Assembly (NCBI GenBank): GCA_030427245.1
Contig: JAUHXA010000040.1
Location: forward strand, 1 to 62,726
Direction of reading: 5' to 3'
Source: Bacteroidia bacterium
Lineage (GTDB): Bacteria; Bacteroidota; Bacteroidia; Chitinophagales; UBA2359
Length of the DNA: 62,726 nucleotides
The position numbers were made by a program, and so were the translations under genes. Under the pieces are notes generated by a model. The model did not search any database and was not told the origin of the DNA. It saw nothing but the letters and a program-made list of their open reading frames with translations. Positions 1 through 62,726 of this stretch are shown in pieces; the stretch's first letter is position 1; the number at the start of each line of letters is the position of its first letter.

Positions 1-65
1 ATTTGGCTCATATGATTGCCCAAATCACCTACTAATTTGTCGAAACTTAATGGTTTTTTTTGCAT
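1..65 (-). CDS. 5' end of an unidentified gene, cut by the window edge
   Basis: An ATG on the minus strand at 65 opens a frame that stays open to the window edge. It begins MQKKPLSFDKLVGDLGNHMS, 21 codons in all. A TAnnTTTG-like element (TATTTTTG on the minus strand, about 82-89) lies shortly upstream, which fits a Bacteroidota promoter. The fragment is too short to assign a family. It is reported only because the start, frame and upstream element agree. Confidence 0.4.
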   Translation of the reverse strand, partial: MQKKPLSFDKLVGDLGNHMSQ

Positions 66-179
66 CGGTTTTTCTTGCAAAAATATCTTATTTTCACTAT
101 AATAGCCTACTTTTAGAATTGCTGTTTTTTTGTTGAAATTGTTGATTATAAATTAATTCAATGCGTTTTTTTAACAAGT

Positions 180-3100
180 TTATCTTATCAACATCACATT
201 TCCCTTCACCAAAAACTCTTTTCCGTCATTGTCTACACCTCTGATAAAATAAATATAAATGCCTATTCCTTGAGGTACAAACTTGTAAGTTCCATCCCAA
301 GTATCACTAATGTTATTGGTGCTAAACACTTTATTACCCAACCTACCATAGATTTCAAAAGTGTGCAATTCACTGACATTTACGGGTGTTATACCAAATA
401 GGTCATTCACTCCATCGCCATTTGGAGAGAAAGCTGCGGGAACCAATACTTCATTTTTATAAAGGACTCCTAAAGATAATGTTGCACTATCTGAGCAGCC
501 ATATTCATCACTTGCCACCACAGAAATATTTGAGTTTTGATTTAGGGTGACAGATGTTTCTGGGCAATCTAAACAGTCGGGTAAGTTTCCTGTAGAAGAC
601 CAAGTATAAACTACTTCTCCCATAACCGAAAATCCAGTAGCCGATAGAGGTAAAGTTTCCCCCGCATTAACGATTGTTTCCGAACTGATTATCCCTACTT
701 CAACTTCTGAAATGGTGATTTCTGATACATATTCATCGCTACAACCATTTTGTTCGATGGTCAATGTAATATTTTGCTCACCTGTACTTGTCCAAGCATG
801 GGAATGAGGTCCTATTCCCTCCACTATATTTCCTTCTCCAAAATTCCAAGTGTAAGTAGCATCTGTATCTGCAATACCGTCAAAAGTAAAGAGTATCGGT
901 TCGTTTTTACAGGTAACATTGGAAATGTCAAAAGATGCTATTGGAGTGGAGTTTTCTTTTAGTTCAAAAGGAATAAGTTCGCTTTTACAAGTATCCAAAG
1001 CAATATTTACCGTTTGAGCATAATACAGTCCTTCATCTATAGGAGTGAAAGTTAAACCAGAAGATATTAAGTTATCTCCTGTTGAAGTATTGTACCAATT
1101 TACAATTGTACTGTTTATGGTAGTGTTTACCTCAAAAGGGCTGCTGTTGATTTCTCCCTCACAACTATTGATAAAATCAATTACAATTACTGGAGCAGTA
1201 GTCACACAATTACAAGGCTCTACTAATATTTCAATAATATAAGATTCATCCGTACAAGGTGGAATTGCGTTATTCGTAGTATATTCAAACCGATATACGT
1301 TTGGAGATATACCTACAAAGTCGATTTCAGCAAAGTTGTTCAAATTAACTTCTGAATTATCAAGGTCTGTCCAATAGCCGCTTGTATCTCCCAAAATAAT
1401 AAAATTGTTAAAATTGAGGGAAGAATTTCCGAATGGTGTATTGCAGACAGTAGCAGAAGTATTCAGAATAGCTATAGGAGGTACGTTTACTTCTACAATG
1501 GTCGTACCGAGTTTTGACTCACAACCATCTGCCGTTACCAATAAAGAATATTCTCCCATTTCACTCTCCATCACATTGCTTAAAACAGGATTTTTTTCTG
1601 TTGAACTAAAACCATTTGGTCCATTCCATTGATAAAGAATGGTATCTTTAACAACACTTGTACTACCTAAAAGCGTTACATCCATTCCTATACAAGCAGG
1701 ACCATTATTATTCGCTAGAGCATCAGAACCTGTAATAGTGTACATAAATACATGTGTACTGCCATTTCCACCAAATCCAAGACCTATATAAGTGGTTGAA
1801 GTATTGGAAACCTTGATAGAAAACTCATGTTCCTCACTTATAGCTCCATCATAATCAGGAGCTTCTATCCATATTGGAAAAACCAAGCTGTCAGGTATTG
1901 ACAAAACAATAGTGTCTCCTATAAAAGCACAAAACATCGAATCTATTACATTATCAACAATTTCATCTGCTCCCATATCAGGATAAGGACCAATACGAAG
2001 TTCACCATCAATATCTCTGGGTATCAACCGTCCAACAGTAGGGTTTCCTGTATTTGTTTGTGCAGAAACGCCATTTACATGTAAGTCATTGAAAGCCATG
2101 AAAATAGGGTTATCACTTACCGAATTTTCATTGTCAGGTAAATCAGCCACAGCGTTGTAATCTGTACCTCCTACATGTACCATGACATTGGGATTATTAG
2201 AGTAATAGTTGTTGTAATCCCATATACTCATACTGTTTTCATTTTCAATATGCACAGCATACCCTGTTGTTGCCTCGCTTCCATAAGCAAGGGTATTGTT
2301 TTGTAGGTTTATATCTATACTTTCTTCATCAACGTATAGTGCATAACCATTACCTAGTGTATTTACACTATTATGAAAAATACCCCAATCATTGGCGTTC
2401 TCTAACAACACACCTGCATTTTGAGTTCCAACATTGGAAAAAATACAACTAACGGTATTATTAACAATCTGAGGAGGGGAATCACTAAATTGTCCGCTAT
2501 TTTGTATATATATTCCCTGCTTTCTCATTCCATAGAGATTATTTCCTTCAATACCCGCAATGCTATAATCAAAATCTTCTAATTGGCTAATCGTACCAAT
2601 ACTGTAATCAAAGTCTTCTAATTGACTAATTGTATTCCGACATTGTATTCCTGTATTTCCATTGTTATTACCAATTTCATTATTTTTAATAAGAAAATTG
2701 GTGAGGTAGGACACAATAAGCCCTGCTTCATAATTATTTTTTAATTCATTGTTTTGGATAACTGGTCCTTTCATCGTTTTATTTTCATCTCCTAAAATAG
2801 CAATCCCCATAAAACCTCCAATGATTTCATTACCCACAATTACCGTATGGTTGGCATTGTTCCCCCAATGTTGAGCAGGTTCGATTGAAGTATCGCTATT
2901 AGAAGCTACTATTCCGATAAAACAAGTATCGTTCACACTTGCTCCCATATCAATCGTACAATTGCGAATGGAAATGCTATCCGCTTGATTCTTCAGGTGT
3001 ATGCCCCATGCACATTCAGATGTTGAAGCTGCCACGATGTCTATGTTGTCTATGGCAATATGGTCTGCCTCGTCTATTTGAATGATAGCGGGCGAACTGT

Positions 3101-6100
3101 TTGTAGGACTAAAAGTAAGCGTTGCCCCATTTCCGTTAATAGTAAGATTACTTTCAGCGCTCAACCCATCAATAGAGGGAATGTAAACTCGTTCAGTTAG
3201 TGTAATGTTGGTTTCCAACTCCAAAACAACATTTCCGCACATACCTGCTAAAGTCAAAGAATTTATGGCTTCTTGTAAACTGCTAAAATCAGCAGAAACG
3301 CTACTACCTATAATATATGTTCCAGAAAAGCAGCAAATTTCTGAGGAACAACAATCAGGAACAATACTTTCAAAGGTTGTAGAACAACCATTGGTTGTTA
3401 CTACTTCCACAAATGTTGTCCCTCCAAGTTGCCCTACATCAATATTTAGACTATTAATATTAGTACTGAACCCTTCAGTATCTCCTTCACAGCTAAAATC
3501 AAGTGTGTAAGAGCATCCAAATTCATTCTCGCTATCAATAACAATTGAAGGTGCTTGAGGAGAAGGATACACATCTAAATCAAATACTCCAACTGATAAA
3601 AAATCATCTACTGCATCATCACCATCGATATCACATTGTAAATAGGCAAATATCGAAGTTTGTGTACTGTTACATACATTTTCATTAAGGTCTATATCAG
3701 AAGGAATAGCAACAGGCGTAGCAGAGGCATTAAGTAAAGGCTCTATCGAATATACAAACCCGTTGATCATTAGTGGATTGCCACTTGCTGTACTATTTGT
3801 TTCATCGCTCTCTACATTACTTTGCCAATCAGTTATTTCATTGGTCAGTTCACCACTACAGACATTCGCACTTCCATTTACCTGTACAACAAAAGGGCAG
3901 CCACACTCTTCCACCAATACTTCTACCTCATAAGAAATATCATTACAAATACCATCTGATAAAGTATAGGTAAAGGTATAAGTACCTAGTCCAATGCCAT
4001 CAAAATCAACGGCTGTCAAATCGCTCATATCTACACCTATTGCATCGGTGTCTGTCCAGAATCCGCTTGTATCTCCACTTGTTATCAAGCTCATCAAGTT
4101 AATAATGGTATTATCAGCACTTGAATTACAAATATTCGTATTGGTTTCTAAAGTAGCACTTGTAGGAGCTACCACTTCAATCGCCACAAAAGCAGTATCA
4201 TTTTCACAAGGAGCTACAGCCGTCATTACATAAGCAAACTCCAATATTCCCGCACTTTGTCCATCAGCTGTAAATGTGCCAATGACATCATCAAAGACAC
4301 CATTGTTGATCGAACCACTGTATAAAATCCAGGTTCCCCCTACATCAGCACTAGATACAAGACTATACAAATCATATGGTGTATTTACATCATTACAAGT
4401 TGAGCTTGAACTTCCTATTCCTGCATTAACAGTCTCTTGAACTATTAAAATTTGTATCGAAGAATCGGGACAGTTTTCTAAAGGTGCAGAATCTAAAGTA
4501 AAAGTCAGTTCATAATCGCCAGCATCTACATTCGTTGCATCGAAATTAGTACCTGTCAATGTAGCAGGATTACTACCCAAAGGAGTATTAGTAATACTCC
4601 AAATTCCTGGTTCTACCGTTAACTCTAAAACACTCAAATCCAACATTCCCGAATCATTACACAAATCATCAGGCTCAGTAATCGCCACACTTGGGCAAGC
4701 ACAGTCTTCCACCAATACTTCTACCTCAAAAGAAACATCATTACAAATACCATCTGATAAAGTATAAGTAAAGGTATAAGTACCTACTCCAATGCCATCA
4801 AAATCAACGGCTGTCCAGTCGCTCATATCTACGCCTATTCCATCAGTGTCTGTCCAGACTCCGCTTGTATTTCCACTTGTTATCAAACTTGTCAAGTCAA
4901 TAATGGTGTTATCCCCACTTGCATTACAGATCTTCGTATTGGTTTCCAATGTAGCAGTTGGAGGCTCGCTGACGGTTACAAAAGTTGCTATTCCTTGTGA
5001 TTCACACCCATCTACAGTGATGGTTACACCATAATCGCCCGAACTGGATGCATCTACATTCGAGACTACTGGGTTTTGGAAGATGGAACTAAAGCCGTTT
5101 GGGCCGCTCCATGAATAAGTCATAGTAACACCCGCAATTGAGGTGTAGCTGCTTAATAGAACATCTTCCCCAGTGCAAGTAGGACTGTCATTTTCGGCAG
5201 TTGCAATTGGAACAGGGTTAACAGTCACAACAGTTGTATCTCCTTTTGATTCACAACCATCTGCAGTTACTTTCAAAATATAGTCACCTGCATCTTCTAT
5301 ATCTACTACTAACACCAAGGGATTTTGTTCCGTGGAAGCAAACCCATTCGGTCCACTCCACTCATAAGAAGTAATCTCTCCTGCAACGGTAGTATTTCCC
5401 ATTAATTGAATATCTTCTCCTTCACAAACAGGGCTATCATTTGAAGCAATCGCATCAGAACTAATGATAGTATAAATAAGTGCATAGGTAGCATTCGTAC
5501 CACTTCCCACTCCTATATATGTAGGAGTATTGGATGTTGCCAAAATATCTAAATTAGCGCTATGCGATATCAAACTATAATTGCTCGTATTATCCCACTC
5601 TATCCACTGTGGATTGTTCAGTGTGTCTGAAATTCCCAAGTGAATTTCATCTCCTACTGTAAAACAAAGTGTCTCTTCCAAAATAACCAAAGGAAGTATT
5701 TCATCTGCCCCCATATCAGGTAACTGCGTAGTTCCATCAGGTCGAGGCTCTCCGTCAATATCAGTTGGAAACAAGGCAGCAATACTTGGATTAGCAGAAT
5801 TGGTTTGCTGAGAAATATCTAAAACGTGTAAATCATTAAAAGTTATAAAAATTGGGTTAACACTCACTGAATTGTCATTCTCTGGAAGAGAAGGAATATC
5901 ATCAAAAGTGCTTCCGCCAATGCTTACAATCTCTAAGTTTTGAGAAAAATAATTGTTATAATTCCATGTCAAGCTTGTTCCACTCTCAATGTTAACAGGA
6001 AAACCTAATCCATTCGTAGCAAGTGTATTATTTTGTAAGTCTATATCTGAACTTGCTATATCTATATAGATTCCATCACCATTCCCTTCTACATTCACAC

Positions 6101-8411
6101 TATTGTGATAAATCTCCCAACTATCTGCGTTTTCCAGCAATATACCTGCATTTGGAAGACTTCCCTCAAGGTTTCCACTTATCATATTATTCACCATATA
6201 AGGAGGGTCATTGGAAGAATCAGTTGGGTTTTGCCCACTATCTTTGATGAAAATTCCTTCTCCACCTATTGAATACACCTTATTTCCTTCAATTCCCGAA
6301 ATGCTATAACTATGCTCTTCCAATTGAATATTGGAATAAACACTATAATCAAAATCTTCCAATTGACTGATTGCGTTTCGACACTGTATTCCTGTATTAT
6401 TTGAGTTGGGATTATTACGTTCTACTTCCAAATCAATTAAATTCTCCTTGATAAGAAAATTAGTGAGGTCGCTTGTCAAAATTCCTACTTGATAACTGTC
6501 TTCAATGGTATTATTTTGAATAACAGTACCTTTCATACTTTGGTCATTATTTCCCAAAGCAGCAATGCCCATATATCCTCCCTTTATAGTATTGTTGTGA
6601 ACGACGGTTCGATTGGCGTTGTTGCCATAATAATCGGGGCTACTGATAGAATTATCGCTATTCGATGCCACAATACCCATATAGCAGGTACTCGTTTGAT
6701 TGACTCCCACACCAATCGTACAATTCCTAATATAAATACTGTCTGCTTGGTTTTTGAGGTGAATACCCCAAGCGGCAGAGGCAGTTGGGGAAGCTACAAT
6801 ATTTAAGCCATCAATTACCACATGGTCTGCACCATCTATTTGGATAATGGCGGGATTGAGGCAATTGGCGGCACTATTCGTTAGCGTTGCACCATTTCCA
6901 TTAATGGTTAGGCTATCCGTAGCAGTCAAGCCTACAAAATCAGTGATAATAACTTGACCATCCAAGGTAATACCGGCTTCTACTTCTAAGGTAACTTGTT
7001 TGTACATTCCTACTTGTGCAAGGGAATCCATTGCATGTTGTAGGTCGATGAAATCGGAAGAAAGGCTTGGTCCGATGGTGTAAGTTCCACCAAGTGGTGG
7101 ATAGATTTTAAATATCCATGAGTCATCATCTCCATAGTTACTATCCAAATCAGTATCAGAAGACGTAGAATGTCCTCCAACAATATAACCCCCATCTAAA
7201 GTAGGAATAGTTGTGTAATTGAAATCATACCCACTTCCCCCATAATTTTTTTCCCATTCAATATTTCCTACTAAGTCAGTTTTGAAAACCCAAATGTCTC
7301 TACTTCCAAAATTTCCACTTACATCATTGTCATTAGATTCTGAATGTCCAGTAACAAAATAACCTCCATCAGGAGTTTCTTCAATAAAATACCCTATATC
7401 AGTTCCTGTACCCCCATAATTTTTTTCCCACTCAATAAATCCATTACTACTTACCTTAATCACCCATACATCTGAACCTCCATAATTTTCACCAACATCG
7501 CCATCACTGGAAGTAGTACTTCCAACAATAATATACCCTCCATCAGATGTTTCCTTTATAAAAAAGCCATTATCATCCCCCGCTCCTCCATAATTTTTAT
7601 CCCATTCAATATCCCCATCTGCACCTATTTTAACCACCCATATATCTTCTCCACCATTATTACCATTATCAGATAAATCACCATCACTTGAAGTTGTAAA
7701 CCCAGCAATAATATAACCTCCATCGGATGTGGGAATCATTTTTTCAAAATCTTCAAGACCACTTCCCCCATAATTTTTATCCCAATCTTTAGTTCCATCA
7801 AAGAGTATCTTTAGTAACCAAATATCTTGGCTTCCCTTACTCAAAGTAATGTCATTGTCCAAAGTTCCGGAATTCGTCTCACCTCCAATAAGGTAGCCAT
7901 CATCCAATGTTTGATAAATAAAGTTAGGAATTTCTGCGTTCACTCCTCCATAGTTTTCATCCCATTGAGTATTTCCATTAGCGTCAATTTTAACAACCCA
8001 TATATCAGAACCTCCGTAATTCCCATCAACATCACCTGTTCCAGAAGAAGAATTGGAATTTCCTGTAACAATATAACCTCCATCAAAGGTTTGCCAAACT
8101 GCTCGGGCTATATCTTCTCCATCCCCTCCATAAATCTCATCCCATTCCAAAACCCCTGTTGAGTTAGTTTTAACCACCCACATATCCGTAGAATTGTAAG
8201 TAGAATTATCAGATAAATCTATATCATTGGAAGCAGACGGTCCTACTACAATATATCCGCCATCAAGGGTTTGAATAATTCTATGAGCAATATCTTCTCC
8301 AGTACCCCCATAATTTTTTTCCCATACAATTACAGGAACATTTTGTGCTAAAACTGTAAAGGAAGATAATAAAGCACAGAATAATAATAGATAGTTTTGA
8401 ATGGTTTTCAT
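180..8411 (-). CDS. Giant secreted repeat protein with T9SS type B (CHU_C) C-terminus
   Basis: The preferred start at 8411 gives 2743 residues beginning with a clear signal peptide (MKTIQNYLLLFCALLSSFTV, then LAQ). An in-frame ATG at 8477 would add 22 residues ahead of the signal. Seven repeats of about 60 residues follow, each with a W-[DE]-x-x-YGG core and a DGGY-[IFL] core, a plausible seven-bladed propeller. Next comes a long right-handed beta-helix-like region (INGNGATL, NCTI, NNTI), Ig/PKD-like domains (YEWSGPNGF) and CNxxxDNTII modules, then a second copy of the beta-helix module and a PKD domain (YTWNFGEG). The last ~90 residues (FSPNGDGVNDLF, LGNKVF, DGTYK) are the gliding-motility-associated domain exported by T9SS. 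By family knowledge it is a cell-surface or released adhesin-like protein; its ligand is unknown. It may share a transcript with the TIR-TPR gene upstream. Confidence 0.9.
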   Translation of the reverse strand: MKTIQNYLLLFCALLSSFTVLAQNVPVIVWEKNYGGTGEDIAHRIIQTLDGGYIVVGPSASNDIDLSDNSTYNSTDMWVVKTNSTGVLEWDEIYGGDGEDIARAVWQTFDGGYIVTGNSNSSSGTGDVDGNYGGSDIWVVKIDANGNTQWDENYGGVNAEIPNFIYQTLDDGYLIGGETNSGTLDNDITLSKGSQDIWLLKILFDGTKDWDKNYGGSGLEDFEKMIPTSDGGYIIAGFTTSSDGDLSDNGNNGGEDIWVVKIGADGDIEWDKNYGGAGDDNGFFIKETSDGGYIIVGSTTSSDGDVGENYGGSDVWVIKVSSNGFIEWEKNYGGTGTDIGYFIEETPDGGYFVTGHSESNDNDVSGNFGSRDIWVFKTDLVGNIEWEKNYGGSGYDFNYTTIPTLDGGYIVGGHSTSSDTDLDSNYGDDDSWIFKIYPPLGGTYTIGPSLSSDFIDLQHAMDSLAQVGMYKQVTLEVEAGITLDGQVIITDFVGLTATDSLTINGNGATLTNSAANCLNPAIIQIDGADHVVIDGLNIVASPTASAAWGIHLKNQADSIYIRNCTIGVGVNQTSTCYMGIVASNSDNSISSPDYYGNNANRTVVHNNTIKGGYMGIAALGNNDQSMKGTVIQNNTIEDSYQVGILTSDLTNFLIKENLIDLEVERNNPNSNNTGIQCRNAISQLEDFDYSVYSNIQLEEHSYSISGIEGNKVYSIGGEGIFIKDSGQNPTDSSNDPPYMVNNMISGNLEGSLPNAGILLENADSWEIYHNSVNVEGNGDGIYIDIASSDIDLQNNTLATNGLGFPVNIESGTSLTWNYNNYFSQNLEIVSIGGSTFDDIPSLPENDNSVSVNPIFITFNDLHVLDISQQTNSANPSIAALFPTDIDGEPRPDGTTQLPDMGADEILPLVILEETLCFTVGDEIHLGISDTLNNPQWIEWDNTSNYSLISHSANLDILATSNTPTYIGVGSGTNATYALIYTIISSDAIASNDSPVCEGEDIQLMGNTTVAGEITSYEWSGPNGFASTEQNPLVLVVDIEDAGDYILKVTADGCESKGDTTVVTVNPVPIATAENDSPTCTGEDVLLSSYTSIAGVTMTYSWSGPNGFSSIFQNPVVSNVDASSSGDYGVTITVDGCESQGIATFVTVSEPPTATLETNTKICNASGDNTIIDLTSLITSGNTSGVWTDTDGIGVDMSDWTAVDFDGIGVGTYTFTYTLSDGICNDVSFEVEVLVEDCACPSVAITEPDDLCNDSGMLDLSVLELTVEPGIWSITNTPLGSNPATLTGTNFDATNVDAGDYELTFTLDSAPLENCPDSSIQILIVQETVNAGIGSSSSTCNDVNTPYDLYSLVSSADVGGTWILYSGSINNGVFDDVIGTFTADGQSAGILEFAYVMTAVAPCENDTAFVAIEVVAPTSATLETNTNICNSSADNTIINLMSLITSGDTSGFWTDTDAIGVDMSDLTAVDFDGIGLGTYTFTYTLSDGICNDISYEVEVLVEECGCPFVVQVNGSANVCSGELTNEITDWQSNVESDETNSTASGNPLMINGFVYSIEPLLNASATPVAIPSDIDLNENVCNSTQTSIFAYLQCDIDGDDAVDDFLSVGVFDLDVYPSPQAPSIVIDSENEFGCSYTLDFSCEGDTEGFSTNINSLNIDVGQLGGTTFVEVVTTNGCSTTFESIVPDCCSSEICCFSGTYIIGSSVSADFSSLQEAINSLTLAGMCGNVVLELETNITLTERVYIPSIDGLSAESNLTINGNGATLTFSPTNSSPAIIQIDEADHIAIDNIDIVAASTSECAWGIHLKNQADSISIRNCTIDMGASVNDTCFIGIVASNSDTSIEPAQHWGNNANHTVIVGNEIIGGFMGIAILGDENKTMKGPVIQNNELKNNYEAGLIVSYLTNFLIKNNEIGNNNGNTGIQCRNTISQLEDFDYSIGTISQLEDFDYSIAGIEGNNLYGMRKQGIYIQNSGQFSDSPPQIVNNTVSCIFSNVGTQNAGVLLENANDWGIFHNSVNTLGNGYALYVDEESIDINLQNNTLAYGSEATTGYAVHIENENSMSIWDYNNYYSNNPNVMVHVGGTDYNAVADLPDNENSVSDNPIFMAFNDLHVNGVSAQTNTGNPTVGRLIPRDIDGELRIGPYPDMGADEIVDNVIDSMFCAFIGDTIVLSIPDSLVFPIWIEAPDYDGAISEEHEFSIKVSNTSTTYIGLGFGGNGSTHVFMYTITGSDALANNNGPACIGMDVTLLGSTSVVKDTILYQWNGPNGFSSTEKNPVLSNVMESEMGEYSLLVTADGCESKLGTTIVEVNVPPIAILNTSATVCNTPFGNSSLNFNNFIILGDTSGYWTDLDNSEVNLNNFAEIDFVGISPNVYRFEYTTNNAIPPCTDESYIIEILVEPCNCVTTAPVIVIDFINSCEGEINSSPFEVNTTINSTIVNWYNTSTGDNLISSGLTFTPIDEGLYYAQTVNIALDTCKSELIPFELKENSTPIASFDISNVTCKNEPILFTFDGIADTDATYTWNFGEGNIVEGIGPHSHAWTSTGEQNITLTIEQNGCSDEYVSEITISEVEVGIISSETIVNAGETLPLSATGFSVMGEVVYTWSSTGNLPDCLDCPETSVTLNQNSNISVVASDEYGCSDSATLSLGVLYKNEVLVPAAFSPNGDGVNDLFGITPVNVSELHTFEIYGRLGNKVFSTNNISDTWDGTYKFVPQGIGIYIYFIRGVDNDGKEFLVKGNVMLIR

Positions 8412-8514
8412 TAGTAGGTGTATTTTATGCAGCGGTTTGCTAATTATAGCATATAATTGAGAATCTGTTGAATTCATTATAATCTTACAAAAAATAGGCT
8501 ATGATAAAAGCTTC

Positions 8515-11091
8515 TTAAAAATAACTAATTTCTTCCTCACTTGATTCTTCTTGTCTTTCAATTCCCAATTTTTTTAAGAAAGCATCAACCTTGACTTCTT
8601 TTAACTCATTATGCAATATATCATTTAATGATACATTTTCAAAGCTTTGTAACTTTTTTAATGTATCTACTCCCATTTGTAATACCTTCTCATCTTCGAT
8701 ATAACTAATCATGCACAAGTGTTTCTGAAATCTTGAATCGTAGATTTCTTCATTCTGTACATACCCATCCAATAAATACGCTAAAGTTTTTGAAATATGT
8801 TGAATATCATCATTGTACAGGTATATCTTCAAAGATTTTTCATTAGAACTGATTGCCTCCTTATATCTTTTTTGAAGGCGAAATACCTCTGCCATTTTCT
8901 TATGAACCAAAGCTGTTTCGGGATGCATAGAATGTTGCTTTTCCCTAATCGCTAATGCCTTTTCAAAATATTGCATAGCGCCCTTATAGTTTTTCTTTTT
9001 TATCAATGTTTTCCCCACCAAAAAATATCGGTGAGCCAATTCTGCATTTTCCTCAACTACGGCTTCACTATATAAATTCAATGATTCAGTGTATTTTTCT
9101 AATGCAATGTCATACTTAGATTGATTGTAATGTAAATTACCCAAGTTTAAAGCATGTGTATTTTTTGCTATGTAGGTTTCTCCATGAAATCTTATCTTTT
9201 CTATCAAAGATTTTTCAAAGAACTCCAAGGCAAGATTGAATTCTTTCTTCTTTATATGCAAATTTCCCAATTCATCCAAAATGGCATAATAAGTTGAGTT
9301 AGATCTGTCATTTTTACAAAAAGCGAGTAGTTTTTCTGCAATTTTCTGTGCTTTGTCATACAGGTGAAGCCTTGAATAAATAACAACTAAATTGTATTCG
9401 GTAGTCAATGTATGAGGGTGCTCATTGCCTAATTTCTTTTGTCTAATATCCAATGCTGTCTGTGTTGCATCCAAAGCAAGGGAATAACGACCCATTTTTT
9501 GAAAAAAACTACCCAAGTTGTGGTAACTCATAGCTACCGAAGGGTGATTTTTTCCCATCAATTTTTCCTTTTCCGAAATAGCTTCATATTGGTATTCCTT
9601 GGCTTTCTCATAGTCACCAATAGCTTCATACACCACAGCTGAATTTGCAATAATAATACCTGCTAACATCTTTGTACGCTCATTGGCATTTACTTGATTC
9701 CGACAAATTTCAAGTGCGTCCTCCAACAATCCTATAGCTTTTTTTTGCCCTTTACTCCCCAATTTAAAATGAGGGCGAGATACATTTTGATACAATGCTG
9801 CTAAATCCGTATTGTTAGTTCCTTTATGGAATTTACATATTCCAATAGCCTTATTATAAGATTCAATAGATTCGACAAAACTTCCTGTTTCATAATAAAT
9901 ACTTCCAATCCTTTGATGTATTTTTATTATATCTTCATGTAAGAATTCGAGTACTTCTTTCTTTTTCGTCTTATTCTTGCCTACGTAATCTTTGCAGTAA
10001 TTTAGATTCAGTTCTAAATAGCCTAAAGCTTCTTCATATTGTCCCAAAGTTTGTAGTCCTGATATAAAATTATTCATTGCCGAAATTCTTTCTTTGACAT
10101 CAATATCGCTAAACTCACCAATATGTGTAATGAATTCATTAAGCAATTTACTGACGGCTATTGGGTCATTGTTAGCTTTGTTAAAACGAATTTTCAAGAA
10201 GGCAGTAATGATTTCATTTTCAATACTCTTAGGTGGAGATGATTTGGTATAATGCAAAAACATTAGGTGAACAATATTGAATAAATCCTGTTCTTTATAC
10301 TCTTTACTTTTAAATAAATTTGTACTGATTTTTTCAGCTTGATATAGTTGTTGCCCATCAATTTCAAAATCTTTTCGTAAATGTTCTAACAGAACAGACT
10401 CAACCTGCCAACCTTGTTCGGCTTCTCTAAGAATATTTGCAGCCTTTAAAGAATTGACATAGTACTTGTCTGTTAAATGTTGCAAAAAAAGAAGACTGCT
10501 GGGGTAAGCTAAAGCGAATATTCTCTGCGTATATACTTCGTTTTCCCTAAAAAAACCTTTAAACATATCATAGACTTTCAAGTTTATAGGTATTGTATCT
10601 TGCTGAATATCTATAGGTATATTTGTTCCACTTCGCGGAGTTTTTATTTCTTGATGAAGGATATTTAACAAATCTTTTGTCGTTTGTAAAAAAACTTCAT
10701 CAATATTTTTCTGTTCTTCTAAAACAATGGATTGCTTATTTTGAGGCAATAAGAAAGGAAGGTCATTAATTCCTGTCGAATCCCATAAACATGGACGTAC
10801 TAATATTGGTATAACGAGTTTGTTATCTTCTTTGTGTAATAGGATTGAATGATTAAGGTAGCGAAAGGTGTCATCATCACCGAGTAGGTCTGGACTACAT
10901 AAAACAACAATCACATTAGAGGATTTTAATCTTTTTTCTATTACTTTCTCTATGTTGTGCCCTCCAATAATCAGTTGTGAATGCCAAGTATCCAAAATTC
11001 CCTTACGTTTAGAAACTTTTAGGAAACCTTCCAGCTTTTTTAAGTATTCTTCATCTTTTTCGTGATGCAATATATATACTTGAATGGGCAT
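8515..11091 (-). CDS. TIR-domain protein with C-terminal TPR array
   Basis: 858 residues. Residues 1-150 resemble a bacterial TIR domain: YILHHEKDEEYLKKLEGFL, then DTWHSQLIIGG, VIVVLCSPDLL and IPILVRPCLW. Residues ~165-330 are helical without a recognisable motif. From ~340 to ~790 there are at least ten tetratricopeptide repeats of the kinesin-light-chain kind (YEEALGYLELNL, HPSVAMSYHNLGSFFQKMGR). TIR domains in bacteria often hydrolyse NAD+ in antiphage defence, and TPRs form the sensing or scaffold part. At the usual position of the NADase glutamate this protein seems to have Asn80, so it may be a signalling adaptor rather than an enzyme (inference). No signal peptide, so cytoplasmic. It starts 103 nt upstream of the giant secreted protein's signal-peptide start and has the same orientation. 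Confidence 0.85.
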   Translation of the reverse strand: MPIQVYILHHEKDEEYLKKLEGFLKVSKRKGILDTWHSQLIIGGHNIEKVIEKRLKSSNVIVVLCSPDLLGDDDTFRYLNHSILLHKEDNKLVIPILVRPCLWDSTGINDLPFLLPQNKQSIVLEEQKNIDEVFLQTTKDLLNILHQEIKTPRSGTNIPIDIQQDTIPINLKVYDMFKGFFRENEVYTQRIFALAYPSSLLFLQHLTDKYYVNSLKAANILREAEQGWQVESVLLEHLRKDFEIDGQQLYQAEKISTNLFKSKEYKEQDLFNIVHLMFLHYTKSSPPKSIENEIITAFLKIRFNKANNDPIAVSKLLNEFITHIGEFSDIDVKERISAMNNFISGLQTLGQYEEALGYLELNLNYCKDYVGKNKTKKKEVLEFLHEDIIKIHQRIGSIYYETGSFVESIESYNKAIGICKFHKGTNNTDLAALYQNVSRPHFKLGSKGQKKAIGLLEDALEICRNQVNANERTKMLAGIIIANSAVVYEAIGDYEKAKEYQYEAISEKEKLMGKNHPSVAMSYHNLGSFFQKMGRYSLALDATQTALDIRQKKLGNEHPHTLTTEYNLVVIYSRLHLYDKAQKIAEKLLAFCKNDRSNSTYYAILDELGNLHIKKKEFNLALEFFEKSLIEKIRFHGETYIAKNTHALNLGNLHYNQSKYDIALEKYTESLNLYSEAVVEENAELAHRYFLVGKTLIKKKNYKGAMQYFEKALAIREKQHSMHPETALVHKKMAEVFRLQKRYKEAISSNEKSLKIYLYNDDIQHISKTLAYLLDGYVQNEEIYDSRFQKHLCMISYIEDEKVLQMGVDTLKKLQSFENVSLNDILHNELKEVKVDAFLKKLGIERQEESSEEEISYF

Positions 11092-11309
11092 GGTATCGGG
11101 CGTTTAATTTTTACAGTTCTTCTATACAAAATACATTATTTAATAAGAAGGTAAACAAAGTTGGCATTTTTTTTTGGTTTTTCAAGCCAATAGAATGTCA
11201 ATTTTACTGCTTATAGGTTGTTAAGTTTGAGAATTTCTCTTATTTTGTATCAATCCCTCCCCTATCACCGTTATATGAATAATTTAGACTGAAACTTAAA
11301 CTGTTCTTC

Positions 11310-12818
11310 ATGCGTAACCGTTTCGCCATTCTTTGTTTGCTATTGTTTTGTTTTAGTAGTGCTGTTATGTCACAGCCACCTGCTTTCATTTCCCCTACCA
11401 ATGATGCCGTTCATTCGACTTTGCATCTTCGTTACCAACAGTATAAAGAACATTCCATCAAAGACAGGCGGTTCAAACAAACAGACATCATCCCGCTGAT
11501 AGAACGCTTGCAGAAAGATCCTTTGTTTTTGGTAAATCGAGTGGGGAAATCGGTAGAAGGACGGAATATTTACTTGGTAAAATTGGGGCGAGGACAAAAA
11601 AAGGTCTTGATGTGGTCGCAAATGCACGGCAATGAACCGACTGCAACAATGGCATTGATGGACATCTTCAATTTTTTTCGACAAAAGGACGACCTGACTC
11701 AGTGGAAAAATGAACTCTTGGATAGCCTAACGATTTACTTCATTCCGATGCTCAATCCCGATGGAGTTGAACGATTTGAAAGGCGCAATGCTTTGGATAT
11801 AGATTTGAATCGAGACGCTGTTCGACTGCAATCCCCCGAAGCGCAAATATTGAAGCGTATTCACGACCAAGTACAGCCAGATTTCGCCTTTAATCTGCAC
11901 GATCAAACTACGCAATACAGTGCAGGCCGTTGTTCGTCAGCAGCCACTCTTTCATTTTTAGCTCCTTCTTTTAATTATGCCAAAGACATCAATAAAAACC
12001 GCTTCAAAGCCATGCAAGTGGTAAGTCATTTGAACAAGGTTTTGCAGACTTACATTCCTCGACAAGTCGCTCGATACAGCGACGACTATGAACCGAGAGC
12101 TTTTGGCGACAATATGCAAAAGTGGGGAACGAGTGCCATACTGATTGAAGCGGGAGGTTATGCACAGGATTATGAGAAACAATACAATCGTCAATTGCAT
12201 TTTGTGACCTTGCTTCAAGCTTGTGAAACGATTGCAAAAATGAGCTATCAAACCGAAACATTGGAGGATTATTATAGGATTCCTCAAAATGAAAAAACCC
12301 TTTTTCACCTCTTGCTGCGAAATGTGGTGGTAGACAAGGAAGGGAAGGATTATTTATTGGACATTGCCTTCAAAAGTTATGAAGCAGAATACAATCAATT
12401 TCGTAATTTTTATTTCTACAACCAAATTGAAGACCTAGGCGATTTATCGGTTTTTCATGGTTATCAAGAATTGGATGCCAATGGATTGAGGGCGGTGCCA
12501 GGTCTTTTGTATCCACATATATTTGACAATGTGGATGATTTGAAGTATTTGGACATGTTGAGCATATTGAAGCAGGGTTATACCAATGTCAAACTCCGAG
12601 AAGTCCCCAACGACAACCGCTATCACCAACTCCCCATTCGTCTGTCTTCTATCAGCCGAAATATCACCAATAAAATCGAGCTACATCGAAGTTCCAATTT
12701 TCTTTTACAGGCAGAAGATGGCACTTATCGCTATGCGGTCGTGAATGGTTTTTTGTTTGATTTGCAGGAAGGGAACAAAGGTGCGTATAAGATGCCGAGT
12801 GAAGGAGTTTCGAGGTAA
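11310..12818 (+). CDS. Secreted M14-family zinc carboxypeptidase
   Basis: 502 residues with a signal peptide (residues 1-21, ending VMSQ). The M14 fold is shown by the zinc-binding motif HGNE (His106, Glu109), the substrate region NPDGVERF and DLNRD (~149-169), the third zinc ligand His197 in NLHDQ, and the likely catalytic Glu280 in ILIEAGG. All expected catalytic residues are therefore present. The family removes C-terminal residues or cleaves peptide cross-links in the periplasm or outside the cell. The last ~200 residues are a C-terminal extension of unknown role. It is transcribed alone, divergent from the TIR-TPR gene and convergent with the thioredoxin-fold gene. No C-terminal T9SS domain is seen, so it probably stays in the periplasm. 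Confidence 0.88.
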   Translation: MRNRFAILCLLLFCFSSAVMSQPPAFISPTNDAVHSTLHLRYQQYKEHSIKDRRFKQTDIIPLIERLQKDPLFLVNRVGKSVEGRNIYLVKLGRGQKKVLMWSQMHGNEPTATMALMDIFNFFRQKDDLTQWKNELLDSLTIYFIPMLNPDGVERFERRNALDIDLNRDAVRLQSPEAQILKRIHDQVQPDFAFNLHDQTTQYSAGRCSSAATLSFLAPSFNYAKDINKNRFKAMQVVSHLNKVLQTYIPRQVARYSDDYEPRAFGDNMQKWGTSAILIEAGGYAQDYEKQYNRQLHFVTLLQACETIAKMSYQTETLEDYYRIPQNEKTLFHLLLRNVVVDKEGKDYLLDIAFKSYEAEYNQFRNFYFYNQIEDLGDLSVFHGYQELDANGLRAVPGLLYPHIFDNVDDLKYLDMLSILKQGYTNVKLREVPNDNRYHQLPIRLSSISRNITNKIELHRSSNFLLQAEDGTYRYAVVNGFLFDLQEGNKGAYKMPSEGVSR

Positions 12819-12942
12819 ACAGGTGTTGGAGTTGATGGTTGTTTTTAATCTACAATTGGTTATTAACCCAACCACATTGCATTACCGATACATTTCATTC
12901 TCTTTGAGTTCTCGAAGAAGGTGTTTTTTTAATTTTCCAATT

Positions 12943-14301
12943 CTATAATCTCGTTTTTATATCATCCATCAAATCTTTGATTTCCTTGGGGTCAATCTTT
13001 CTAATTTCTGCAATTTTCAAAGTTATTTCTGCTGTCTCCAGAGCCTTCTCTTTTTGCTTCAATCGGTAGTAGACATAAGTAAGCGTGAGATTAGAAGCAT
13101 ATTCGGTATCTATTTTTGCGCCCTCCTTGGCCCACAACAAAGCCTCTTCTAAAGAGCGAGTATCGTCAGAGTGTTTGGCAATATTGAAGGCCAGTTCGTT
13201 GAGAAGTTGGGGGTTGGTAATATTTTTAGTTTTGACATATTCTACCGCAGTTTTGGTGTAATTTTCCCATTCGTCGACACCTTGATAATACCTCATTTTC
13301 ATGTCAAATTCAAACTCATCTTTAAATGGAAGATTGGCCTGACTGATGATGTCAATGGCATATTCAAAAATGACCTTATCCTGTTCTTTTATGGCTGTTT
13401 GAATACTATTGAATATGGCAGATTTGATTCTATTGTTGATTTTATCGCTGCCTACTTCGACTTTGAAGTATTGAATATCTTTTAAAAAAAGGTGAATAGC
13501 ATCATTTTCTACTGTTTCAGAAAAGTCATAGAGAAATTGACGATTGATTTCATTTCTGAGTCTGGTTCTTTCCAGTTTTAGGTATTGATTAACAACCGTA
13601 TGATAAGGGCGTTTGCGTTCTTTCAGCGCATAGGCATAGTTTCTCAAATCATCCGTTGAAATCTTTCTGCTGTAATATGCAGCTTCCCATTCTTCCAACT
13701 GTTGTTCTGTAAAGAGTTTCTTTGTTTGAGGCGCAGTCGAAGCAGGTGTAGAGAGGCTTTCTCTTGCCGTTTGGGTTTTCTGTGGAATAGCGGGTTGCTT
13801 ATTGTAAGGAGTTGATTCAATGATTTTTTTGCCTTCAATGTCTGGCACTCCATCTATTTTATAAAAAGGTAGATCACTATTGGTTATAACCTTATAGACC
13901 AATTCCAAATACGCAGAGGTTGGAGAAGTTTGATTCGTCTGATGTATTAACCTTCCCTCGACATCGAAATACAGAAAAGAGGGAAAATGTTTGATATTGA
14001 AAGCATTTACCAGACTTTGGACAGAAGGTTCTCTACCATTTACTTGATAATTGACAAAGTAGTCGTTGTGGTATAACGCTGCTTGTTGGTGGGTAAAAAC
14101 TCGATTTTCTACCTCTCGGCATACACTGGAGTTGGGCTCATAGATGTAGATGAATATCAATTTGGTTTGTGCTTTTGCCTGTTTCTTCAAATGCTCCAAA
14201 GTTTGATCTCCTTTTACAAACTGTATGGAATGTTTTTGGGCAACTGTTTTGGATGCTGATAAAACCAAGCAAATACACACTAATAAACTCCAAACGTGCA
14301 T
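12943..14301 (-). CDS. Exported thioredoxin-fold protein with TPR-like C-terminal half
   Basis: The start at 14301 places a signal peptide (MHVWSLLVCICLVLSASKTV, then AQ) at the N-terminus, 452 residues in all. An ATG at 14373 would put 24 polar residues in front of it. Residues ~30-145 resemble the thioredoxin/DUF255 fold (LIFIYIYEPNSSVCREVE, HFPSFLYFDVEGR with cis-Pro107). The usual CxxC is SxxC here (Ser58, Cys61), so a classical disulfide-reductase cycle is unlikely. A low-complexity linker (Ser/Thr/Pro/Lys) joins this to a helical half with TPR-like segments (NELAFNIAKHSDDTRSLEEAL, ALLWAKEGAK, YVYYRLKQKEKALETA). The substrate is unknown. The gene is convergent with the M14 peptidase gene. 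Confidence 0.75.
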   Translation of the reverse strand: MHVWSLLVCICLVLSASKTVAQKHSIQFVKGDQTLEHLKKQAKAQTKLIFIYIYEPNSSVCREVENRVFTHQQAALYHNDYFVNYQVNGREPSVQSLVNAFNIKHFPSFLYFDVEGRLIHQTNQTSPTSAYLELVYKVITNSDLPFYKIDGVPDIEGKKIIESTPYNKQPAIPQKTQTARESLSTPASTAPQTKKLFTEQQLEEWEAAYYSRKISTDDLRNYAYALKERKRPYHTVVNQYLKLERTRLRNEINRQFLYDFSETVENDAIHLFLKDIQYFKVEVGSDKINNRIKSAIFNSIQTAIKEQDKVIFEYAIDIISQANLPFKDEFEFDMKMRYYQGVDEWENYTKTAVEYVKTKNITNPQLLNELAFNIAKHSDDTRSLEEALLWAKEGAKIDTEYASNLTLTYVYYRLKQKEKALETAEITLKIAEIRKIDPKEIKDLMDDIKTRL

Positions 14302-14404
14302 ACAAAAAAAAGATAGAATCTTGTCCGTATTATTTTCTGCAAAACAATAATAAGATGGTATAGATCTATTCATAGTAGTAATGGTTAAGCCGATTCAAAA
14401 AACA

Positions 14405-14434
14405 AGTTCCAGTTCCAGTTCCAGTTCCAGTTCC
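14405..14434. repeat. Hexanucleotide tandem repeat, five copies of AGTTCC
   Basis: Five perfect copies of AGTTCC lie between the divergent thioredoxin-fold gene (start 14301) and tatD (start 14550). Copy number in such a repeat can change by slippage. It lies in the likely promoter region of the minus-strand gene. Confidence 0.95.
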
Positions 14435-14549
14435 AATAATTGTCTGATAGATTATTGATTTTAAAATTGAAGTCGGTAATTTGATATTTAGCATCATTAA
14501 ATAGAATATTTTTTTAACTTTACAGAAGCAAGTATAAGTCCCATTCAAT

Positions 14550-15341
14550 ATGATTCAATTAATTGATACTCACGCTCATCTTTATGTAGAGCAATTTGAC
14601 GAAGACCGAGCAGCCATGCTTCAAAGAGCATTTGATGCAGGTGTTCAAAAGATTTTTCTACCAAATATAGATAGTCGTTATACCGATTCGCTTTATCAAC
14701 TTAACCAACAATACCCAGACCGTTGCCTGCCAATGATGGGCATACATCCTTGTTCTATCAAAGCGGATTACCAAACAGAACTCAATGCTGCCTATCAAGC
14801 ACTGAAGGACAAGCCTTCTCTTTTTGCGGCAATTGGTGAAATAGGACTGGACTTCTATTGGGATCTTACTTATAAAAATGAGCAAATTGAAGCCCTAAAA
14901 ACACAAATCAATTGGGCAAAAGAATTTGGCTTACCCATCGTCCTACATTGTCGCGACTCCTTTAATGAAACCTTTGAGATAGTAAAATCTATGAATGATG
15001 AAAAATTAACAGGCATTTTTCATTGTTTCACTGGTTCAACAAGTGATGCCCAAAAGGTTATTGACTTAAAGGGTTTTTACATGGGTCTTGGAGGAGTGAC
15101 TACTTACAAAAATAGCAAAGATTTATCAGAAACCATCAAAAATACGCCTCTAAAATACTTTGTATTGGAAACAGATGCGCCTTATTTAGTGCCACATACC
15201 TATCGAAAGAAAAAACATAAAAGAAATGAAAGTGCTTTCATTGTAGCAGTTGCAGAAAAAGTAGCAGAGCTAAAAGATACGAGTATGGAAGAAGTGGCAC
15301 AGATTACAACTCAAAATGCAATGAAAATTTTTTATAATTGA
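14550..15341 (+). CDS. tatD: TatD-family metal-dependent deoxyribonuclease
   Basis: 263 residues, the normal length of the family. The amidohydrolase-fold metal ligands are all visible: His8 and His10 in DTHAHL, Glu97 in GEIGLDFY, His133 in VLHCRD, His158 in FHCFTGS and Asp209 in ETDAPYL. TatD enzymes are cytoplasmic 3'-5' exonucleases acting on single-stranded DNA or RNA, linked to DNA repair and DNA-fragment degradation. The gene is divergent from the thioredoxin-fold gene across a ~250-bp gap that contains a hexamer repeat, and is followed by a tRNA gene. The next 230 bp after its stop hold no gene. Confidence 0.93.
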   Translation: MIQLIDTHAHLYVEQFDEDRAAMLQRAFDAGVQKIFLPNIDSRYTDSLYQLNQQYPDRCLPMMGIHPCSIKADYQTELNAAYQALKDKPSLFAAIGEIGLDFYWDLTYKNEQIEALKTQINWAKEFGLPIVLHCRDSFNETFEIVKSMNDEKLTGIFHCFTGSTSDAQKVIDLKGFYMGLGGVTTYKNSKDLSETIKNTPLKYFVLETDAPYLVPHTYRKKKHKRNESAFIVAVAEKVAELKDTSMEEVAQITTQNAMKIFYN

Positions 15342-15578
15342 AGCCTCAAAGATTTTGATATTTATTTTTTTTTTTGAATTTTTGTTTATCAATTGGGATT
15401 TTGCGTATATTGCTCGCAAAGTCGGTAGCAAAATTTAGAAAATGAATAATTTTTGTATTTTTTGCATTGATTTTTATAGAGCAACCACAATAATTTCAAA
15501 AAACAGCTTAATGTTTTTTTGGTTGAAAATCAGATGCTAAGTTAAGTGAGAGATTCTTTGATTCGCAACTTTTAGTAT

Positions 15579-15666
15579 AGAGAGGTGACCGAGTGGCTGA
15601 AGGTGCACGCCTGGAAAGCGTGTGTACTCTAACCGAGTACCGAGGGTTCGAATCCCTTCCTCTCTG
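15579..15666 (+). tRNA. tRNA-Ser(GGA)
   Basis: A full class II tRNA. The acceptor stem AGAGAGG pairs with CCTCTCT, followed by discriminator G. The anticodon stem CACGC/GCGTG encloses a loop with anticodon GGA at 15613-15615. There is a long variable arm (GTACTC..GAGTAC) and a T-loop TTCGAAT. CCA is not encoded. The anticodon reads UCC and UCU serine codons. Confidence 0.96.
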
Positions 15667-15712
15667 CAATTTTTGGTTCTAACTAACTATTTTAATCATA
15701 AAAGGAATAAAT

Positions 15713-16543
15713 ATGAAAAAATTGTTTACGCTATTGCTGATGTGTACACTGGCTGTATTCGGTAGTAGCTCTGCTTTCGCACAGATTAACGATGTAACAA
15801 CCACTAATGATCTGAGTTTTGCCGTAGCGCAAACTACTCAAGCGACTACTACAGCCATGGTTCCTCTTTCAAGTACGGATGAAGGAGAAGAGACAATGCA
15901 AGAACTTCTAAAACGTTACTTCATTGATGGAGACTGGCGCTTTATGAGTATTGTATTAGTCTGTTTGATTTTGGGTTTAGCCCTTTGTATTGAGCGTATT
16001 TTGGCTCTAAACCTTGCAACAACAAATACTAATAAGTTGTTGCAAAATGTAGAAACTGCCTTGCAGGAAGGAGATTTGGAGAAAGCCAAAGAAGTGGCTC
16101 GCTCTACAAGAGGTCCTGTAGCTAGTATTTTCTATCAAGGTTTGGACAGAGTAGATGATGGTATTGACATTGTCGAAAAATCCATTGTGTCTTATGGTTC
16201 TGTTCAGATGGGACAGTTGGAAAGAGGTCTGGTTTGGATTTCTCTTTTCATCTCATTGGCCCCGATGTTGGGATTCATGGGTACAGTAATCGGTATGATT
16301 TCGGCGTTTGACTCTATCCAACAAGCGGGTGACATTTCTCCAAGTTTGGTAGCAGGTGGTATTAAGGTGGCACTTTTGACTACGGTATTTGGTTTGATTG
16401 TGGCGATTATCTTGCAGATTTTTTACAACTACATCCTCTCTAAATTGGATGGTATTGTAAACAGTATGGAAGATGCTTCTATCTCATTGGTTGATTTGTT
16501 GGTAAAATACAATGTTGCAAAAAGAACCCCTAGTGAGGGTTAA
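15713..16543 (+). CDS. exbB: MotA/TolQ/ExbB-family proton channel subunit
   Basis: 276 residues. A signal-like N-terminal segment (1-23) precedes the family core: membrane segments at ~77-95, ~173-199 and ~215-240, with the conserved stretch LAPMLGFMGTVIGMISAF and the GGIKVALLTTVFGL region. ExbB-type proteins form the pentameric inner-membrane channel that uses the proton gradient to energise TonB-dependent outer-membrane uptake or related machines. It is the first gene of a four-gene operon with a small membrane protein and two ExbD subunits. No tonB is in the window. The extra N-terminal segment is frequent in Bacteroidota members. Distinguishing ExbB from TolQ by sequence alone is uncertain. 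Confidence 0.9.
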   Translation: MKKLFTLLLMCTLAVFGSSSAFAQINDVTTTNDLSFAVAQTTQATTTAMVPLSSTDEGEETMQELLKRYFIDGDWRFMSIVLVCLILGLALCIERILALNLATTNTNKLLQNVETALQEGDLEKAKEVARSTRGPVASIFYQGLDRVDDGIDIVEKSIVSYGSVQMGQLERGLVWISLFISLAPMLGFMGTVIGMISAFDSIQQAGDISPSLVAGGIKVALLTTVFGLIVAIILQIFYNYILSKLDGIVNSMEDASISLVDLLVKYNVAKRTPSEG

Positions 16544-16724
16544 TTAGAATAGTTAGTTCAGAAAACAAACAGAAGGGATTTAGATTTCAGAAGTTTTTAT
16601 TTTGATTGACAAATAAATACAAGAAATACTAAATTACTGAAATCTTTGCCTTCTGTTTTTGACAACTATTCACCTTTTTCTAACATTTTTTTTTCAACAA
16701 AAAAACACCTAAAATTTTATAGAT

Positions 16725-17063
16725 ATGCAAGAATTAATGGTAAACATTGGTATACCTGTGGCACAGTTCTTAGTAGTTGTTGCCGCAATCCTAGCCATCG
16801 TATTTCCAGTTATATATGTATTGCGTAACCCTAAAGAATCAATGAGAATAATTATGGGGATTGGTATTTTTCTCGCAATTATGATTATTCTTTGGGTAAC
16901 TGCATCAAGTGAAATTACAGGAAGATTCTTAGCTTCTCAGTATAGCTATGTGACAGAAAGCATCATGAAATTGGTGAGTTTTTCTATCACAGCAGGCATA
17001 CTTTTTACGGTAGGTGCATTTATACTGACTATAGCAATGGAAGTTATGAATGCTTTTAAATAA
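16725..17063 (+). CDS. Small three-helix membrane protein of the exbBD operon
   Basis: 112 residues with three hydrophobic helices (about residues 6-27, 38-54 and 83-108), separated by short polar loops (RNPKESMR, SSEITGR). It lies between exbB and the first exbD, 22 nt before the latter, and so is very probably an accessory part of the same complex. A small membrane protein in this slot is common in Bacteroidota exbB-exbD-exbD operons. No enzymatic motif is visible. Confidence 0.75.
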   Translation: MQELMVNIGIPVAQFLVVVAAILAIVFPVIYVLRNPKESMRIIMGIGIFLAIMIILWVTASSEITGRFLASQYSYVTESIMKLVSFSITAGILFTVGAFILTIAMEVMNAFK

Positions 17064-17084
17064 CCTGAAAATCATCATATTAAC

Positions 17085-17636
17085 ATGTTAAAACGAAAGA
17101 AGAAGAAGTTAGAGGAAATGAACGCAAGTTCGATGGCAGACATCGCTTTCTTGTTGTTGATATTTTTCCTTGTAACTACTACGATGGATGTTGATAAGGG
17201 GCTTTTAGTGCTATTACCACCTTATTCGGAGGAGCCACCACCTGAAACCAAAGAGAACCAACGGAATGTATTGGATATTCTGGTCAATTCCAGAGACCAA
17301 CTGTTGGTAAAAGGAGAGTTGACGGAGGTTCGAGACCTTAAAGACATGGCAATAAAGCACGTTAACAATCGAGGTGCTAATCCGAAATATTCTGATAGTC
17401 CACAAGAAGCTGTTATGTCGTTGAAAAGCGATAGAGGTACTTCTTACAATATTTACATAACTGTTCAAAATGAGCTGAAGGCTGCGTACAATCAAATGCG
17501 TAATGAATATGCTAAGCAAAAATTTGGATTGGCTTATGAGGATTTGAGTAAGGAGGATCAAAAGACAGTTCGAGAGGAATATCCCTTGAAGATTTCGGAA
17601 GCTGAACCAGAAGATTTTACAGGAGAAGGAGGATAA
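17085..17636 (+). CDS. exbD: ExbD/TolR-family biopolymer transport protein (first copy)
   Basis: 183 residues. The N-terminus is basic and cytoplasmic (MLKRKKKKLEE). The single membrane helix carries the conserved proton-accepting Asp19 in MADIAFLLLIFFLV. A periplasmic domain follows (VLDILVNSRDQLLVKG). The charged, Glu-rich C-terminal part (AKQKFGLAYEDLSKEDQ) is longer than in E. coli ExbD and is typical of Bacteroidota. ExbD dimers sit inside the ExbB pentamer and couple proton flow to movement of the partner protein. Confidence 0.92.
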   Translation: MLKRKKKKLEEMNASSMADIAFLLLIFFLVTTTMDVDKGLLVLLPPYSEEPPPETKENQRNVLDILVNSRDQLLVKGELTEVRDLKDMAIKHVNNRGANPKYSDSPQEAVMSLKSDRGTSYNIYITVQNELKAAYNQMRNEYAKQKFGLAYEDLSKEDQKTVREEYPLKISEAEPEDFTGEGG

Positions 17637-17713
17637 GACAACACATTTTTATGTGTTGTTGATTCAGGTCTTTTATGTGTTTTTATTCTCTAACTCTTAA
17701 ACAAATTTTTATT

Positions 17714-18199
17714 ATGGCAGCGATTAGAAAAAAAGGGAGCAAGGAGCTCCCCCCTGTTTCCACAGCTTCTTTGCCCGATATTGTATTCATGCTTTTGTTC
17801 TTCTTTATGGTAGCTACCGTAATGAGAGAAACAGAATTAAAGGTACAGGTTCGGTATCCGCAAGCAACGGAACTTCAAAAACTGGAGAAAAAATCTCTGG
17901 TAAGTTACATCTATATTGGCGCACCCACTGGCAATTATAGAGAGCAATACGGTACGGCTCCAATTATTCAATTGAACGATGAGTTTGTGAATAGAGAGGA
18001 GTATAAAAGTGCAATTGCTGTTTTTATCCAAAACGAGCGTGCAAAGGTAGATGAAAAATTGATTCCTCAAATGACTACTTCTCTGCGAGTAGATAAGGAG
18101 GTGAAAATGGGTATTATTACTGATGTGAAGCAAGAACTTCGCAAAGTAAGTGCCTTAAAAATCAACTATTCGGCAACTCAAAGAACGGGTGATTTGTAG
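17714..18199 (+). CDS. exbD: ExbD/TolR-family biopolymer transport protein (second copy)
   Basis: 161 residues from the ATG at 17714, which puts MAAIRKKGSKELPPVSTASL directly before the membrane helix. A start at 17675 would add 13 residues that do not look like the family. The helix contains Asp22 in LPDIVFMLLFFFMV. The periplasmic part is divergent from the first copy (VQVRYPQATELQ, SYIYIGAPTGNY). Two different ExbD proteins in one operon suggest a heteromeric rotor or a specialised uptake system. A strong terminator follows at once, so this is the last gene of the operon. Confidence 0.9.
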   Translation: MAAIRKKGSKELPPVSTASLPDIVFMLLFFFMVATVMRETELKVQVRYPQATELQKLEKKSLVSYIYIGAPTGNYREQYGTAPIIQLNDEFVNREEYKSAIAVFIQNERAKVDEKLIPQMTTSLRVDKEVKMGIITDVKQELRKVSALKINYSATQRTGDL

Positions 18200-18221
18200 C
18201 ACATTGAGTTATTAATTCAAT

Positions 18222-18268
18222 AAAAAAGGCTGACACTTACCAAATACGGTAAATGTCAGCCTTTTTTT
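18222..18268 (+). terminator. Rho-independent terminator of the exbBD operon
   Basis: A 14-bp stem (GGCTGACACTTACC with GGTAAATGTCAGCC, one C-A mismatch) with a six-base loop is flanked by A6 and T7, 23 nt after the second exbD stop. It could act in both directions. Confidence 0.93.
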
Positions 18269-18384
18269 GTTTAGAAAATCAATCCAACTTCAAAAACTGT
18301 TTGTACAGAAATTTGGCGAGATTCCACCGTCCAATATCAGTCGGAAATCCCGTATCCCCTACTCAATATATGATTAATTTATTT

Positions 18385-18537
18385 GGACTTTGGACGAAAG
18401 ATGTGGGAAGTGAGAAGCGAGACCTAAGTAATTGATAGGTAGCCTTTTAAGATATTTGTCTAATTAATTGTAAGTAATTGATTATCAAAATACTAAATCC
18501 CTCTTCTCGCCTCTCTGCTCCCTCGTCCAAAGTCTAA
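18385..18537. repeat. Imperfect inverted-repeat (foldback) element with GACTTTGGACGA ends
   Basis: The segment starts GGACTTTGGACGAAAG and ends with the inverse, CCTCGTCCAAAGTCT. The two ~50-bp arms match imperfectly. The right arm (18478-18536) is almost identical to 61878-61936 in reverse orientation and is also related to 34280-34337. It contains no gene and no clear target-site duplication. The rest of the 385-bp gap between the terminator and cysQ shows nothing else. Confidence 0.7.
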
Positions 18538-18653
18538 AATTCATGTACCTTTAAAAAAATGTTGTCATTCTAATATTTCCTGCCTTACTTTGCAGCTTTA
18601 TTCACAAAAAGACCTTCGAAGTAATTGTAAATTATTCAAATAATATCCAAAAC

Positions 18654-19427
18654 ATGCTCCAAAATATAGATACCCAAATACTTACTCAAATTGCCAAAGA
18701 CGCTGGTGATGCCATTATGAAAATTTATGCACAAGATTTTACAGTAGAAATGAAAGCCGACAAATCACCACTCACTTCTGCTGACAAAGCCTCGAACGAA
18801 GTCATAGTAGCCAGACTTCAAAAACACTTTCCCAATATTCCTATCATCTCTGAGGAAACCCGCCTCCTCTCCTATTCAGAGCGCAAAAACTGGGAATACT
18901 GTTGGGTAGTAGACCCTTTGGACGGCACAAAAGAATTCATCAAAAAGAATGGAGAATTCACGGTCAATATTGCCTTGGTACACAAAGGCGAAAGTATATT
19001 GGGGGTCATTTACATTCCCGTCAAAGAGCAAATGTACTACGCCAAAAAAGGAGAAGGTTCATTCAAAGTAGAAAATGGTGAAACCACTCAAATCCAAACT
19101 ACTACAATAAATCCAAACGAAACGGTAAAAGTATTTGTCAGTCGCTCTCACCTCAATGAAGACACCCAAAAATTTGTCGACCAATTGAAGGAAAAATACA
19201 GTGAAGTAGAATTAGTGTCGGCAGGTAGTTCTTTGAAGTTTACTCTCATTGCAGAAGGCAAAGCCCATTTTTATCCCCGTTTTGCCCCTACTATGGAATG
19301 GGACACTGCGGCAGGGCATATCATTGCAGAAGCAGCTGGGGCAACGGTCACCAAACAACCCGAGGGCGTTCCATTGCGTTATAACCGTAAAAACCTGTTG
19401 AACCCTTATTTTTTGGTGACTTGTTAA
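18654..19427 (+). CDS. cysQ: 3'(2'),5'-bisphosphate nucleotidase CysQ
   Basis: 257 residues, family length. The lithium-sensitive phosphatase signatures are present: the metal-binding Glu67/Glu68 in ISEETR, and WVVDPLDGTKEF with Asp87 and Asp90. The C-terminal metal-binding motif is PTMEWDTAAGHIIAEAAG. CysQ hydrolyses 3'-phosphoadenosine 5'-phosphate (and PAPS), recycling the by-product of sulfate activation and sulfotransfer. It acts in the cytoplasm. It stands alone after an inverted-repeat element and is followed in the same direction by an oxidoreductase. No cys genes are nearby. Confidence 0.93.
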   Translation: MLQNIDTQILTQIAKDAGDAIMKIYAQDFTVEMKADKSPLTSADKASNEVIVARLQKHFPNIPIISEETRLLSYSERKNWEYCWVVDPLDGTKEFIKKNGEFTVNIALVHKGESILGVIYIPVKEQMYYAKKGEGSFKVENGETTQIQTTTINPNETVKVFVSRSHLNEDTQKFVDQLKEKYSEVELVSAGSSLKFTLIAEGKAHFYPRFAPTMEWDTAAGHIIAEAAGATVTKQPEGVPLRYNRKNLLNPYFLVTC

Positions 19428-19547
19428 TTGCAGTGAATAGGTAACTGGTAGATTCGTAATTAGTTACCAGCCTATTGTTTAAGCAAAAGATACTGCTTGT
19501 TTTAGTCTTTTTCTTGAATGAGCATATAAACCAACAACCGATTTTCT

Positions 19548-20612
19548 ATGCTTTTCCAAACCACCAATCAACAATCAATAAGCACTAAAATCCGCTTTGC
19601 CATCATTGGTTTCGGCAATATCGGCACACGTCATGCCAAGCACATTGTCAATCACCCCTACGCAGAATTAACAGCCGTATGTGACATAGACGGCACAAAA
19701 CTGCAACATGAAATCATTGATGCAGACGTGGAAGAACGTATTTTTTTGTGTAGCGACTACCGTCTATTATTGCAGCAATCCAATATAGATGTGGTGAATG
19801 TTTGTACACCCAATTATCTTCACCATCCCATGACCATTGCCGCATTGAAGGCAGGCAAAAATGTGGTTTGTGAAAAGCCTATGGCAATGTCTTCCCTTCA
19901 ATGTCGAGAAATGATTGAAGCGGCCAAACAAAATGACCGTCAATTATTTGTCGTCAAACAAAATCGCTATAATCCGCCTGTCAAAGCAGTCAAGGAACTC
20001 ATCGAAACGGGAAAATTAGGGCAAGTTTTTCAAGTAGCCATCAACTGTTTTTGGAATCGAAATGCCAACTATTATTTGAACTCTACTTGGCGTGGAAAAA
20101 AGGATTTGGATGGCGGATGTTTGTTTACCCAATGCAGTCACTTTGTGGATATTCTATACTATTTGGTGGGAGATGCGAAAGCGGTCAGTGGTATGATTCA
20201 CAACTTCAATCACCAAGACTTGGCCGAATTTGAAGATGCAGGTACGTTTTTGTTGAAAGGGAAAAATGGGGCATTGATTAACTTCAATTTCAGCAATTGC
20301 AGTTACGAACAAAACATGGAAGGGTCTATTACCATTTTAGCCGAAAAAGGAACAATCAAAATCGGTGGTCAATATTTGAACACGATTGACTACCAAAACA
20401 TTGAAGGCTACAAAATTCCGCCTTTACCGCAAGGAAAAGGAGCAAATGACTATGTAGGTGGCTACAAGGGTTCGATGTCTAATCACGACAAAGTGATTGA
20501 AAATGTAGTAGATACGCTGCAAGGTCGGGCACAAGTCGCTACCAATGGAGCGAATGGAATGAAGGTAGTCGAAATCATTGAAGCAATGTATGGAAGTTGT
20601 GAGAACAAGTGA
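19548..20612 (+). CDS. Gfo/Idh/MocA-family NAD(P)-dependent sugar oxidoreductase
   Basis: 354 residues. The N-terminal Rossmann fold has GFGNIGTRHA (Gly21, Gly23, Gly26), and the family signature CEKPMAM is at 108-114. The C-terminal alpha/beta domain begins around 135 (FVVKQNRYNPPVK). Members oxidise or reduce sugars, inositols or UDP-sugars with a bound nicotinamide. The exact substrate cannot be read from sequence, although similarity to the UDP-GlcNAc(A) 3-dehydrogenase branch (NQNRYNPPV-like motif) is suggestive. The next gene, a glycan-active GH130-like lipoprotein, starts 60 nt downstream, so a shared role in sugar or glycan metabolism is plausible. Confidence 0.87.
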   Translation: MLFQTTNQQSISTKIRFAIIGFGNIGTRHAKHIVNHPYAELTAVCDIDGTKLQHEIIDADVEERIFLCSDYRLLLQQSNIDVVNVCTPNYLHHPMTIAALKAGKNVVCEKPMAMSSLQCREMIEAAKQNDRQLFVVKQNRYNPPVKAVKELIETGKLGQVFQVAINCFWNRNANYYLNSTWRGKKDLDGGCLFTQCSHFVDILYYLVGDAKAVSGMIHNFNHQDLAEFEDAGTFLLKGKNGALINFNFSNCSYEQNMEGSITILAEKGTIKIGGQYLNTIDYQNIEGYKIPPLPQGKGANDYVGGYKGSMSNHDKVIENVVDTLQGRAQVATNGANGMKVVEIIEAMYGSCENK

Positions 20613-20671
20613 ATCTTGAAAAAATGGTTATATTGGGATGCAAAAATTCTATTGAACCAAACACTTCAAAA

Positions 20672-21838
20672 ATGCACCAACTATACTTACTCCTTTTTTT
20701 ATCCATTATAGGTATGGTGTCTTGCCAACCGACTACAAACCAAAATACTACTTCAAAAACAGTCCCCAGTACCAGTACCGATTGGGCTTTGACCAACTTT
20801 GTAAAAGTTGATAACCTCAACCCCATCCTTCAACCTTCTCCGGACTTAACATTTCAATGCCCTCTTACCCAGCGTACCATGAAATGGGAAGAACGCAATG
20901 TCTTGAATCCTTCGGCGGTGGTGAAAGATGGCAAAGTATATTTGTTTTTTCGAGCCCAAGATTTGAAGGGAACATCACGTATTGGATTGGCTATCAGCTC
21001 GGACGGTTTGCGTTTTGACAAACACCCTACACCTGTTTTTTATCCTGACAATGATTCGATGAAAGTCTATGAATGGAATTACCGAAAACTGGAGGGCGAT
21101 AGGGAAGCGAATAAGGAGGATTGTATTTCGTGTTATTTTGATGGGACAGAAGACCCTCGCATTGTAGAAAGTGAGGACGGAAGATACATTATGACCTACA
21201 CTGCCTATGATGGCAAAACGGCTCGCCTGAGTTTGGCTTCTTCAACGAACTTGATGAATTGGACAAAACACGGTCTGGTTTTGAACTCCGAAAAATACAG
21301 GGATACTTGGTCAAAATCTGGTGCGATTGTTTCCAAATTGGTCGGAAATAAAGTGGTAGCAACCAAAATTGATGGAAAATACTGGATGTATTTTGGAGAT
21401 ACCGATTTGTTCTTAGCGACTTCTGATGATTTGATTCGCTGGGAAGTAGCTGAAAATGAAGAAAGTAAAAAACGCATTGAAGTACTGCATCCCAGAATGG
21501 GCTATTTCGACAGCCGTTTGGTAGAACCTGGCCCTTATGCCCTGCTGCAAGAAAAGGGAATTTTGTTGATTTACAATGGCAGCAATGCCGCCAACTTCAA
21601 TGACCCCAAACTGCCTAAATTCACGTATAGTGCAGGGCAGGCATTATTCGATAAAAACCAACCTTATAAACTATTGGACAGAACGGACACGTATTTTATT
21701 CACCCTGATAAAGACTACGAAAAAGTAGGAGAAGTCAATGAAGTGTGCTTTGTGGAAGGATTGGTGTTTTTCAAAGATAAATGGTTTTTGTACTATGGCA
21801 CAGCAGATTCTAAAATTGCAGTGGCAGTAAAAGAGTAA
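20672..21838 (+). CDS. GH130-like five-bladed propeller glycosidase/phosphorylase, lipoprotein
   Basis: 388 residues from the ATG at 20672, which yields a lipoprotein signal (MHQLYLLLFLSIIGMVSC) with the lipobox cysteine at residue 18. An earlier start at 20609 would hide it. The body resembles the GH130/GH43-type propeller: LNPSAVVKDGKVYLFFRAQD, GLAISSDGLRF, GTEDPRIV (candidate catalytic Asp) and GLVFFKDKWFLYYGTADSKI. GH130 enzymes phosphorolyse or hydrolyse beta-mannosides. The specific substrate is not determined. As a lipoprotein it probably faces the periplasm or cell surface, and pairs with the upstream sugar oxidoreductase. Confidence 0.82.
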   Translation: MHQLYLLLFLSIIGMVSCQPTTNQNTTSKTVPSTSTDWALTNFVKVDNLNPILQPSPDLTFQCPLTQRTMKWEERNVLNPSAVVKDGKVYLFFRAQDLKGTSRIGLAISSDGLRFDKHPTPVFYPDNDSMKVYEWNYRKLEGDREANKEDCISCYFDGTEDPRIVESEDGRYIMTYTAYDGKTARLSLASSTNLMNWTKHGLVLNSEKYRDTWSKSGAIVSKLVGNKVVATKIDGKYWMYFGDTDLFLATSDDLIRWEVAENEESKKRIEVLHPRMGYFDSRLVEPGPYALLQEKGILLIYNGSNAANFNDPKLPKFTYSAGQALFDKNQPYKLLDRTDTYFIHPDKDYEKVGEVNEVCFVEGLVFFKDKWFLYYGTADSKIAVAVKE

Positions 21839-21891
21839 CCTTTAAGGAAAGGTGAATTAAATACAAGAATATAGAAGAAAGACCTTTTTAG

Positions 21892-21899
21892 TATCTTTG
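21892..21899 (+). promoter_or_regulatory. Candidate Bacteroidota -7 element (TATCTTTG)
   Basis: A perfect TAnnTTTG match lies 21 nt upstream of the ATG at 21921. No clear -33 TTG is seen at the usual distance. The site also contains the TTG that would be an unlikely alternative start for the gene. Confidence 0.55.
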
Positions 21900-21920
21900 T
21901 TGAGTACCAAAATCAAGCGT

Positions 21921-23495
21921 ATGAAACCATTACCTCTAAATATTCAGACTTTTAAAAGTATTATTGACAAGAAATTACTCTATGTAGATAAAACCGAAGA
22001 GATTTGTAAATTGCTCGAAGCTCCTATTGCTTACTATTTTCTCTCTCGTCCCCGAAGGTTTGGTAAATCACTATTAATAAGCACTTTACAAGAAATATTT
22101 GAAGGAAATAGAACGCTTTTCGAAGGGTTGTATATATACGATAAGATTGATTGGAAAAAACATCCTGTTATAAGGATTGATTTTAGCAAACTCACTTATA
22201 AGAATGGAGAGGAATTGGAACAAGCGATTATATCTCTTTTTAATGCGAATGCGAAAGCGTATGAGATAGTATTGGAGAAGCCGCAAATGAAAGAAAGCTG
22301 GGCAGAGTTGGTGGAAAAAATATATGAGAAAACTCAAACTGAAGTGGTACTACTGATTGATGAATACGATGCGCCAATTAACAATTTTATTGATGAACCC
22401 CATATATTGAAGGGTGTTCAAGATGTCATTCGAGAATTTTACAAAACAACTAAGGCGTTGGATGGGTATTGGCGTTTTGTGTTTGTAACAGGAATTACCA
22501 AATATGCCAAATTATCTTTGTTTTCAGCTATCAACAATATCACCGATATTAGCATACATCCAAGATATCATGCTATTCTTGGAATCGGCATTGAAGACTT
22601 GGAAAAGTACTTTCATGATTATTTACAAGTATTGGAAGAAAAGTTTCAAATGGATAGAACAACCTTATTGACACACATTCGGTGGTGGTATAATGGTTAT
22701 TCTTGGAATGGACGAAACAAATTTTTCAATCCCTATTCATTGCTGCACTTTTTTGATAGAAAAGAATTTACAAATTATTGGTTTTCAACAGGCACTCCTA
22801 CTTTGTTGGTTCAACAAATCAAAAAAACCAGCCAATCTATTGCAAAGTACGAAAAAATAGAAGTTACTCATACGACTTTTGAAAGCTTTGAAGTAGAAGA
22901 TATGCCTTTGGATGCGCTTCTTTGGCAAACGGGTTATTTGACCATTATCAAAGTAGAGGCCACTTTATATGGAGTAAATTACACCCTGTCTTTTCCCAAT
23001 AATGAAGTGAGGATTTCGTTTGTTAAACACATTTTGGCTACTTACACTAACTACCATCTGAGTCAAGTTGAACCTGATGTAAAACGATTGAAGCACTATC
23101 TATTTGAAGAAAACTTCAAAGATTTTATTCAGCTTTTGCAGCGATTTATAGGAGGAATTCCTTCAAAACTTCACATCCAACATGAGTATTATTACCATTC
23201 GCTTTTTTACATGATTCTCACCTTAGTGGGTGTCAAACTTCGCTTAGAAGAACGCTATTATAAGGGAGATATTGATGGCGTTTTGGAGTTTAAAAACAAG
23301 ATATACATTATTGAATTTAAGTACAGCAAAGATGGTCGCCGAACCATGAAAGGATTGACCCATGATGCGCTTCACCAAATCAAAGCCAAAGATTATGCCC
23401 GTCCTTTCATTGGCGAAAATCCTCAACGCAAGATTTTACTTTTAGGAATTGGGGTGTTGAATAAGGAAGTAGGTTTTGAAGTGGAAATACTATAA
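21921..23495 (+). CDS. AAA-ATPase-like protein with C-terminal PD-(D/E)XK nuclease-like domain
   Basis: 524 residues from the first ATG. Residues ~1-280 match the AAA-ATPase_like family: YVDKTEEI, a Walker A-like RPRRFGKSLL (about 37-46) and Walker B LLIDEYDAP. The C-terminal ~110 residues carry a PD-(D/E)XK-like core (GDIDGVLEFKNKIYIIEFKYSK), with Asp, Glu and Lys at the expected spacing. Paralogues are very abundant in Bacteroidota genomes and their function is unsettled; mobile or defence roles have been suggested for such families. Here the gene is alone and is followed 23 bp later by a MITE. Both active sites look intact. Confidence 0.85.
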   Translation: MKPLPLNIQTFKSIIDKKLLYVDKTEEICKLLEAPIAYYFLSRPRRFGKSLLISTLQEIFEGNRTLFEGLYIYDKIDWKKHPVIRIDFSKLTYKNGEELEQAIISLFNANAKAYEIVLEKPQMKESWAELVEKIYEKTQTEVVLLIDEYDAPINNFIDEPHILKGVQDVIREFYKTTKALDGYWRFVFVTGITKYAKLSLFSAINNITDISIHPRYHAILGIGIEDLEKYFHDYLQVLEEKFQMDRTTLLTHIRWWYNGYSWNGRNKFFNPYSLLHFFDRKEFTNYWFSTGTPTLLVQQIKKTSQSIAKYEKIEVTHTTFESFEVEDMPLDALLWQTGYLTIIKVEATLYGVNYTLSFPNNEVRISFVKHILATYTNYHLSQVEPDVKRLKHYLFEENFKDFIQLLQRFIGGIPSKLHIQHEYYYHSLFYMILTLVGVKLRLEERYYKGDIDGVLEFKNKIYIIEFKYSKDGRRTMKGLTHDALHQIKAKDYARPFIGENPQRKILLLGIGVLNKEVGFEVEIL

Positions 23496-23518
23496 CCCTA
23501 CATTTCGTAGTTCTTAAT

Positions 23519-23651
23519 CATACTACTGTACATTTTTAATTCAACCACAAAAGGCACAAAGAAAACAAAAGTAAAGAACTGAAATTCAATAACCTCTTTT
23601 GTGCCCTTTTGATACTTTTGTGGTTCAAAAATCATTTTGTATAGTAGTATG
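23519..23651. mobile_element. 133-bp MITE, copy 1, with 9-bp target-site duplication
   Basis: The element begins CATACTACTGTAC and ends GTATAGTAGTATG, giving terminal inverted repeats. The interior folds back (AACCACAAAAG against CTTTTGTGGTT; GGCACAAAG against TTTTGTGCCC). It is flanked directly by GTTCTTAAT at 23510-23518 and again at 23652-23660. The copy at 56190-56326 is the same sequence in opposite orientation with a different flanking 9-mer. It has no coding capacity, so it depends on a transposase elsewhere. Confidence 0.92.
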
Positions 23652-23764
23652 GTTCTTAATATAAAGTTTTAATAAACAAAATTTTATATTTCCGCCTTCC
23701 AATATTTCAACCACCCAAATGATTCTTTACCTGTGACACCTTATAAGAAAATATTTTTACAAAT

Positions 23765-24246
23765 ATGAATCCAAAATACACCCCCATCAACTGTGATTTC
23801 TACGATTACTTCGAAGCCTTTACAGTCAAAAAACAAGTTGTAACCATCGTTTACTTCAATGAAAATGAGAACACCGAAACCGTTGAATCCCGCATTAAAG
23901 ACCTTTACAGCCGCAACAAAGTAGAGTAGTGCCTGAACGGAAAGAGATAATTGTCTGTCTATCAAAACATAACTAATGGTTAAAACAAACGAACTTTTTC
24001 CTTCAATTTTTATATTCTTATAGCAACTTGATGTTAATTTATTAGGAATTTATTGAAGGTATTGATATATGGGGAAACTTTAAAAAGTTCGTCTGTTTAA
24101 GTGTTTAGTTATGTTTTAACACTCAATTAGTTAAGAGTTTCCGTTCAAGCACTAGAGTATGTCCTACTGGAAAACGGTTTGGAGATTAGGCTGGATTTTG
24201 TGAAGGAATTGGAGGGGATGGAGAATAGTGGATATTGTAGAAAATG
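23765..24246 (+). pseudogene. Rof-like (Rho-binding antiterminator) gene interrupted by a foldback element
   Basis: The 5' part (23765-23926) encodes MNPKYTPINCDFYDYFEAFT, then VKKQVVTIVYFNENENTETV, ESRIKDLYSRNKVE, and stops at a TAG created by an inserted element. Removing 23928-24153 plus one copy of the AGAGT duplication restores the frame exactly: NKVE continues as YVLLENGLEIRLDF, then VKELEGMENSGYCRK and a stop at 24246. The joined product (~85 residues) resembles the Rof family (YxPIxCDxYDxLE, IxDLYSRxxxEY), whose E. coli member binds Rho and inhibits termination. The truncated peptide lacks the C-terminal strands, so it is probably inactive. Family assignment is by motif recall, moderate certainty. 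Confidence 0.75.
23928..24153. mobile_element. 226-bp foldback/MITE element inserted in the Rof-like gene
   Basis: The ends are AGTGCCTGAACGGAAA and TTTCCGTTCAAGCACT, a 16-bp terminal inverted repeat with one mismatch. The flanks carry the direct repeat AGAGT (23923-23927 and 24154-24158). The interior is a long imperfect palindrome: AAAACATAACTAA, CGAACTTTTT and CCTTCAA on the left mirror TTGAAGG, AAAAAGTTCG and TTAGTTATGTTTT on the right. There is no coding capacity. No second copy was found in the window. Confidence 0.88.
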
Positions 24247-24248
24247 AA

Positions 24249-25241
24249 TTACAACAAAAACCCATCTACCGCTTTCACTCCCTCAGGAATATTCTCATCA
24301 TCAATCATTTGCCGCATATCAATCTCAATGCCCCGAGCAATTGCAGTAATTGGCACATCATTGTACGTTCCTTCAAATGGGTTTTCGGAATAATCGCCAA
24401 TCATTTCCATCAAGAAAAATACCCATATTGCCAAAGCTGAAAAAATAGGGGATAACCAAAATAACAAAGGAGCCTTATCCTCAAAAATACCCAACATACC
24501 CAAAGGAAACAAGATGCTGAATACTATCGTAACCCAAAGCGCAGTAGAAGCATATTGACGAGGAAAAGGGAAGTTTTTGATGCGTTCAGCTTTGCCTTGG
24601 TCGGCATAGAAAGACACTATGAGTTGATGAAATTCCATGTGGCGAAAATCTTCGAAATAATTCAAATCTCTCAACTCCTGCAATCGTTTGGATTGAGTGG
24701 CCAAAATCTGAGTCGCCATATTTGCCTTCGATTTGTAGCTCTCAAATTCCTCTTCCGAAATAAAAGCCATCACTTCATCGTCCAATTTTTCGTAGTATTT
24801 TTCACAAATATCAGGTGCATACAAATCATTCACTCGTTCGTCCGTATGTTCCCACTCTTTGCTCAGGCGAAGCTGATAACGCAAAGCTGTCAACCAAGCT
24901 ACGTGCCTATAAATGAGTTCTTTTTTAACCTTATCAGCCTGTTCACCTTGCACAAAAGACACTATTGCAGCACCAAAAGAACGGCTGTTGTTAACAATAC
25001 CGCCCCATATTTTTCGAGCTTCCCACGTTCTATCATACGAGCTGTTGTTTTTAAACCCCAGATAGAATGCCACTGCAATACCAATAATGCTGATAGGCTG
25101 CCAGGGCAAAGCAAGCTCAATATGGTCGTGCAACAAAAGGTGTAAAATATTGATACTGAAAGCATAAATGAGTGCATAAATAAACGGTTTCTTAGACCAA
25201 TTGAAGGTCATCCAAAATCCATAGTGACGTTTTGCATACAT
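24249..25241 (-). CDS. Bestrophin-family (UPF0187) membrane channel
   Basis: 330 residues with the bestrophin pattern: two N-terminal membrane helices (PFIYALIYAFSINILHLLL, PISIIGIAVAFYLGF), the conserved NNSSYDRTWEARKIWGGIVN segment, a long helical cytoplasmic part, and two later helices (ALWVTIVFSILFPLGML, LLFWLSPIFSALAIWVFFLM) followed by IGDYSENPFEGTYNDVP. Bacterial members form pentameric ion channels in the inner membrane. The gene ends 3 bp from the interrupted Rof-like gene and is convergent with it. It is probably monocistronic, as a hairpin lies between it and the upstream NYN gene. Confidence 0.93.
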   Translation of the reverse strand: MYAKRHYGFWMTFNWSKKPFIYALIYAFSINILHLLLHDHIELALPWQPISIIGIAVAFYLGFKNNSSYDRTWEARKIWGGIVNNSRSFGAAIVSFVQGEQADKVKKELIYRHVAWLTALRYQLRLSKEWEHTDERVNDLYAPDICEKYYEKLDDEVMAFISEEEFESYKSKANMATQILATQSKRLQELRDLNYFEDFRHMEFHQLIVSFYADQGKAERIKNFPFPRQYASTALWVTIVFSILFPLGMLGIFEDKAPLLFWLSPIFSALAIWVFFLMEMIGDYSENPFEGTYNDVPITAIARGIEIDMRQMIDDENIPEGVKAVDGFLL

Positions 25242-25323
25242 ATTGACTGATTGTTTAAAGTAGTTTGAAAGACAGCATCATTCAGCTAAGCAATAAGATT
25301 GGAAAAAAAATCGTAAGTTATTA

Positions 25324-25378
25324 AAGAGAACAGGGAATATCAAGGAATCTGCACAAATCATACATTCCCTGTTCTCTT
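25324..25378 (-). terminator. Hairpin, probable terminator of the NYN-CSD-LRR gene
   Basis: Perfect 15-bp arms (AAGAGAACAGGGAAT and its complement) with a 25-nt loop lie just after the minus-strand gene ending at 25390. The T tract on the minus strand is short (CTTTAAT), so termination strength is uncertain. Confidence 0.6.
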
Positions 25379-25389
25379 AAAAAAGACTA

Positions 25390-28134
25390 TTAAAACTTCG
25401 CTACTATTCCTTTAGTTGCCTCTTGAATTTTCTTTTTATCGTCTTTGCTTAGGCGATTATTTCGAGCATCCAATTTCGTTAGGCTGGGTAATCGTTTGAC
25501 AATGTTAGCGAAATTGTTGAATTGCAACTCATTTCCTACACATGAAAATTGTCTAAGCATTTTCATAGACTCAATACCTTTGAGGTTTTTGAGTTGATTT
25601 TTGTTGCAGTTTAAGGTATGAAGTTTCGCCAATTTGTCCGTTCCTCGAAGATTGCTGATTTCATGTTCTGCAATATTCAGGGTCTGTAATTCAGTGAGGT
25701 CTCTAAGACCTGTCATGTTGGTCAATTTGAAGGACAGTTTGTTTTTACTGGTTCGGTAAAAACTCAATCGCTTAATTTTGAGCAAGTTTTTGATTTGTGC
25801 ATTGGAAGGTCTGGCAACGATTTCACCATTTCCGGCAACTACATTAAATGCCATTTGCCATTGTTTTTCCAATGATTTCCACCAATTAGAATACTGCTTT
25901 TCTTCGTCATTCTTAGTCTTAGAAGCTACCTGAGTTCGCTTTTTAGGAAGAGGCTTGACTCGCTTTGAATTAGCCTTTGAAGAAGAACCCGTTTTTTGAG
26001 GTTTTGAAGTCTCCTGTGTGTCTCCTTCCTTTTTATTTACCTCTTTTTGAGGCTCATTCTTCGGCATTTCTTCGGCATTTGGAGCAGTTTTTTCTTCTAC
26101 CTTTTCAATAGTTCCCTCCTGTGCTTTCAAGTCTTCCTTAAGCTGCTCTCTTTCCTTTTTTGGCTTTCTCACCAATTTAGGCTTGGTTCTTTCCTCCGTT
26201 TTTGCAGCAGTCACTTCTTTCGCTTTGGAGTCAGTAGAAACTTCTTCTTTTTCAGAAGTTACAGATTGTTCTGCTGCCTTGTCCTGCTCTCTTTCTTTCT
26301 TCGACTTTCTCACCAACTTGGGTTTTGTTCTCTCCCCCGTTTTGGCTTCTTCGACTTGCTGTGCATTAACAAGCTCTGCTCCTTCATTCTTCAAATCAGC
26401 TTGAGGTTCTTTCTCTGCTTTAACCACAGGCTTTTCCTCGACCTTTTGAGTCTCTGCTTTTGCGTCCTTTGACTTCTTCACCAATTTAGGCTTCGTTCTT
26501 TCCTCTGTTTTGGGTTGTTCTACTTTTGCAGTAGTAACCTCTTCCTCTTTCACCAATTCAGGTTTAGTTCCATCCTGTGGTTTCGACGCAGATACTTCTT
26601 CTACCAATTCGGGTTTAGTCGTTTCTTCACTTTTGGGAATGTACTTCTTAGACTTTCTAACCACATTGGGTTTTGTTCTATCCTGTGAACGTTCATTTTG
26701 TTCTTTGGACTTTCCTGCTTGCCTTTCATCTGTTTTCACAGTAGCTTCTTTTGATACCTGTTCTTCCTTTGACGGTGTATCAGCATTTGGCTTCGTGTTT
26801 TTATTTTTGTTAGAAGCCTCTTTTGAAGGAAGATTCTCAACAGATGGCTTTTTTGACTTTTTCAAGACAACCTTTGCCTCCTTTTTGGGTTGATTGTTGC
26901 GTTTATCACCCGACTCTTCATTTCTTCTTTGTTTATTTTGCTGCTTATTTTGAGGTTTATCAGCATTGTCATTTTGGTGAGTCTGTTTTGAATTACCTTC
27001 TTTATTATTAGACTTTTGTTCTGGTTTATTACTTTTTTGTGAGGGGCGTTGAGGAGCATTGTCCTTACTGCGGTCGGCAGGGGCAGGTTGTGTGGAACCA
27101 CCTTGCTTCAAACGTTTGATTTCGTCTTCTCGACTTCTCAGTTTATCTTCTAAGTATTTTGTCCGATCTTTGAGTAGTTTTATTTGGACATCTCTAGGGT
27201 CTTCTGCTTCAAATTTTATTTTTTTGGCACATTCACCTTTACTGTTCGAGCCTAAAACGTAACTCACTCGCTGGTTTTTATTGATTTTGGGTACGTTTTC
27301 AGGATCGTCAAAGTAGGACTTGTAGAAAAATAAATCTTCTCCTCCACCTTCTTCTGGTTTGATGGCTCCCATTCCTCGATTATCGTCAAACTGTACGATT
27401 TTTCCCTTGATTCGTTTCTCATCTACCTCTAAGATGTCAATGCTCCGAGCATACTCCCCTTTCTCTGTTTCGTCAATAAAGAAATTAACTCGTTGTCCTT
27501 GTTCGACTGTTTGTGGCAGTTCAGAGGTTCGGAAGTTGACTTCATCTTCAATTTGATATACAATGCGCCCCCACCCTTTGTGGTTGTTTACAAACTTTAC
27601 AGTTCCTTCAAATTTTTCTCTCGGAGGATATAAGATTCGGGTAAGTTTTCGGTAAAGTTTGTCTGTAGATTCGGTTAATATGATGTTGATTTCGAGATCA
27701 AACAAAATAAGGTGGTCTCCACTGGGAACGGGAATCACTTCTCCCATAAACAATCGCATGGGTTCTGCTTCTCGCTCTTTCCATTTGTATTTAGAATATT
27801 TTGGATCGGAATAGTTATCATTGCTGATAACTGCAGAACCATGACGATGTGCCAATTCCAAAATAAAATCGTCTGCTCGTTTGCCGCCACTTACTTGATA
27901 AAACCTATCTGTGTGTTCGAGTAATTTTTTATATATTTTTTTCTCGTTGTCTGGAATATAGTAACTCGTGTTTGCGTCAAAAATGCAAAAGAAGGTTTGT
28001 TTTTTTCGTTTGATTTCGAGGAGTAGTTGGAGGAGTACTTGAAGCGACATTTCTTTGCCCCAATGACAGATGTTAGTAGCATCTATAAAATAAGTACTTG
28101 CTTCAGGATTAGGGGTGACTTTTATTCTTGCCAT
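25390..28134 (-). CDS. NYN/Zc3h12a-like RNase fused to two cold-shock domains, disordered repeats and LRRs
   Basis: 914 residues in an uncommon order. Residues ~14-165 look like a NYN (PIN-like, Zc3h12a type) ribonuclease: FIDATNICHWG, FFCIFDANTSYY, KRADDFILELA and AVISNDNYSD give acidic positions Asp18, Asp53, Asp88/89 and Asp106. Residues ~174-235 and ~242-308 are two cold-shock/OB-like domains (EGTVKFVNNHKGWGRI; KGKIVQFDDNRGMGAIKP, then EEGGGEDLFFYKS). Residues ~315-345 form a coiled coil. About 420 residues follow of Lys/Glu/Gln-rich disordered sequence with six TKPxLV-type repeats (487-657; best form ERTKPKLVRKSKK). The last ~130 residues are leucine-rich repeats (LQTLNIAEHEISNLRG, LHTLNCNKNQLKNLKG). 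It is presumably a cytoplasmic RNA-binding and cleaving protein whose LRR binds a partner (inference). It is transcribed alone. Confidence 0.8.
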   Translation of the reverse strand: MARIKVTPNPEASTYFIDATNICHWGKEMSLQVLLQLLLEIKRKKQTFFCIFDANTSYYIPDNEKKIYKKLLEHTDRFYQVSGGKRADDFILELAHRHGSAVISNDNYSDPKYSKYKWKEREAEPMRLFMGEVIPVPSGDHLILFDLEINIILTESTDKLYRKLTRILYPPREKFEGTVKFVNNHKGWGRIVYQIEDEVNFRTSELPQTVEQGQRVNFFIDETEKGEYARSIDILEVDEKRIKGKIVQFDDNRGMGAIKPEEGGGEDLFFYKSYFDDPENVPKINKNQRVSYVLGSNSKGECAKKIKFEAEDPRDVQIKLLKDRTKYLEDKLRSREDEIKRLKQGGSTQPAPADRSKDNAPQRPSQKSNKPEQKSNNKEGNSKQTHQNDNADKPQNKQQNKQRRNEESGDKRNNQPKKEAKVVLKKSKKPSVENLPSKEASNKNKNTKPNADTPSKEEQVSKEATVKTDERQAGKSKEQNERSQDRTKPNVVRKSKKYIPKSEETTKPELVEEVSASKPQDGTKPELVKEEEVTTAKVEQPKTEERTKPKLVKKSKDAKAETQKVEEKPVVKAEKEPQADLKNEGAELVNAQQVEEAKTGERTKPKLVRKSKKEREQDKAAEQSVTSEKEEVSTDSKAKEVTAAKTEERTKPKLVRKPKKEREQLKEDLKAQEGTIEKVEEKTAPNAEEMPKNEPQKEVNKKEGDTQETSKPQKTGSSSKANSKRVKPLPKKRTQVASKTKNDEEKQYSNWWKSLEKQWQMAFNVVAGNGEIVARPSNAQIKNLLKIKRLSFYRTSKNKLSFKLTNMTGLRDLTELQTLNIAEHEISNLRGTDKLAKLHTLNCNKNQLKNLKGIESMKMLRQFSCVGNELQFNNFANIVKRLPSLTKLDARNNRLSKDDKKKIQEATKGIVAKF

Positions 28135-28949
28135 AATTGTGTATCTATTTATTTTGTGGCAAGTATATACAAAAGGGGTATCATGTCTGAGTAGTTAAAA
28201 ATCACAGTAGAGGGTAACTGCAGCAGAGATTGAAGGAAAGAAAGGGAAGCCGAAAAAACTTATATACTAAAAAACTTCTATATTGTCACACTTTTTTCTG
28301 TTCTTGATAGTGTGTTTAATGGATTAATAAATTACTTTTCCATTGAATAAAAAAATGAGAAGTTGTCCTTTATATTCGTGCTTCTATGATTTTCAATTAG
28401 ACTTTAATTGTGTCTAATTTATTTTGAAAGCTTCTTTTACTAAGAATAGCATTATTTTTAATGCCGTTGATTTGGTTGAAAGACAATTTTTATCTTTTTT
28501 TGAAATCAACTTATTTTTTTACATTCCTGTCAAATCCCACATTGTTTTTGGTGATTGCTTCAATATATAGTCTAAACAATCACTAAATCTCTTTACCAAA
28601 TCCTCCTGTTTATTTAATTTTTCTAAACAAACAATTCCGTTTTCATATACTTGTCAAAGTGAAATTAAATTAATTTTCTGCAAAATTACATAATTTATCA
28701 ATATAAACTCCATATTTGGACAGCTATTGTGTTAATTATGTGTATAAATTCAACAATTTTACAGTCATTTAGTTTTTTAACAAATTTTATGCCCAACAAA
28801 TCCCCTTATTCATTTGTTTACAAAACTATTCAGGCAGTATTTTTGTAACTTTTATAGGAGATAGATGTCAAAATGCTGAAGACATGACTCAATAAATGTC
28901 TATTTTTATTGTTTAGATAATAACACACGTTTATTAATATTTTGAACTT
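28135..28949. other. 815-bp AT-rich divergent intergenic region
   Basis: This lies between the NYN gene and the Prc gene. No open frame with family features, no tRNA and no recognised riboswitch are visible. One candidate promoter toward the Prc gene is listed separately. The size is unusual for this window and could hide an untranslated RNA, but nothing in the sequence proves it. Confidence 0.5.
28813..28845 (+). promoter_or_regulatory. Candidate promoter of the Prc protease gene
   Basis: TTTG at 28813-28816 and TATTTTTG at 28838-28845, with 21 nt between, approximate the Bacteroidota TTTG/TAnnTTTG pattern. It lies 104 nt upstream of the ATG at 28950, implying a leader of roughly 95 nt. Confidence 0.45.
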
Positions 28950-31157
28950 ATGAAATTTCAATTCAAGATTCCTTTATTGGCAATGACCTTTTTGTTGTTG
29001 CTTGCCTTTACAAATGGCTCAGAAGATTCACAGAAAGATAAGATTCTTTTGCAGGTCATTCTGCAAGGTTTGAATCAGGTACATTACGAGCCACATGAAC
29101 TCGATGATGATTTTTCGGAGAAGGTATTTGGCTTGTATTTGAAGCGATTAGATTACAACAAGCGATTTTTCACCAAAAAAGATGTTGCAGACTTTGAGCC
29201 ATACAAAGATGATCTTGACAATGAGGCAGCAGAGGCTTCTTACGATTTTTTCGAACTTTCGACAAAGACACTTGATAGCCGAATTGCACAAATTGAAGGT
29301 TTTTACAAAGAAATATTGGCAAAGCCTTTTGACTTTAGCAAGGACGAATACATCGAAGTCGACTACGAAAAGATGGATTACGCAAAGGATGAAGCCGATT
29401 TGAAGGAAAGATGGCGACAATTGCTTAAATATCAAACTCTCAGCCGTTTGTCAGATAAATTGAAGCAACAAGAAGAAGGCGAAGAAAAATTGAAGGGAAA
29501 ATCTTACAAAGAATTGGAAAAAGAATCGAGAGAGAAGGTTTTAGAAAATCAAAATCGCTTTTTCAAACGTTTGGGTGATTTAGACCAAAAAGACCATTTG
29601 AGCACCTATCTCAATGCAATTACCTCTGTGTATGACCCACATACAGGCTATTTCCCACCAAAAGACAAAGAAACTTTCGATATCGAAATGTCGGGTAGGT
29701 TGGAAGGTATTGGTGCGAGATTGCAAGAAAAAGATGGTTATATCAAGGTGAGCGAAATTGTGCCTGGTAGTGCTTCTTGGAAACAAGGAGAATTGGAGGC
29801 CGAAGATGTTATTTTGAAGGTATCACAGGTAAATACTAAATTAGCAGAGTTGAGCCCTTTGGCGGCTAAAATGATGCTGAATTATTTGGGAAAAGATGAA
29901 GACATAGACTTCAAAGACAAAAAATATCAAAAGATTGATGTCAATGTGGATGTAGATGTGGTAGATATGAGATTGGACGATGCGGTTCAGTTGATTAGAG
30001 GTAAAAAGGGTACAGATGTTATGCTAACCGTCAAAAAGGTGGATGGTAGCATTAAGGAAATTACGATTACTCGAGATTTGGTGGTGATTGAAGAATCTTA
30101 CGTAAAATCTGCTATTATTGAAGAAGGTGATGCTGCCGAAAAATACGGTTATATTTATCTTCCAAAGTTTTATGCAGACTTCAATAGCACCGAAGGGCGT
30201 AGTTGCTATCAAGACATGAAGAAGGAATTGGAGAAAATGAAAGATGAGAATGTGAACGGTATTTTGTTGGATTTGAGAAATAATGGAGGCGGTTCGCTTC
30301 GTGATGTAGTGGACATGGCGGGATTGTTCATTGAGGACGGTCCGATTGTTCAGGTGAAACAAAAAGAAGGCAATCCTCATATTTTGAGAGATACAGATTC
30401 GGAAGTACATTACGATGGAAAATTGGTGATTTTGGTCAATTCTTTCAGTGCTTCGGCTTCCGAAATCATGGCGGCTGCTATGCAAGATTATGAAAGAGCA
30501 ATCATCGTAGGTAGTTCGGCTACTTTCGGTAAAGGTACGGTTCAGCGATTCATTGACCTAGACCAATCTATCAGCAGCGACTTCAATAAATTCAAACCCT
30601 TGGGTTCTATTAAATTGACTATCCAAAAATTCTACCGTATCAATGGTGGCACAAATCAACTGAAGGGTGTGATTCCTGATGTTGTTTTGCCTGATGCGTA
30701 TGCATACATTGAAGTAGGTGAAAAGGAGCAAGATTATTCAATGCCCTGGGATGAAATCACTCCTGCCGATTTTGAAGTCTTTGACCATCCTATTGCGAAT
30801 AGAGAGCAAGTATTGGTGAATAGCCGAGAGAGAGTAGCACATCATCCTACTTTCCAACTCATTGAAGAAAACGCTCAACGTTTGAAAAAACAACGAGATG
30901 AATCCGCTTACACACTTTGTTTGGACAAATACAATCGCAAACAGGTAGAATTGGAGGAAGAAAGCAAAAAATTTGAAGACATCGAAAAACCAATTGAGGG
31001 TTTGAAAATATCTTCCTTGAAGTCGGACAAAGCATCTGTTGCGGCAAGTGAAGACAAGCAAAAAACCGTAGAAGAATGGCATAAAGACTTGGGCAAAGAT
31101 GTCTATCTGTACGAGGCTTTGCAGGTATTGAAAGACATGAAAGAGGAAGCGAAATAG
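28950..31157 (+). CDS. prc: C-terminal processing (tail-specific) protease Prc/Tsp, S41 family
   Basis: 735 residues, slightly longer than E. coli Prc. An N-terminal signal peptide (1-23) is followed by a helical domain (LDYNKRFFTKKDV), a PDZ domain (~245-350; GIGARLQEKDGYIKVSEIVP) and the S41 core. The likely Ser/Lys dyad is Ser502 in NSFSASASEI and Lys528 in TFGKGTVQ. The C-terminal extension (LKKQRDESAYTLCLDKYNR) matches the DUF3340-type tail of Prc. It degrades or trims periplasmic proteins from their C-termini. It is monocistronic between a long upstream region and a strong terminator. Confidence 0.93.
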   Translation: MKFQFKIPLLAMTFLLLLAFTNGSEDSQKDKILLQVILQGLNQVHYEPHELDDDFSEKVFGLYLKRLDYNKRFFTKKDVADFEPYKDDLDNEAAEASYDFFELSTKTLDSRIAQIEGFYKEILAKPFDFSKDEYIEVDYEKMDYAKDEADLKERWRQLLKYQTLSRLSDKLKQQEEGEEKLKGKSYKELEKESREKVLENQNRFFKRLGDLDQKDHLSTYLNAITSVYDPHTGYFPPKDKETFDIEMSGRLEGIGARLQEKDGYIKVSEIVPGSASWKQGELEAEDVILKVSQVNTKLAELSPLAAKMMLNYLGKDEDIDFKDKKYQKIDVNVDVDVVDMRLDDAVQLIRGKKGTDVMLTVKKVDGSIKEITITRDLVVIEESYVKSAIIEEGDAAEKYGYIYLPKFYADFNSTEGRSCYQDMKKELEKMKDENVNGILLDLRNNGGGSLRDVVDMAGLFIEDGPIVQVKQKEGNPHILRDTDSEVHYDGKLVILVNSFSASASEIMAAAMQDYERAIIVGSSATFGKGTVQRFIDLDQSISSDFNKFKPLGSIKLTIQKFYRINGGTNQLKGVIPDVVLPDAYAYIEVGEKEQDYSMPWDEITPADFEVFDHPIANREQVLVNSRERVAHHPTFQLIEENAQRLKKQRDESAYTLCLDKYNRKQVELEEESKKFEDIEKPIEGLKISSLKSDKASVAASEDKQKTVEEWHKDLGKDVYLYEALQVLKDMKEEAK

Positions 31158-31188
31158 TGATTCTGAGTTGAATTTTTCATATAGTTCT

Positions 31189-31239
31189 AAAAAAAGAAAT
31201 CCCTTTGCAGCTTATCTGCAAAGGGATTTCTTTTTTTTT
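31189..31239 (+). terminator. Rho-independent terminator of the Prc gene
   Basis: A perfect 15-bp stem (GAAATCCCTTTGCAG with its complement), a five-base loop and T tract lie 32 nt after the stop codon. A-rich 5' flank makes it possibly bidirectional, serving the convergent kinase gene too. Confidence 0.95.
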
Positions 31240-31245
31240 AGGGTC

Positions 31246-31390
31246 AACTAAAATATTAAATTAGGCATTACTGCAATTTACTTTGCTTGCTTACAAAGTA
31301 TTGTTTGAATTTGTCTAAGGCAAACTAAAATATTAAATTAGGCATTTCTGCAATTTACTTTGCTCGCTTACAAAGTATTGTTTGAATTTG
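31246..31390. repeat. Two tandem copies of a 68-bp sequence, period 77 bp
   Basis: 31246-31313 and 31323-31390 match at all but a few positions (AACTAAAATATTAAATTAGG start, GTTTGAATTTG end). They lie between the Prc terminator and the 3' end of the convergent ROK kinase gene. No coding potential. Confidence 0.92.
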
Positions 31391-31448
31391 CATTTGAGTT
31401 TTTAATTTGAATTTGCCTAATTGTTTGTTGTTCTTTTTGGATTTCCTA

Positions 31449-32396
31449 TCAAACCTCTTCTGTCATACTGTGCAAATCCTCCAAAAATTTCGCACCAACA
31501 GCAGCCCCTATAATTCCTGCATAATTGCGAAGTTGAGCAGGCAGAATCTCCATATCCAATTTAGAACGTCCATCTGTTTTGTGTTTGTGGGCATATAGTT
31601 TGTCAAACTCCTTATCTTCCAAAAAAGGCTTATAGTTATTGAAGCGGTGTTCCTTGCTTGCGCCTCCCCCAATGATGATACATTCAGGCGACATCAAGCG
31701 TTGGATACATCGGAGATATTCCTTCAATCTTTTATTTGCCCAAGTTTCCCAGCTGATGTTTGCCTTTTTTCGGGTATAGCTTGAAGCAAAATCCTCTGCC
31801 AATTCACATTCTTTTCCATACGTTTTTTTGTCAATTTTCATGAAAAAATGCCCGAATTCGGTATTTGGAACCAACCTCCCATCAATGAACAAAGCAGAAC
31901 CAATACCTGTACCTACTGTAAAAACAATAACCGTTCCCTCCTTGCCTTTTCCGCTGCCAAAGGTCATTTCTCCAATACCTGCGGCATCTGCGTCGTTGAA
32001 GGAGGCAATAGTGATATCGGGAAGATTTTTAGACAGAAAAGTGGGGAGGTGAACACCAAGCCATTTCTTATGAATGTTGGAGGCACTTTTGACGATGCCG
32101 TTTTGGACGATAGAAGGAAAACCAAGTCCTACAACTCCTTTCCACCCATAGTGTGCTACAATTTTTTCGATAATGGCTCTGATTTCCTTGGGAGTCGGTT
32201 TGGGGTCTCTTGGAGTTTGAATTTCAAACCATAAATTGTCTTTGTCTAAGTCTTTGGGAAAATCGCCTTTTTCTATCATCTTCATCGTAAACCAGTCGCT
32301 GTTTTTCATTCTCCAAGCACCTGAATGGACTTCTACAATTGCTGCTTTGACACCGCCACCACCTACGTCAATCCCTAAAATTTCTGTTTTTTGCAT
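31449..32396 (-). CDS. ppgK: ROK-family kinase, polyphosphate glucokinase-like
   Basis: 315 residues. The ATP-binding motif is GIDVGGGGVKAAIVE (8-22). Other features are GLGFPSIVQNGIVKSASNIH and the catalytic-Asp segment FNDADAAGIGEM. VFTVGTGIGSALFIDGRLVP and NTEFGHF resemble polyphosphate--glucose phosphotransferases, which phosphorylate glucose with polyphosphate or ATP. The usual ROK zinc CxCGxxGC motif is absent, as expected for that branch. It acts in the cytoplasm and feeds glucose-6-phosphate to metabolism; a phosphohexomutase gene is 5 kb away. It is convergent with the Prc gene. The choice of polyphosphate over ATP as donor is inferred from family resemblance. Confidence 0.82.
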   Translation of the reverse strand: MQKTEILGIDVGGGGVKAAIVEVHSGAWRMKNSDWFTMKMIEKGDFPKDLDKDNLWFEIQTPRDPKPTPKEIRAIIEKIVAHYGWKGVVGLGFPSIVQNGIVKSASNIHKKWLGVHLPTFLSKNLPDITIASFNDADAAGIGEMTFGSGKGKEGTVIVFTVGTGIGSALFIDGRLVPNTEFGHFFMKIDKKTYGKECELAEDFASSYTRKKANISWETWANKRLKEYLRCIQRLMSPECIIIGGGASKEHRFNNYKPFLEDKEFDKLYAHKHKTDGRSKLDMEILPAQLRNYAGIIGAAVGAKFLEDLHSMTEEV

Positions 32397-32586
32397 ATTT
32401 TTTGGTCTATTTTTGAGGTAAAAAAGAATTTGTTCTGGTCTATTTCACTATTTTCGGGTAGCCAAAATTAGCCAAAAGGCTTAAAAACGAATAAAGTCTG
32501 TCCTTTTCTTTTTTATTTATTCCAATGTGAGGGTTTTTCCGAACAAAGAATTTTTGGACTCGGCTTTCAAATCGGAATAAACTTGT

Positions 32587-32594
32587 TATTTTTG
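32587..32594 (+). promoter_or_regulatory. Candidate -7 element (TATTTTTG) of the acidic-protein gene
   Basis: A perfect TAnnTTTG match 31 nt before the ATG at 32626. A -33 TTG at the right distance is not obvious. Confidence 0.45.
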
Positions 32595-32625
32595 CAGCCA
32601 ATAAAAAATAAATATTTAACATACG

Positions 32626-33018
32626 ATGAAAACATTAGATGCCCTTGCCTTGATCAATGATATTCGAGAAGAAATCAATGAAAATGGCTTTCAGCCCGAA
32701 ATGGTTGTCCAGCAATTGAAGGAATTACGTGGTTATGCCTTGGAGGAAAAAAATCCTGTTGCGACTAAAGCACTGAGATTGGCATATGAACATATTGCCT
32801 TACATGAGGATTTTGAGATTAAATATTTAGGAATGGATGACGAAGAGGAGGAGAATGAGGAAGAAACTGAAGATGCTGAAAAATCTGAAGAAGAAGTACC
32901 CGATCAGGAAGAAGGGGACAATTTTGGCTATTTCCTGGATTTGATTCGACATGCCGAAAACCGATTTAATCGAGCGGAGTTATTAGAAATCATTAAGTTA
33001 TTGCAAGAATACGAATAA
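32626..33018 (+). CDS. Small acidic protein of unknown function
   Basis: 130 residues, cytoplasmic and helical. The N-terminal ~70 residues are ordered-looking (LALINDIREEINENGFQPEM, VVQQLKELRGYALEEKNP). A run of Glu/Asp (residues ~77-105) links to a C-terminal helical piece (FGYFLDLIRHAENRFNRAEL). I do not recognise a family. A promoter-like element upstream and a terminator downstream bracket it, supporting a real one-gene transcript. Confidence 0.7.
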   Translation: MKTLDALALINDIREEINENGFQPEMVVQQLKELRGYALEEKNPVATKALRLAYEHIALHEDFEIKYLGMDDEEEENEEETEDAEKSEEEVPDQEEGDNFGYFLDLIRHAENRFNRAELLEIIKLLQEYE

Positions 33019-33105
33019 CTCATTTAGGTGATGGCGAAAAATTAAGTTCTTTGTTGGGTAGGTAGTAAGGATTTTTGAAGTTTATCCTTTGAAGAATGTT
33101 GATTT

Positions 33106-33128
33106 TCCTCATAATGAGGATTTTTTTT
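33106..33128 (+). terminator. Rho-independent terminator after the acidic-protein gene
   Basis: A short stem TCCTCA/TGAGGA with a three-base loop is followed by T8. The remaining ~300 bp to 33433 show no gene or clear signal. Confidence 0.75.
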
Positions 33129-33433
33129 AAAGCAGGACTTCGAAAGTCTAAACAGGGAAGTTATTTTAGCTCAACCTCCCCCTACTTTATCCGAAAGAAA
33201 GGGAAATAAAAGCTGCAAAGTTGTTTTTTCTTCGTTCTTAAAAGAAAAAATGGCGCTTTGTTTTCTTCAAAATTTGTTTTTTGCATTTTTAAAACGCAAG
33301 TAAATTTCAAAATCAGCTTTACTATAAGAAAGACAGAATCCGTAAATAACGGCAACTTCTTTCTATAGAAAAAATGATTGTAACCGAACGACCTATTTTC
33401 TTTCCCAACGACAATTATATTTTTTTCACCTAT

Positions 33434-34183
33434 TTATAGTTTCTTGAAAAACCAATCAAGGTTTTTACCGTAAGTCCGACTCAAGGGAATTTTATTCTTT
33501 CCTTGATCCATTAATGAATGAGTATCCTCATCTATTTTTTCCAAATTTTTGATGACCAAATACCTTCGGCCATTGATACTAACAGCACTTTCGATGTGCT
33601 GTACATTCACAATAAAAGATTCGTGAACCCGCACAAAATGAGTATGTTGCAATCTTTCTGCACACGTTTTTAGAGGAACCGTCAAGGTATAACTTTTGTC
33701 CTTCAATCTCACCCGAGAATAGACTCTATTGGCTTCAATCCACAAGATTTCGCTCAATTTTACCTTTTCATTGGCATTTCTATTTTTTACGAAAGCATAT
33801 TCTTGATATCTGAGATGCTCTTTTTCAAGTACAAGTGTAATGCGTTTTCTTAAATCCGCCGCATTAAATGGTTTGTCAACAAAAGCCACAGGAGAAGTTT
33901 TCATCGCTTCCTTGAAGTATTCTTCATGCCCTGAAACATAAATCACAGGCAGTAAACCTTTTGTTTGAATGTGTTGAACGGCTTCAATACCATTCATACC
34001 TCCTTTTTTCAAATCAATGTCCATTAGCAGCAGATCGGGTTTAAAAGTACGACTAACGCTAACTGCTTCTTCCCCCGAATCTACCCATTTGATATGCATA
34101 TAGCCCAACTTCCTAAGAAGGCCAATAATTTCTTGTGCTGTAAGGGCGTGATCTTCTACCACCAAAATTTTTACATTTGACAT
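33434..34183 (-). CDS. LytTR-family response regulator
   Basis: 249 residues. The receiver domain (1-120) has the acidic pocket Glu10/Asp11, phospho-acceptor Asp55 in LLLMDIDLKKGG and Lys104 in FVDKPF. The LytTR DNA-binding domain follows (~133-240; KLSEILWIEANRVYSRVRLK, FVRVHESFIVNVQHI). Such regulators bind direct repeats in promoters. The cognate kinase is not adjacent. The gene is divergent from the M1 peptidase gene, whose promoter region it shares. Confidence 0.92.
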   Translation of the reverse strand: MSNVKILVVEDHALTAQEIIGLLRKLGYMHIKWVDSGEEAVSVSRTFKPDLLLMDIDLKKGGMNGIEAVQHIQTKGLLPVIYVSGHEEYFKEAMKTSPVAFVDKPFNAADLRKRITLVLEKEHLRYQEYAFVKNRNANEKVKLSEILWIEANRVYSRVRLKDKSYTLTVPLKTCAERLQHTHFVRVHESFIVNVQHIESAVSINGRRYLVIKNLEKIDEDTHSLMDQGKNKIPLSRTYGKNLDWFFKKL

Positions 34184-34279
34184 ACTTTTTTCCGAATTTT
34201 AGAAAGTTGATAGTTAAGTTGAATTTTGGGTAAAGAAGAAAATAAGTGGGATTTTACTTTACAGCAAAACAGAAACGCT

Positions 34280-34337
34280 GATTATCAAATCATTGCACGT
34301 CGTTTCTCTGTTCTCGCTTTTCTTGTCCAAAGTCCAA
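34280..34337. repeat. Diverged copy of the GATTATCAAA/GTCCAAAGTC dispersed repeat
   Basis: It begins GATTATCAAAT and ends TTGTCCAAAGTCCAAA, matching the layout and several blocks of 18478-18536. It lies between the LytTR regulator and the M1 peptidase start. Confidence 0.55.
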
Positions 34338-34390
34338 ACGGTTTTCTTCTTGAAAAATACTTATTTTGCAGAATAAAACAGCCATTTATC

Positions 34391-36880
34391 ATGCAAAAAA
34401 CAATACTTCTTTTACTCACCTTTTGGGCTTCAACGTTTTGTTTCGCACAAAAACACTATTTGGACTGCCAACACTTCAAACAAACTCACCAAGTACAAAA
34501 CCTTCAAAACAAAGCAGTTTTCACCACTGCAATAGCAGATGCGAGAGAGGACAGCCTCGAAATCATGCACTATGATATAAGTCTCAATATCACTGACTTT
34601 ACCAATCGAATCATAGAAGGGAACTGCCTGATTCGGATGTTTACCAAACTCAATGGTGTGAACCAAATCGAATTGGACTTGGAGGATTTAATGGTCGAAA
34701 AAGTAGAAGTCAATGGAGAAGAAGTTGAATTTACTCAAGCACCTCCCAAACTGTATGTACAATTGAAGGAAACGACTGCTGCCGGCAAGTTTTTGGATGT
34801 GAACGTATTTTATGCAGGACGACCTCAAAATACTTCCTTTGGCGGGTTTTATTTCAGTAGCAATTATGCTTACAATTTGGGGGTAGGAATTGGAGTTGAT
34901 CCACCGAACTATGGTCGGGCTTGGTTTCCCTGTTTTGATTCGTTCACCTCCCGTAGCGTGTATGACTTTCACATCACAACTTTAGACAATCACAAAGCCT
35001 TTTGTAATGGGCTATTGCAGGATTTTTCTGTGAATGAAGACGGCACCAAAACTTGGCATTGGCAGTTGCACCAAAACATTCCGACCTATTTGGCATCAGT
35101 AGCCATTTCCGATTACAAAACCCTCGAAAGTACGCATATAGGCGCTTATGATCCGATTCTGATACAATTGGCAGCTCGTGCAGCAGATACAACCAATTTG
35201 AAAGCTTCTTTTGTGCATTTGCCTGATGCGATTGATGCCTTTGAAGCGGCTTATGGCCCGCATCGTTTTGAGCGAATTGGCTTCAATGTAGTACCTTTTG
35301 GCGGTGGTGCAATGGAACACGCTACCAATATTGCCTATCCGAGTTTTGCGGTAGACGGCACCTTGATTTTTGAGGATTTGATGGCGCATGAATTTGGACA
35401 TCATTGGTGGGGTGATTTGGTGACTTGCGAAACGGCGGACGATATGTGGCTAAATGAAGGCTGGGCGAGTTTTGGGGAGCATTTGTTTATGGAGGCGGTC
35501 TATGGTAGAGAAGCCTATTTGTCTTCCGTTACGGCCAATCACATAGAAGTAATGCAATATGCTCATATTCGAGATGGCGGACATTATCCTGTTTCGGGCG
35601 TTCCTTTTGACATTACTTATGGCTCCCATGTTTACAGCAAAGGAGCAGATGTCGCACACACACTTCGGGGCTATATGGGCGACGAGGCATTTTTCAGATG
35701 TATTCGAGAATATATGTCGGCCTTTGCCTTCAAAACGGCATCAAGTGAACAGTTTCGAGACTTTTTGGGCGAATGTTCGGGTTTTGACTTACAGAATTTC
35801 TTCGATGATTGGGTCTTCAATCCAGGATTCCCCCATTTTGCAGTAGATTCTGTGGTGGTTGGTTTTGACGGAAACCCCTTTACCGCAGAGGTGTACATTC
35901 GCCAAAAACTGTATGCTGCACCTGAGTTTTTTGAGCATGTGCCGATGGACATCACTTTTTACGATACCGAATTGAACACATACACCGAAACCATTTCGCT
36001 CAATGGTGAATGTGATATTCATTTTTTTGACCTCCCTTTTTATCCTGTCATGACGGTATTAGATCAAGGCAAAAAAATAAGTGATGCGGTGACAGAAGAC
36101 CAACAGATGATTTCTGCAATAGGAAGTTACGACTTTCCAGATGCAAAAATGGAAGTCGTTGTCAATCAAATTGCAGATTCTACATTGCTGCGAATCGAAC
36201 ATCATTGGGCGGCTCCCGACCGTATGGAGAATGCGCCCGAAGGTGTGATTTTTTCGCCTAATCGCTATTGGAAAGTGGACGGCATTCGCTACAATTTGTT
36301 TCTGGCTTCTGCAACGATTGAATACAATGGAGCAAATACGCTCAATGGCGGTTATCTGGACAATGAACTGATGACTGGTTCGGAAAGTGCTTTGTCGCTT
36401 TATCACCGAGCAACTTCTGCGGATGATTGGCAAAAAGTTTCGAGTGTGACTCAAGATGTGGGGAGTAGCTCGACGGACAGAAGAGGCAGTTTCACCATCA
36501 ACAACCTTCAATTTGGGGAATACACCTTAGCTTTTTTGGATATGAATCGAAGCGACCCAATCACTACTTCAATGCCCGAATGTATGTTTACGGATATTGC
36601 AGCAACTGATATAGAACAAAATACTTACTTTCAAGTATTTCCGAATCCTTCTTCTAAGGATAACTCCGTTTTGACACTTCATTTTTTGAAGCCAAATCAC
36701 AGTGAAATCACCTTACGAGTGTTTCAACCGAATGGAAAATTACAGCAAGAAGAGGTGATTATTGAAGGGAAAAAAGAACATTTACTTTCTACTGTCAATT
36801 GGGAAAAGGGACTGTATTTATTGCAGGTATTGGAAGAAGGGGAATTGATGGACATGAAACGAGTATTGGTTCTCGACTAA
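34391..36880 (+). CDS. Secreted M1-family metalloaminopeptidase with T9SS type A sorting domain
   Basis: 829 residues from the ATG at 34391, which gives a clean signal peptide (MQKTILLLLTFWASTFCFAQ). The open frame upstream to 34226 is outside it. The zinc site is intact: His333, Glu334 and His337 in HEFGHHWWGD, and Glu356 in WLNEGWASF. GGGAMEHATN corresponds to the exopeptidase GAMEN region but reads GAMEH, a slight deviation that may alter N-terminus recognition. The last ~85 residues (FQVFPNPSSKDNSVLTLHFL, LYLLQV) are a type A C-terminal sorting domain, so the enzyme is exported through the T9SS to the surface or medium. It probably supplies peptides or amino acids from external protein. 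Confidence 0.92.
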   Translation: MQKTILLLLTFWASTFCFAQKHYLDCQHFKQTHQVQNLQNKAVFTTAIADAREDSLEIMHYDISLNITDFTNRIIEGNCLIRMFTKLNGVNQIELDLEDLMVEKVEVNGEEVEFTQAPPKLYVQLKETTAAGKFLDVNVFYAGRPQNTSFGGFYFSSNYAYNLGVGIGVDPPNYGRAWFPCFDSFTSRSVYDFHITTLDNHKAFCNGLLQDFSVNEDGTKTWHWQLHQNIPTYLASVAISDYKTLESTHIGAYDPILIQLAARAADTTNLKASFVHLPDAIDAFEAAYGPHRFERIGFNVVPFGGGAMEHATNIAYPSFAVDGTLIFEDLMAHEFGHHWWGDLVTCETADDMWLNEGWASFGEHLFMEAVYGREAYLSSVTANHIEVMQYAHIRDGGHYPVSGVPFDITYGSHVYSKGADVAHTLRGYMGDEAFFRCIREYMSAFAFKTASSEQFRDFLGECSGFDLQNFFDDWVFNPGFPHFAVDSVVVGFDGNPFTAEVYIRQKLYAAPEFFEHVPMDITFYDTELNTYTETISLNGECDIHFFDLPFYPVMTVLDQGKKISDAVTEDQQMISAIGSYDFPDAKMEVVVNQIADSTLLRIEHHWAAPDRMENAPEGVIFSPNRYWKVDGIRYNLFLASATIEYNGANTLNGGYLDNELMTGSESALSLYHRATSADDWQKVSSVTQDVGSSSTDRRGSFTINNLQFGEYTLAFLDMNRSDPITTSMPECMFTDIAATDIEQNTYFQVFPNPSSKDNSVLTLHFLKPNHSEITLRVFQPNGKLQQEEVIIEGKKEHLLSTVNWEKGLYLLQVLEEGELMDMKRVLVLD

Positions 36881-37000
36881 AATTAGCAAAAAACCAAACT
36901 GTTCCTTTTTTGATTCCATCATTACTTACTTTTGTGGTGAAGTTTTTGTAGATATTGATCGTATTTTTTTTTTAATCCGAAAAACAAACAATTTCAAAAC

Positions 37001-38407
37001 ATGGAGCCTATAACTATAAAATTCGGTACGGACGGATGGCGTGCCATTATTGCGAAAGAATATACAACCAACAATGTGGCGCGTGTGGCGTATGCAACAG
37101 CTCAATGGCTGAAAGAGCGTTATGATGATCCTAAAGCAGTATTGGGGCATGATTGTCGTTTTGGTGGGCCGATGTTTGCCGAGGTGACGGCTAAAGTCTT
37201 ATGTGAGAATGGCGTGAAGGTATATATGGCAGAAGGATATGTTTCTACACCAATGGTTTCGTTGGGTGCGCTAAAATACAATGCAGGTGTGGGTGTTGTG
37301 CTTACCGCAAGTCACAATCCGCCTACCTACAATGGCTATAAGCTAAAAGCTCATTTTGGTGGACCGATGGTTCCTGCAAATATTGCGGAAGTAGAGGCAT
37401 TGATTCCACTTGAAGCGGAGATTCCCTCAACAAGTTTGGAGGACTACAAATTACAAGGTATGCTCGAAATCGTACCTTTGGAAGACTTGTATGTGGAGCA
37501 TATTGAAGCTACTTTTGATCTGGAAGCGATTCGCAATTCGGGTATCAAAGTGGCGTATGATGCAATGTATGGGGCTGGCCAAAGAGTCATGCAAAGATTG
37601 TTGCCTGATGCAGTTTTTTTGCACTGTGACCACAACCCTGGCTTCAAAGGACGTGCTCCTGAACCGATTCACAAAAACTTGTTGGAGTTTTCGGAATTGA
37701 TAGCCAATAGAGGAGACATTCAGATTGGTATAGCAAACGATGGTGATGCGGATAGAATTGGGATGTATGACAGCAAGGGCAATTTTGTGGATTCCCACCA
37801 TATTATTTTGTTGGCAATCCATTATTTACATAAAATCAAAGGTTGGGATGGAAAAGTAGTCATTGCTTTTTCGGTAACAGACCGAGTCAAACGATTGTGT
37901 GAAGCGTATGGTTTGGAGGTAGAAGTGACCAAGATTGGCTTCAAATACATCGGCGAAATTATGATCAAAGACGATGTTTTGTTGGGTGGTGAAGAATCGG
38001 GTGGTATTGCAGTGAAAGGTCACATTCCCGAACGAGATGGCATTTGGATGGGGCTGCTCTTGATTGAATTGATGGCAAAGACGGGCAAAACGATAGATGA
38101 GTTGATTCTCGAAATGTACGAGAAAGTGGGTGCTTTTACCTTCGAAAGAGACGACCTGCACATCTCCAATGAGCTGAAACAGGAAATCATGCAAAACTGT
38201 GCGGATGGAAAATATGAGCGTTTTGGCAATCGCTTGGTAGAACGTGTAGAATCCATTGATGGCTTCAAGTTCCATTTGGATGGTGGTGACTGGGTCATGA
38301 TTCGACCTTCTGGGACGGAGCCTGTTTTGAGAGTGTATGCGGAAGCGGGTTCGCCTACTGCTGTGCGAATTTTGTTGGATACCGTTCACCAAAGTTTGAA
38401 GGGCTAA
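37001..38407 (+). CDS. Phosphoglucomutase/phosphomannomutase family enzyme
   Basis: 468 residues. Signature motifs of the alpha-D-phosphohexomutases are all present: catalytic Ser104 in LTASHNPP, the metal loop Asp247-Gly-Asp249-Ala-Asp251-Arg, the sugar-binding GGEESGGI, and the phosphate-binding RPSGTEPVLRVY. It interconverts hexose 1- and 6-phosphates in the cytoplasm, linking glycolysis to nucleotide-sugar synthesis. Glucose versus mannose preference cannot be read safely. A -7-like TACTTTTG (36927-36934) precedes it, and a terminator follows the stop at 38407. Confidence 0.93.
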   Translation: MEPITIKFGTDGWRAIIAKEYTTNNVARVAYATAQWLKERYDDPKAVLGHDCRFGGPMFAEVTAKVLCENGVKVYMAEGYVSTPMVSLGALKYNAGVGVVLTASHNPPTYNGYKLKAHFGGPMVPANIAEVEALIPLEAEIPSTSLEDYKLQGMLEIVPLEDLYVEHIEATFDLEAIRNSGIKVAYDAMYGAGQRVMQRLLPDAVFLHCDHNPGFKGRAPEPIHKNLLEFSELIANRGDIQIGIANDGDADRIGMYDSKGNFVDSHHIILLAIHYLHKIKGWDGKVVIAFSVTDRVKRLCEAYGLEVEVTKIGFKYIGEIMIKDDVLLGGEESGGIAVKGHIPERDGIWMGLLLIELMAKTGKTIDELILEMYEKVGAFTFERDDLHISNELKQEIMQNCADGKYERFGNRLVERVESIDGFKFHLDGGDWVMIRPSGTEPVLRVYAEAGSPTAVRILLDTVHQSLKG

Positions 38408-38449
38408 GATTAGAGTCTTAGACTTTGGAATTTAATTTAAAGAAGTGTC

Positions 38450-38488
38450 AAAAAGGTGTTTCATATAAGAATGAGACACCTTTTTTAT
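38450..38488 (+). terminator. Rho-independent terminator of the phosphohexomutase gene
   Basis: The stem GGTGTTTCAT/ATGAGACACC (one U-G pair) with a six-base loop, A5 before and T6 after. It lies between convergent genes and can serve both. Confidence 0.9.
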
Positions 38489-38506
38489 TTTCCGTAGATT
38501 TGGAGA

Positions 38507-40414
38507 TTACGATAATCCTCTAAAAACACCAATCTCTCTCCTTTTCATCACCTCCACTACTTCCTCCAAAACATCAGGATTTTCAATGGTAGAAGGCATC
38601 TGATAGGCTTTACCATCTGCAATATAGCGCATGATTTTGCGAAGAATCTTACCCGACCGAGTTTTCGGCAAACGCTCTGCAATCGCCACTTGTTTGAAGC
38701 AAGCTACCGCCCCCACTTCTTTACGAACCATTTGCACCAATTCCGCCTGCAATTCATCCTCCGAAATAGCCACTCCTTGCTTCAGAACCACAAAACCCAC
38801 AGGCACCTGCCCCCGTAATTCATCCGCAATACCCGTCACTGCACATTCCGCCACCGCAGAATGAGAAGCCACCACTTCCTCCATATCCGCAGTCGACAAT
38901 CGGTGTCCTGCCACATTGATTACATCGTCCATTCGCCCTGTAATAAACACATACCCATCCTTATCCTTATAGCCACCATCACCCGAAAAATAGTAGTCTT
39001 CAAAGGGCATCAAATAACTCTCTATGAACCGAATATCATCTTCCCACAAAGTCGGCAGACAACTTGGAGGAAGCGGCAACTTGATGACCACACTGCCTTC
39101 TTCATTTGGCTCTGCCTCGGTATTATCCGACCGCAAAATCCGCACATCGTAGCCACAAACGGGCTTTGTAGCAGAGCCAGGTTTGGTTTCGTGAAGCGGG
39201 TAACCTGCCATATTTGCCAACATTGCCCAGCCCGATTCGGTCTGCCACCAATGATCAATCACAGGCACACCCAACAAATCTTTCGCCCAATTGTAGGTCG
39301 CTACATCGCAGCGTTCACCCGCCAAAAACAAATATTGAAGGGAAGAAATATCGTACTTTTTCAACAACTCGCCTCCCGAATCCTCTTTTTTGATGGCACG
39401 AATCGCAGTGGGTGCGGTAAACAAAGTTTTGACCTTGTGTTCTGCAATCACCCGCCAAAATGTACCCGCATCGGGCGTTTTGATGGGTTTCCCTTCAAAC
39501 AAAATCGTGGTGCAGCCGTGAATCAAAGGAGCATACACAATATAAGAATGTCCAACCACCCAACCCACATCCGAAGCCGCCCAATAGACATCACCCGAAT
39601 TGACTCCATAAACCGCCTTCATGCTGTATTTCATCGCCACCGCATGACCACCATTGTCTCGCACAATTCCCTTGGGCTTGCCCGTTGTACCAGAAGTGTA
39701 GAGAATGTAAAGTGGGTCGGTTGCATCGACAGGCACACAATCAGTCATTTCTGCATCGACCATCAATTCTTCCCAATCCAAATCTCGCCCTTTCTGCATA
39801 TTCGCTTCCATTTCGGGGCGTTGATATACAATGACATTTTCGGGTTGGTGTTCCGCCTGTTCGATTGCAGCATCAATAATCGGTTTGTAATGAATTTTCT
39901 TGCTGACTTCAATGCCTCCGCTTGCCGCCAAAATCAGTTTGGGGCGAGCATCATCTATCCGAATCGCCAACTCCCTCGCTGCAAAACCACCAAACACCAC
40001 ACTATGCACTGCTCCTATTCTTGCACAAGCCAACATCGCCACCACCGTTTGTAGAATCATCGGCATGTAAATCACCACTCTATCGCCTTTTTCAATCCCC
40101 AAACCCTTCAATACACCTGCAAACAAAGCGACTTCATCCCGCAGTTCTCGGTAGGTGATTTTTCGGATGGTGTTGGTGACTGGCGAATCGTAAATTACCG
40201 CCAATTGCTCCGCCCTGCCATTCGCTACATGGTAGTCCAATGCCAAATGACAGGTGTTCAGTTTACCGCCTTCAAACCATCGGTACAACCCCAGTTCGTT
40301 TTGGGTCAATCCTTGTGGAGGTGATGTAAACCATTCTATTTGTTGGGCTTGTTCGAGCCAAAAGGCATTGGGGTTTTTGATGCTGTTTTGGTAGTCGGTG
40401 TTGTAGTTTGACAT
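38507..40414 (-). CDS. prpE: Acyl-CoA synthetase, propionyl-CoA synthetase (PrpE)-like
   Basis: 635 residues of the acetyl/propionyl-CoA ligase family. The motifs are YTSGTTGKPKGIV, WWQTESGW, ITGRMDDVINVAGHRLST and LPKTRSGKILRK, with Lys589 the conserved, normally acetylation-regulated lysine. The segment GGIEVSKKIHYKPIIDAAIE and the WQTESGW form (the Acs in this window has WQTETGG) favour the PrpE/ACSS3 branch, which prefers propionate. It acts in the cytoplasm, forming acyl-CoA, AMP and PPi. It is the last gene of a minus-strand cluster of acetate-module regulators, although 273 bp separate it from the receiver gene upstream. The substrate is inferred. Confidence 0.85.
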   Translation of the reverse strand: MSNYNTDYQNSIKNPNAFWLEQAQQIEWFTSPPQGLTQNELGLYRWFEGGKLNTCHLALDYHVANGRAEQLAVIYDSPVTNTIRKITYRELRDEVALFAGVLKGLGIEKGDRVVIYMPMILQTVVAMLACARIGAVHSVVFGGFAARELAIRIDDARPKLILAASGGIEVSKKIHYKPIIDAAIEQAEHQPENVIVYQRPEMEANMQKGRDLDWEELMVDAEMTDCVPVDATDPLYILYTSGTTGKPKGIVRDNGGHAVAMKYSMKAVYGVNSGDVYWAASDVGWVVGHSYIVYAPLIHGCTTILFEGKPIKTPDAGTFWRVIAEHKVKTLFTAPTAIRAIKKEDSGGELLKKYDISSLQYLFLAGERCDVATYNWAKDLLGVPVIDHWWQTESGWAMLANMAGYPLHETKPGSATKPVCGYDVRILRSDNTEAEPNEEGSVVIKLPLPPSCLPTLWEDDIRFIESYLMPFEDYYFSGDGGYKDKDGYVFITGRMDDVINVAGHRLSTADMEEVVASHSAVAECAVTGIADELRGQVPVGFVVLKQGVAISEDELQAELVQMVRKEVGAVACFKQVAIAERLPKTRSGKILRKIMRYIADGKAYQMPSTIENPDVLEEVVEVMKRREIGVFRGLS

Positions 40415-40687
40415 AATTAAAATATTTAAGTAGTTATATGTTTGAATGTTTTTTTACAAAAAAAAATGTAAATTTCAGAGCAAGCAGTGATTTTCCATCA
40501 ATAGCGAGGGGTTTTATTGGTTTTCAAAAAATAGTTCTCCGAGCAGGCTGTGTTTTGTAAAGTCCGTTAGGACTTGAATATTTGTAGAAAATGATAGAAG
40601 AAATGACAGAACTCCATCAGAGTTCAACCCAAACACTGATTGGATGGAAATCACACCTTATGATGGGAAAAATCTAAAATTTAGATT

Positions 40688-41071
40688 CTATCCTTCTATA
40701 GAAATATGCTCCAACATTTCGTCCACTCTCTCGACCAAATCTCTCGTCGAAAAGGGTTTGGTGATGTACATATCTGCTCCTTTTGCATAGCCTTTTATTT
40801 TGTCTTCCTGTCTGCCTTTTGCGGTGAGGTACACAATGCAGACATCATCCCATTCGGGGTTCTCACGAACTCGTTTGGAGACTTCGTAGCCATCCATAAT
40901 GGGCATCATCACATCCAACAAAATGAGGTGAGGCGTTTTGGCTTCGATTTGCTGAATGGCTTCTATACCATTGTTAGCCGTATCTACTTCATAGTCATTT
41001 TGTTGTAAAATGAATTGAAGTGAGGTGACGATATTGGGTTCATCATCAACAATTAATATTCTCTTGTTCAT
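40688..41071 (-). CDS. Stand-alone response regulator receiver
   Basis: 127 residues, a single CheY-like receiver: acidic Asp9/Asp10, phospho-acceptor Asp53 in LLDVMMP, Thr83 in YLTAKG and Lys105 in YITKPF. No output domain. It lies in the cluster with the SSS-transporter/histidine-kinase fusion and is the natural candidate to receive its phosphate. Without a DNA-binding part it must act on another protein, such as the neighbouring cNMP/CBS/DUF294 protein or a second regulator (inference). Confidence 0.92.
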   Translation of the reverse strand: MNKRILIVDDEPNIVTSLQFILQQNDYEVDTANNGIEAIQQIEAKTPHLILLDVMMPIMDGYEVSKRVRENPEWDDVCIVYLTAKGRQEDKIKGYAKGADMYITKPFSTRDLVERVDEMLEHISIEG

Positions 41072-41152
41072 ATTGTTGTCTTTTCAAAAAATGTTTGCGG
41101 CAGCACTAATATAGGCAAAACATTTGAAGTCTGCCAATTCTTCTCCACCATT

Positions 41153-41845
41153 TTACCGCATCAAATCTTTTAAATTTTGAATGCCATTTTTTTGCAGCAA
41201 ATGAACCAACTTCAAAAACAAAACAGCCGTTGTGTAAGCGTCTCCCCATGCCGTATGTCGCTCCACCGTTTCAACATCATACCTTTCACAAAGAGCATCT
41301 AAGGTGTATTTTTTGCGGTCATAAGCAGAAGACTGGTCAAACAATCCCCTTTCCAATCTGATTGCCAGTTTTGCAGTATCTAATTGATAATTGTAGAATT
41401 TGAAGTCGGGATAAAAATGGGTCATTGCTTTGTTCAACATCGCTACATCAAAGGCTGTGTGGTGTGCCACAATGATGCTGTTGTCCAAATAGGTCAAAAA
41501 TTCTTGCAACGCAATTTGTTTTTTCGTTCCTTCTTTCAAATCTTTTGGACGCAAACCATGTATGGCAATTCCCTCTTTGTTCATCGGTACACCGTCCTCA
41601 TTATACAATACCCACTCAACTGCATCCTTCACCAAAATCGCCTTTTCTTCAATACACACCGTTCCGATGGAGAGCAACTGGTCTTTTTGTATGTCCAAAC
41701 CCGTTGTTTCGGTGTCCAATACCACAAATCGCAGGGCTTCAATAGCCGTTTGTTTTGAGGGTAGATTTGATTTTGCAGCGAAATAATCTGCCATCCAATT
41801 GGGACGTGGAGGAGGCTTTGAGAATAGTTTTTTGAAGAAAGACAT
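41153..41845 (-). CDS. DnaQ-like 3'-5' exonuclease (DEDD family)
   Basis: 230 residues from 41845; a start at 41869 would overlap the upstream gene. Exonuclease motif I is VVLDTETTGLD (Asp44, Glu46). Motif II is in IIVAHHTAFDVAMLN. Motif III is probably ERHTAWGDAYTTA (His and Asp of the DEDDh type). Proteins like this often sit beside DUF294/CBS proteins and SSS-kinase fusions in acetate-utilisation clusters of other bacteria (established co-occurrence, purpose unclear). The gene starts 4 nt after the DUF294 gene, so translation is probably coupled. Confidence 0.9.
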   Translation of the reverse strand: MSFFKKLFSKPPPRPNWMADYFAAKSNLPSKQTAIEALRFVVLDTETTGLDIQKDQLLSIGTVCIEEKAILVKDAVEWVLYNEDGVPMNKEGIAIHGLRPKDLKEGTKKQIALQEFLTYLDNSIIVAHHTAFDVAMLNKAMTHFYPDFKFYNYQLDTAKLAIRLERGLFDQSSAYDRKKYTLDALCERYDVETVERHTAWGDAYTTAVLFLKLVHLLQKNGIQNLKDLMR

Positions 41846-41849
41846 AGTT

Positions 41850-43826
41850 TCAAATATAAGTGATTCCAAACCGATTTTTTACATACAACTGCACACTCTC
41901 AACGGTACTAAATGCCGTTCTAAGCGTTTGCCGTTCAATCTTATTCAAGTCATCGGGTTGAATAAACCGCCCTGAATCATTGTTTTTGAAGCCGTTCAAA
42001 GCCCGATAGCGCACAAACAATTCGTAAGCCATTGCAGCTTCTTCAAACAAATCGGCTCGTTCAGGAATCAAGGACTTCAATTGTTCAAAACGCTTGAAGG
42101 TATTGTGGATATTCACTTGATTTTCTGCCAAAGTAAGTAATCTTGCAGCATCCGTCAAGGGCATCATACTCCTCAATTTGATGTCGAACAAGTCTTTGTT
42201 TTCGCCCGATTTTTCGACGATAAAATTTTTGAAGAAACTCAAAGGAGGCGGATTTTTCAAAGTATTCATCGCTAAGAAATTCAAAAACCCACCCCGTCCA
42301 GCTTCAATTTTCTCCAATATAAACGTCTGCAATTCATCCGCCAATGTCATGTCGCCATAAGTGCCTCTCAAATCAAAAAAGATGGAACTGTGCATCAATG
42401 CCATCGGTTCGGGTACTCCAATCCAATCCGCAAAATAGCCTTTCCATACCTCCAATGGCTGATTCCACTTGGGATTGCTCGCCATGATTTCCCCTTTGCA
42501 AAGCGCAAAACCACAGGCATGAAGTATTTCCACGGTGTATGTTCCCAACTTCAAAAAATAAGCCGCCGCCTTCTCTGCCCATTCTTCCGATGGATTTTCA
42601 TACACAATCGCATTGTCTTGATCAGTTCGCAACAACTGTTCCCCCCTTCCTTCACTTCCCAAAGACAGCCAACAAAACTGCAAAGGCGGATGCTCAAAAC
42701 CTTCTTTCTCCAATCTTTGCAGCGAAAACTCGATGGCTTGGTGAATCAAGACATCGTTGATTTCGGTCATGATGTCGGTGATGAATTCGATGTTCACCTC
42801 CTGTTTCAAGTAGTTGATTATCAGTTGTTCGGCTCGATTTCTTATCTGCGCCAATTTGTCAATGCTTCGGGTTTTGAGCATTCGCTTCACCAAAATAGCG
42901 GGGTCATTGCCATGCAGCAACAAAATATCGTGTTCGGACGCAATGCCCAAAATAGGCGATTCGGGGCTACCATCTTCCGTAACGACCAAGTGGCGCACCT
43001 TGTATTTCATCATTTGGATAATGTACTCAGATACCGTAGAATGAGGCAGAATCGTTCGTACAGGCTGGCTCATAATTTCGGTTATAGGCGCATGGGAGTC
43101 AATGTTTTTTGCGATGACTTTTCGAGTAAAATCGGTATCAGTCACAATGCCGATGGGGTGATTTTGGTCGTTGATTACGATGGTCGAGCCAATTTTGCGC
43201 TCTGCCATTTTTTGGGCAACTTCTTGAATACTTGCCTTTGGCTGACAGGTCGCAACATCTTCTATCGGATTGACAATCAATATATCCTCTTGACTCATAA
43301 ATTGAGTGGTCAATTCTCGTTCAAGAAAATACAATTCTTTCCTTTTGCCCTTCTTAGTCTCCTCCTCCTTCGCCTCTCCTTCAATTTCCTCCTCCCGAAC
43401 AACAGGCATTCCAGACGCAAAGCCCGATGCAAAAAACAAAGCAACTTTTGGATGTTCTTCCAACAAACTCAAAAAAACAGCTTGAGGAATCGCATACACC
43501 AAACTGTCTTCTTCTGCAATCGCTGTTCCCAAATACGGCTTATCGCTCAAAACTCCCCTCACTCCAAAAATGTCTCCTTCATCGCACATATCAATCAATT
43601 GTGTGCTTTCTTCAAAGGCTTTCACAATGTCAATTCGCCCTTTGTGCAGCACATAGGCAAAGGGATTGGCGGCAGTTCCTTCTTCAAAAATGGCTTCTTT
43701 TTTGCCGAAATACTGTACTTCGACTGATTGGCAAACGGTTAGGAGTGCCGTTTTGGGAAGGTAGGAAAACGGGGGGAACTTTTTTAGGAAGTCTTGGATT
43801 CTGGTAGCTATGTGATTGGAGGGCAT
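41850..43826 (-). CDS. cNMP-binding, double CBS and DUF294 nucleotidyltransferase-like protein
   Basis: 658 residues from the ATG at 43826; a start at 43997 would run into rloB. Residues ~10-125 are a cyclic-nucleotide-binding fold (IFEEGTAANPFAYVLHKGRI, GDIFGVRG). Two CBS motifs follow (ATCQPKASIQEVAQKMAERK, GIVTDTDFTRKVI; MSQPVRTILPHSTVSEYIIQ). The C-terminal half is the DUF294 pair: nucleotidyltransferase-like (LGSEGRGEQLLRTDQDNAIV) and its substrate-binding-like partner. It is a cytoplasmic regulatory protein, suggested to sense nucleotides and act with the exonuclease and kinase of the same cluster. Function is unproven. Confidence 0.9.
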   Translation of the reverse strand: MPSNHIATRIQDFLKKFPPFSYLPKTALLTVCQSVEVQYFGKKEAIFEEGTAANPFAYVLHKGRIDIVKAFEESTQLIDMCDEGDIFGVRGVLSDKPYLGTAIAEEDSLVYAIPQAVFLSLLEEHPKVALFFASGFASGMPVVREEEIEGEAKEEETKKGKRKELYFLERELTTQFMSQEDILIVNPIEDVATCQPKASIQEVAQKMAERKIGSTIVINDQNHPIGIVTDTDFTRKVIAKNIDSHAPITEIMSQPVRTILPHSTVSEYIIQMMKYKVRHLVVTEDGSPESPILGIASEHDILLLHGNDPAILVKRMLKTRSIDKLAQIRNRAEQLIINYLKQEVNIEFITDIMTEINDVLIHQAIEFSLQRLEKEGFEHPPLQFCWLSLGSEGRGEQLLRTDQDNAIVYENPSEEWAEKAAAYFLKLGTYTVEILHACGFALCKGEIMASNPKWNQPLEVWKGYFADWIGVPEPMALMHSSIFFDLRGTYGDMTLADELQTFILEKIEAGRGGFLNFLAMNTLKNPPPLSFFKNFIVEKSGENKDLFDIKLRSMMPLTDAARLLTLAENQVNIHNTFKRFEQLKSLIPERADLFEEAAMAYELFVRYRALNGFKNNDSGRFIQPDDLNKIERQTLRTAFSTVESVQLYVKNRFGITYI

Positions 43827-43852
43827 AATGAAAATTTTATCGTTTAGGGCGA

Positions 43853-44476
43853 TTAATCTCGCCAGTTTTTTCCCAACAATTCCAACATTTGTTCGGCTAA
43901 TTGGTAAACTTTGGTTTTCATTCTGTCGGGGAAATCTTGTTGTGGTTTTTCGTCTGTATTCTGGGCATTTTTTGCAGCCGTTTCTATCATAGAACAAAAA
44001 ACATTAATATCATAACCATGATTGAAGACTTTGCAAGATTCAATGTGAACCATTGATTTTAAAGCTTTTGGTTTTTCGCCATTGTCTTCAATATCCGTTA
44101 ATATGTGATACAATATCCACACCTCAAAACAAGGATTGCTGATGGCAATATTCCAATTTGTTTCTTGTTGGCAATGAATTATCAAATCTTCAATTTCCTT
44201 TTGTTTCCATCTATCTACGTCCAAAACGAACCAAACCAAATCACCGTCTTTTTCTCGCCAACCTGTTTCTTGAATGTGCTTTCTCAATCTTTCCAGAAAA
44301 TGACTTGGAGCAGATTTGTCTTTTTCTCTGTTTACAACTTCTACGCTGATTCGCAAGTTTTTTTCATGAAACCATGCAAAATAAGCGTCCTCTCTCTCGC
44401 CCTCTGCCACAATCACAAAGAGTCGGGCATCTTTGTGTTGTTCTCCTTTCTTATACCCCCGTTTCTTCTTTGGCAT
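43853..44476 (-). CDS. rloB: RloB-family Toprim-like nuclease of a two-gene defence cassette
   Basis: 207 residues. The basic N-terminus (MPKKKRGYKKGEQHKDARLF) is typical of RloB. The Toprim-like signatures are VAEGEREDAYF (Glu25) and FVLDVDRWK (Asp86, Asp88). SNPCFEVWILYH (113-124) is conserved in the family. It overlaps the upstream AAA ATPase gene by 26 nt, so the two form one unit. RloA/RloB-like pairs (AAA15-type ATPase plus Toprim) resemble abortive-infection systems such as AbiL and, more distantly, PARIS. The likely role is a nuclease effector released when phage is sensed (inference). The active-site residues are intact. Confidence 0.86.
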   Translation of the reverse strand: MPKKKRGYKKGEQHKDARLFVIVAEGEREDAYFAWFHEKNLRISVEVVNREKDKSAPSHFLERLRKHIQETGWREKDGDLVWFVLDVDRWKQKEIEDLIIHCQQETNWNIAISNPCFEVWILYHILTDIEDNGEKPKALKSMVHIESCKVFNHGYDINVFCSMIETAAKNAQNTDEKPQQDFPDRMKTKVYQLAEQMLELLGKNWRD

Positions 44477-45827
44477 AATCGTTCCAGTTTAAATTGTTCA
44501 AATCTGCTAAAAATGGAATTGCTCCAAAACGCCCGTTCAAATAGCCCTTGCGAATGTCCAAATCGTATCTAATTTTGAAGTCACTCAAAGGGTACAAACT
44601 CGTTGCACCATCTTTATTTTTCTCTGTAAACCAAATTTCATCTTGTCGAAAAATTTCTTGGTCTAAGAGGTGGGATTCGTGGGTAACCAATATTAACTGA
44701 CCTTTTGTTTCTTGATTATCAATTAATTTTGACAATAGTTTTTTGAGTAAATAAGGATGGATACTTCTACCTACTTCATCAATAATGATGGTAAAAGAAA
44801 AATACCAATAGGTATAGAACAAAGGAGATAATTCTAATAAACGCTTAGTTCCATCGGATTCCTCTGTAAATAAAAAATCAAAACTCTGTCCATTCTTGTT
44901 GTCATGTTTAGCAATCAATCTTTTAATGACTACATTACCATCTCCTTCTTGTACAGCCATTAATTCCTCAAAGTTATTATTGGTTAATCGGAGAGCTACC
45001 CCTTGTTTTTTTTGTTGAGACAAAACAGCCTTTCTAACTCTATTCGCCTCTTCTTTGTCATTTTCTCCAAAAAAATCATCAATAGGGTGCGTTTCTATTA
45101 TTAAGTTACTTATCCCAGTATTCAATAATTTTATAAAATCATTGGTAAATTCCATAAAATGTTCAACTGTGAAAAAATCAATCATTGAAGAAGATTTTGC
45201 AGAAGGAACAATGACCATAAGGTGTAACCTAAACCACTTATACACCATTTTCGCTTCTTCAAAAGTTTGCTTCGCCTCCGCCAATTGCTTAATCAAAGGC
45301 ATATCATTTGGCAACAACTCCTCCTCATACAATTTTACCCTGAACTTATCCTCCGCACTTTGAAAATACCTATCATTCACCTTAATTTTCGTTTCTCCTT
45401 CTTGCGAGGTTGTTCTATTGAAAACTACTTCATCTTCTTTACCGAAATGGGTCAAATACAACCATTCTTCTGCAATGATATTTTGGAAAACACTCAAGCC
45501 ATAACTGTACGATTTTCCTTCCATCACAAACTCAATCTCAAAAGAGGTCGGTTTTTCGGCATATTCTGGATTCAATCGAAAAGTTTGAATATCCGTAAAA
45601 TAGTTCCATTCACCAGTCGTGACTATCTTTTGCAGCAAAGCAATTGCTTTCACCAAATTGGACTTTCCCGCCCCATTTGCGCCATAGATTGCAGCCGTTT
45701 TCAATAGACTCAAATCTCCAAAATGATATTCATGGTCTTTCTTCCGCCGAACCGAACCCGTCAGCATATTAAACTCGGTTTCTTCGGCAAAAGACAAAAA
45801 ATTGGATACTACAAAACGAATTAACAT
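44451..45827 (-). CDS. rloA: RloA-like AAA15-type ATPase of the same cassette
   Basis: 458 residues from the ATG at 45827, which gives the typical MLIRFVVSNFLSFAEE start; an ATG at 45854 adds nine unlikely residues. Walker A is GANGAGKS (49-56), Walker B is TIIIDEVGRSIHP, and the ABC-like signature region is in EESDGTKRLLELSP. The final part includes QLILVTHESHLLD. ATPases of this OLD/SMC-like type act as sensors or holders of a nuclease partner in antiphage systems. The gene overlaps rloB, and together they split the acetate cluster. Codon usage looks somewhat more AT-rich than the neighbours, consistent with acquisition. Confidence 0.87.
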   Translation of the reverse strand: MLIRFVVSNFLSFAEETEFNMLTGSVRRKKDHEYHFGDLSLLKTAAIYGANGAGKSNLVKAIALLQKIVTTGEWNYFTDIQTFRLNPEYAEKPTSFEIEFVMEGKSYSYGLSVFQNIIAEEWLYLTHFGKEDEVVFNRTTSQEGETKIKVNDRYFQSAEDKFRVKLYEEELLPNDMPLIKQLAEAKQTFEEAKMVYKWFRLHLMVIVPSAKSSSMIDFFTVEHFMEFTNDFIKLLNTGISNLIIETHPIDDFFGENDKEEANRVRKAVLSQQKKQGVALRLTNNNFEELMAVQEGDGNVVIKRLIAKHDNKNGQSFDFLFTEESDGTKRLLELSPLFYTYWYFSFTIIIDEVGRSIHPYLLKKLLSKLIDNQETKGQLILVTHESHLLDQEIFRQDEIWFTEKNKDGATSLYPLSDFKIRYDLDIRKGYLNGRFGAIPFLADLNNLNWNDYAKEETGV

Positions 45828-45950
45828 AGGCAATGTGATTTTTCTGTTTTCCAAAAATAGGTGATTTTTTCACCTAAAACAAGGAAAATATTTTGAAGTA
45901 TCTTTATTGAAGTGAAAAAACAGGTATTTGAGAGATTTTTTCGCTAACAA

Positions 45951-48659
45951 TTAATTCCCCATCGGCAACCGAAAATAAAACACCGAACCCATTCCCTCAA
46001 TACTTTCCACCCAAATTTTGCCGCCATGATGCTCCACTATTTTTTTAGAAATCGCCAAACCCAAGCCGCTGCCATGCGGTTTATTGCCGATGTGATGGGT
46101 GTGGACTTGTTTGAATTGGTCAAAAATCATGGGCTGTTCTTTTATCGGGATTCCCCTTCCATTGTCTGCAATGCTTACCTCCACGTAGTCATTGAAGTGC
46201 TTCAATTGGAGGTGAATATAAGGATTTTTCTCTCCCCTAAATTTGATGGCATTGGAGATAAGATTCAGCAGAACCTGCATGATTTTATCCGCATCCGCTT
46301 GAATAAAAAGCGTTTCTTCGGGCATTGCAGCCTTCAATTCGATGCCTTTGGCGGTAGCCATCTGTTTGGTAGTATGGATGGCGTTTTGAATGATTTCTTG
46401 CAGGACGATTTCTTCAATATCCCACTTCATTTTGCCCATTTCCAAACGCTGAAAATCCAATACTTCATTGATGAGTCGGGTCAATCTTTCGCTCTCTTTG
46501 ACGATGATGCCGAGAAACTGCTGTCGTTTTGAGGCTTCAATATCGGCATTGTCATGGAGAATTTCCGAAAAAGCTTTGATGGAGGTCAGGGGCGTTCGGA
46601 GTTCGTGCGTGACCGTTGAGATAAAATCGTCTTTGAGTTTGTCGAGTTCCTTCAATCGCTCATTTGCCGCCTTCAATTCAGCCGTAACGGTCTGCAATTC
46701 TTTTGACTTCTGTTCGATTTCCTTGCTGTGTAAAATCACCTGCTGGGTTTCGTCCAATATTTGCATAACTTCGCTTAGGCTAAAAACCTCTTCTTTCAAA
46801 ATCGTAGAAATGACCACCTTAGCAGATGCGCTACCAATCGTTCCTGCCAATATTTTTTCAGCATAACTGACCATATCGGCATTTACTTCATCTGCCTCCT
46901 TGTAGCTGATTCCATTTTGTTTGGCATATTCTTCTAAAATAGTTTTTGTTCGTTGGTTGCCCAAAAAAGGAGTGAGCAACTGTTTGATTTCATAGTAGTA
47001 GGCTTTTCCTCGCCAAATGTGTGCGCTATTTTCTGGTTTGTGGTATTTGAAGACATCCACAAAAGCAGAGGCTTGACTCAATTCGGTGGCAGAGGGAAAA
47101 GTGAACAAAGAAATACCGATGTATAGCCCTGTATTGAAGAACAAACTCCAAAAACAGGCATGGGTGATTTGATTCATTCCTTTGAGTCCGAACAATTCAT
47201 AAGGCTTCAGCAATTCTATTCCAAATAAGCCTTCTGCCACCACATTGGAGGAAAAAAAATTTGCTTCTACCAATGTGGGAAAAGGAAGGGTGTAAGCCCA
47301 TACTACAAAGCCTGCCATCAATCCTGTAATTGCACCAACTTTGGTGGCTCGTTTCCAGAACAATGCTCCCAATACGGTAGGCGCAAATTGGGTGACTCCT
47401 ACAAAGGATATCAAACCAATCGAAACCAAAGAATATTGATAACCAATGATTTCAAAGTAAATGTATGCCCAAATCATCACAAACACGATGCTTGTTCGCC
47501 TAACGTAGAGAATGAATCGGGTGAAGTAGCGTTTTTCTCGTAAGTTGATGGTCGAGGAATTGAGAAGAATAGGCATGACCAAATTACTGCTCATCATATT
47601 GGAGAGTGCCACCGTAGCCACAATGACCATGCTTGTTGCAGCCGATAAACCTCCTAAAAATACCATAACCGTGAGTACCAACTGTTTTTCTGCCAAAGGT
47701 AAGGTCAGTACAAAGGTATCGGCATCTACATTTCCTCCTTCAAAATACATCAGTCCTCCAATGGCTATTGGCAGTACGAAAATATTGATGAGCAGCAGGT
47801 AAAAGGGGAACATCCAGATGGCTCTTTCGATGTGTTTTTCGTCCACATTTTCTACTACTGCCACTTGAAATTGGCGAGGTAAAAGAATGAAAGCACAGGC
47901 AGAAAGCAATATCATAACCGTCCAATCCCAGTAGCTATTGTCGCCATTGTTGTTCCACACAAAGAGGTCTTTGTAGACTTGTGTTTGGGAAGCTTGTGCA
48001 AATAATTGAGTAGGATTGTCGTAGATGATGAAAGTGGTAAAAATTCCAATGGCTATGAATGCCAATAGTTTAAAGACCGATTCAAAAGCAATGGCAGCCA
48101 CCAAACCTTCGTTTTGTTCGGTTGCGTCAATATTGCGAGTTCCAAAAAGAATACTGAAAATTGCCAATATTACCGCCACAAAAAAAGCACTGTCTGCAAT
48201 ATGGTTGAATTGGTTTCCGAGTACAATGTCGAGACTCGAACTGATAGCCTTCAATTGGAGGGAAATATAGGGGATGATGCTGACCACTGCAATGAGAGTG
48301 ACGAGTCCTCCCAAAAATGCACTTTTGCCGTAACGTGCCGAAAGAAAATCTGCAATGGAGGTAATTCGTTGAATCTTGCTGATGCGTACTATTTTCCGCA
48401 AAATAATGTACCAAAGTGGAGCGGTCAAAACGGGACCTAAATAAACAGGTAGGAAACCCACGCCATCGGTTGCGGCTCGTCCCACGCTTCCATAAAATGT
48501 CCAAGCGGTGCAATAAACGGCTAAGGATAGCGCATAAGTAATGGGATTATTGATAATGCTTCTGCCGATTGCTCGCCGCTTGTCGCCATAGTAAGCGATG
48601 CCGAACAACAAAGCAAAATAGCCTATCGAAATAAGAAGGATGAGCCAAATGGGAATCAT
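45951..48659 (-). CDS. Sodium:solute symporter fused to a sensor histidine kinase (CbrA/CrbS-like)
   Basis: 902 residues from 48659, 1 nt after the upstream stop. About 13 membrane helices of the SSS (PutP-like) fold fill residues 1-~520. A linker follows, then a coiled segment (IEQKSKELQTVTAELKAANE). HisKA has His685 in STVTHELRTPLTSIKAF, and HATPase has NLISNAIKF and IADNGRGIP. There is no fused receiver. In other bacteria such transporter-kinases (CbrA, CrbS) sense a nutrient or its flux, and CrbS controls acs. The neighbouring single-domain receiver, the ActP symporter and acs fit the same role here (inference). Confidence 0.93.
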   Translation of the reverse strand: MIPIWLILLISIGYFALLFGIAYYGDKRRAIGRSIINNPITYALSLAVYCTAWTFYGSVGRAATDGVGFLPVYLGPVLTAPLWYIILRKIVRISKIQRITSIADFLSARYGKSAFLGGLVTLIAVVSIIPYISLQLKAISSSLDIVLGNQFNHIADSAFFVAVILAIFSILFGTRNIDATEQNEGLVAAIAFESVFKLLAFIAIGIFTTFIIYDNPTQLFAQASQTQVYKDLFVWNNNGDNSYWDWTVMILLSACAFILLPRQFQVAVVENVDEKHIERAIWMFPFYLLLINIFVLPIAIGGLMYFEGGNVDADTFVLTLPLAEKQLVLTVMVFLGGLSAATSMVIVATVALSNMMSSNLVMPILLNSSTINLREKRYFTRFILYVRRTSIVFVMIWAYIYFEIIGYQYSLVSIGLISFVGVTQFAPTVLGALFWKRATKVGAITGLMAGFVVWAYTLPFPTLVEANFFSSNVVAEGLFGIELLKPYELFGLKGMNQITHACFWSLFFNTGLYIGISLFTFPSATELSQASAFVDVFKYHKPENSAHIWRGKAYYYEIKQLLTPFLGNQRTKTILEEYAKQNGISYKEADEVNADMVSYAEKILAGTIGSASAKVVISTILKEEVFSLSEVMQILDETQQVILHSKEIEQKSKELQTVTAELKAANERLKELDKLKDDFISTVTHELRTPLTSIKAFSEILHDNADIEASKRQQFLGIIVKESERLTRLINEVLDFQRLEMGKMKWDIEEIVLQEIIQNAIHTTKQMATAKGIELKAAMPEETLFIQADADKIMQVLLNLISNAIKFRGEKNPYIHLQLKHFNDYVEVSIADNGRGIPIKEQPMIFDQFKQVHTHHIGNKPHGSGLGLAISKKIVEHHGGKIWVESIEGMGSVFYFRLPMGN

Positions 48660-48660
48660 A

Positions 48661-48858
48661 CTACCGTCGCTTTTTGTTTTCCATAATGATAAACAAAAAA
48701 ACAATCATCAAGCCCCAAACACCGAATAAATAAAAATATAGGGTGGGCATCCCTGCAATGAAACCTTCCTTGTCAAAGATACTGATAAGGGGAAAGTTAA
48801 GGAGCAAGAAAAACAGCACGAAAATGCCAAATAAACGGTATGCTTTGATGTGTTTCAA
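48661..48858 (-). CDS. Small two-helix membrane protein upstream of the SSS-kinase
   Basis: 65 residues with two hydrophobic helices (LFGIFVLFFLLLNFPLISIF; LYFYLFGVWGLMIVFLFIIM) and a basic tail (ENKKRR). Its stop is 1 nt before the ATG of the transporter-kinase, so the pair is almost certainly co-translated. It may be a small subunit, as DUF4212 is for the ActP-type symporter. No family name is claimed. Confidence 0.75.
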   Translation of the reverse strand: MKHIKAYRLFGIFVLFFLLLNFPLISIFDKEGFIAGMPTLYFYLFGVWGLMIVFLFIIMENKKRR

Positions 48859-49016
48859 GTTGGATATTGGATATTGGTGATTGGATATTAGTGATTGGCT
48901 ACCAATCCGCTAGTGTTTCAATCTTTAAATACTTGATTCCTTTTCTTGAAGTAAAAACGTTGATCGTCAATTGTTTTAAGGTCTAATCACAAGTCACCAA
49001 TCAACTAATCACTACA

Positions 49017-49214
49017 CTAATCCCCATACTCTTCTTCAAAATTGAGAATCTTCTTCTGCGTCAATCCCCACAAAATCACCAAACAATATCCTCCAATGGC
49101 TATCGATATCCAGTACTGCCCTGCCAAGTAGGGTTCGATATAGAAGCGTCCCAACATGGTGAACAAACCAAAAATGGCGACAAAATAAATGGATTGTTTT
49201 CTATTGAGTTTCAT
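49017..49214 (-). CDS. Small two-helix membrane protein
   Basis: 65 residues from the ATG at 49214 (MKLNRKQSIYFVAIFGLFTM). Two helices, the second in ISIAIGGYCLVILWGLTQKK, and a charged C-terminus (FEEEYGD). It lies between the ActP-like symporter and the transporter-kinase, in the same direction. No family is recognised. An earlier ATG at 49268 is possible but gives an odd Cys/Leu-rich extension. Around it lie GGATATT-rich noncoding repeats (48865-48900, 49330-49385). Confidence 0.65.
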   Translation of the reverse strand: MKLNRKQSIYFVAIFGLFTMLGRFYIEPYLAGQYWISIAIGGYCLVILWGLTQKKILNFEEEYGD

Positions 49215-49387
49215 GGGAAAAAGAAAGTTTAATGTTAAACAAAAAAGCATGGGCAAACAAATCCTCAATCATTGAAGTCTTTTTGTTTTACCCATGCTAC
49301 AAATCACTACGGAACTATTTTAATCTTGAGTTGGATATTAGATAATAAGATATTATTCATGCAATATCTAATATCCAAATATCTCAA

Positions 49388-51109
49388 TCAATGTGCATGA
49401 GCAGTTCCAGCACCTCTTGGCACACGGATATTTTCCACCATCTCTTGAACTTCTTGTGGCGGCGCATCTGTCATTCGAGAAACCACCAAAGAAATAGCAG
49501 CATTGACCAACATCCCCACAAAACCAATGCCCTCAGGAGAAATGCCTAAGAACCAATTGGCAGGAACATTTGAAGCAGGGCTGATAAATTTGAAGTAAAT
49601 GATGTAGGCAGTCGTAAACAACAAACCAACGACCATTCCCGAAACGGCTCCCTGCATATTCATCCGTTTGTCAAAAATCCCCAGAATAATGGCGGGGAAA
49701 AAGGAGGAGGCTGCCAGTCCGAAGGCGAAAGCCACTACTGCTGCCACAAAATCGGGAGGATTGATGCCAAAATAACCTGCAATCACTACTGCCAAACCTG
49801 CTGCAGAACGAGCGGCAAGCAATTCTTGTTTTTCGGTCAAATCGGGCTTAAAAGATTGTTTCAACAAATCATGAGAAATAGAACTCGAAATCACCAACAG
49901 CAAACCCGCTGCCGTAGAAAGAGCTGCTGCCAAACCACCTGCTGCTACCAATGCAATGACCCATGCAGGTAAATTCGCAATTTCGGGGTTCGCCAAAACC
50001 ATGATGTCTCTATCCACCTTCAATTCATTCTTTTCTTTGTCAGCAACATAGTTGATAATTCCATCACCATTTTTATCTTCAAAAACAATCAATCCTGTTT
50101 TTTCCCAGTTGGATACCCAAGAAGGAACTTCAGAATAAGGCTTGTTGGAAACAGTTTCAATCATATTGGTACGTGCAAAAGCTGCAACTGCAGGGGCTGT
50201 TGTGTAGAGAATAGCGATGAACAACAAAGCATAACCTGCCGACAAACGGGCATCAGATACTTTGGGAACAGTGAAAAAACGAATGATTACGTGTGGCAAA
50301 CCTGCTGTACCGACCATCAAAGCGGCAGTGATACAAAATACATCAATCGTCGATTTGCTCCCCTCGGTATAAGCACTGAATCCCAGAGCCTGATTCAGTC
50401 CATCCAGTTTGTCCAATAGATAAGTACCATCCGAAACCGTACCACCAAAACCCAATTGAGGAATTGGATTGCCCGTCATTTGAATAGAAATAAAGATGGC
50501 AGGAACGAGGAAGGCAAAAATCAATACGCAATATTGCGCTACCTGTGTATAAGTAATCCCTTTCATCCCACCTACTACGGCGTAGAAAAACACGATTGCC
50601 ATACCAATGATTACGCCCATTTCAACGGAAGTTTCCAAAAAACGAGAAAACACTACCCCAACACCACGCATTTGACCAGCTACATAAGTAAACGATACAA
50701 AAATGGCACAAATCACCGCCACCAATCGAGCAGTTTGGGAATAGTAGCGCTCACCAATAAAATCGGGAACGGTGAACTTACCGTATTTTCGGAGATAAGG
50801 TGCCAACAGTAGCGCCAACAGCACATAACCACCTGTCCAACCCATCAAATACACTGCGCCATCATAGCCCATGAAAGAAATCAAGCCTGCCATAGAAATA
50901 AAAGAAGCTGCCGACATCCAGTCTGCTGCCGTAGCCAAGCCATTTGCTAGAGGGTGTACGCCCTTGCCCGCTACATAAAAATCACTTGTAGAAGAAGCCC
51001 TTGACCATACCGCAATACCGATATAAAGGCTGAAAGTCGCCCCGACCATGATATACGTCCATGTTTGGATGCTTAGGGCTAAAATTGGTTGTAGAAATAT
51101 ATAGTCCAT
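49388..51109 (-). CDS. actP: ActP/VC_2705-type sodium:solute symporter (acetate transporter family)
   Basis: 573 residues with ~13 membrane helices. SSS landmarks are visible: the sodium-site region DFYVAGKGVHPLANGLATAA, then DWMSAASFISMAGLISFMGY, the core FTVPDFIGERYYS, and GLAAALSTAAGLLLVISSSI. An extramembrane insert (EDKNGDGIINYVADKEKNEL) resembles a calcium-binding DxNxDGxI loop. The family imports acetate or other short-chain carboxylates with cations. It lies downstream of its DUF4212 partner and the porin, and near acs, which supports acetate or propionate as substrate. Confidence 0.9.
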   Translation of the reverse strand: MDYIFLQPILALSIQTWTYIMVGATFSLYIGIAVWSRASSTSDFYVAGKGVHPLANGLATAADWMSAASFISMAGLISFMGYDGAVYLMGWTGGYVLLALLLAPYLRKYGKFTVPDFIGERYYSQTARLVAVICAIFVSFTYVAGQMRGVGVVFSRFLETSVEMGVIIGMAIVFFYAVVGGMKGITYTQVAQYCVLIFAFLVPAIFISIQMTGNPIPQLGFGGTVSDGTYLLDKLDGLNQALGFSAYTEGSKSTIDVFCITAALMVGTAGLPHVIIRFFTVPKVSDARLSAGYALLFIAILYTTAPAVAAFARTNMIETVSNKPYSEVPSWVSNWEKTGLIVFEDKNGDGIINYVADKEKNELKVDRDIMVLANPEIANLPAWVIALVAAGGLAAALSTAAGLLLVISSSISHDLLKQSFKPDLTEKQELLAARSAAGLAVVIAGYFGINPPDFVAAVVAFAFGLAASSFFPAIILGIFDKRMNMQGAVSGMVVGLLFTTAYIIYFKFISPASNVPANWFLGISPEGIGFVGMLVNAAISLVVSRMTDAPPQEVQEMVENIRVPRGAGTAHAH

Positions 51110-51147
51110 TTAATTTATTTTTTAAAATTGAGAAATTGTTTTATGGT

Positions 51148-51275
51148 TGAATTGGAAAGGTGTAATCTTCGACAGAATGGAGAAGGTGACATCTTTCCAT
51201 CGCCTCGAATTTGAGATTACATGCCGAGTTCTCGGCAAAGGCTATCTTTGATTTTTCAAAGATGTCACCTCAAAT
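51148..51275. repeat. Palindromic repeat with GGTGACATCTTT and GATTACA blocks
   Basis: Between actP and the DUF4212 gene. Outer ends TTGAATTGGAAAGGTG and the inverse CACCTCAAATTCAA are approximate inverted repeats. Inside are AAGGTGACATCTTT against AAAGATGTCACCT, and a small GCCGAG/CTCGGC hairpin. The blocks GGTGNCATCTTTT, AAAAATCAAA and GGTGTAATCT recur at 56451-56615. Confidence 0.55.
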
Positions 51276-51283
51276 TCAAAAAA

Positions 51284-51538
51284 TCATTCATCCACATCAT
51301 ATTCTTTGTCCAGCTTGTTCATCCATGCGACGTACACAAAAATCAGAGCGACAAATACATAGATAGAACCTTGTTGTGCCATCCAAAAACCCAATTTAAA
51401 GCCGCCAAGTTGAATGTTGTTCAGCGCATCTACAAAGAAAATACCCATACCATAGGATACAATGAACCAAATCGAAAGTAGAATTGTCAAGTATCGGATA
51501 TTCTTGCTCCAATATTCTTGCATTTTGGTTTGTGCCAT
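51284..51538 (-). CDS. DUF4212 small symporter subunit
   Basis: 84 residues. It opens MAQTKMQEYWSKNIRYLTIL, with two helices (LTILLSIWFIVSYGMGIFF; GSIYVFVALIFVYVAWMNKL) and an acidic tail (DKEYDVDE), the pattern of the DUF4212 family. These proteins are encoded directly ahead of ActP-type symporters and are thought to be their small subunits. Here 174 bp with a palindromic repeat separate it from actP. Confidence 0.92.
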   Translation of the reverse strand: MAQTKMQEYWSKNIRYLTILLSIWFIVSYGMGIFFVDALNNIQLGGFKLGFWMAQQGSIYVFVALIFVYVAWMNKLDKEYDVDE

Positions 51539-51713
51539 AAGATTTGTTTGTTTTTATAGTAAGTGAATAAAATATTTTAATTATTTGAAGGAAAGATTAT
51601 AAATAGACTTTTGAAGTTTTTCTTTCCATAATAGAAGTGTGCATTTTAGTAGCCCTTTTCCATTCTTTCACTCCAAACTTCAAAAGCCTTTCACTTCATA
51701 CCTTCAATAGTGG

Positions 51714-53039
51714 CTATAGGAAAATCATAGACTGCAATCGCAATTGACTCAAATCTTGTTCACGATTCCCCCACTTCACACTGTGATACTCCAAAGTGAT
51801 TTTGGCAAAATGACCATTTACATAATAGTTGAGACCCAAATCAAAAGTGCTGCCATTGTCATCATAGCCATCGTAGCTGCGATTTTGGAAAGCCACATAA
51901 GGCATTACTTTTTTGCCTGGCAATAAATAACCTACATGTCCATACAAAACACTACCCGTACCCAAATCCAATGAACCACTGCCATTTTGATAAGTGAAAT
52001 TTTCACCATAATTGAAGCTCATAAAAGTTGCATAAGCATTCAATGCACCCTCTCCAGCAGGAGCTTCATAAAAAGCATCTACTGCAAAATGCGATACGCT
52101 TTCGGTACTTGCTTGGCTGTCTAAGGCATCATAAAGAGCTGTTCCTGAAAGTGTTTCATCCACAGGGCTGCTTGTATTGTTCAAACGAATTGAGCCATTG
52201 GGTTGGGCGAAAAATCCGACACCTAAGTTAAAGATTTTTTTCGCTCCTAAATAAGTTCCCACTGCAAAAGGCAATTTAGTGGATTCTTTGTCCCATAGTT
52301 GGTAGCGGAAATAACCTTCCATCACCAAACCTCCTTTGGTATCTCCATATAAATTGTTGGCATTGTAAAGCGTGTTGCCACCGTTGAGGGCTGCAATACC
52401 ATTACCTGCCTGTAGGTTTGGTCGAAGGGCATCATTGAAGGCAAGGCGGTAATCAAATTTTCCTGCTTGTCCTTTGAAGTAAACGCCCATGTGACGAGCA
52501 AACTGGTCGGTTTGACCCAAAGAATGCCAGCCTACAAATGGAGTTGTGGCATCTAAGGTCATGAAATTCAGCGTGGAAGAATTTGCCAATCGGTTCATGC
52601 CTTTCCAGTAGTGCAAACCACCACCTACATACAGTGCATCGTTTAGTTTGTATTCCCCCCAAGCATCGTGCAAAAACATTTGAGGACCATTCCCCTGTAC
52701 CCCTGTCGGAGTCATATTGGAAGAATTCAAGCTATTCAGCCCAATATGCATTAAAATCATAAACTTGGGAGAAACCTGAGCAAACCACAACAAACGAGAG
52801 CGGCGAATTGAGGGGCTGATTTTGAAGTCAGCATTGTCGTCAGATAAATTTTGAGAGGTCAACCAGAACTGGTGCCAAGTGATGAAGCGGATATATTTGC
52901 TACCATCTTCGCTCATCTTCAAGGTCATGGGCTTGTAAGAATGGTCTATTTCCTTTTTTTCTTCTTGAGCATAAACACTGCTCATACTCCCAAAACCAAT
53001 TAGAAACAGTGTAAAAACAAAGAGTTGAAGTCTTTTCAT
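51714..53039 (-). CDS. Porin-like outer-membrane beta-barrel protein
   Basis: 441 residues with a signal peptide (MKRLQLFVFTLFLIGFGSMS, SVYAQ). The rest has alternating short strands with many aromatic and Gly/Asn residues and ends with an aromatic-rich outer-membrane barrel pattern (FAKITLEYHSVKW, LRLQSMIFL). It resembles Bacteroidota phosphate-selective or general porins. It is the first gene of the cluster with DUF4212 and actP and probably gives outer-membrane passage to the same short-chain acids (inference). Its promoter contains a perfect 22-bp palindrome, described separately. Confidence 0.8.
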   Translation of the reverse strand: MKRLQLFVFTLFLIGFGSMSSVYAQEEKKEIDHSYKPMTLKMSEDGSKYIRFITWHQFWLTSQNLSDDNADFKISPSIRRSRLLWFAQVSPKFMILMHIGLNSLNSSNMTPTGVQGNGPQMFLHDAWGEYKLNDALYVGGGLHYWKGMNRLANSSTLNFMTLDATTPFVGWHSLGQTDQFARHMGVYFKGQAGKFDYRLAFNDALRPNLQAGNGIAALNGGNTLYNANNLYGDTKGGLVMEGYFRYQLWDKESTKLPFAVGTYLGAKKIFNLGVGFFAQPNGSIRLNNTSSPVDETLSGTALYDALDSQASTESVSHFAVDAFYEAPAGEGALNAYATFMSFNYGENFTYQNGSGSLDLGTGSVLYGHVGYLLPGKKVMPYVAFQNRSYDGYDDNGSTFDLGLNYYVNGHFAKITLEYHSVKWGNREQDLSQLRLQSMIFL

Positions 53040-53088
53040 AGTGTACCTATTTTTAGCGGTGATAGATGTTTATTGAACTATTCGAGCA

Positions 53089-53119
53089 TAAAAGTATATA
53101 AATATTTATATACTCGCAA
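53089..53119 (-). promoter_or_regulatory. Porin promoter overlapped by a perfect 22-bp palindromic operator
   Basis: On the minus strand TTG (53117-53119), a 20-nt spacer and TACTTTTA (53089-53096) approximate the Bacteroidota TTG-N19-TAnnTTTG promoter. The palindrome at 53093-53114 is AGTATATAAAT joined to its own reverse complement. It fills the spacer, the geometry of a repressor operator. Nineteen of 22 positions recur upstream of acs (54159-54180). Confidence 0.7.
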
Positions 53120-53313
53120 GAATAGATAATCTTTTTTTTGAAAAAAACTTGAACAAACTGAAAAAGACAGAAGAACTACCGAATCCTTTTGCCTTTTACT
53201 CTCAAAAACCAAGATGGATTATCTGCTTTGGGGAATGTTCATAACTTCTGTGTGATATTGGAGAGAAAGGAAACTTTTGTTTCGTTTATATGGTTAAATC
53301 AATTTGATAGCTT

Positions 53314-53733
53314 ATGAACGCATTAATCAAAAAAGCCACAAAGTCCGACCAAAAAATCGCTTTGTCTTCTATAGATTTTTTGACAAGAAGTGAAAACGAA
53401 GCATTGAAAAACAAGGATAAAACAGTGACTTTAAGAGTACAAGAGTCAGATGAATTGGTGACTATTCCTTTGAAGGCACTTATGTTCTTGAAGTCAATCA
53501 TTGGTAATATGGCACAAGGAAAATCAATCGCTTTGATTCCATCTGATTCAGAAATCAGCACACAGCAAGCGGCAGAGATATTGAAGGTATCAAGACCTCA
53601 TGTGGTGAAACTGTTGGATAATGGAATGATTTCTTACCGAAAAGAAGGAAGTCATAGAAGGATTCCGTTGAGAGATTTACTTGATTATGAATCAAAACTT
53701 AAAATAGAAAAAAGGTATTCCTTATTTTTCTGA
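53314..53733 (+). CDS. Excisionase/HTH_17-type DNA-binding protein, antitoxin-like
   Basis: 139 residues. Residues ~35-75 contain VTLRVQESDELVTIPLKALM. Residues ~82-130 are a MerR/excisionase-type helix-turn-helix (STQQAAEILKVSRPHVVKLL, GSHRRIPLRDLLDYE). This two-part architecture is known from antitoxins paired with PIN-domain toxins. The usual C-terminal tail after DLLDYE is short here (SKLKIEKRYSLFF) and no toxin gene follows; the next gene is on the other strand. It may be an orphan antitoxin or a regulator. It is divergent from the porin gene. Confidence 0.8.
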   Translation: MNALIKKATKSDQKIALSSIDFLTRSENEALKNKDKTVTLRVQESDELVTIPLKALMFLKSIIGNMAQGKSIALIPSDSEISTQQAAEILKVSRPHVVKLLDNGMISYRKEGSHRRIPLRDLLDYESKLKIEKRYSLFF

Positions 53734-53754
53734 TAAATTAAGAATTGAAGATCA

Positions 53755-54054
53755 TTAAAAACAAGCCTCAACATACTCCAATATCTTCGAGACTTCCGCA
53801 TCTTTGACAAAATAGAACGTTTTGTTCCCAATTCTGTCGGAAGATAACACGCCCTTATTTTTCATATTGTTGAGGTGATAGGATGCCACGGCTTGTTCGA
53901 TGTCTAATTGAGTGTGGATTTCGGTAACAGACAATTTGTCTCCTTCTCTAAGCAAATGTAAAATCGCCAATCGCATGGGATGAGAAATAGCTCGGAGTGC
54001 ATTGGCGGCGCGTTCTAATAAATCAATGTTCAAATCAGAGTTAAAACTGGGCAT
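53755..54054 (-). CDS. ArsR-family transcriptional regulator
   Basis: 99 residues with the compact winged helix-turn-helix: ALRAISHPMRLAILHLLREG, LSVTEIHTQLDIEQAVASYH, LNNMKNKGVLSSDR and the wing IGNKTFYFV. No metal-binding ELCVCDL cysteine motif, so it is not a classical arsenic or zinc sensor; a cysteine occurs only at the C-terminus (EACF). It is divergent from acs and next to the porin-actP genes. A 12-bp sequence (AATAGTCATATA) lies in inverted orientation on both sides of the intergenic region, and the same class of site covers the porin promoter. It is the best candidate regulator of the acetate module (inference). Confidence 0.88.
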   Translation of the reverse strand: MPSFNSDLNIDLLERAANALRAISHPMRLAILHLLREGDKLSVTEIHTQLDIEQAVASYHLNNMKNKGVLSSDRIGNKTFYFVKDAEVSKILEYVEACF

Positions 54055-54158
54055 AAAAATATTTAATTATATGACTATTGAAGGAGATAAATATACTAGA
54101 ATAATAAGGAAAAGAAAGGACTTTCTATTTTTTCTTCAAAAATTAAAAAAAACATGAA

Positions 54159-54180
54159 AGAATATAAATAGTCATATACT
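54159..54180. promoter_or_regulatory. Candidate ArsR operator upstream of acs
   Basis: It matches the porin palindrome at 19 of 22 positions (block ATATAAATA, then ATATACT). It ends 3 nt before the -33 element of the acs promoter. A related inverted block, TATATGACTATT, lies at 54068-54079 close to the ArsR start. Confidence 0.6.
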
Positions 54181-54183
54181 TTA

Positions 54184-54213
54184 TTGTAGTATCAATTCTT
54201 TTTTTTATTTTTG
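54184..54213 (+). promoter_or_regulatory. Promoter of acs (TTG-N19-TATTTTTG)
   Basis: TTG at 54184-54186, exactly 19 nt, then TATTTTTG at 54206-54213 is a full match to the Bacteroidota vegetative promoter pattern. The start codon is 34 nt downstream. Confidence 0.75.
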
Positions 54214-54247
54214 GGCTGTAAATTAAAACATCATAAAACAAATATTT

Positions 54248-56149
54248 ATGTCACACAAAATAACCTCTTGGGAACAATATCAAACCACCTACAAACGCAG
54301 CGTTGAAGACCCCGAAGGCTTTTGGGCAGAAATTGCAGACAGCTTTCAGTGGCACAAAAAATGGGACAATGTTTTGGATTGGAACTTCAAAGAACCAAAT
54401 GTCAAATGGTTTGAAGGGGCAAAACTGAACATCACCGAAAACTGCTTGGATCGTCATCTCGAAACTCGTGGCGACAAAACGGCGATTCTTTGGGAACCCA
54501 ACGACCCAAACGACGAAGTACGCACATTCACCTACCGACAACTACACAGCGAAGTCTGTAAATTCTCCAATGTATTGAAAAACAATGGAGTCAAAAAAGG
54601 AGATAGAATCTGCTTGTATATGCCGATGGTGCCCGAATTGGCAATTGCAGTATTGGCATGTGCAAGAGTGGGAGCGATTCATTCGGTTGTGTTTGCAGGA
54701 TTTTCAGCGCAGGCATTGGCGGATAGAATCAACGATGCGACCTGCAATGTACTATTGACGGCTGATGGTTCTTTTCGTGGTGCAAAAACAGTGGATTTGA
54801 AAGGCATTGCAGACCAAGCTTTGGAACAAACTCCTTCTATTGAGACGAGCATTGTTTACCAAAGAATCAATAGCGAGGTAACGATGAAAGCGGGGCGTGA
54901 TAAATGGTGGCACGAAGAAATGGCGAAAGTAGATGACAATTGCCCGGCTGAAGTGATGGATGCAGAAGATATGTTGTTCGTTCTATATACTTCTGGTTCG
55001 ACCGGCAAACCCAAAGGCGTAGTGCACACTACGGCAGGTTACATGGTTTACACTTATTACAGCTTCCTCAATGTATTCCAATACGAAGAAAACGATGTCT
55101 ATTGGTGTACGGCAGACATCGGCTGGATTACGGGACATTCCTACATCGTGTATGGTCCTTTGGCGGCTGGTGCAACGACGGTAATGTTTGAAGGTGTACC
55201 GACTTATCCCGATGCTGGACGATTTTGGGCAGTGGTGGACAAGCACAAGGTCAATCAATTTTACACCGCTCCAACAGCAATTCGTGCATTGATGGCGAAG
55301 GGTTTGGAGTATGTAGAACCGTATAGTTTGGAAAGTTTGAAGGTTTTGGGAACGGTGGGCGAGCCGATTAATGAAGAGGCTTGGCATTGGTATTACGACC
55401 ATATTGGTAAGAAAAACTGCCCATTGGTGGATACTTGGTGGCAGACCGAAACGGGTGGTATTCAGATTACTGCAATACCGAATGTCACCGAATTGAAGCC
55501 TACTTACGCTTCACTTCCTTTACCTGGTATTCAACCTTGTTTGGTGGATAAAGAGGGCAACGAATTGGAAGAAAATGGGATTGAAGGGCTTCTGTGTATC
55601 AAATTTCCTTGGCCTTCTATTCTTCGCACAACCTACGGCGATCATGAGCGTTGCAGAATAACCTATTTCAGTTCTTTTAAAGACAAGTATTTTACAGGCG
55701 ATGGTGCACGCCGAGACGAAAATGGTTTTTATAGAATCATTGGTCGGGTGGACGATGTCATCAATGTGTCGGGGCATAGAATGGGAACGGCAGAGGTGGA
55801 AAATGCCATCAATGAACATCCGAATGTAGTGGAATCGGCTGTGGTCGGTTATCCGCACGACATCAAAGGACAGGGGATTTACGCCTATATCATTGCAGAC
55901 AAAGCGGTGGAGAGTGCAGATGCTTTTGCCAAAGAGGTTCGAGCTGTGGTGACTAAAGAAATTGGGCCGATTGCGAAGCCCGACAAGGTGTTGGTGGTGA
56001 GTGGTTTGCCGAAAACTCGATCGGGTAAAATCATGCGTCGAATTTTGCGGAAGATAGCGAGTGGAGACGCTTCTAACTTGGGCGATACTTCTACTTTATT
56101 GGATCCAAGTGTGGTGGAGGAGATTAAGAAAGGGGCTGGATTGGAGTAG
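54248..56149 (+). CDS. acs: Acetyl-coenzyme A synthetase
   Basis: 633 residues, slightly shorter than E. coli Acs. Motifs: YTSGSTGKPKGVVHT, VDTWWQTETGG, IGRVDDVINVSGHRMGTAEV and LPKTRSGKIMRR with Lys594, the residue normally acetylated to switch the enzyme off. The WQTETGG form is typical of acetate-specific enzymes. It converts acetate, ATP and CoA to acetyl-CoA, AMP and PPi in the cytoplasm. It is divergent from the ArsR regulator and has its own good promoter with a candidate operator. With the porin, ActP-like symporter and PrpE-like enzyme it completes an uptake-and-activation route. Confidence 0.96.
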   Translation: MSHKITSWEQYQTTYKRSVEDPEGFWAEIADSFQWHKKWDNVLDWNFKEPNVKWFEGAKLNITENCLDRHLETRGDKTAILWEPNDPNDEVRTFTYRQLHSEVCKFSNVLKNNGVKKGDRICLYMPMVPELAIAVLACARVGAIHSVVFAGFSAQALADRINDATCNVLLTADGSFRGAKTVDLKGIADQALEQTPSIETSIVYQRINSEVTMKAGRDKWWHEEMAKVDDNCPAEVMDAEDMLFVLYTSGSTGKPKGVVHTTAGYMVYTYYSFLNVFQYEENDVYWCTADIGWITGHSYIVYGPLAAGATTVMFEGVPTYPDAGRFWAVVDKHKVNQFYTAPTAIRALMAKGLEYVEPYSLESLKVLGTVGEPINEEAWHWYYDHIGKKNCPLVDTWWQTETGGIQITAIPNVTELKPTYASLPLPGIQPCLVDKEGNELEENGIEGLLCIKFPWPSILRTTYGDHERCRITYFSSFKDKYFTGDGARRDENGFYRIIGRVDDVINVSGHRMGTAEVENAINEHPNVVESAVVGYPHDIKGQGIYAYIIADKAVESADAFAKEVRAVVTKEIGPIAKPDKVLVVSGLPKTRSGKIMRRILRKIASGDASNLGDTSTLLDPSVVEEIKKGAGLE

Positions 56150-56189
56150 GGTGTCGGGTGTCAGATTTTAAGCAACTACTATTCGATGT

Positions 56190-56326
56190 CATACTACTGT
56201 ACAAAATGATTTTTGAACCACAAAAGTATCAAAAGGGCACAAAAGAGATGGGTGAATTTCAGTTTTTTACTTTTGTTTTCTTTGTGCCTTTTGTGGTTGA
56301 ATTACAAATGTATATATAGCAGTATG
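56190..56326. mobile_element. 137-bp MITE, copy 2, with 9-bp target-site duplication
   Basis: It begins CATACTACTGTAC and ends TATAGCAGTATG. Direct repeats ATTCGATGT flank it at 56181-56189 and 56327-56335. Reverse-complemented it matches 23519-23651 along nearly its whole length, with a few substitutions and small indels. It lies about 40 bp after acs. Confidence 0.92.
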
Positions 56327-56450
56327 ATTCGATGTTTTAGACCGTAAGTTTTTGACACCTTTCTGTTGGGTAAAGAGATTGATAACCAAACAATAAAGCC
56401 ATTCATCACTGCTTATTTCATAGAAAACTTTTAGTTACTATTCAGCAAGA

Positions 56451-56615
56451 GTTGAGGTGGCATCTTTTCAAAAATCAAAATTGGTTGATTATCAATAATG
56501 TTTCAATAAAAGGTGTAATCTCAAGGCAATCGCATCAAGATTACACCTTTTCTAAATAATTGCCTTACAACACGTTTGTTTCAAGGCAGAAAAAGATGTC
56601 ACCTTGATGCTGGTT
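56451..56615. repeat. Palindromic repeat related to 51148-51275, with a strong internal hairpin
   Basis: It contains GAGGTGGCATCTTTTC at the left and AAAAGATGTCACCTTG at the right as inverted ends. An inner hairpin at 56508-56551 has 15-bp arms (AAAAGGTGTAATCTC with AAGATTACACCTTTT, one mismatch). The hairpin could also stop transcription between acs and the convergent gene at 56730. Confidence 0.6.
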
Positions 56616-56729
56616 CGCTTAAAAATTCTCGTCCAATGCTCATTTGATTTACTTGCTTTTGTGTTTTTTGTAAAGATTTTTTCCCCTTCCATCTGTTTGA
56701 ATATCAACTTGTATTCTGAATTTGAGGTT

Positions 56730-57344
56730 TTACGGAATCCTTTCTTCTGCATGTTCACCACACAAGGTAATCCACCAAACTGCAATCCTCAATTCCCCAG
56801 GTTTGCCGCATACCTCACAAATTTCTTTTGATTTTTCGGTATAGGCATCAATCAGATCTTGGTGAGGTGTATCGGAGTAAAACCGCAGCTCTCCAAACTT
56901 TTCCTTAATGCAGTCTACTCTCCTATCCCAACCCAGTTCGTCCAATTCTCGCAGCAATTCTATTACCAAATCATACCAACCTGTGTTTATTTGAAGCTTG
57001 ATTCCATTGAGGTAAGCTAACTTGTGAAGGTCGAATTGATTGAGGGCATCGTTGATGATAAAATTGTCAAGGCTTGAAGTATTTTTATTAACAAACTCTT
57101 TGTCTTTCAATAGGTTTTGGTAGTATTTTTCAAAGTTTATCTTGATTTGCACTCTATTTTGAGCAGCCTGTTCTTCCATTTCCTCTTTGGTTATTTTCTT
57201 TGAAGGACTGGGTTTTGGTGTTCTTTTCACCACATACTTATTTTGTTCTGCTCGATCTTTTAGATAGCCGATGAACCTTCCTATCAAAACAATAAGAAAA
57301 AAAAGAGCTAATATATCGCTTGGGTTGATAGCTGTATATTGCAT
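56730..57344 (-). CDS. Membrane-anchored protein with C-terminal Cys-cluster domain
   Basis: 204 residues. One N-terminal membrane helix (ILALFFLIVLIGRFIGYL) is followed by a charged linker. The C-terminal ~90 residues combine INTGWYDLVIELLRELDELG, IKEKFGELRFY and a likely metal-binding cluster, CEVCGKPGELR...LCGEHAEE. A cytoplasmic domain of this form recurs in many bacterial hypothetical and immunity-type proteins, but I know no proven function. It precedes no obvious partner; a glycosyltransferase gene lies 37 bp upstream on the same strand and may share a transcript. Confidence 0.75.
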   Translation of the reverse strand: MQYTAINPSDILALFFLIVLIGRFIGYLKDRAEQNKYVVKRTPKPSPSKKITKEEMEEQAAQNRVQIKINFEKYYQNLLKDKEFVNKNTSSLDNFIINDALNQFDLHKLAYLNGIKLQINTGWYDLVIELLRELDELGWDRRVDCIKEKFGELRFYSDTPHQDLIDAYTEKSKEICEVCGKPGELRIAVWWITLCGEHAEERIP

Positions 57345-57381
57345 TTGATGGAGTTCTTTTGGGGCTGATAATTTTATATTG

Positions 57382-58314
57382 TTATTCGTCTATTACATTC
57401 AAGGCCTCACTCACCAAATATCTTGGACGGTTTCGAACCTCGTTGAATACTTTTCCCAAATACACGCCCATAATCCCTATTGCCATCAATATCAATCCCG
57501 TACAAAACAACATCAATGCACCCAAAGGGAAAACTCCTCCTCCAAAAAAAGCGGCTATTCCCCAACCTACTGCAATGATTCCCAACAATAAACCAACGTA
57601 CACTGCAAAGTGCAACAGCTTCAAAGACTGATAGGTAATCCCAGTGATGGCCATTTGGAACAGTTTGAGGAAAGAATAAGAACTGCCGCCTTCGGCTCGG
57701 CTTTGGTGTTGGATTTCCATGAAGTCGTGTCGAAAGCCCAACCATCTCAAAACCATAAGATAATGCCGTTCTTCGTCGCTGAATTTCAGCAAAGCATTGA
57801 CCACTTTTCGGTGGATAATCGAATAATTGCGAACATGGTGGTCAAAGCCTTTTTGGTCTGCCAACAACTTCAATACCCCATTGTAAGCCTTTGAAGTAAA
57901 TCGCCGTATCAGGGATTGATTGTGCTGTTGAGCATAGGTAAATACGATGTCAAAATTACCCGTTTTGGCTTTTTCAAAAAGAGTGGGAATGTAAATAGGA
58001 TCGTCTTGCAGGTCGCAGTCCATCACAATCACATAGTCTCCCTTTGCGGCCTTCAAACCCGCCATGATTGCAGGATATTGTCCAAAGTTTCGGCTCAAAC
58101 GAAGTCCTTTTACCCGCTTATCTTTCTGACAATTGGCTTCAATCTTTGTCCACGAATCATCGGGACTGCCATCTTCTACCAATACGATTTCAAAATGCGG
58201 GGTGACCTGTTCGGCAGCAACCACAATTTGTTTAACCAATTCATTTACAATGTCTTCGGCTCGATAGACAGGCGAAACAATGGATAGTACAATTGGCTGT
58301 GAAAATGACTGCAT
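57382..58314 (-). CDS. GT2 glycosyltransferase of the DPM1/GtrB type
   Basis: 310 residues from the ATG at 58314; the frame is open further upstream to 58623, but that part overlaps the divergent flavoprotein gene and has no family features. The GT-A fold shows LSIVSPVYRAED, VEDGSPDDSW, LRLSRNFGQYPAIMAGLKAA and the metal-binding DCDLQDDP. Two C-terminal membrane helices (VYVGLLLGIIAVGWGIAAFF; GALMLFCTGLILMAIGIMGV) are typical of GtrB-like enzymes that load sugars onto polyprenyl phosphate. Probable role: lipid-linked sugar donor for cell-envelope glycans. Confidence 0.9.
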   Translation of the reverse strand: MQSFSQPIVLSIVSPVYRAEDIVNELVKQIVVAAEQVTPHFEIVLVEDGSPDDSWTKIEANCQKDKRVKGLRLSRNFGQYPAIMAGLKAAKGDYVIVMDCDLQDDPIYIPTLFEKAKTGNFDIVFTYAQQHNQSLIRRFTSKAYNGVLKLLADQKGFDHHVRNYSIIHRKVVNALLKFSDEERHYLMVLRWLGFRHDFMEIQHQSRAEGGSSYSFLKLFQMAITGITYQSLKLLHFAVYVGLLLGIIAVGWGIAAFFGGGVFPLGALMLFCTGLILMAIGIMGVYLGKVFNEVRNRPRYLVSEALNVIDE

Positions 58315-58447
58315 TTTGGTTATGACTTGTTTGTTGGCTGCAAATGTCGCAAAATCTCTTGGTTTTCTTTGGGTCGGACCAAAGCTATGACCTACCTTTT
58401 TTCTGACTTTTTCCCTACCTTGCCAAAAATCATCAGTCCAAGATAAC

Positions 58448-59662
58448 ATGAAAATTGCAATTATTGGAGGCGGTGCGGCAGGTTTCTTTTCGGCGATTGC
58501 GGCAAAGGAAAACCATCCAAATTCGGAGGTCGTGCTGTTTGAAAAAACACAGAAACTGTTGGCGAAAGTTAGAATTTCGGGCGGTGGTCGCTGCAATGTC
58601 ACCAATGCTTGTACGTCTATCAAACAACTTTCGGAGGCCTATCCCAGAGGCGGCAAATCTTTGAAAAAAGCTTTTAAGATTTTCAGCACACAAGATACAA
58701 GGGCATGGTTTGAATCACGAGGCGTGCGACTGTATGCACAAGACGACCATCGGGTGTTTCCTGTTTCGGACAGTTCACAAAGCATCATTGACTGCTTGAT
58801 GTCCGAAACCCAAAAACTCGGTATTTCTATCCAAATGGGTACTCGTATTGAAGGGATTGAAGCCAAAGACGAACAACTGATTCTTCATTTTTCTAAAGCT
58901 CACCACCCAAAACAAGTATTCGACAAGGTGATTGTTGCGAGTGGCGGTTCTCCTAAAAAATCGGGTTTGGAGTGGCTCGAAAAATTGGGTCACCGCATCG
59001 AAACGCCTGTGCCTTCCCTTTTTACCTTCAATATGCCTTCCGAAAAAATCACCCAACTTATGGGCGTAGTGGCGGACAATGTTTTGGTGCGGATTCAAGG
59101 CTCAAAACTTCAATCACAAGGCCCTTTGTTGATTACGCATTGGGGAATGAGCGGGCCTGCGGTATTGAAGTTGTCGGCTTTTGGGGCTCGTTTGTTGAGT
59201 GAATCTACTTATCGGTTCAGGGTGTTGGTCAATTGGGTGGGCGTTGTGAATCAAGAGGAAGTGAGGCTTTCGATTGAAGATACGATTGCAGCGCACCCCA
59301 AAAAGAAACTCTCAAATGTGCGTTTGTATGGTTTACCTGAACGCTTGTGGTTGTTTTTGTTGCAGAAAAGTGATTTGTCGCCTTCCAAAAGATGGCTGGA
59401 TTTGGGAAAGAAACAGACGCATAAATTGGTGACTGTTTTGACTCATGATGTGTATCAGGTGAGTGGCAAAACGACGTTTAAGGAGGAGTTTGTGACTTGT
59501 GGCGGGGTGAGTTTGAAGAGCATCAACATGGACACGATGGAAAGCAAGGTTTGTAAGAATCTGTATTTTGCGGGGGAGGTGATGGATATGGATGGGATTA
59601 CGGGGGGCTACAATTTTCAGGCGGCTTGGACAACGGGGTTTATTGCAGGGAAGTTGGGGTAA
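58448..59662 (+). CDS. BaiN/HI0933-family FAD-dependent oxidoreductase
   Basis: 404 residues. The FAD-binding motif is IIGGGAAGFFSAIAA (5-19), with the ISGGGRCNVTNAC signature (44-56) that identifies the HI0933/YhiN/BaiN family. CGGVSLKSINMDTMESK and GITGGYNFQAAWTTGF lie at the C-terminus. The Clostridium member BaiN reduces bile-acid intermediates; for most members the substrate is unknown. Cytoplasmic. It is divergent from the glycosyltransferase and convergent with cas6. Confidence 0.9.
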   Translation: MKIAIIGGGAAGFFSAIAAKENHPNSEVVLFEKTQKLLAKVRISGGGRCNVTNACTSIKQLSEAYPRGGKSLKKAFKIFSTQDTRAWFESRGVRLYAQDDHRVFPVSDSSQSIIDCLMSETQKLGISIQMGTRIEGIEAKDEQLILHFSKAHHPKQVFDKVIVASGGSPKKSGLEWLEKLGHRIETPVPSLFTFNMPSEKITQLMGVVADNVLVRIQGSKLQSQGPLLITHWGMSGPAVLKLSAFGARLLSESTYRFRVLVNWVGVVNQEEVRLSIEDTIAAHPKKKLSNVRLYGLPERLWLFLLQKSDLSPSKRWLDLGKKQTHKLVTVLTHDVYQVSGKTTFKEEFVTCGGVSLKSINMDTMESKVCKNLYFAGEVMDMDGITGGYNFQAAWTTGFIAGKLG

Positions 59663-59706
59663 GGGAGGGAATAGAATTACTATTCAAACGACTAAATATG
59701 CAATGC

Positions 59707-60414
59707 TTATTCACCGACATTCCTGCCTCTTCCTCGATGACGTTTGACGATTCCGAAGCCCATGCTGCTGCCTTTGCCGAGTCCGATAAAGTTGGGCAAA
59801 AAAGCATTGCAGGCGAAATTGACGGAGAAGGTTTCCATGCGTTTGCCTTTGAAGGTGGCGATTTTCATTGCCAATAATTCGGTGATTTCGACCTTCAATT
59901 TTTCTTCTATCTGCCAATCTACTCCTGTGGCAAAGGCGAGAATGTGTCCTACTAATTTGGATTCGAGAAAACCCACTTTCCGACTAAGGGAACGAATAGA
60001 TTTGTACTCTTTATAGTTTTCTTGGTTGAGGGCTATCCAATTGCGGATTTGGTAGGGGGCTACTTGGTCGTGGATTTGCAGCTCGTATTCTCGAAGTGCC
60101 AATTCTTCAATTTTCATTTCTACTTGCTTTTCTTTCAAGTGGACGTTCCAATCTGCTTGCTGAAATAACAGTTTGATTTCTTCGATACTTTCGTGCAAAC
60201 AGACTATCATGGGTTGTTTGAGGTGATTGGTTTTGTACTGTATCAAGGGATAACGATAGTGAAAGGTGGGTTTGTCGAAAACGGTGTTTTTGTGGTTGTG
60301 ATACCATTCGTGTTCGATGCCTATTTTTTGGATAATCGCTCCTCTGAACAATGGCACTTCCCAGGGTTGGAGTTGGGTATTGAAGGTAATGTGAAAGTAT
60401 CGGAGTTTTTGCAT
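59707..60414 (-). CDS. cas6: CRISPR-associated endoribonuclease Cas6
   Basis: 235 residues with the RAMP ferredoxin-like layout: N-terminal YFHITFNTQ strand, a central basic part, and the C-terminal Gly-rich loop LPNFIGLGKGSSMGFGIVKR, which is the family hallmark. His23 to His42 region residues and several Lys could provide catalysis; the exact active-site His is not certain. Cas6 cuts the CRISPR transcript within each repeat. It is divergent from the cas1 remnant/cas2 side. An eight-copy heptamer repeat begins 3 nt upstream of its start codon. No Cascade or Csm/Cmr gene is in the window. Confidence 0.87.
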   Translation of the reverse strand: MQKLRYFHITFNTQLQPWEVPLFRGAIIQKIGIEHEWYHNHKNTVFDKPTFHYRYPLIQYKTNHLKQPMIVCLHESIEEIKLLFQQADWNVHLKEKQVEMKIEELALREYELQIHDQVAPYQIRNWIALNQENYKEYKSIRSLSRKVGFLESKLVGHILAFATGVDWQIEEKLKVEITELLAMKIATFKGKRMETFSVNFACNAFLPNFIGLGKGSSMGFGIVKRHRGRGRNVGE

Positions 60415-60416
60415 GA

Positions 60417-60472
60417 GTTATGGGTTATGGGTTATGGGTTATGGGTTATGGGTTATGGGTTATGGGTTATGG
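60417..60472. repeat. Heptanucleotide tandem repeat, eight copies of GTTATGG
   Basis: Eight perfect, contiguous 7-bp units. On the minus strand the repeat forms the DNA directly ahead of the cas6 start codon (60412-60414). A length change would shift the spacing between the cas6 start and any upstream signal. Confidence 0.97.
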
Positions 60473-60536
60473 ATAATTGGGGGTAAAATTGCAAAAAAAA
60501 GGGGGGCTTGTGAATTTTTTGGATTTTTTTTTTGTT

Positions 60537-60872
60537 ATGAACTCTATATCAAGATTCTATCCTTCAATCCAAAACTTTCATTTATGCAGCTCTATCTTGA
60601 TTCTTTTGGTGCGTTTTTGGCTGTACGAAAAGGAGGATGGTACGATTGAACGCATTGCGACACAGAGGCATTTAGACCATCCTGACCCGTTGGATAATGA
60701 GGAAATGAGCTATCTGGCTGCGGTGAATGAAGAAAGAAAAGAGAATCTAAAGAATAACAATGGAGTGCTGCAACTCAATACGTTCTACCAACTGATGACC
60801 ATATTTGTGGTCTGTGTAATGACGGTCTTTACGATTCAGAAAATTACTCATGGTGGACGTTTTCCGTTTTAA
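60537..60872 (+). CDS. Uncertain small membrane protein overlapping the cas1 remnant
   Basis: 111 residues from the ATG at 60537. The first ~45 are read from DNA that in another frame encodes the start of Cas1, so the true N-terminus may differ. The remainder (IERIATQRHLDHPDPLDNEE, then polar sequence) ends in a membrane helix (LMTIFVVCVMTVFTI) and stops 12 nt before cas2. I do not recognise it. It could be a gene joined to the cas1 remnant by the deletion that removed most of cas1, or a fortuitous open frame. Confidence 0.35.
   Translation: MNSISRFYPSIQNFHLCSSILILLVRFWLYEKEDGTIERIATQRHLDHPDPLDNEEMSYLAAVNEERKENLKNNNGVLQLNTFYQLMTIFVVCVMTVFTIQKITHGGRFPF
60584..60649 (+). pseudogene. Remnant of cas1 (first 21 codons)
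   Basis: The frame reads MQLYLDSFGAFLAVRKGGWY, then D and TGA. The MQLYLxxFGAxLxVRxG pattern is that of the N-terminus of Cas1 integrases. The position directly before cas2 is where cas1 belongs. Only 235 bp separate this ATG from the cas2-side boundary, so the ~300-residue integrase core is missing. Assignment rests on a short motif and on position. Confidence 0.55.
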
Positions 60873-60884
60873 TCCTATTGTGAT

Positions 60885-61187
60885 ATGAATTATTTTATCA
60901 GCTACGATATCAGCAAGGACAAACTACGCCTCAAAGTGAGTAAAACTTTGGAGCGATTTGGGTGCGAAAGAGTTCAGTATTCGGTCTTTTTCGCACCTGA
61001 TTTTGTGCCTAAAGAAATAGAACGGCTCAAAGATGCGCTGCAAAAACTCCTGAAAGACAAAGCCGACAAAACGGATAGTGTGATGTGTATGGCTGTGGAA
61101 CAAAAATACATGAAAGACCTTCATTGGGTGGGGCAAAATGAGGGTGTGAAAAAAAGTTTGGACAAACCTTTGAATCTACTGTTTTAA
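60885..61187 (+). CDS. cas2: CRISPR-associated protein Cas2
   Basis: 100 residues, family length. The ferredoxin-like start MNYFISYDISKDKLRLKVSK, the TLERFGCERVQYSVFFA strand and the later segment SVMCMAVEQKY fit Cas2. The conserved Asp near the end of the first strand is Asp8. Cas2 bridges two Cas1 dimers during spacer integration. Because cas1 appears reduced to 21 codons, this Cas2 can act only if Cas1 is supplied from elsewhere. The array begins 157 bp downstream. Confidence 0.92.
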   Translation: MNYFISYDISKDKLRLKVSKTLERFGCERVQYSVFFAPDFVPKEIERLKDALQKLLKDKADKTDSVMCMAVEQKYMKDLHWVGQNEGVKKSLDKPLNLLF

Positions 61188-61343
61188 GGTGTATATTGGC
61201 ATTCGAAAGCTGCAAAGCTTGACGGCTCTTTGACATCAATAGATTTAAATGAAATATGTAATTAATGTCATCATATTGCACATTATCACATATTTCTTGT
61301 AAGTCGCTCAGGGTGAATTTTTTAAATATTATGTCGTGACAGG
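61188..61343 (+). promoter_or_regulatory. CRISPR leader region (presumed)
   Basis: 156 bp, AT-rich, with no open frame, between cas2 and the first repeat. Its position on the cas side suggests that it contains the leader and the array promoter. No individual promoter element is certain. Confidence 0.6.
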
Positions 61344-61673
61344 GTAATAACCCCATTTCCAGTGTAATTAGGATTGCGACTTATGTATTGCCTCGACAGT
61401 AGCCCTGTCTTGTGGTGTAATAACCCCATTTCCAGTGTAATTAGGATTGCGACGGAATTTATTTATTGCTCTTGTTTGATAAAGTTTCTTTGTAATAACC
61501 CCATTTCCAGTGTAATTAGGATTGCGACACAGAAGGGGAGAACACTCAAAGTAAATGCCAAATGTAATAACCCCATTTCCAGTGTAATTAGGATTGCGAC
61601 GCTAAGTTGATTAGCTCTGAGATTAGTTGTTCTCGTGTAATAACCCCATTTCCAGTGTAATTAGGATTGCGAC
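61344..61673 (+). CRISPR. CRISPR array, five identical 37-bp repeats and four spacers
   Basis: Repeats at 61344-61380, 61417-61453, 61492-61528, 61564-61600 and 61637-61673 are identical, beginning GTAATAACCCC and ending TTAGGATTGCGAC. The spacers are 36, 38, 35 and 36 bp long and all different. The repeat end resembles the 3' handle sequences of Cas6-processed type I-B/III arrays. Because even the last repeat is undamaged, the array is probably young or maintained, despite the missing cas1. Confidence 0.98.
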
Positions 61674-61702
61674 TTCGGAAATTTAAAAATTTCCGAAGTC
61701 GC
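61669..61702 (+). other. Perfect hairpin fused to the last CRISPR repeat
   Basis: 16-bp arms (GCGACTTCGGAAATTT and its complement) with a two-base loop AA. The first five bases of the left arm are the last five bases of repeat 5. No T tract follows, so it is not a standard terminator. Confidence 0.85.
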
Positions 61703-62249
61703 TGTTATACGCCCCTCTCCATCATTTTGTATGGAGTTTTTTATTTGTTCATTTACTCTCAAATTCAAAGTATTCAAAATAATAAAGTAACCTCCGTTTA
61801 AGAAATCAAGCAGACAATTTGAAGGAAGGAGTTTTCATCTGTTTGTTTTCGTTTATTGAAGGTTTTCAGATGGAACTTAGACTTTGGACGAGGGAGCAGA
61901 GAGGCGAGAAAAGAGGTTTAGCATTTTGATAATCAACCACTTTAAAACACTTCACCTGTTTCAAATTCCGTCTAATCTACTCACAGAATTATTACAGAAT
62001 GACAAATAAAGAGCATGTTATATTGTAAATATCCTGTGAGAAAATATCAATAAATTGTATTTAATGGATAAATGCTGATAAAAACATAAAGCTAAAAATA
62101 CCCGATTAATTTTTGAACGTCAATTTATTTAATCATGGACGTTTCATTAAGACAAATAGATTTATCACTTTTGTAACAGGAGACAGGATAGGTATCCAAT
62201 ATCTTTTGTACGTCTCTAAGCCATTCACCAACAATCAACACCTCCAATT
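61703..62249. other. 547-bp intergenic region after the CRISPR array
   Basis: No gene is visible. The recognisable content is the dispersed repeat at 61878-61936. The remainder is AT-rich. The last ~100 bp presumably hold the promoter of the discoidin-domain gene, with CACTTTTGTAAC at about 62167-62178 as an imperfect -7 candidate. Confidence 0.55.
61878..61936. repeat. Dispersed repeat, near-identical copy of 18478-18536 in reverse orientation
   Basis: It starts TAGACTTTGGACGAGGGAGC and ends ATTTTGATAATCAA. About four mismatches in 59 positions compared with the reverse complement of 18478-18536. Confidence 0.88.
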
Positions 62250-62726
62250 ATGACACACAAAATTCTACTTTTTTTGTTCTTTTTGCTCGCTTTCCCTTTG
62301 TTATCAGCAGCACAATGCGACCCCGAATGGATTCCTTTTGAAGCCTACACCCTGCGGTCGGTCAGTTCGGAAGACGGAACGAATGTAGCCACAAATGCCA
62401 TTGACGGAAATGTAGAAACACTTTTTCGGACATCGGGAAACACTCCTTTTCCGCACGAACTGCAAATAGATTTGGGCAGTGTTCGGGCGGTGACTCAATT
62501 GATTCTCACCCCTCCTCTAAGCAATCCAAATGGTAAATTGGCCGAATATGAAGTCTATGTGAGTATGGACGGTGAAGATTGGGGCGCAGCACAGGCAGCA
62601 GGTTTGTTGGTCTACGACGGTTTTGAAGATACTGCTGACCAAATCATTGATTTTGGAGCAGTTGATGGGCGATATGTGCGTTTGGTGGCTTTGTCGAATT
62701 ACGATGTGGGCAATGTACATCGTTGG
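62250..62726 (+). CDS. Secreted protein with F5/8 type C (discoidin) domain, 3' end outside the window
   Basis: The ATG at 62250 opens a frame of 159 codons running off the window edge. The N-terminus is a signal peptide (MTHKILLFLFFLLAFPLLSA, AQ). Residues ~35-155 match the discoidin/F5-8C fold: NAIDGNVETLFRT, PHELQIDLGSVRAVTQLILT, YEVYVSMDGEDWG and GRYVRLVALSNYD. Such domains bind carbohydrates or cell surfaces. The catalytic or other part is not in the window; large glycan-active or T9SS-sorted proteins often begin this way in Bacteroidota (inference). Confidence 0.85.
   Translation, partial: MTHKILLFLFFLLAFPLLSAAQCDPEWIPFEAYTLRSVSSEDGTNVATNAIDGNVETLFRTSGNTPFPHELQIDLGSVRAVTQLILTPPLSNPNGKLAEYEVYVSMDGEDWGAAQAAGLLVYDGFEDTADQIIDFGAVDGRYVRLVALSNYDVGNVHRW

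What the first reader, a model, noticed from the sequence alone, without database searches (positions are those of the whole stretch)
25390..28134. NYN ribonuclease, two cold-shock domains, disordered TKPxLV repeats and leucine-rich repeats in one protein
I know of no characterised bacterial protein with this order. The acidic positions of the nuclease look intact, the two OB-like domains would hold RNA, and ~420 residues of Lys/Glu-rich sequence with six recurring TKPxLV motifs could drive condensation or multivalent binding. The LRR could recruit a partner. It may be a regulated RNA-decay hub or an RNA-targeting defence protein.
Basis: partly seen in the sequence, partly recalled or inferred. 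Interest (0 to 1): 0.72.

Follow-up and report, generated by a model that had tools for sequence, protein, structure and literature searches.

The report
Regnase-like ribonuclease with cold-shock domains
A Bacteroidota bacterium carries a large, vertically inherited protein that joins a nuclease resembling the human mRNA-cutting enzyme Regnase-1 to two RNA-binding cold-shock domains, a long charged tail and a leucine-rich docking domain; it is probably a lineage-specific enzyme of RNA processing or decay, not a defence protein.

Summary
The architecture is real. ORF 25390-28134 (-), 914 aa: Zc3h12a/Regnase-type NYN, CSD1, CSD2, probable coiled coil, Lys/Glu-rich linker, WW-capped LRR. The NYN is found in 18 of 20 genomes of the family; rpoB in 16 of 20. 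Its tree resembles that of rpoB. No plasmid, viral-contig or phage relative was found. Outside the family NYN relatives are rare; 0 of the 11 seen match CSD or LRR. TKPxLV occurs in this protein alone among 20 ORFs, and its linker charge is not blocky, so TKPxLV-driven condensation is not supported. Best reading: a chromosomal Regnase-type endoribonuclease of the cell's own RNA metabolism, with CSDs gripping RNA, the coiled coil perhaps pairing chains, and an LRR docking site kept in 12 of 18 orthologous ORFs not cut at the C-terminus. Defence is disfavoured. Activity, targets and partners are untested.

The parts
25390..28134 (-). whole ORF, 914 aa, ATG start
   Evidence: NYN-CSD relatives in 18 of 20 genomes of the family
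27619..28095 (-). Zc3h12a/Regnase-type NYN (PIN-like) nuclease domain, aa 14-172; Asp18 (28081-28083), Asp53 (27976-27978), Asp88 (27871-27873), Asp106 (27817-27819)
27433..27615 (-). cold-shock domain 1, aa 174-234
27211..27414 (-). cold-shock domain 2, aa 241-308
27103..27198 (-). helix aa 313-344 with heptad pattern, probable coiled coil
   Evidence: 0 of 300 shuffles reach the heptad score in this protein
25885..27102 (-). Lys/Glu-rich low-complexity linker, aa 345-750, presumed disordered from composition
26170..26676 (-). stretch holding five TKPxLV and one TKPNVV, aa 487-655; not seen in the 19 other ORFs
25390..25884 (-). WWxxLxxxW cap plus leucine-rich repeats, aa 751-914, and stop codon

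Best explanation
A chromosomal, vertically inherited, Regnase-like endoribonuclease that works in the cell's own RNA processing or decay. Inferred mechanism: CSD1 and CSD2 bind single-stranded RNA and feed it to the NYN site, where Asp18, Asp88 and Asp106 hold the metal ion that drives cleavage; the coiled coil behind CSD2 pairs two chains, which would help because the Regnase-1 PIN domain needs oligomerisation for activity in vitro; the basic linker tethers RNA or ribosomes without sequence specificity; and the LRR docks a partner or a site in the cell. Shown here: domains, conserved residues, constraint on the NYN, presence in most genomes of the family. Inferred: cleavage, dimerisation, RNA targets, LRR partner.
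For: The NYN profile (20 ORFs) hits, below E 0.01 among solved chains, only ZC3H12A/B/C and KHNYN (best E 1.2e-5); 20 of 20 NYN segments match PF11977 at E <= 1. In that alignment D18, D88, D106 pair with Regnase-1 D141, D226, D244; D226N plus D244N is the inactive mutant in PMC4772114 (passages). NYN model: the nine best VIA rows are all ZC3H12 PIN domains, Z 8.7-8.1, 118-131 residues, rmsd 3.5-3.8 except 11.4 for one. CSD profile matches solved cold-shock proteins, best E 5.3e-13. NYN dN/dS 0.006, 0.013 and 0.051 in the 3 of 6 pairs with a finite dS. NYN in 18 of 20 genomes, against 16 of 20 for rpoB and for RNase E/G. NYN-CSD and rpoB distances correlate, r 0.82-0.83, 0 of 2,000 permutations as high; 7 of 11 splits shared.
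Against: No activity shown. The structure models rest on two sequences and are weak (mean pLDDT 67 and 65; aa 106-144, which begins at Asp106, is under 50 in the NYN model); plain Foldseek gave no match at E <= 0.001 for the NYN model. As whole proteins only 7 of 17 scanned ORFs pass the PF11977 cut-off, and L037 and L054 show no PF11977 match at E <= 0.05. Whole-protein CSD scores of L041-L043 are under cut-off. RNase E/G and RNase Y are present, so a decay role is not needed. No gene neighbour is shared widely. 6 of 18 ORFs lack the LRR. One paralogue has D106N. The heptad signal is weak or absent in 6 of 19 linkers. 4 of 11 tree splits disagree.
Confidence: 0.6

Rival explanations
1. Stable-RNA maturation enzyme (a narrower form that overlaps with the best explanation): the NYN cuts rRNA or tRNA precursors and does not drive mRNA decay; CSDs and the basic linker hold structured or ribosomal RNA.
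For: Below the ZC3H12 rows PRORP (protein-only RNase P) structures score Z 8.0-6.4, with KHNYN at 7.9 among them; one copy in 16 of the 18 genomes that have it; RNase E/G and RNase Y are there for mRNA decay.
Against: PRORP is not the best match, and no PRORP or maturase family is listed for this protein or its profile. The only tRNA gene found in the window lies about 10 kb away.
Confidence: 0.25
2. RNA-targeting defence effector (abortive-infection or TOTE/CoCoNuT-like) that cuts phage or own RNA on infection, with the LRR as a sensor.
For: LRR plus nuclease is a sensor-effector style (recalled); CSD1 has a sub-threshold match to S1CSD-TOTE-1 (16.9 bits, cut-off 27); CSD and coiled coils occur in CoCoNuTs (PMC11090510, passages); an ORF about 2 kb away, 21897-23495, is AAA-ATPase_like plus PDDEXK_9 and matches PADLOC Cas4_II at E 5e-4.
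Against: 18 of 20 genomes and a tree resembling rpoB; of 6 window proteins scanned, PADLOC matches only this protein's CSD and the ORF just named; no McrB or McrC family among 9 neighbours scanned; no plasmid, viral-contig or phage match; by eye, neighbours in relatives include CTP synthase-, LepA- and ribosomal-protein-like ORFs; LRR absent in 6 of 18 ORFs.
Confidence: 0.07
3. RNA-binding regulator whose NYN is catalytically dead: a cold-shock-type chaperone or translation regulator.
For: Asp89 varies; one paralogue (L045) has D106N; PIN domains that lost activity are known, such as that of DIS3L (PMC4598762, passages).
Against: D18, D53, D88 in 20 of 20 and D106 in 19 of 20; NYN more constrained than the CSDs in the three pairs where both have a finite dS (0.006-0.051 against 0.066-0.277).
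Confidence: 0.1

Closest known systems
Regnase-1 / ZC3H12A-C (MCPIP) endoribonucleases
   Same: NYN/PIN subtype, aligned catalytic aspartates, nearest solved structures
   Different: No CCCH zinc finger after the NYN (no Cys at aa 124-240, read); two CSDs instead; bacterial; long linker and LRR
Dis3/Rrp44 (PIN-CSD1-CSD2-RNB-S1)
   Same: Order PIN-like endonuclease, CSD1, CSD2 (PMC4598762, passages)
   Different: No RNB or S1 family listed; the NYN is Zc3h12a-like; two exosome chains in Foldseek align with TM 0.20-0.21 and rmsd 24-26, which is no support for a shared fold arrangement; probably convergent
RNase E with disordered C-terminal scaffold (BR-bodies)
   Same: Endonuclease plus a long charged low-complexity tail (PMC10412687, passages)
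   Different: Unrelated nuclease; no charge blocks in this protein; these genomes also have an RNase E/G of 516-560 aa in 16 of 20
Other Bacteroidota Zc3h12a-like NYN proteins (389-503 aa frames)
   Same: PF11977 match in 9 of 11
   Different: NYN C-terminal in 10 of 11 (N-terminal in L057); 0 of 11 match CSD or LRR
CoCoNuT systems (McrB/McrC with CSD and coiled coils)
   Same: CSD and coiled coil in a nuclease system (PMC11090510, passages)
   Different: No McrB GTPase or McrC family among 9 neighbours; different nuclease

Membership tests
Zc3h12a-like NYN nuclease domain (PF11977) | Profile match over Pfam's cut-off (23 bits) | tested here: met
   25.2 bits for the domain alone, 24.2 in the genome search; but 21.1 for the whole protein, and 7 of 17 whole ORFs over cut-off; 20 of 20 NYN segments at E <= 1
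Zc3h12a-like NYN nuclease domain (PF11977) | Catalytic aspartates at the D141, D226, D244 positions of Regnase-1 | tested here: met
   D18 and D88 in 20 of 20, D106 in 19 of 20; pairing read from the alignment; D226 and D244 roles from passages; D141 recalled
Regnase/ZC3H12 proteins proper | CCCH zinc finger directly after the NYN (recalled) | tested here: not met
   No Cys at aa 124-240 (read); no zinc-finger family
Cold-shock domain proteins (PF00313) | CSD over cut-off, two copies | tested here: met
   43.4 bits, cut-off 27, two stretches; 16 of 16 segments at E <= 0.1, with L047, L051, L052 and L053 left out of that alignment; L047, L052 and L053 match as whole proteins; L051 is cut
Leucine-rich repeat proteins | LRR units in the C-terminus | tested here: met
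   E 2.4e-9 to a solved LRR protein; this protein is under each Pfam LRR cut-off; L040-L043, L047, L052, L053 are over LRR_4's, L037, L038, L045, L046 under it
Dis3/RNase II | RNB exonuclease and S1 domains | tested here: not met
   Neither is listed at E <= 10
RNase E-type scaffold | Charge-block disordered tail | tested here: not met
   Charge variance equals that of shuffles, 455 of 1,000 reach it
CoCoNuT type IV restriction | McrB GTPase and McrC neighbours | tested here: not met
   None among 9 neighbours scanned, 19548-36880
TOTE conflict systems | S1CSD-TOTE-1 domain over Pfam cut-off | tested here: not met
   16.9 bits whole protein, 19.8 for the CSD segment, cut-off 27
Anti-phage defence system | Protection against phage | not testable with these tools
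   Needs plating assays
Active endoribonuclease | Metal-dependent RNA cleavage | not testable with these tools
   No assay available

The most novel reading that the evidence does not exclude
A bacterial family has built, independently of RNase E and of the exosome, its own multidomain RNA-decay nuclease: a Regnase-type endonuclease in the Dis3-like order PIN-CSD1-CSD2, paired by a coiled coil and carrying a fast-changing basic tether plus an LRR adaptor. Two genomes hold a second copy with an acidic linker, one of them (L045) with a changed active-site residue, which could act as a regulator of the basic-tailed enzyme.
Probability: 0.3. Interest if true: 0.65.

Novelty: new variant of a known kind. 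Interest (0 to 1): 0.45.

Why it matters
Regnase-1 is known as a nuclease that cuts inflammatory mRNAs in animals (PMC4772114, abstract passage). A bacterial relative kept by most genomes of one family, with cold-shock domains where Regnase has a zinc finger, would give a tractable system for asking what this nuclease class does outside animals, and it shows the PIN-CSD-CSD order outside the exosome. It also adds a candidate endoribonuclease to Bacteroidota, beside RNase E/G and RNase Y.

Tried and rejected
PF01936 NYN: no match in the genome at E <= 0.001, so the subtype is Zc3h12a. Rfam in 25000-29100: 0 matches at gathering score. Conserved 5' leader (the upstream gap is 815 bp): blastn of up to 815 bp upstream gives matches in three pairs of close relatives (L038-L039, L042-L043, L052-L053) plus one 38-base match (L048-L049), none with the window, so a shared leader RNA was dropped. 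Operon or partner gene: ORF clusters are shared mostly between close relatives; a bestrophin-like ORF lies near the gene in the window and in L054, and an S41-peptidase-like ORF in the window and in L038, each 2 of 20 loci; several contigs end close to the gene. Replacement of RNase E or RNase Y: RNase E/G is found in 16 of 20 and RNase Y in 20 of 20 (19 over cut-off). TKPxLV as conserved motif: 0 of 19. Charge blocks: only L047 and L054 clearly exceed shuffles. Foldseek on the NYN model: no match at E <= 0.001; among its listed rows are a VapC toxin and PRORPs, mixed with unrelated folds. Regnase did not appear in the Foldseek rows shown; it came up only in the VIA second look. PIN superfamily review PMC5499597 is not held, so whether it lists NYN-CSD fusions is unknown. 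Literature: the listings of searches show no title or abstract start on a bacterial NYN-CSD fusion; the one paper holding 'cold shock domain', 'NYN domain' and 'fused' (PMC9181182, passages) mentions them separately; find-searches in PMC2848206 and PMC11346440 gave 0 occurrences of 'cold shock'. This covers only the held open-access library.

Full report
The thing itself. Window 25390-28134 (-) is one ATG ORF of 914 codons. Pfam gives RNase_Zc3h12a at aa 16-123, CSD (two stretches), a sub-threshold S1CSD-TOTE-1 match at aa 174-225 and several LRR models, all under their cut-offs, around aa 778-905. GC of the ORF (0.390) is that of the window (0.388).

Family. A protein search with aa 1-310 finds the gene in 18 of 20 genomes of the same family; a profile of the NYN (A1) gives the same 18. 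The two misses are drafts of 75% and 93% completeness. In the same set rpoB is found in 16 of 20 and RNase E/G in 16 of 20, so the presence is at the level of a core gene. I extracted 20 ORFs (the window's own included); G013 and G016 have two copies each. L045 is cut by a contig end at its start, L039 and L051 at their ends. One named record is known, JAHDBT010000342.1, a Bacteroidetes MAG, apparently the contig also met as G004:C285 (both 7,948 bases).

Spread. With A1, 20 of 396 genomes of the order match (18 of family f1, 2 others), 7 of 395 of the class (own plus 6) and 4 of 395 of the phylum (own plus 3). The samples overlap, and at most 9 candidates per genome were scored in these three calls. 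All 11 outside hits were read and scanned with Pfam: 9 of 11 match PF11977, 0 of 11 match CSD or LRR. They are frames of 389-503 aa with the NYN at the C-terminus in 10 of 11; L057 has it at the N-terminus, with a DnaJ-type cysteine-rich region. An earlier protein search of 149 genomes of the order gave 25 with a match; the 8 outside f1 are alignments to the CSD1 region only. tblastn found nothing in plasmids or phages; in viral contigs 67 stretches matched a pattern and none was confirmed. In one search, PF11977 was found in 1 of 14 control genomes, Methanocaldococcus jannaschii. No other phylum was sampled for the fusion, and the genome-contig scan used short exact peptide patterns, so it is insensitive.

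Nuclease. The A1 profile against solved chains gives ZC3H12A first (E 1.2e-5), then ZC3H12B, ZC3H12C and KHNYN; three further rows are at E 0.094 or worse. In that alignment Asp18 pairs with D141, Asp88 with D226 and Asp106 with D244 (numbering worked out from the chain positions; D141 recalled). Asp18, Asp53 and Asp88 are invariant in 20 of 20, Asp106 in 19 of 20; position 89 is D in 12, S in 4, P in 2, G and T in 1 each. The proposed Asp89 mutant would therefore probably miss the conserved residue; Asp88 should be used. PMC4772114 (passages) reports the D226N/D244N mutant as catalytically inactive and PIN oligomerisation as needed for activity in vitro. As whole proteins, 7 of 17 scanned ORFs pass the PF11977 cut-off; this one scores 21.1 of 23, and L037 and L054 show no PF11977 match at E <= 0.05. 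The family profile, not single-sequence scores, carries the assignment.

Structure. AlphaFold with two sequences gave mean pLDDT 67 for aa 1-345 and 65, pTM 0.66, for the NYN alone, with aa 106-144 under 50. The VIA second look put nine ZC3H12 PIN structures on top (Z 8.7-8.1), then PRORP and KHNYN, then Rae1/YacP and FEN-type nucleases; the first unrelated fold is at Z 5.3. The tool warns that Z under about 8 may mean only a common arrangement; I use it only together with the sequence profile.

RNA-binding part. In CSD1, Gly189 is in 20 of 20, Trp188 in 12 of 20 (Tyr in 3), Phe201 in 19 of 20 (Tyr in 1); in CSD2, Phe269 is in 17 of 19 and Phe270 in 19 of 19, but position 255 is aromatic in 7 of 19. 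These are the RNP1 and RNP2 surroundings (names recalled). 16 of 16 CSD segments match PF00313 at E <= 0.1; L047, L051, L052 and L053 were left out of that alignment. As whole proteins L041-L043 are under the CSD cut-off. L047 and L054 have three CSD stretches.

Coiled coil, linker and LRR. A helix at aa 313-344 (block pLDDT 63-87) has a heptad pattern that 0 of 300 shuffles reach. Of 19 linkers tested, 9 have at most 2 of 300 shuffles reaching it, 4 have 7-21 and 6 have 25-183 (L051 was too short). Linkers are net positive in 17 of 19 and net acidic in L045 (-0.26 per residue) and L047 (-0.15). TKPxLV is confined to the window protein. Charge is not segregated in the window protein (z 0.0); 13 of 19 linkers have a negative z, 7 of them clearly (at least 970 of 1,000 shuffles as high or higher), while L047 and L054 are blockier than all but 1 and 2 shuffles. 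The WWxxLxxxW cap plus LRR is in 12 of 20 ORFs, or 12 of the 18 not cut at the C-terminus; L044, L048, L049, L050, L054 and L055 lack it, the end of L049 running through unread bases. The cap-LRR profile is common elsewhere: 47 of 60 genomes of the order have a match, with 38 places in the own genome.

Selection and descent. NG86 dN/dS for the NYN is 0.006, 0.013 and 0.051 in three of six pairs (dS 0.42, 3.08 and 2.35, the last two near saturation); the other three pairs gave no finite dS. CSDs give 0.066-0.302 in five pairs. rpoB and NYN-CSD trees of 14 genomes share 7 of 11 splits, with distance correlation 0.82-0.83 and 0 of 2,000 permutations as high.

Surroundings. Downstream lies a bestrophin-like gene, upstream and divergent a tail-specific protease. 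ORF clusters are shared mostly between close relatives; a bestrophin-like ORF near the gene recurs in L054 and an S41-peptidase-like ORF in L038. Of 6 window proteins scanned with PADLOC, this one matches only by its cold-shock domain, and 21897-23495 matches Cas4_II at E 5e-4.

Reading. The evidence supports a vertically inherited nuclease of the cell's own RNA metabolism. That it cuts RNA, that it dimerises and what the LRR binds are inferences. The defence reading is disfavoured by distribution and context but not excluded. The most novel reading is a convergent decay hub; the lack of charge blocks, the presence of RNase E/G and RNase Y, and the absence of the LRR in a third of the ORFs tell against its strongest form.

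Noticed in passing
L045:9959-11791 (-) and L047:181-3255 (+): Second copies in two genomes with acidic linkers; L045 has Asn in place of the catalytic Asp106 and may be a pseudo-enzyme.
   Followed up: partly
L058-L062, L083, L118, L119: A separate group of Bacteroidota proteins of 460-503 aa with a C-terminal Zc3h12a-like NYN and an unassigned N-terminal region that looks repetitive by eye.
   Followed up: partly
L057:1498-2850 (+): NYN-like domain joined to a possible membrane segment (by eye) and a DnaJ-type cysteine-rich region.
   Followed up: no
L067:688-2760 (+): Protein with three WWxxLxxxW-like cap plus LRR modules in tandem (by eye), so the cap seems to mark an LRR type used by other proteins of the family.
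   Followed up: no
21897-23495 (+): AAA-ATPase_like plus PDDEXK_9 protein with a weak PADLOC Cas4_II match.
   Followed up: no
28135-28949: 815 bp gap before the divergent protease gene; no Rfam match and no upstream similarity of the window to the other loci.
   Followed up: yes
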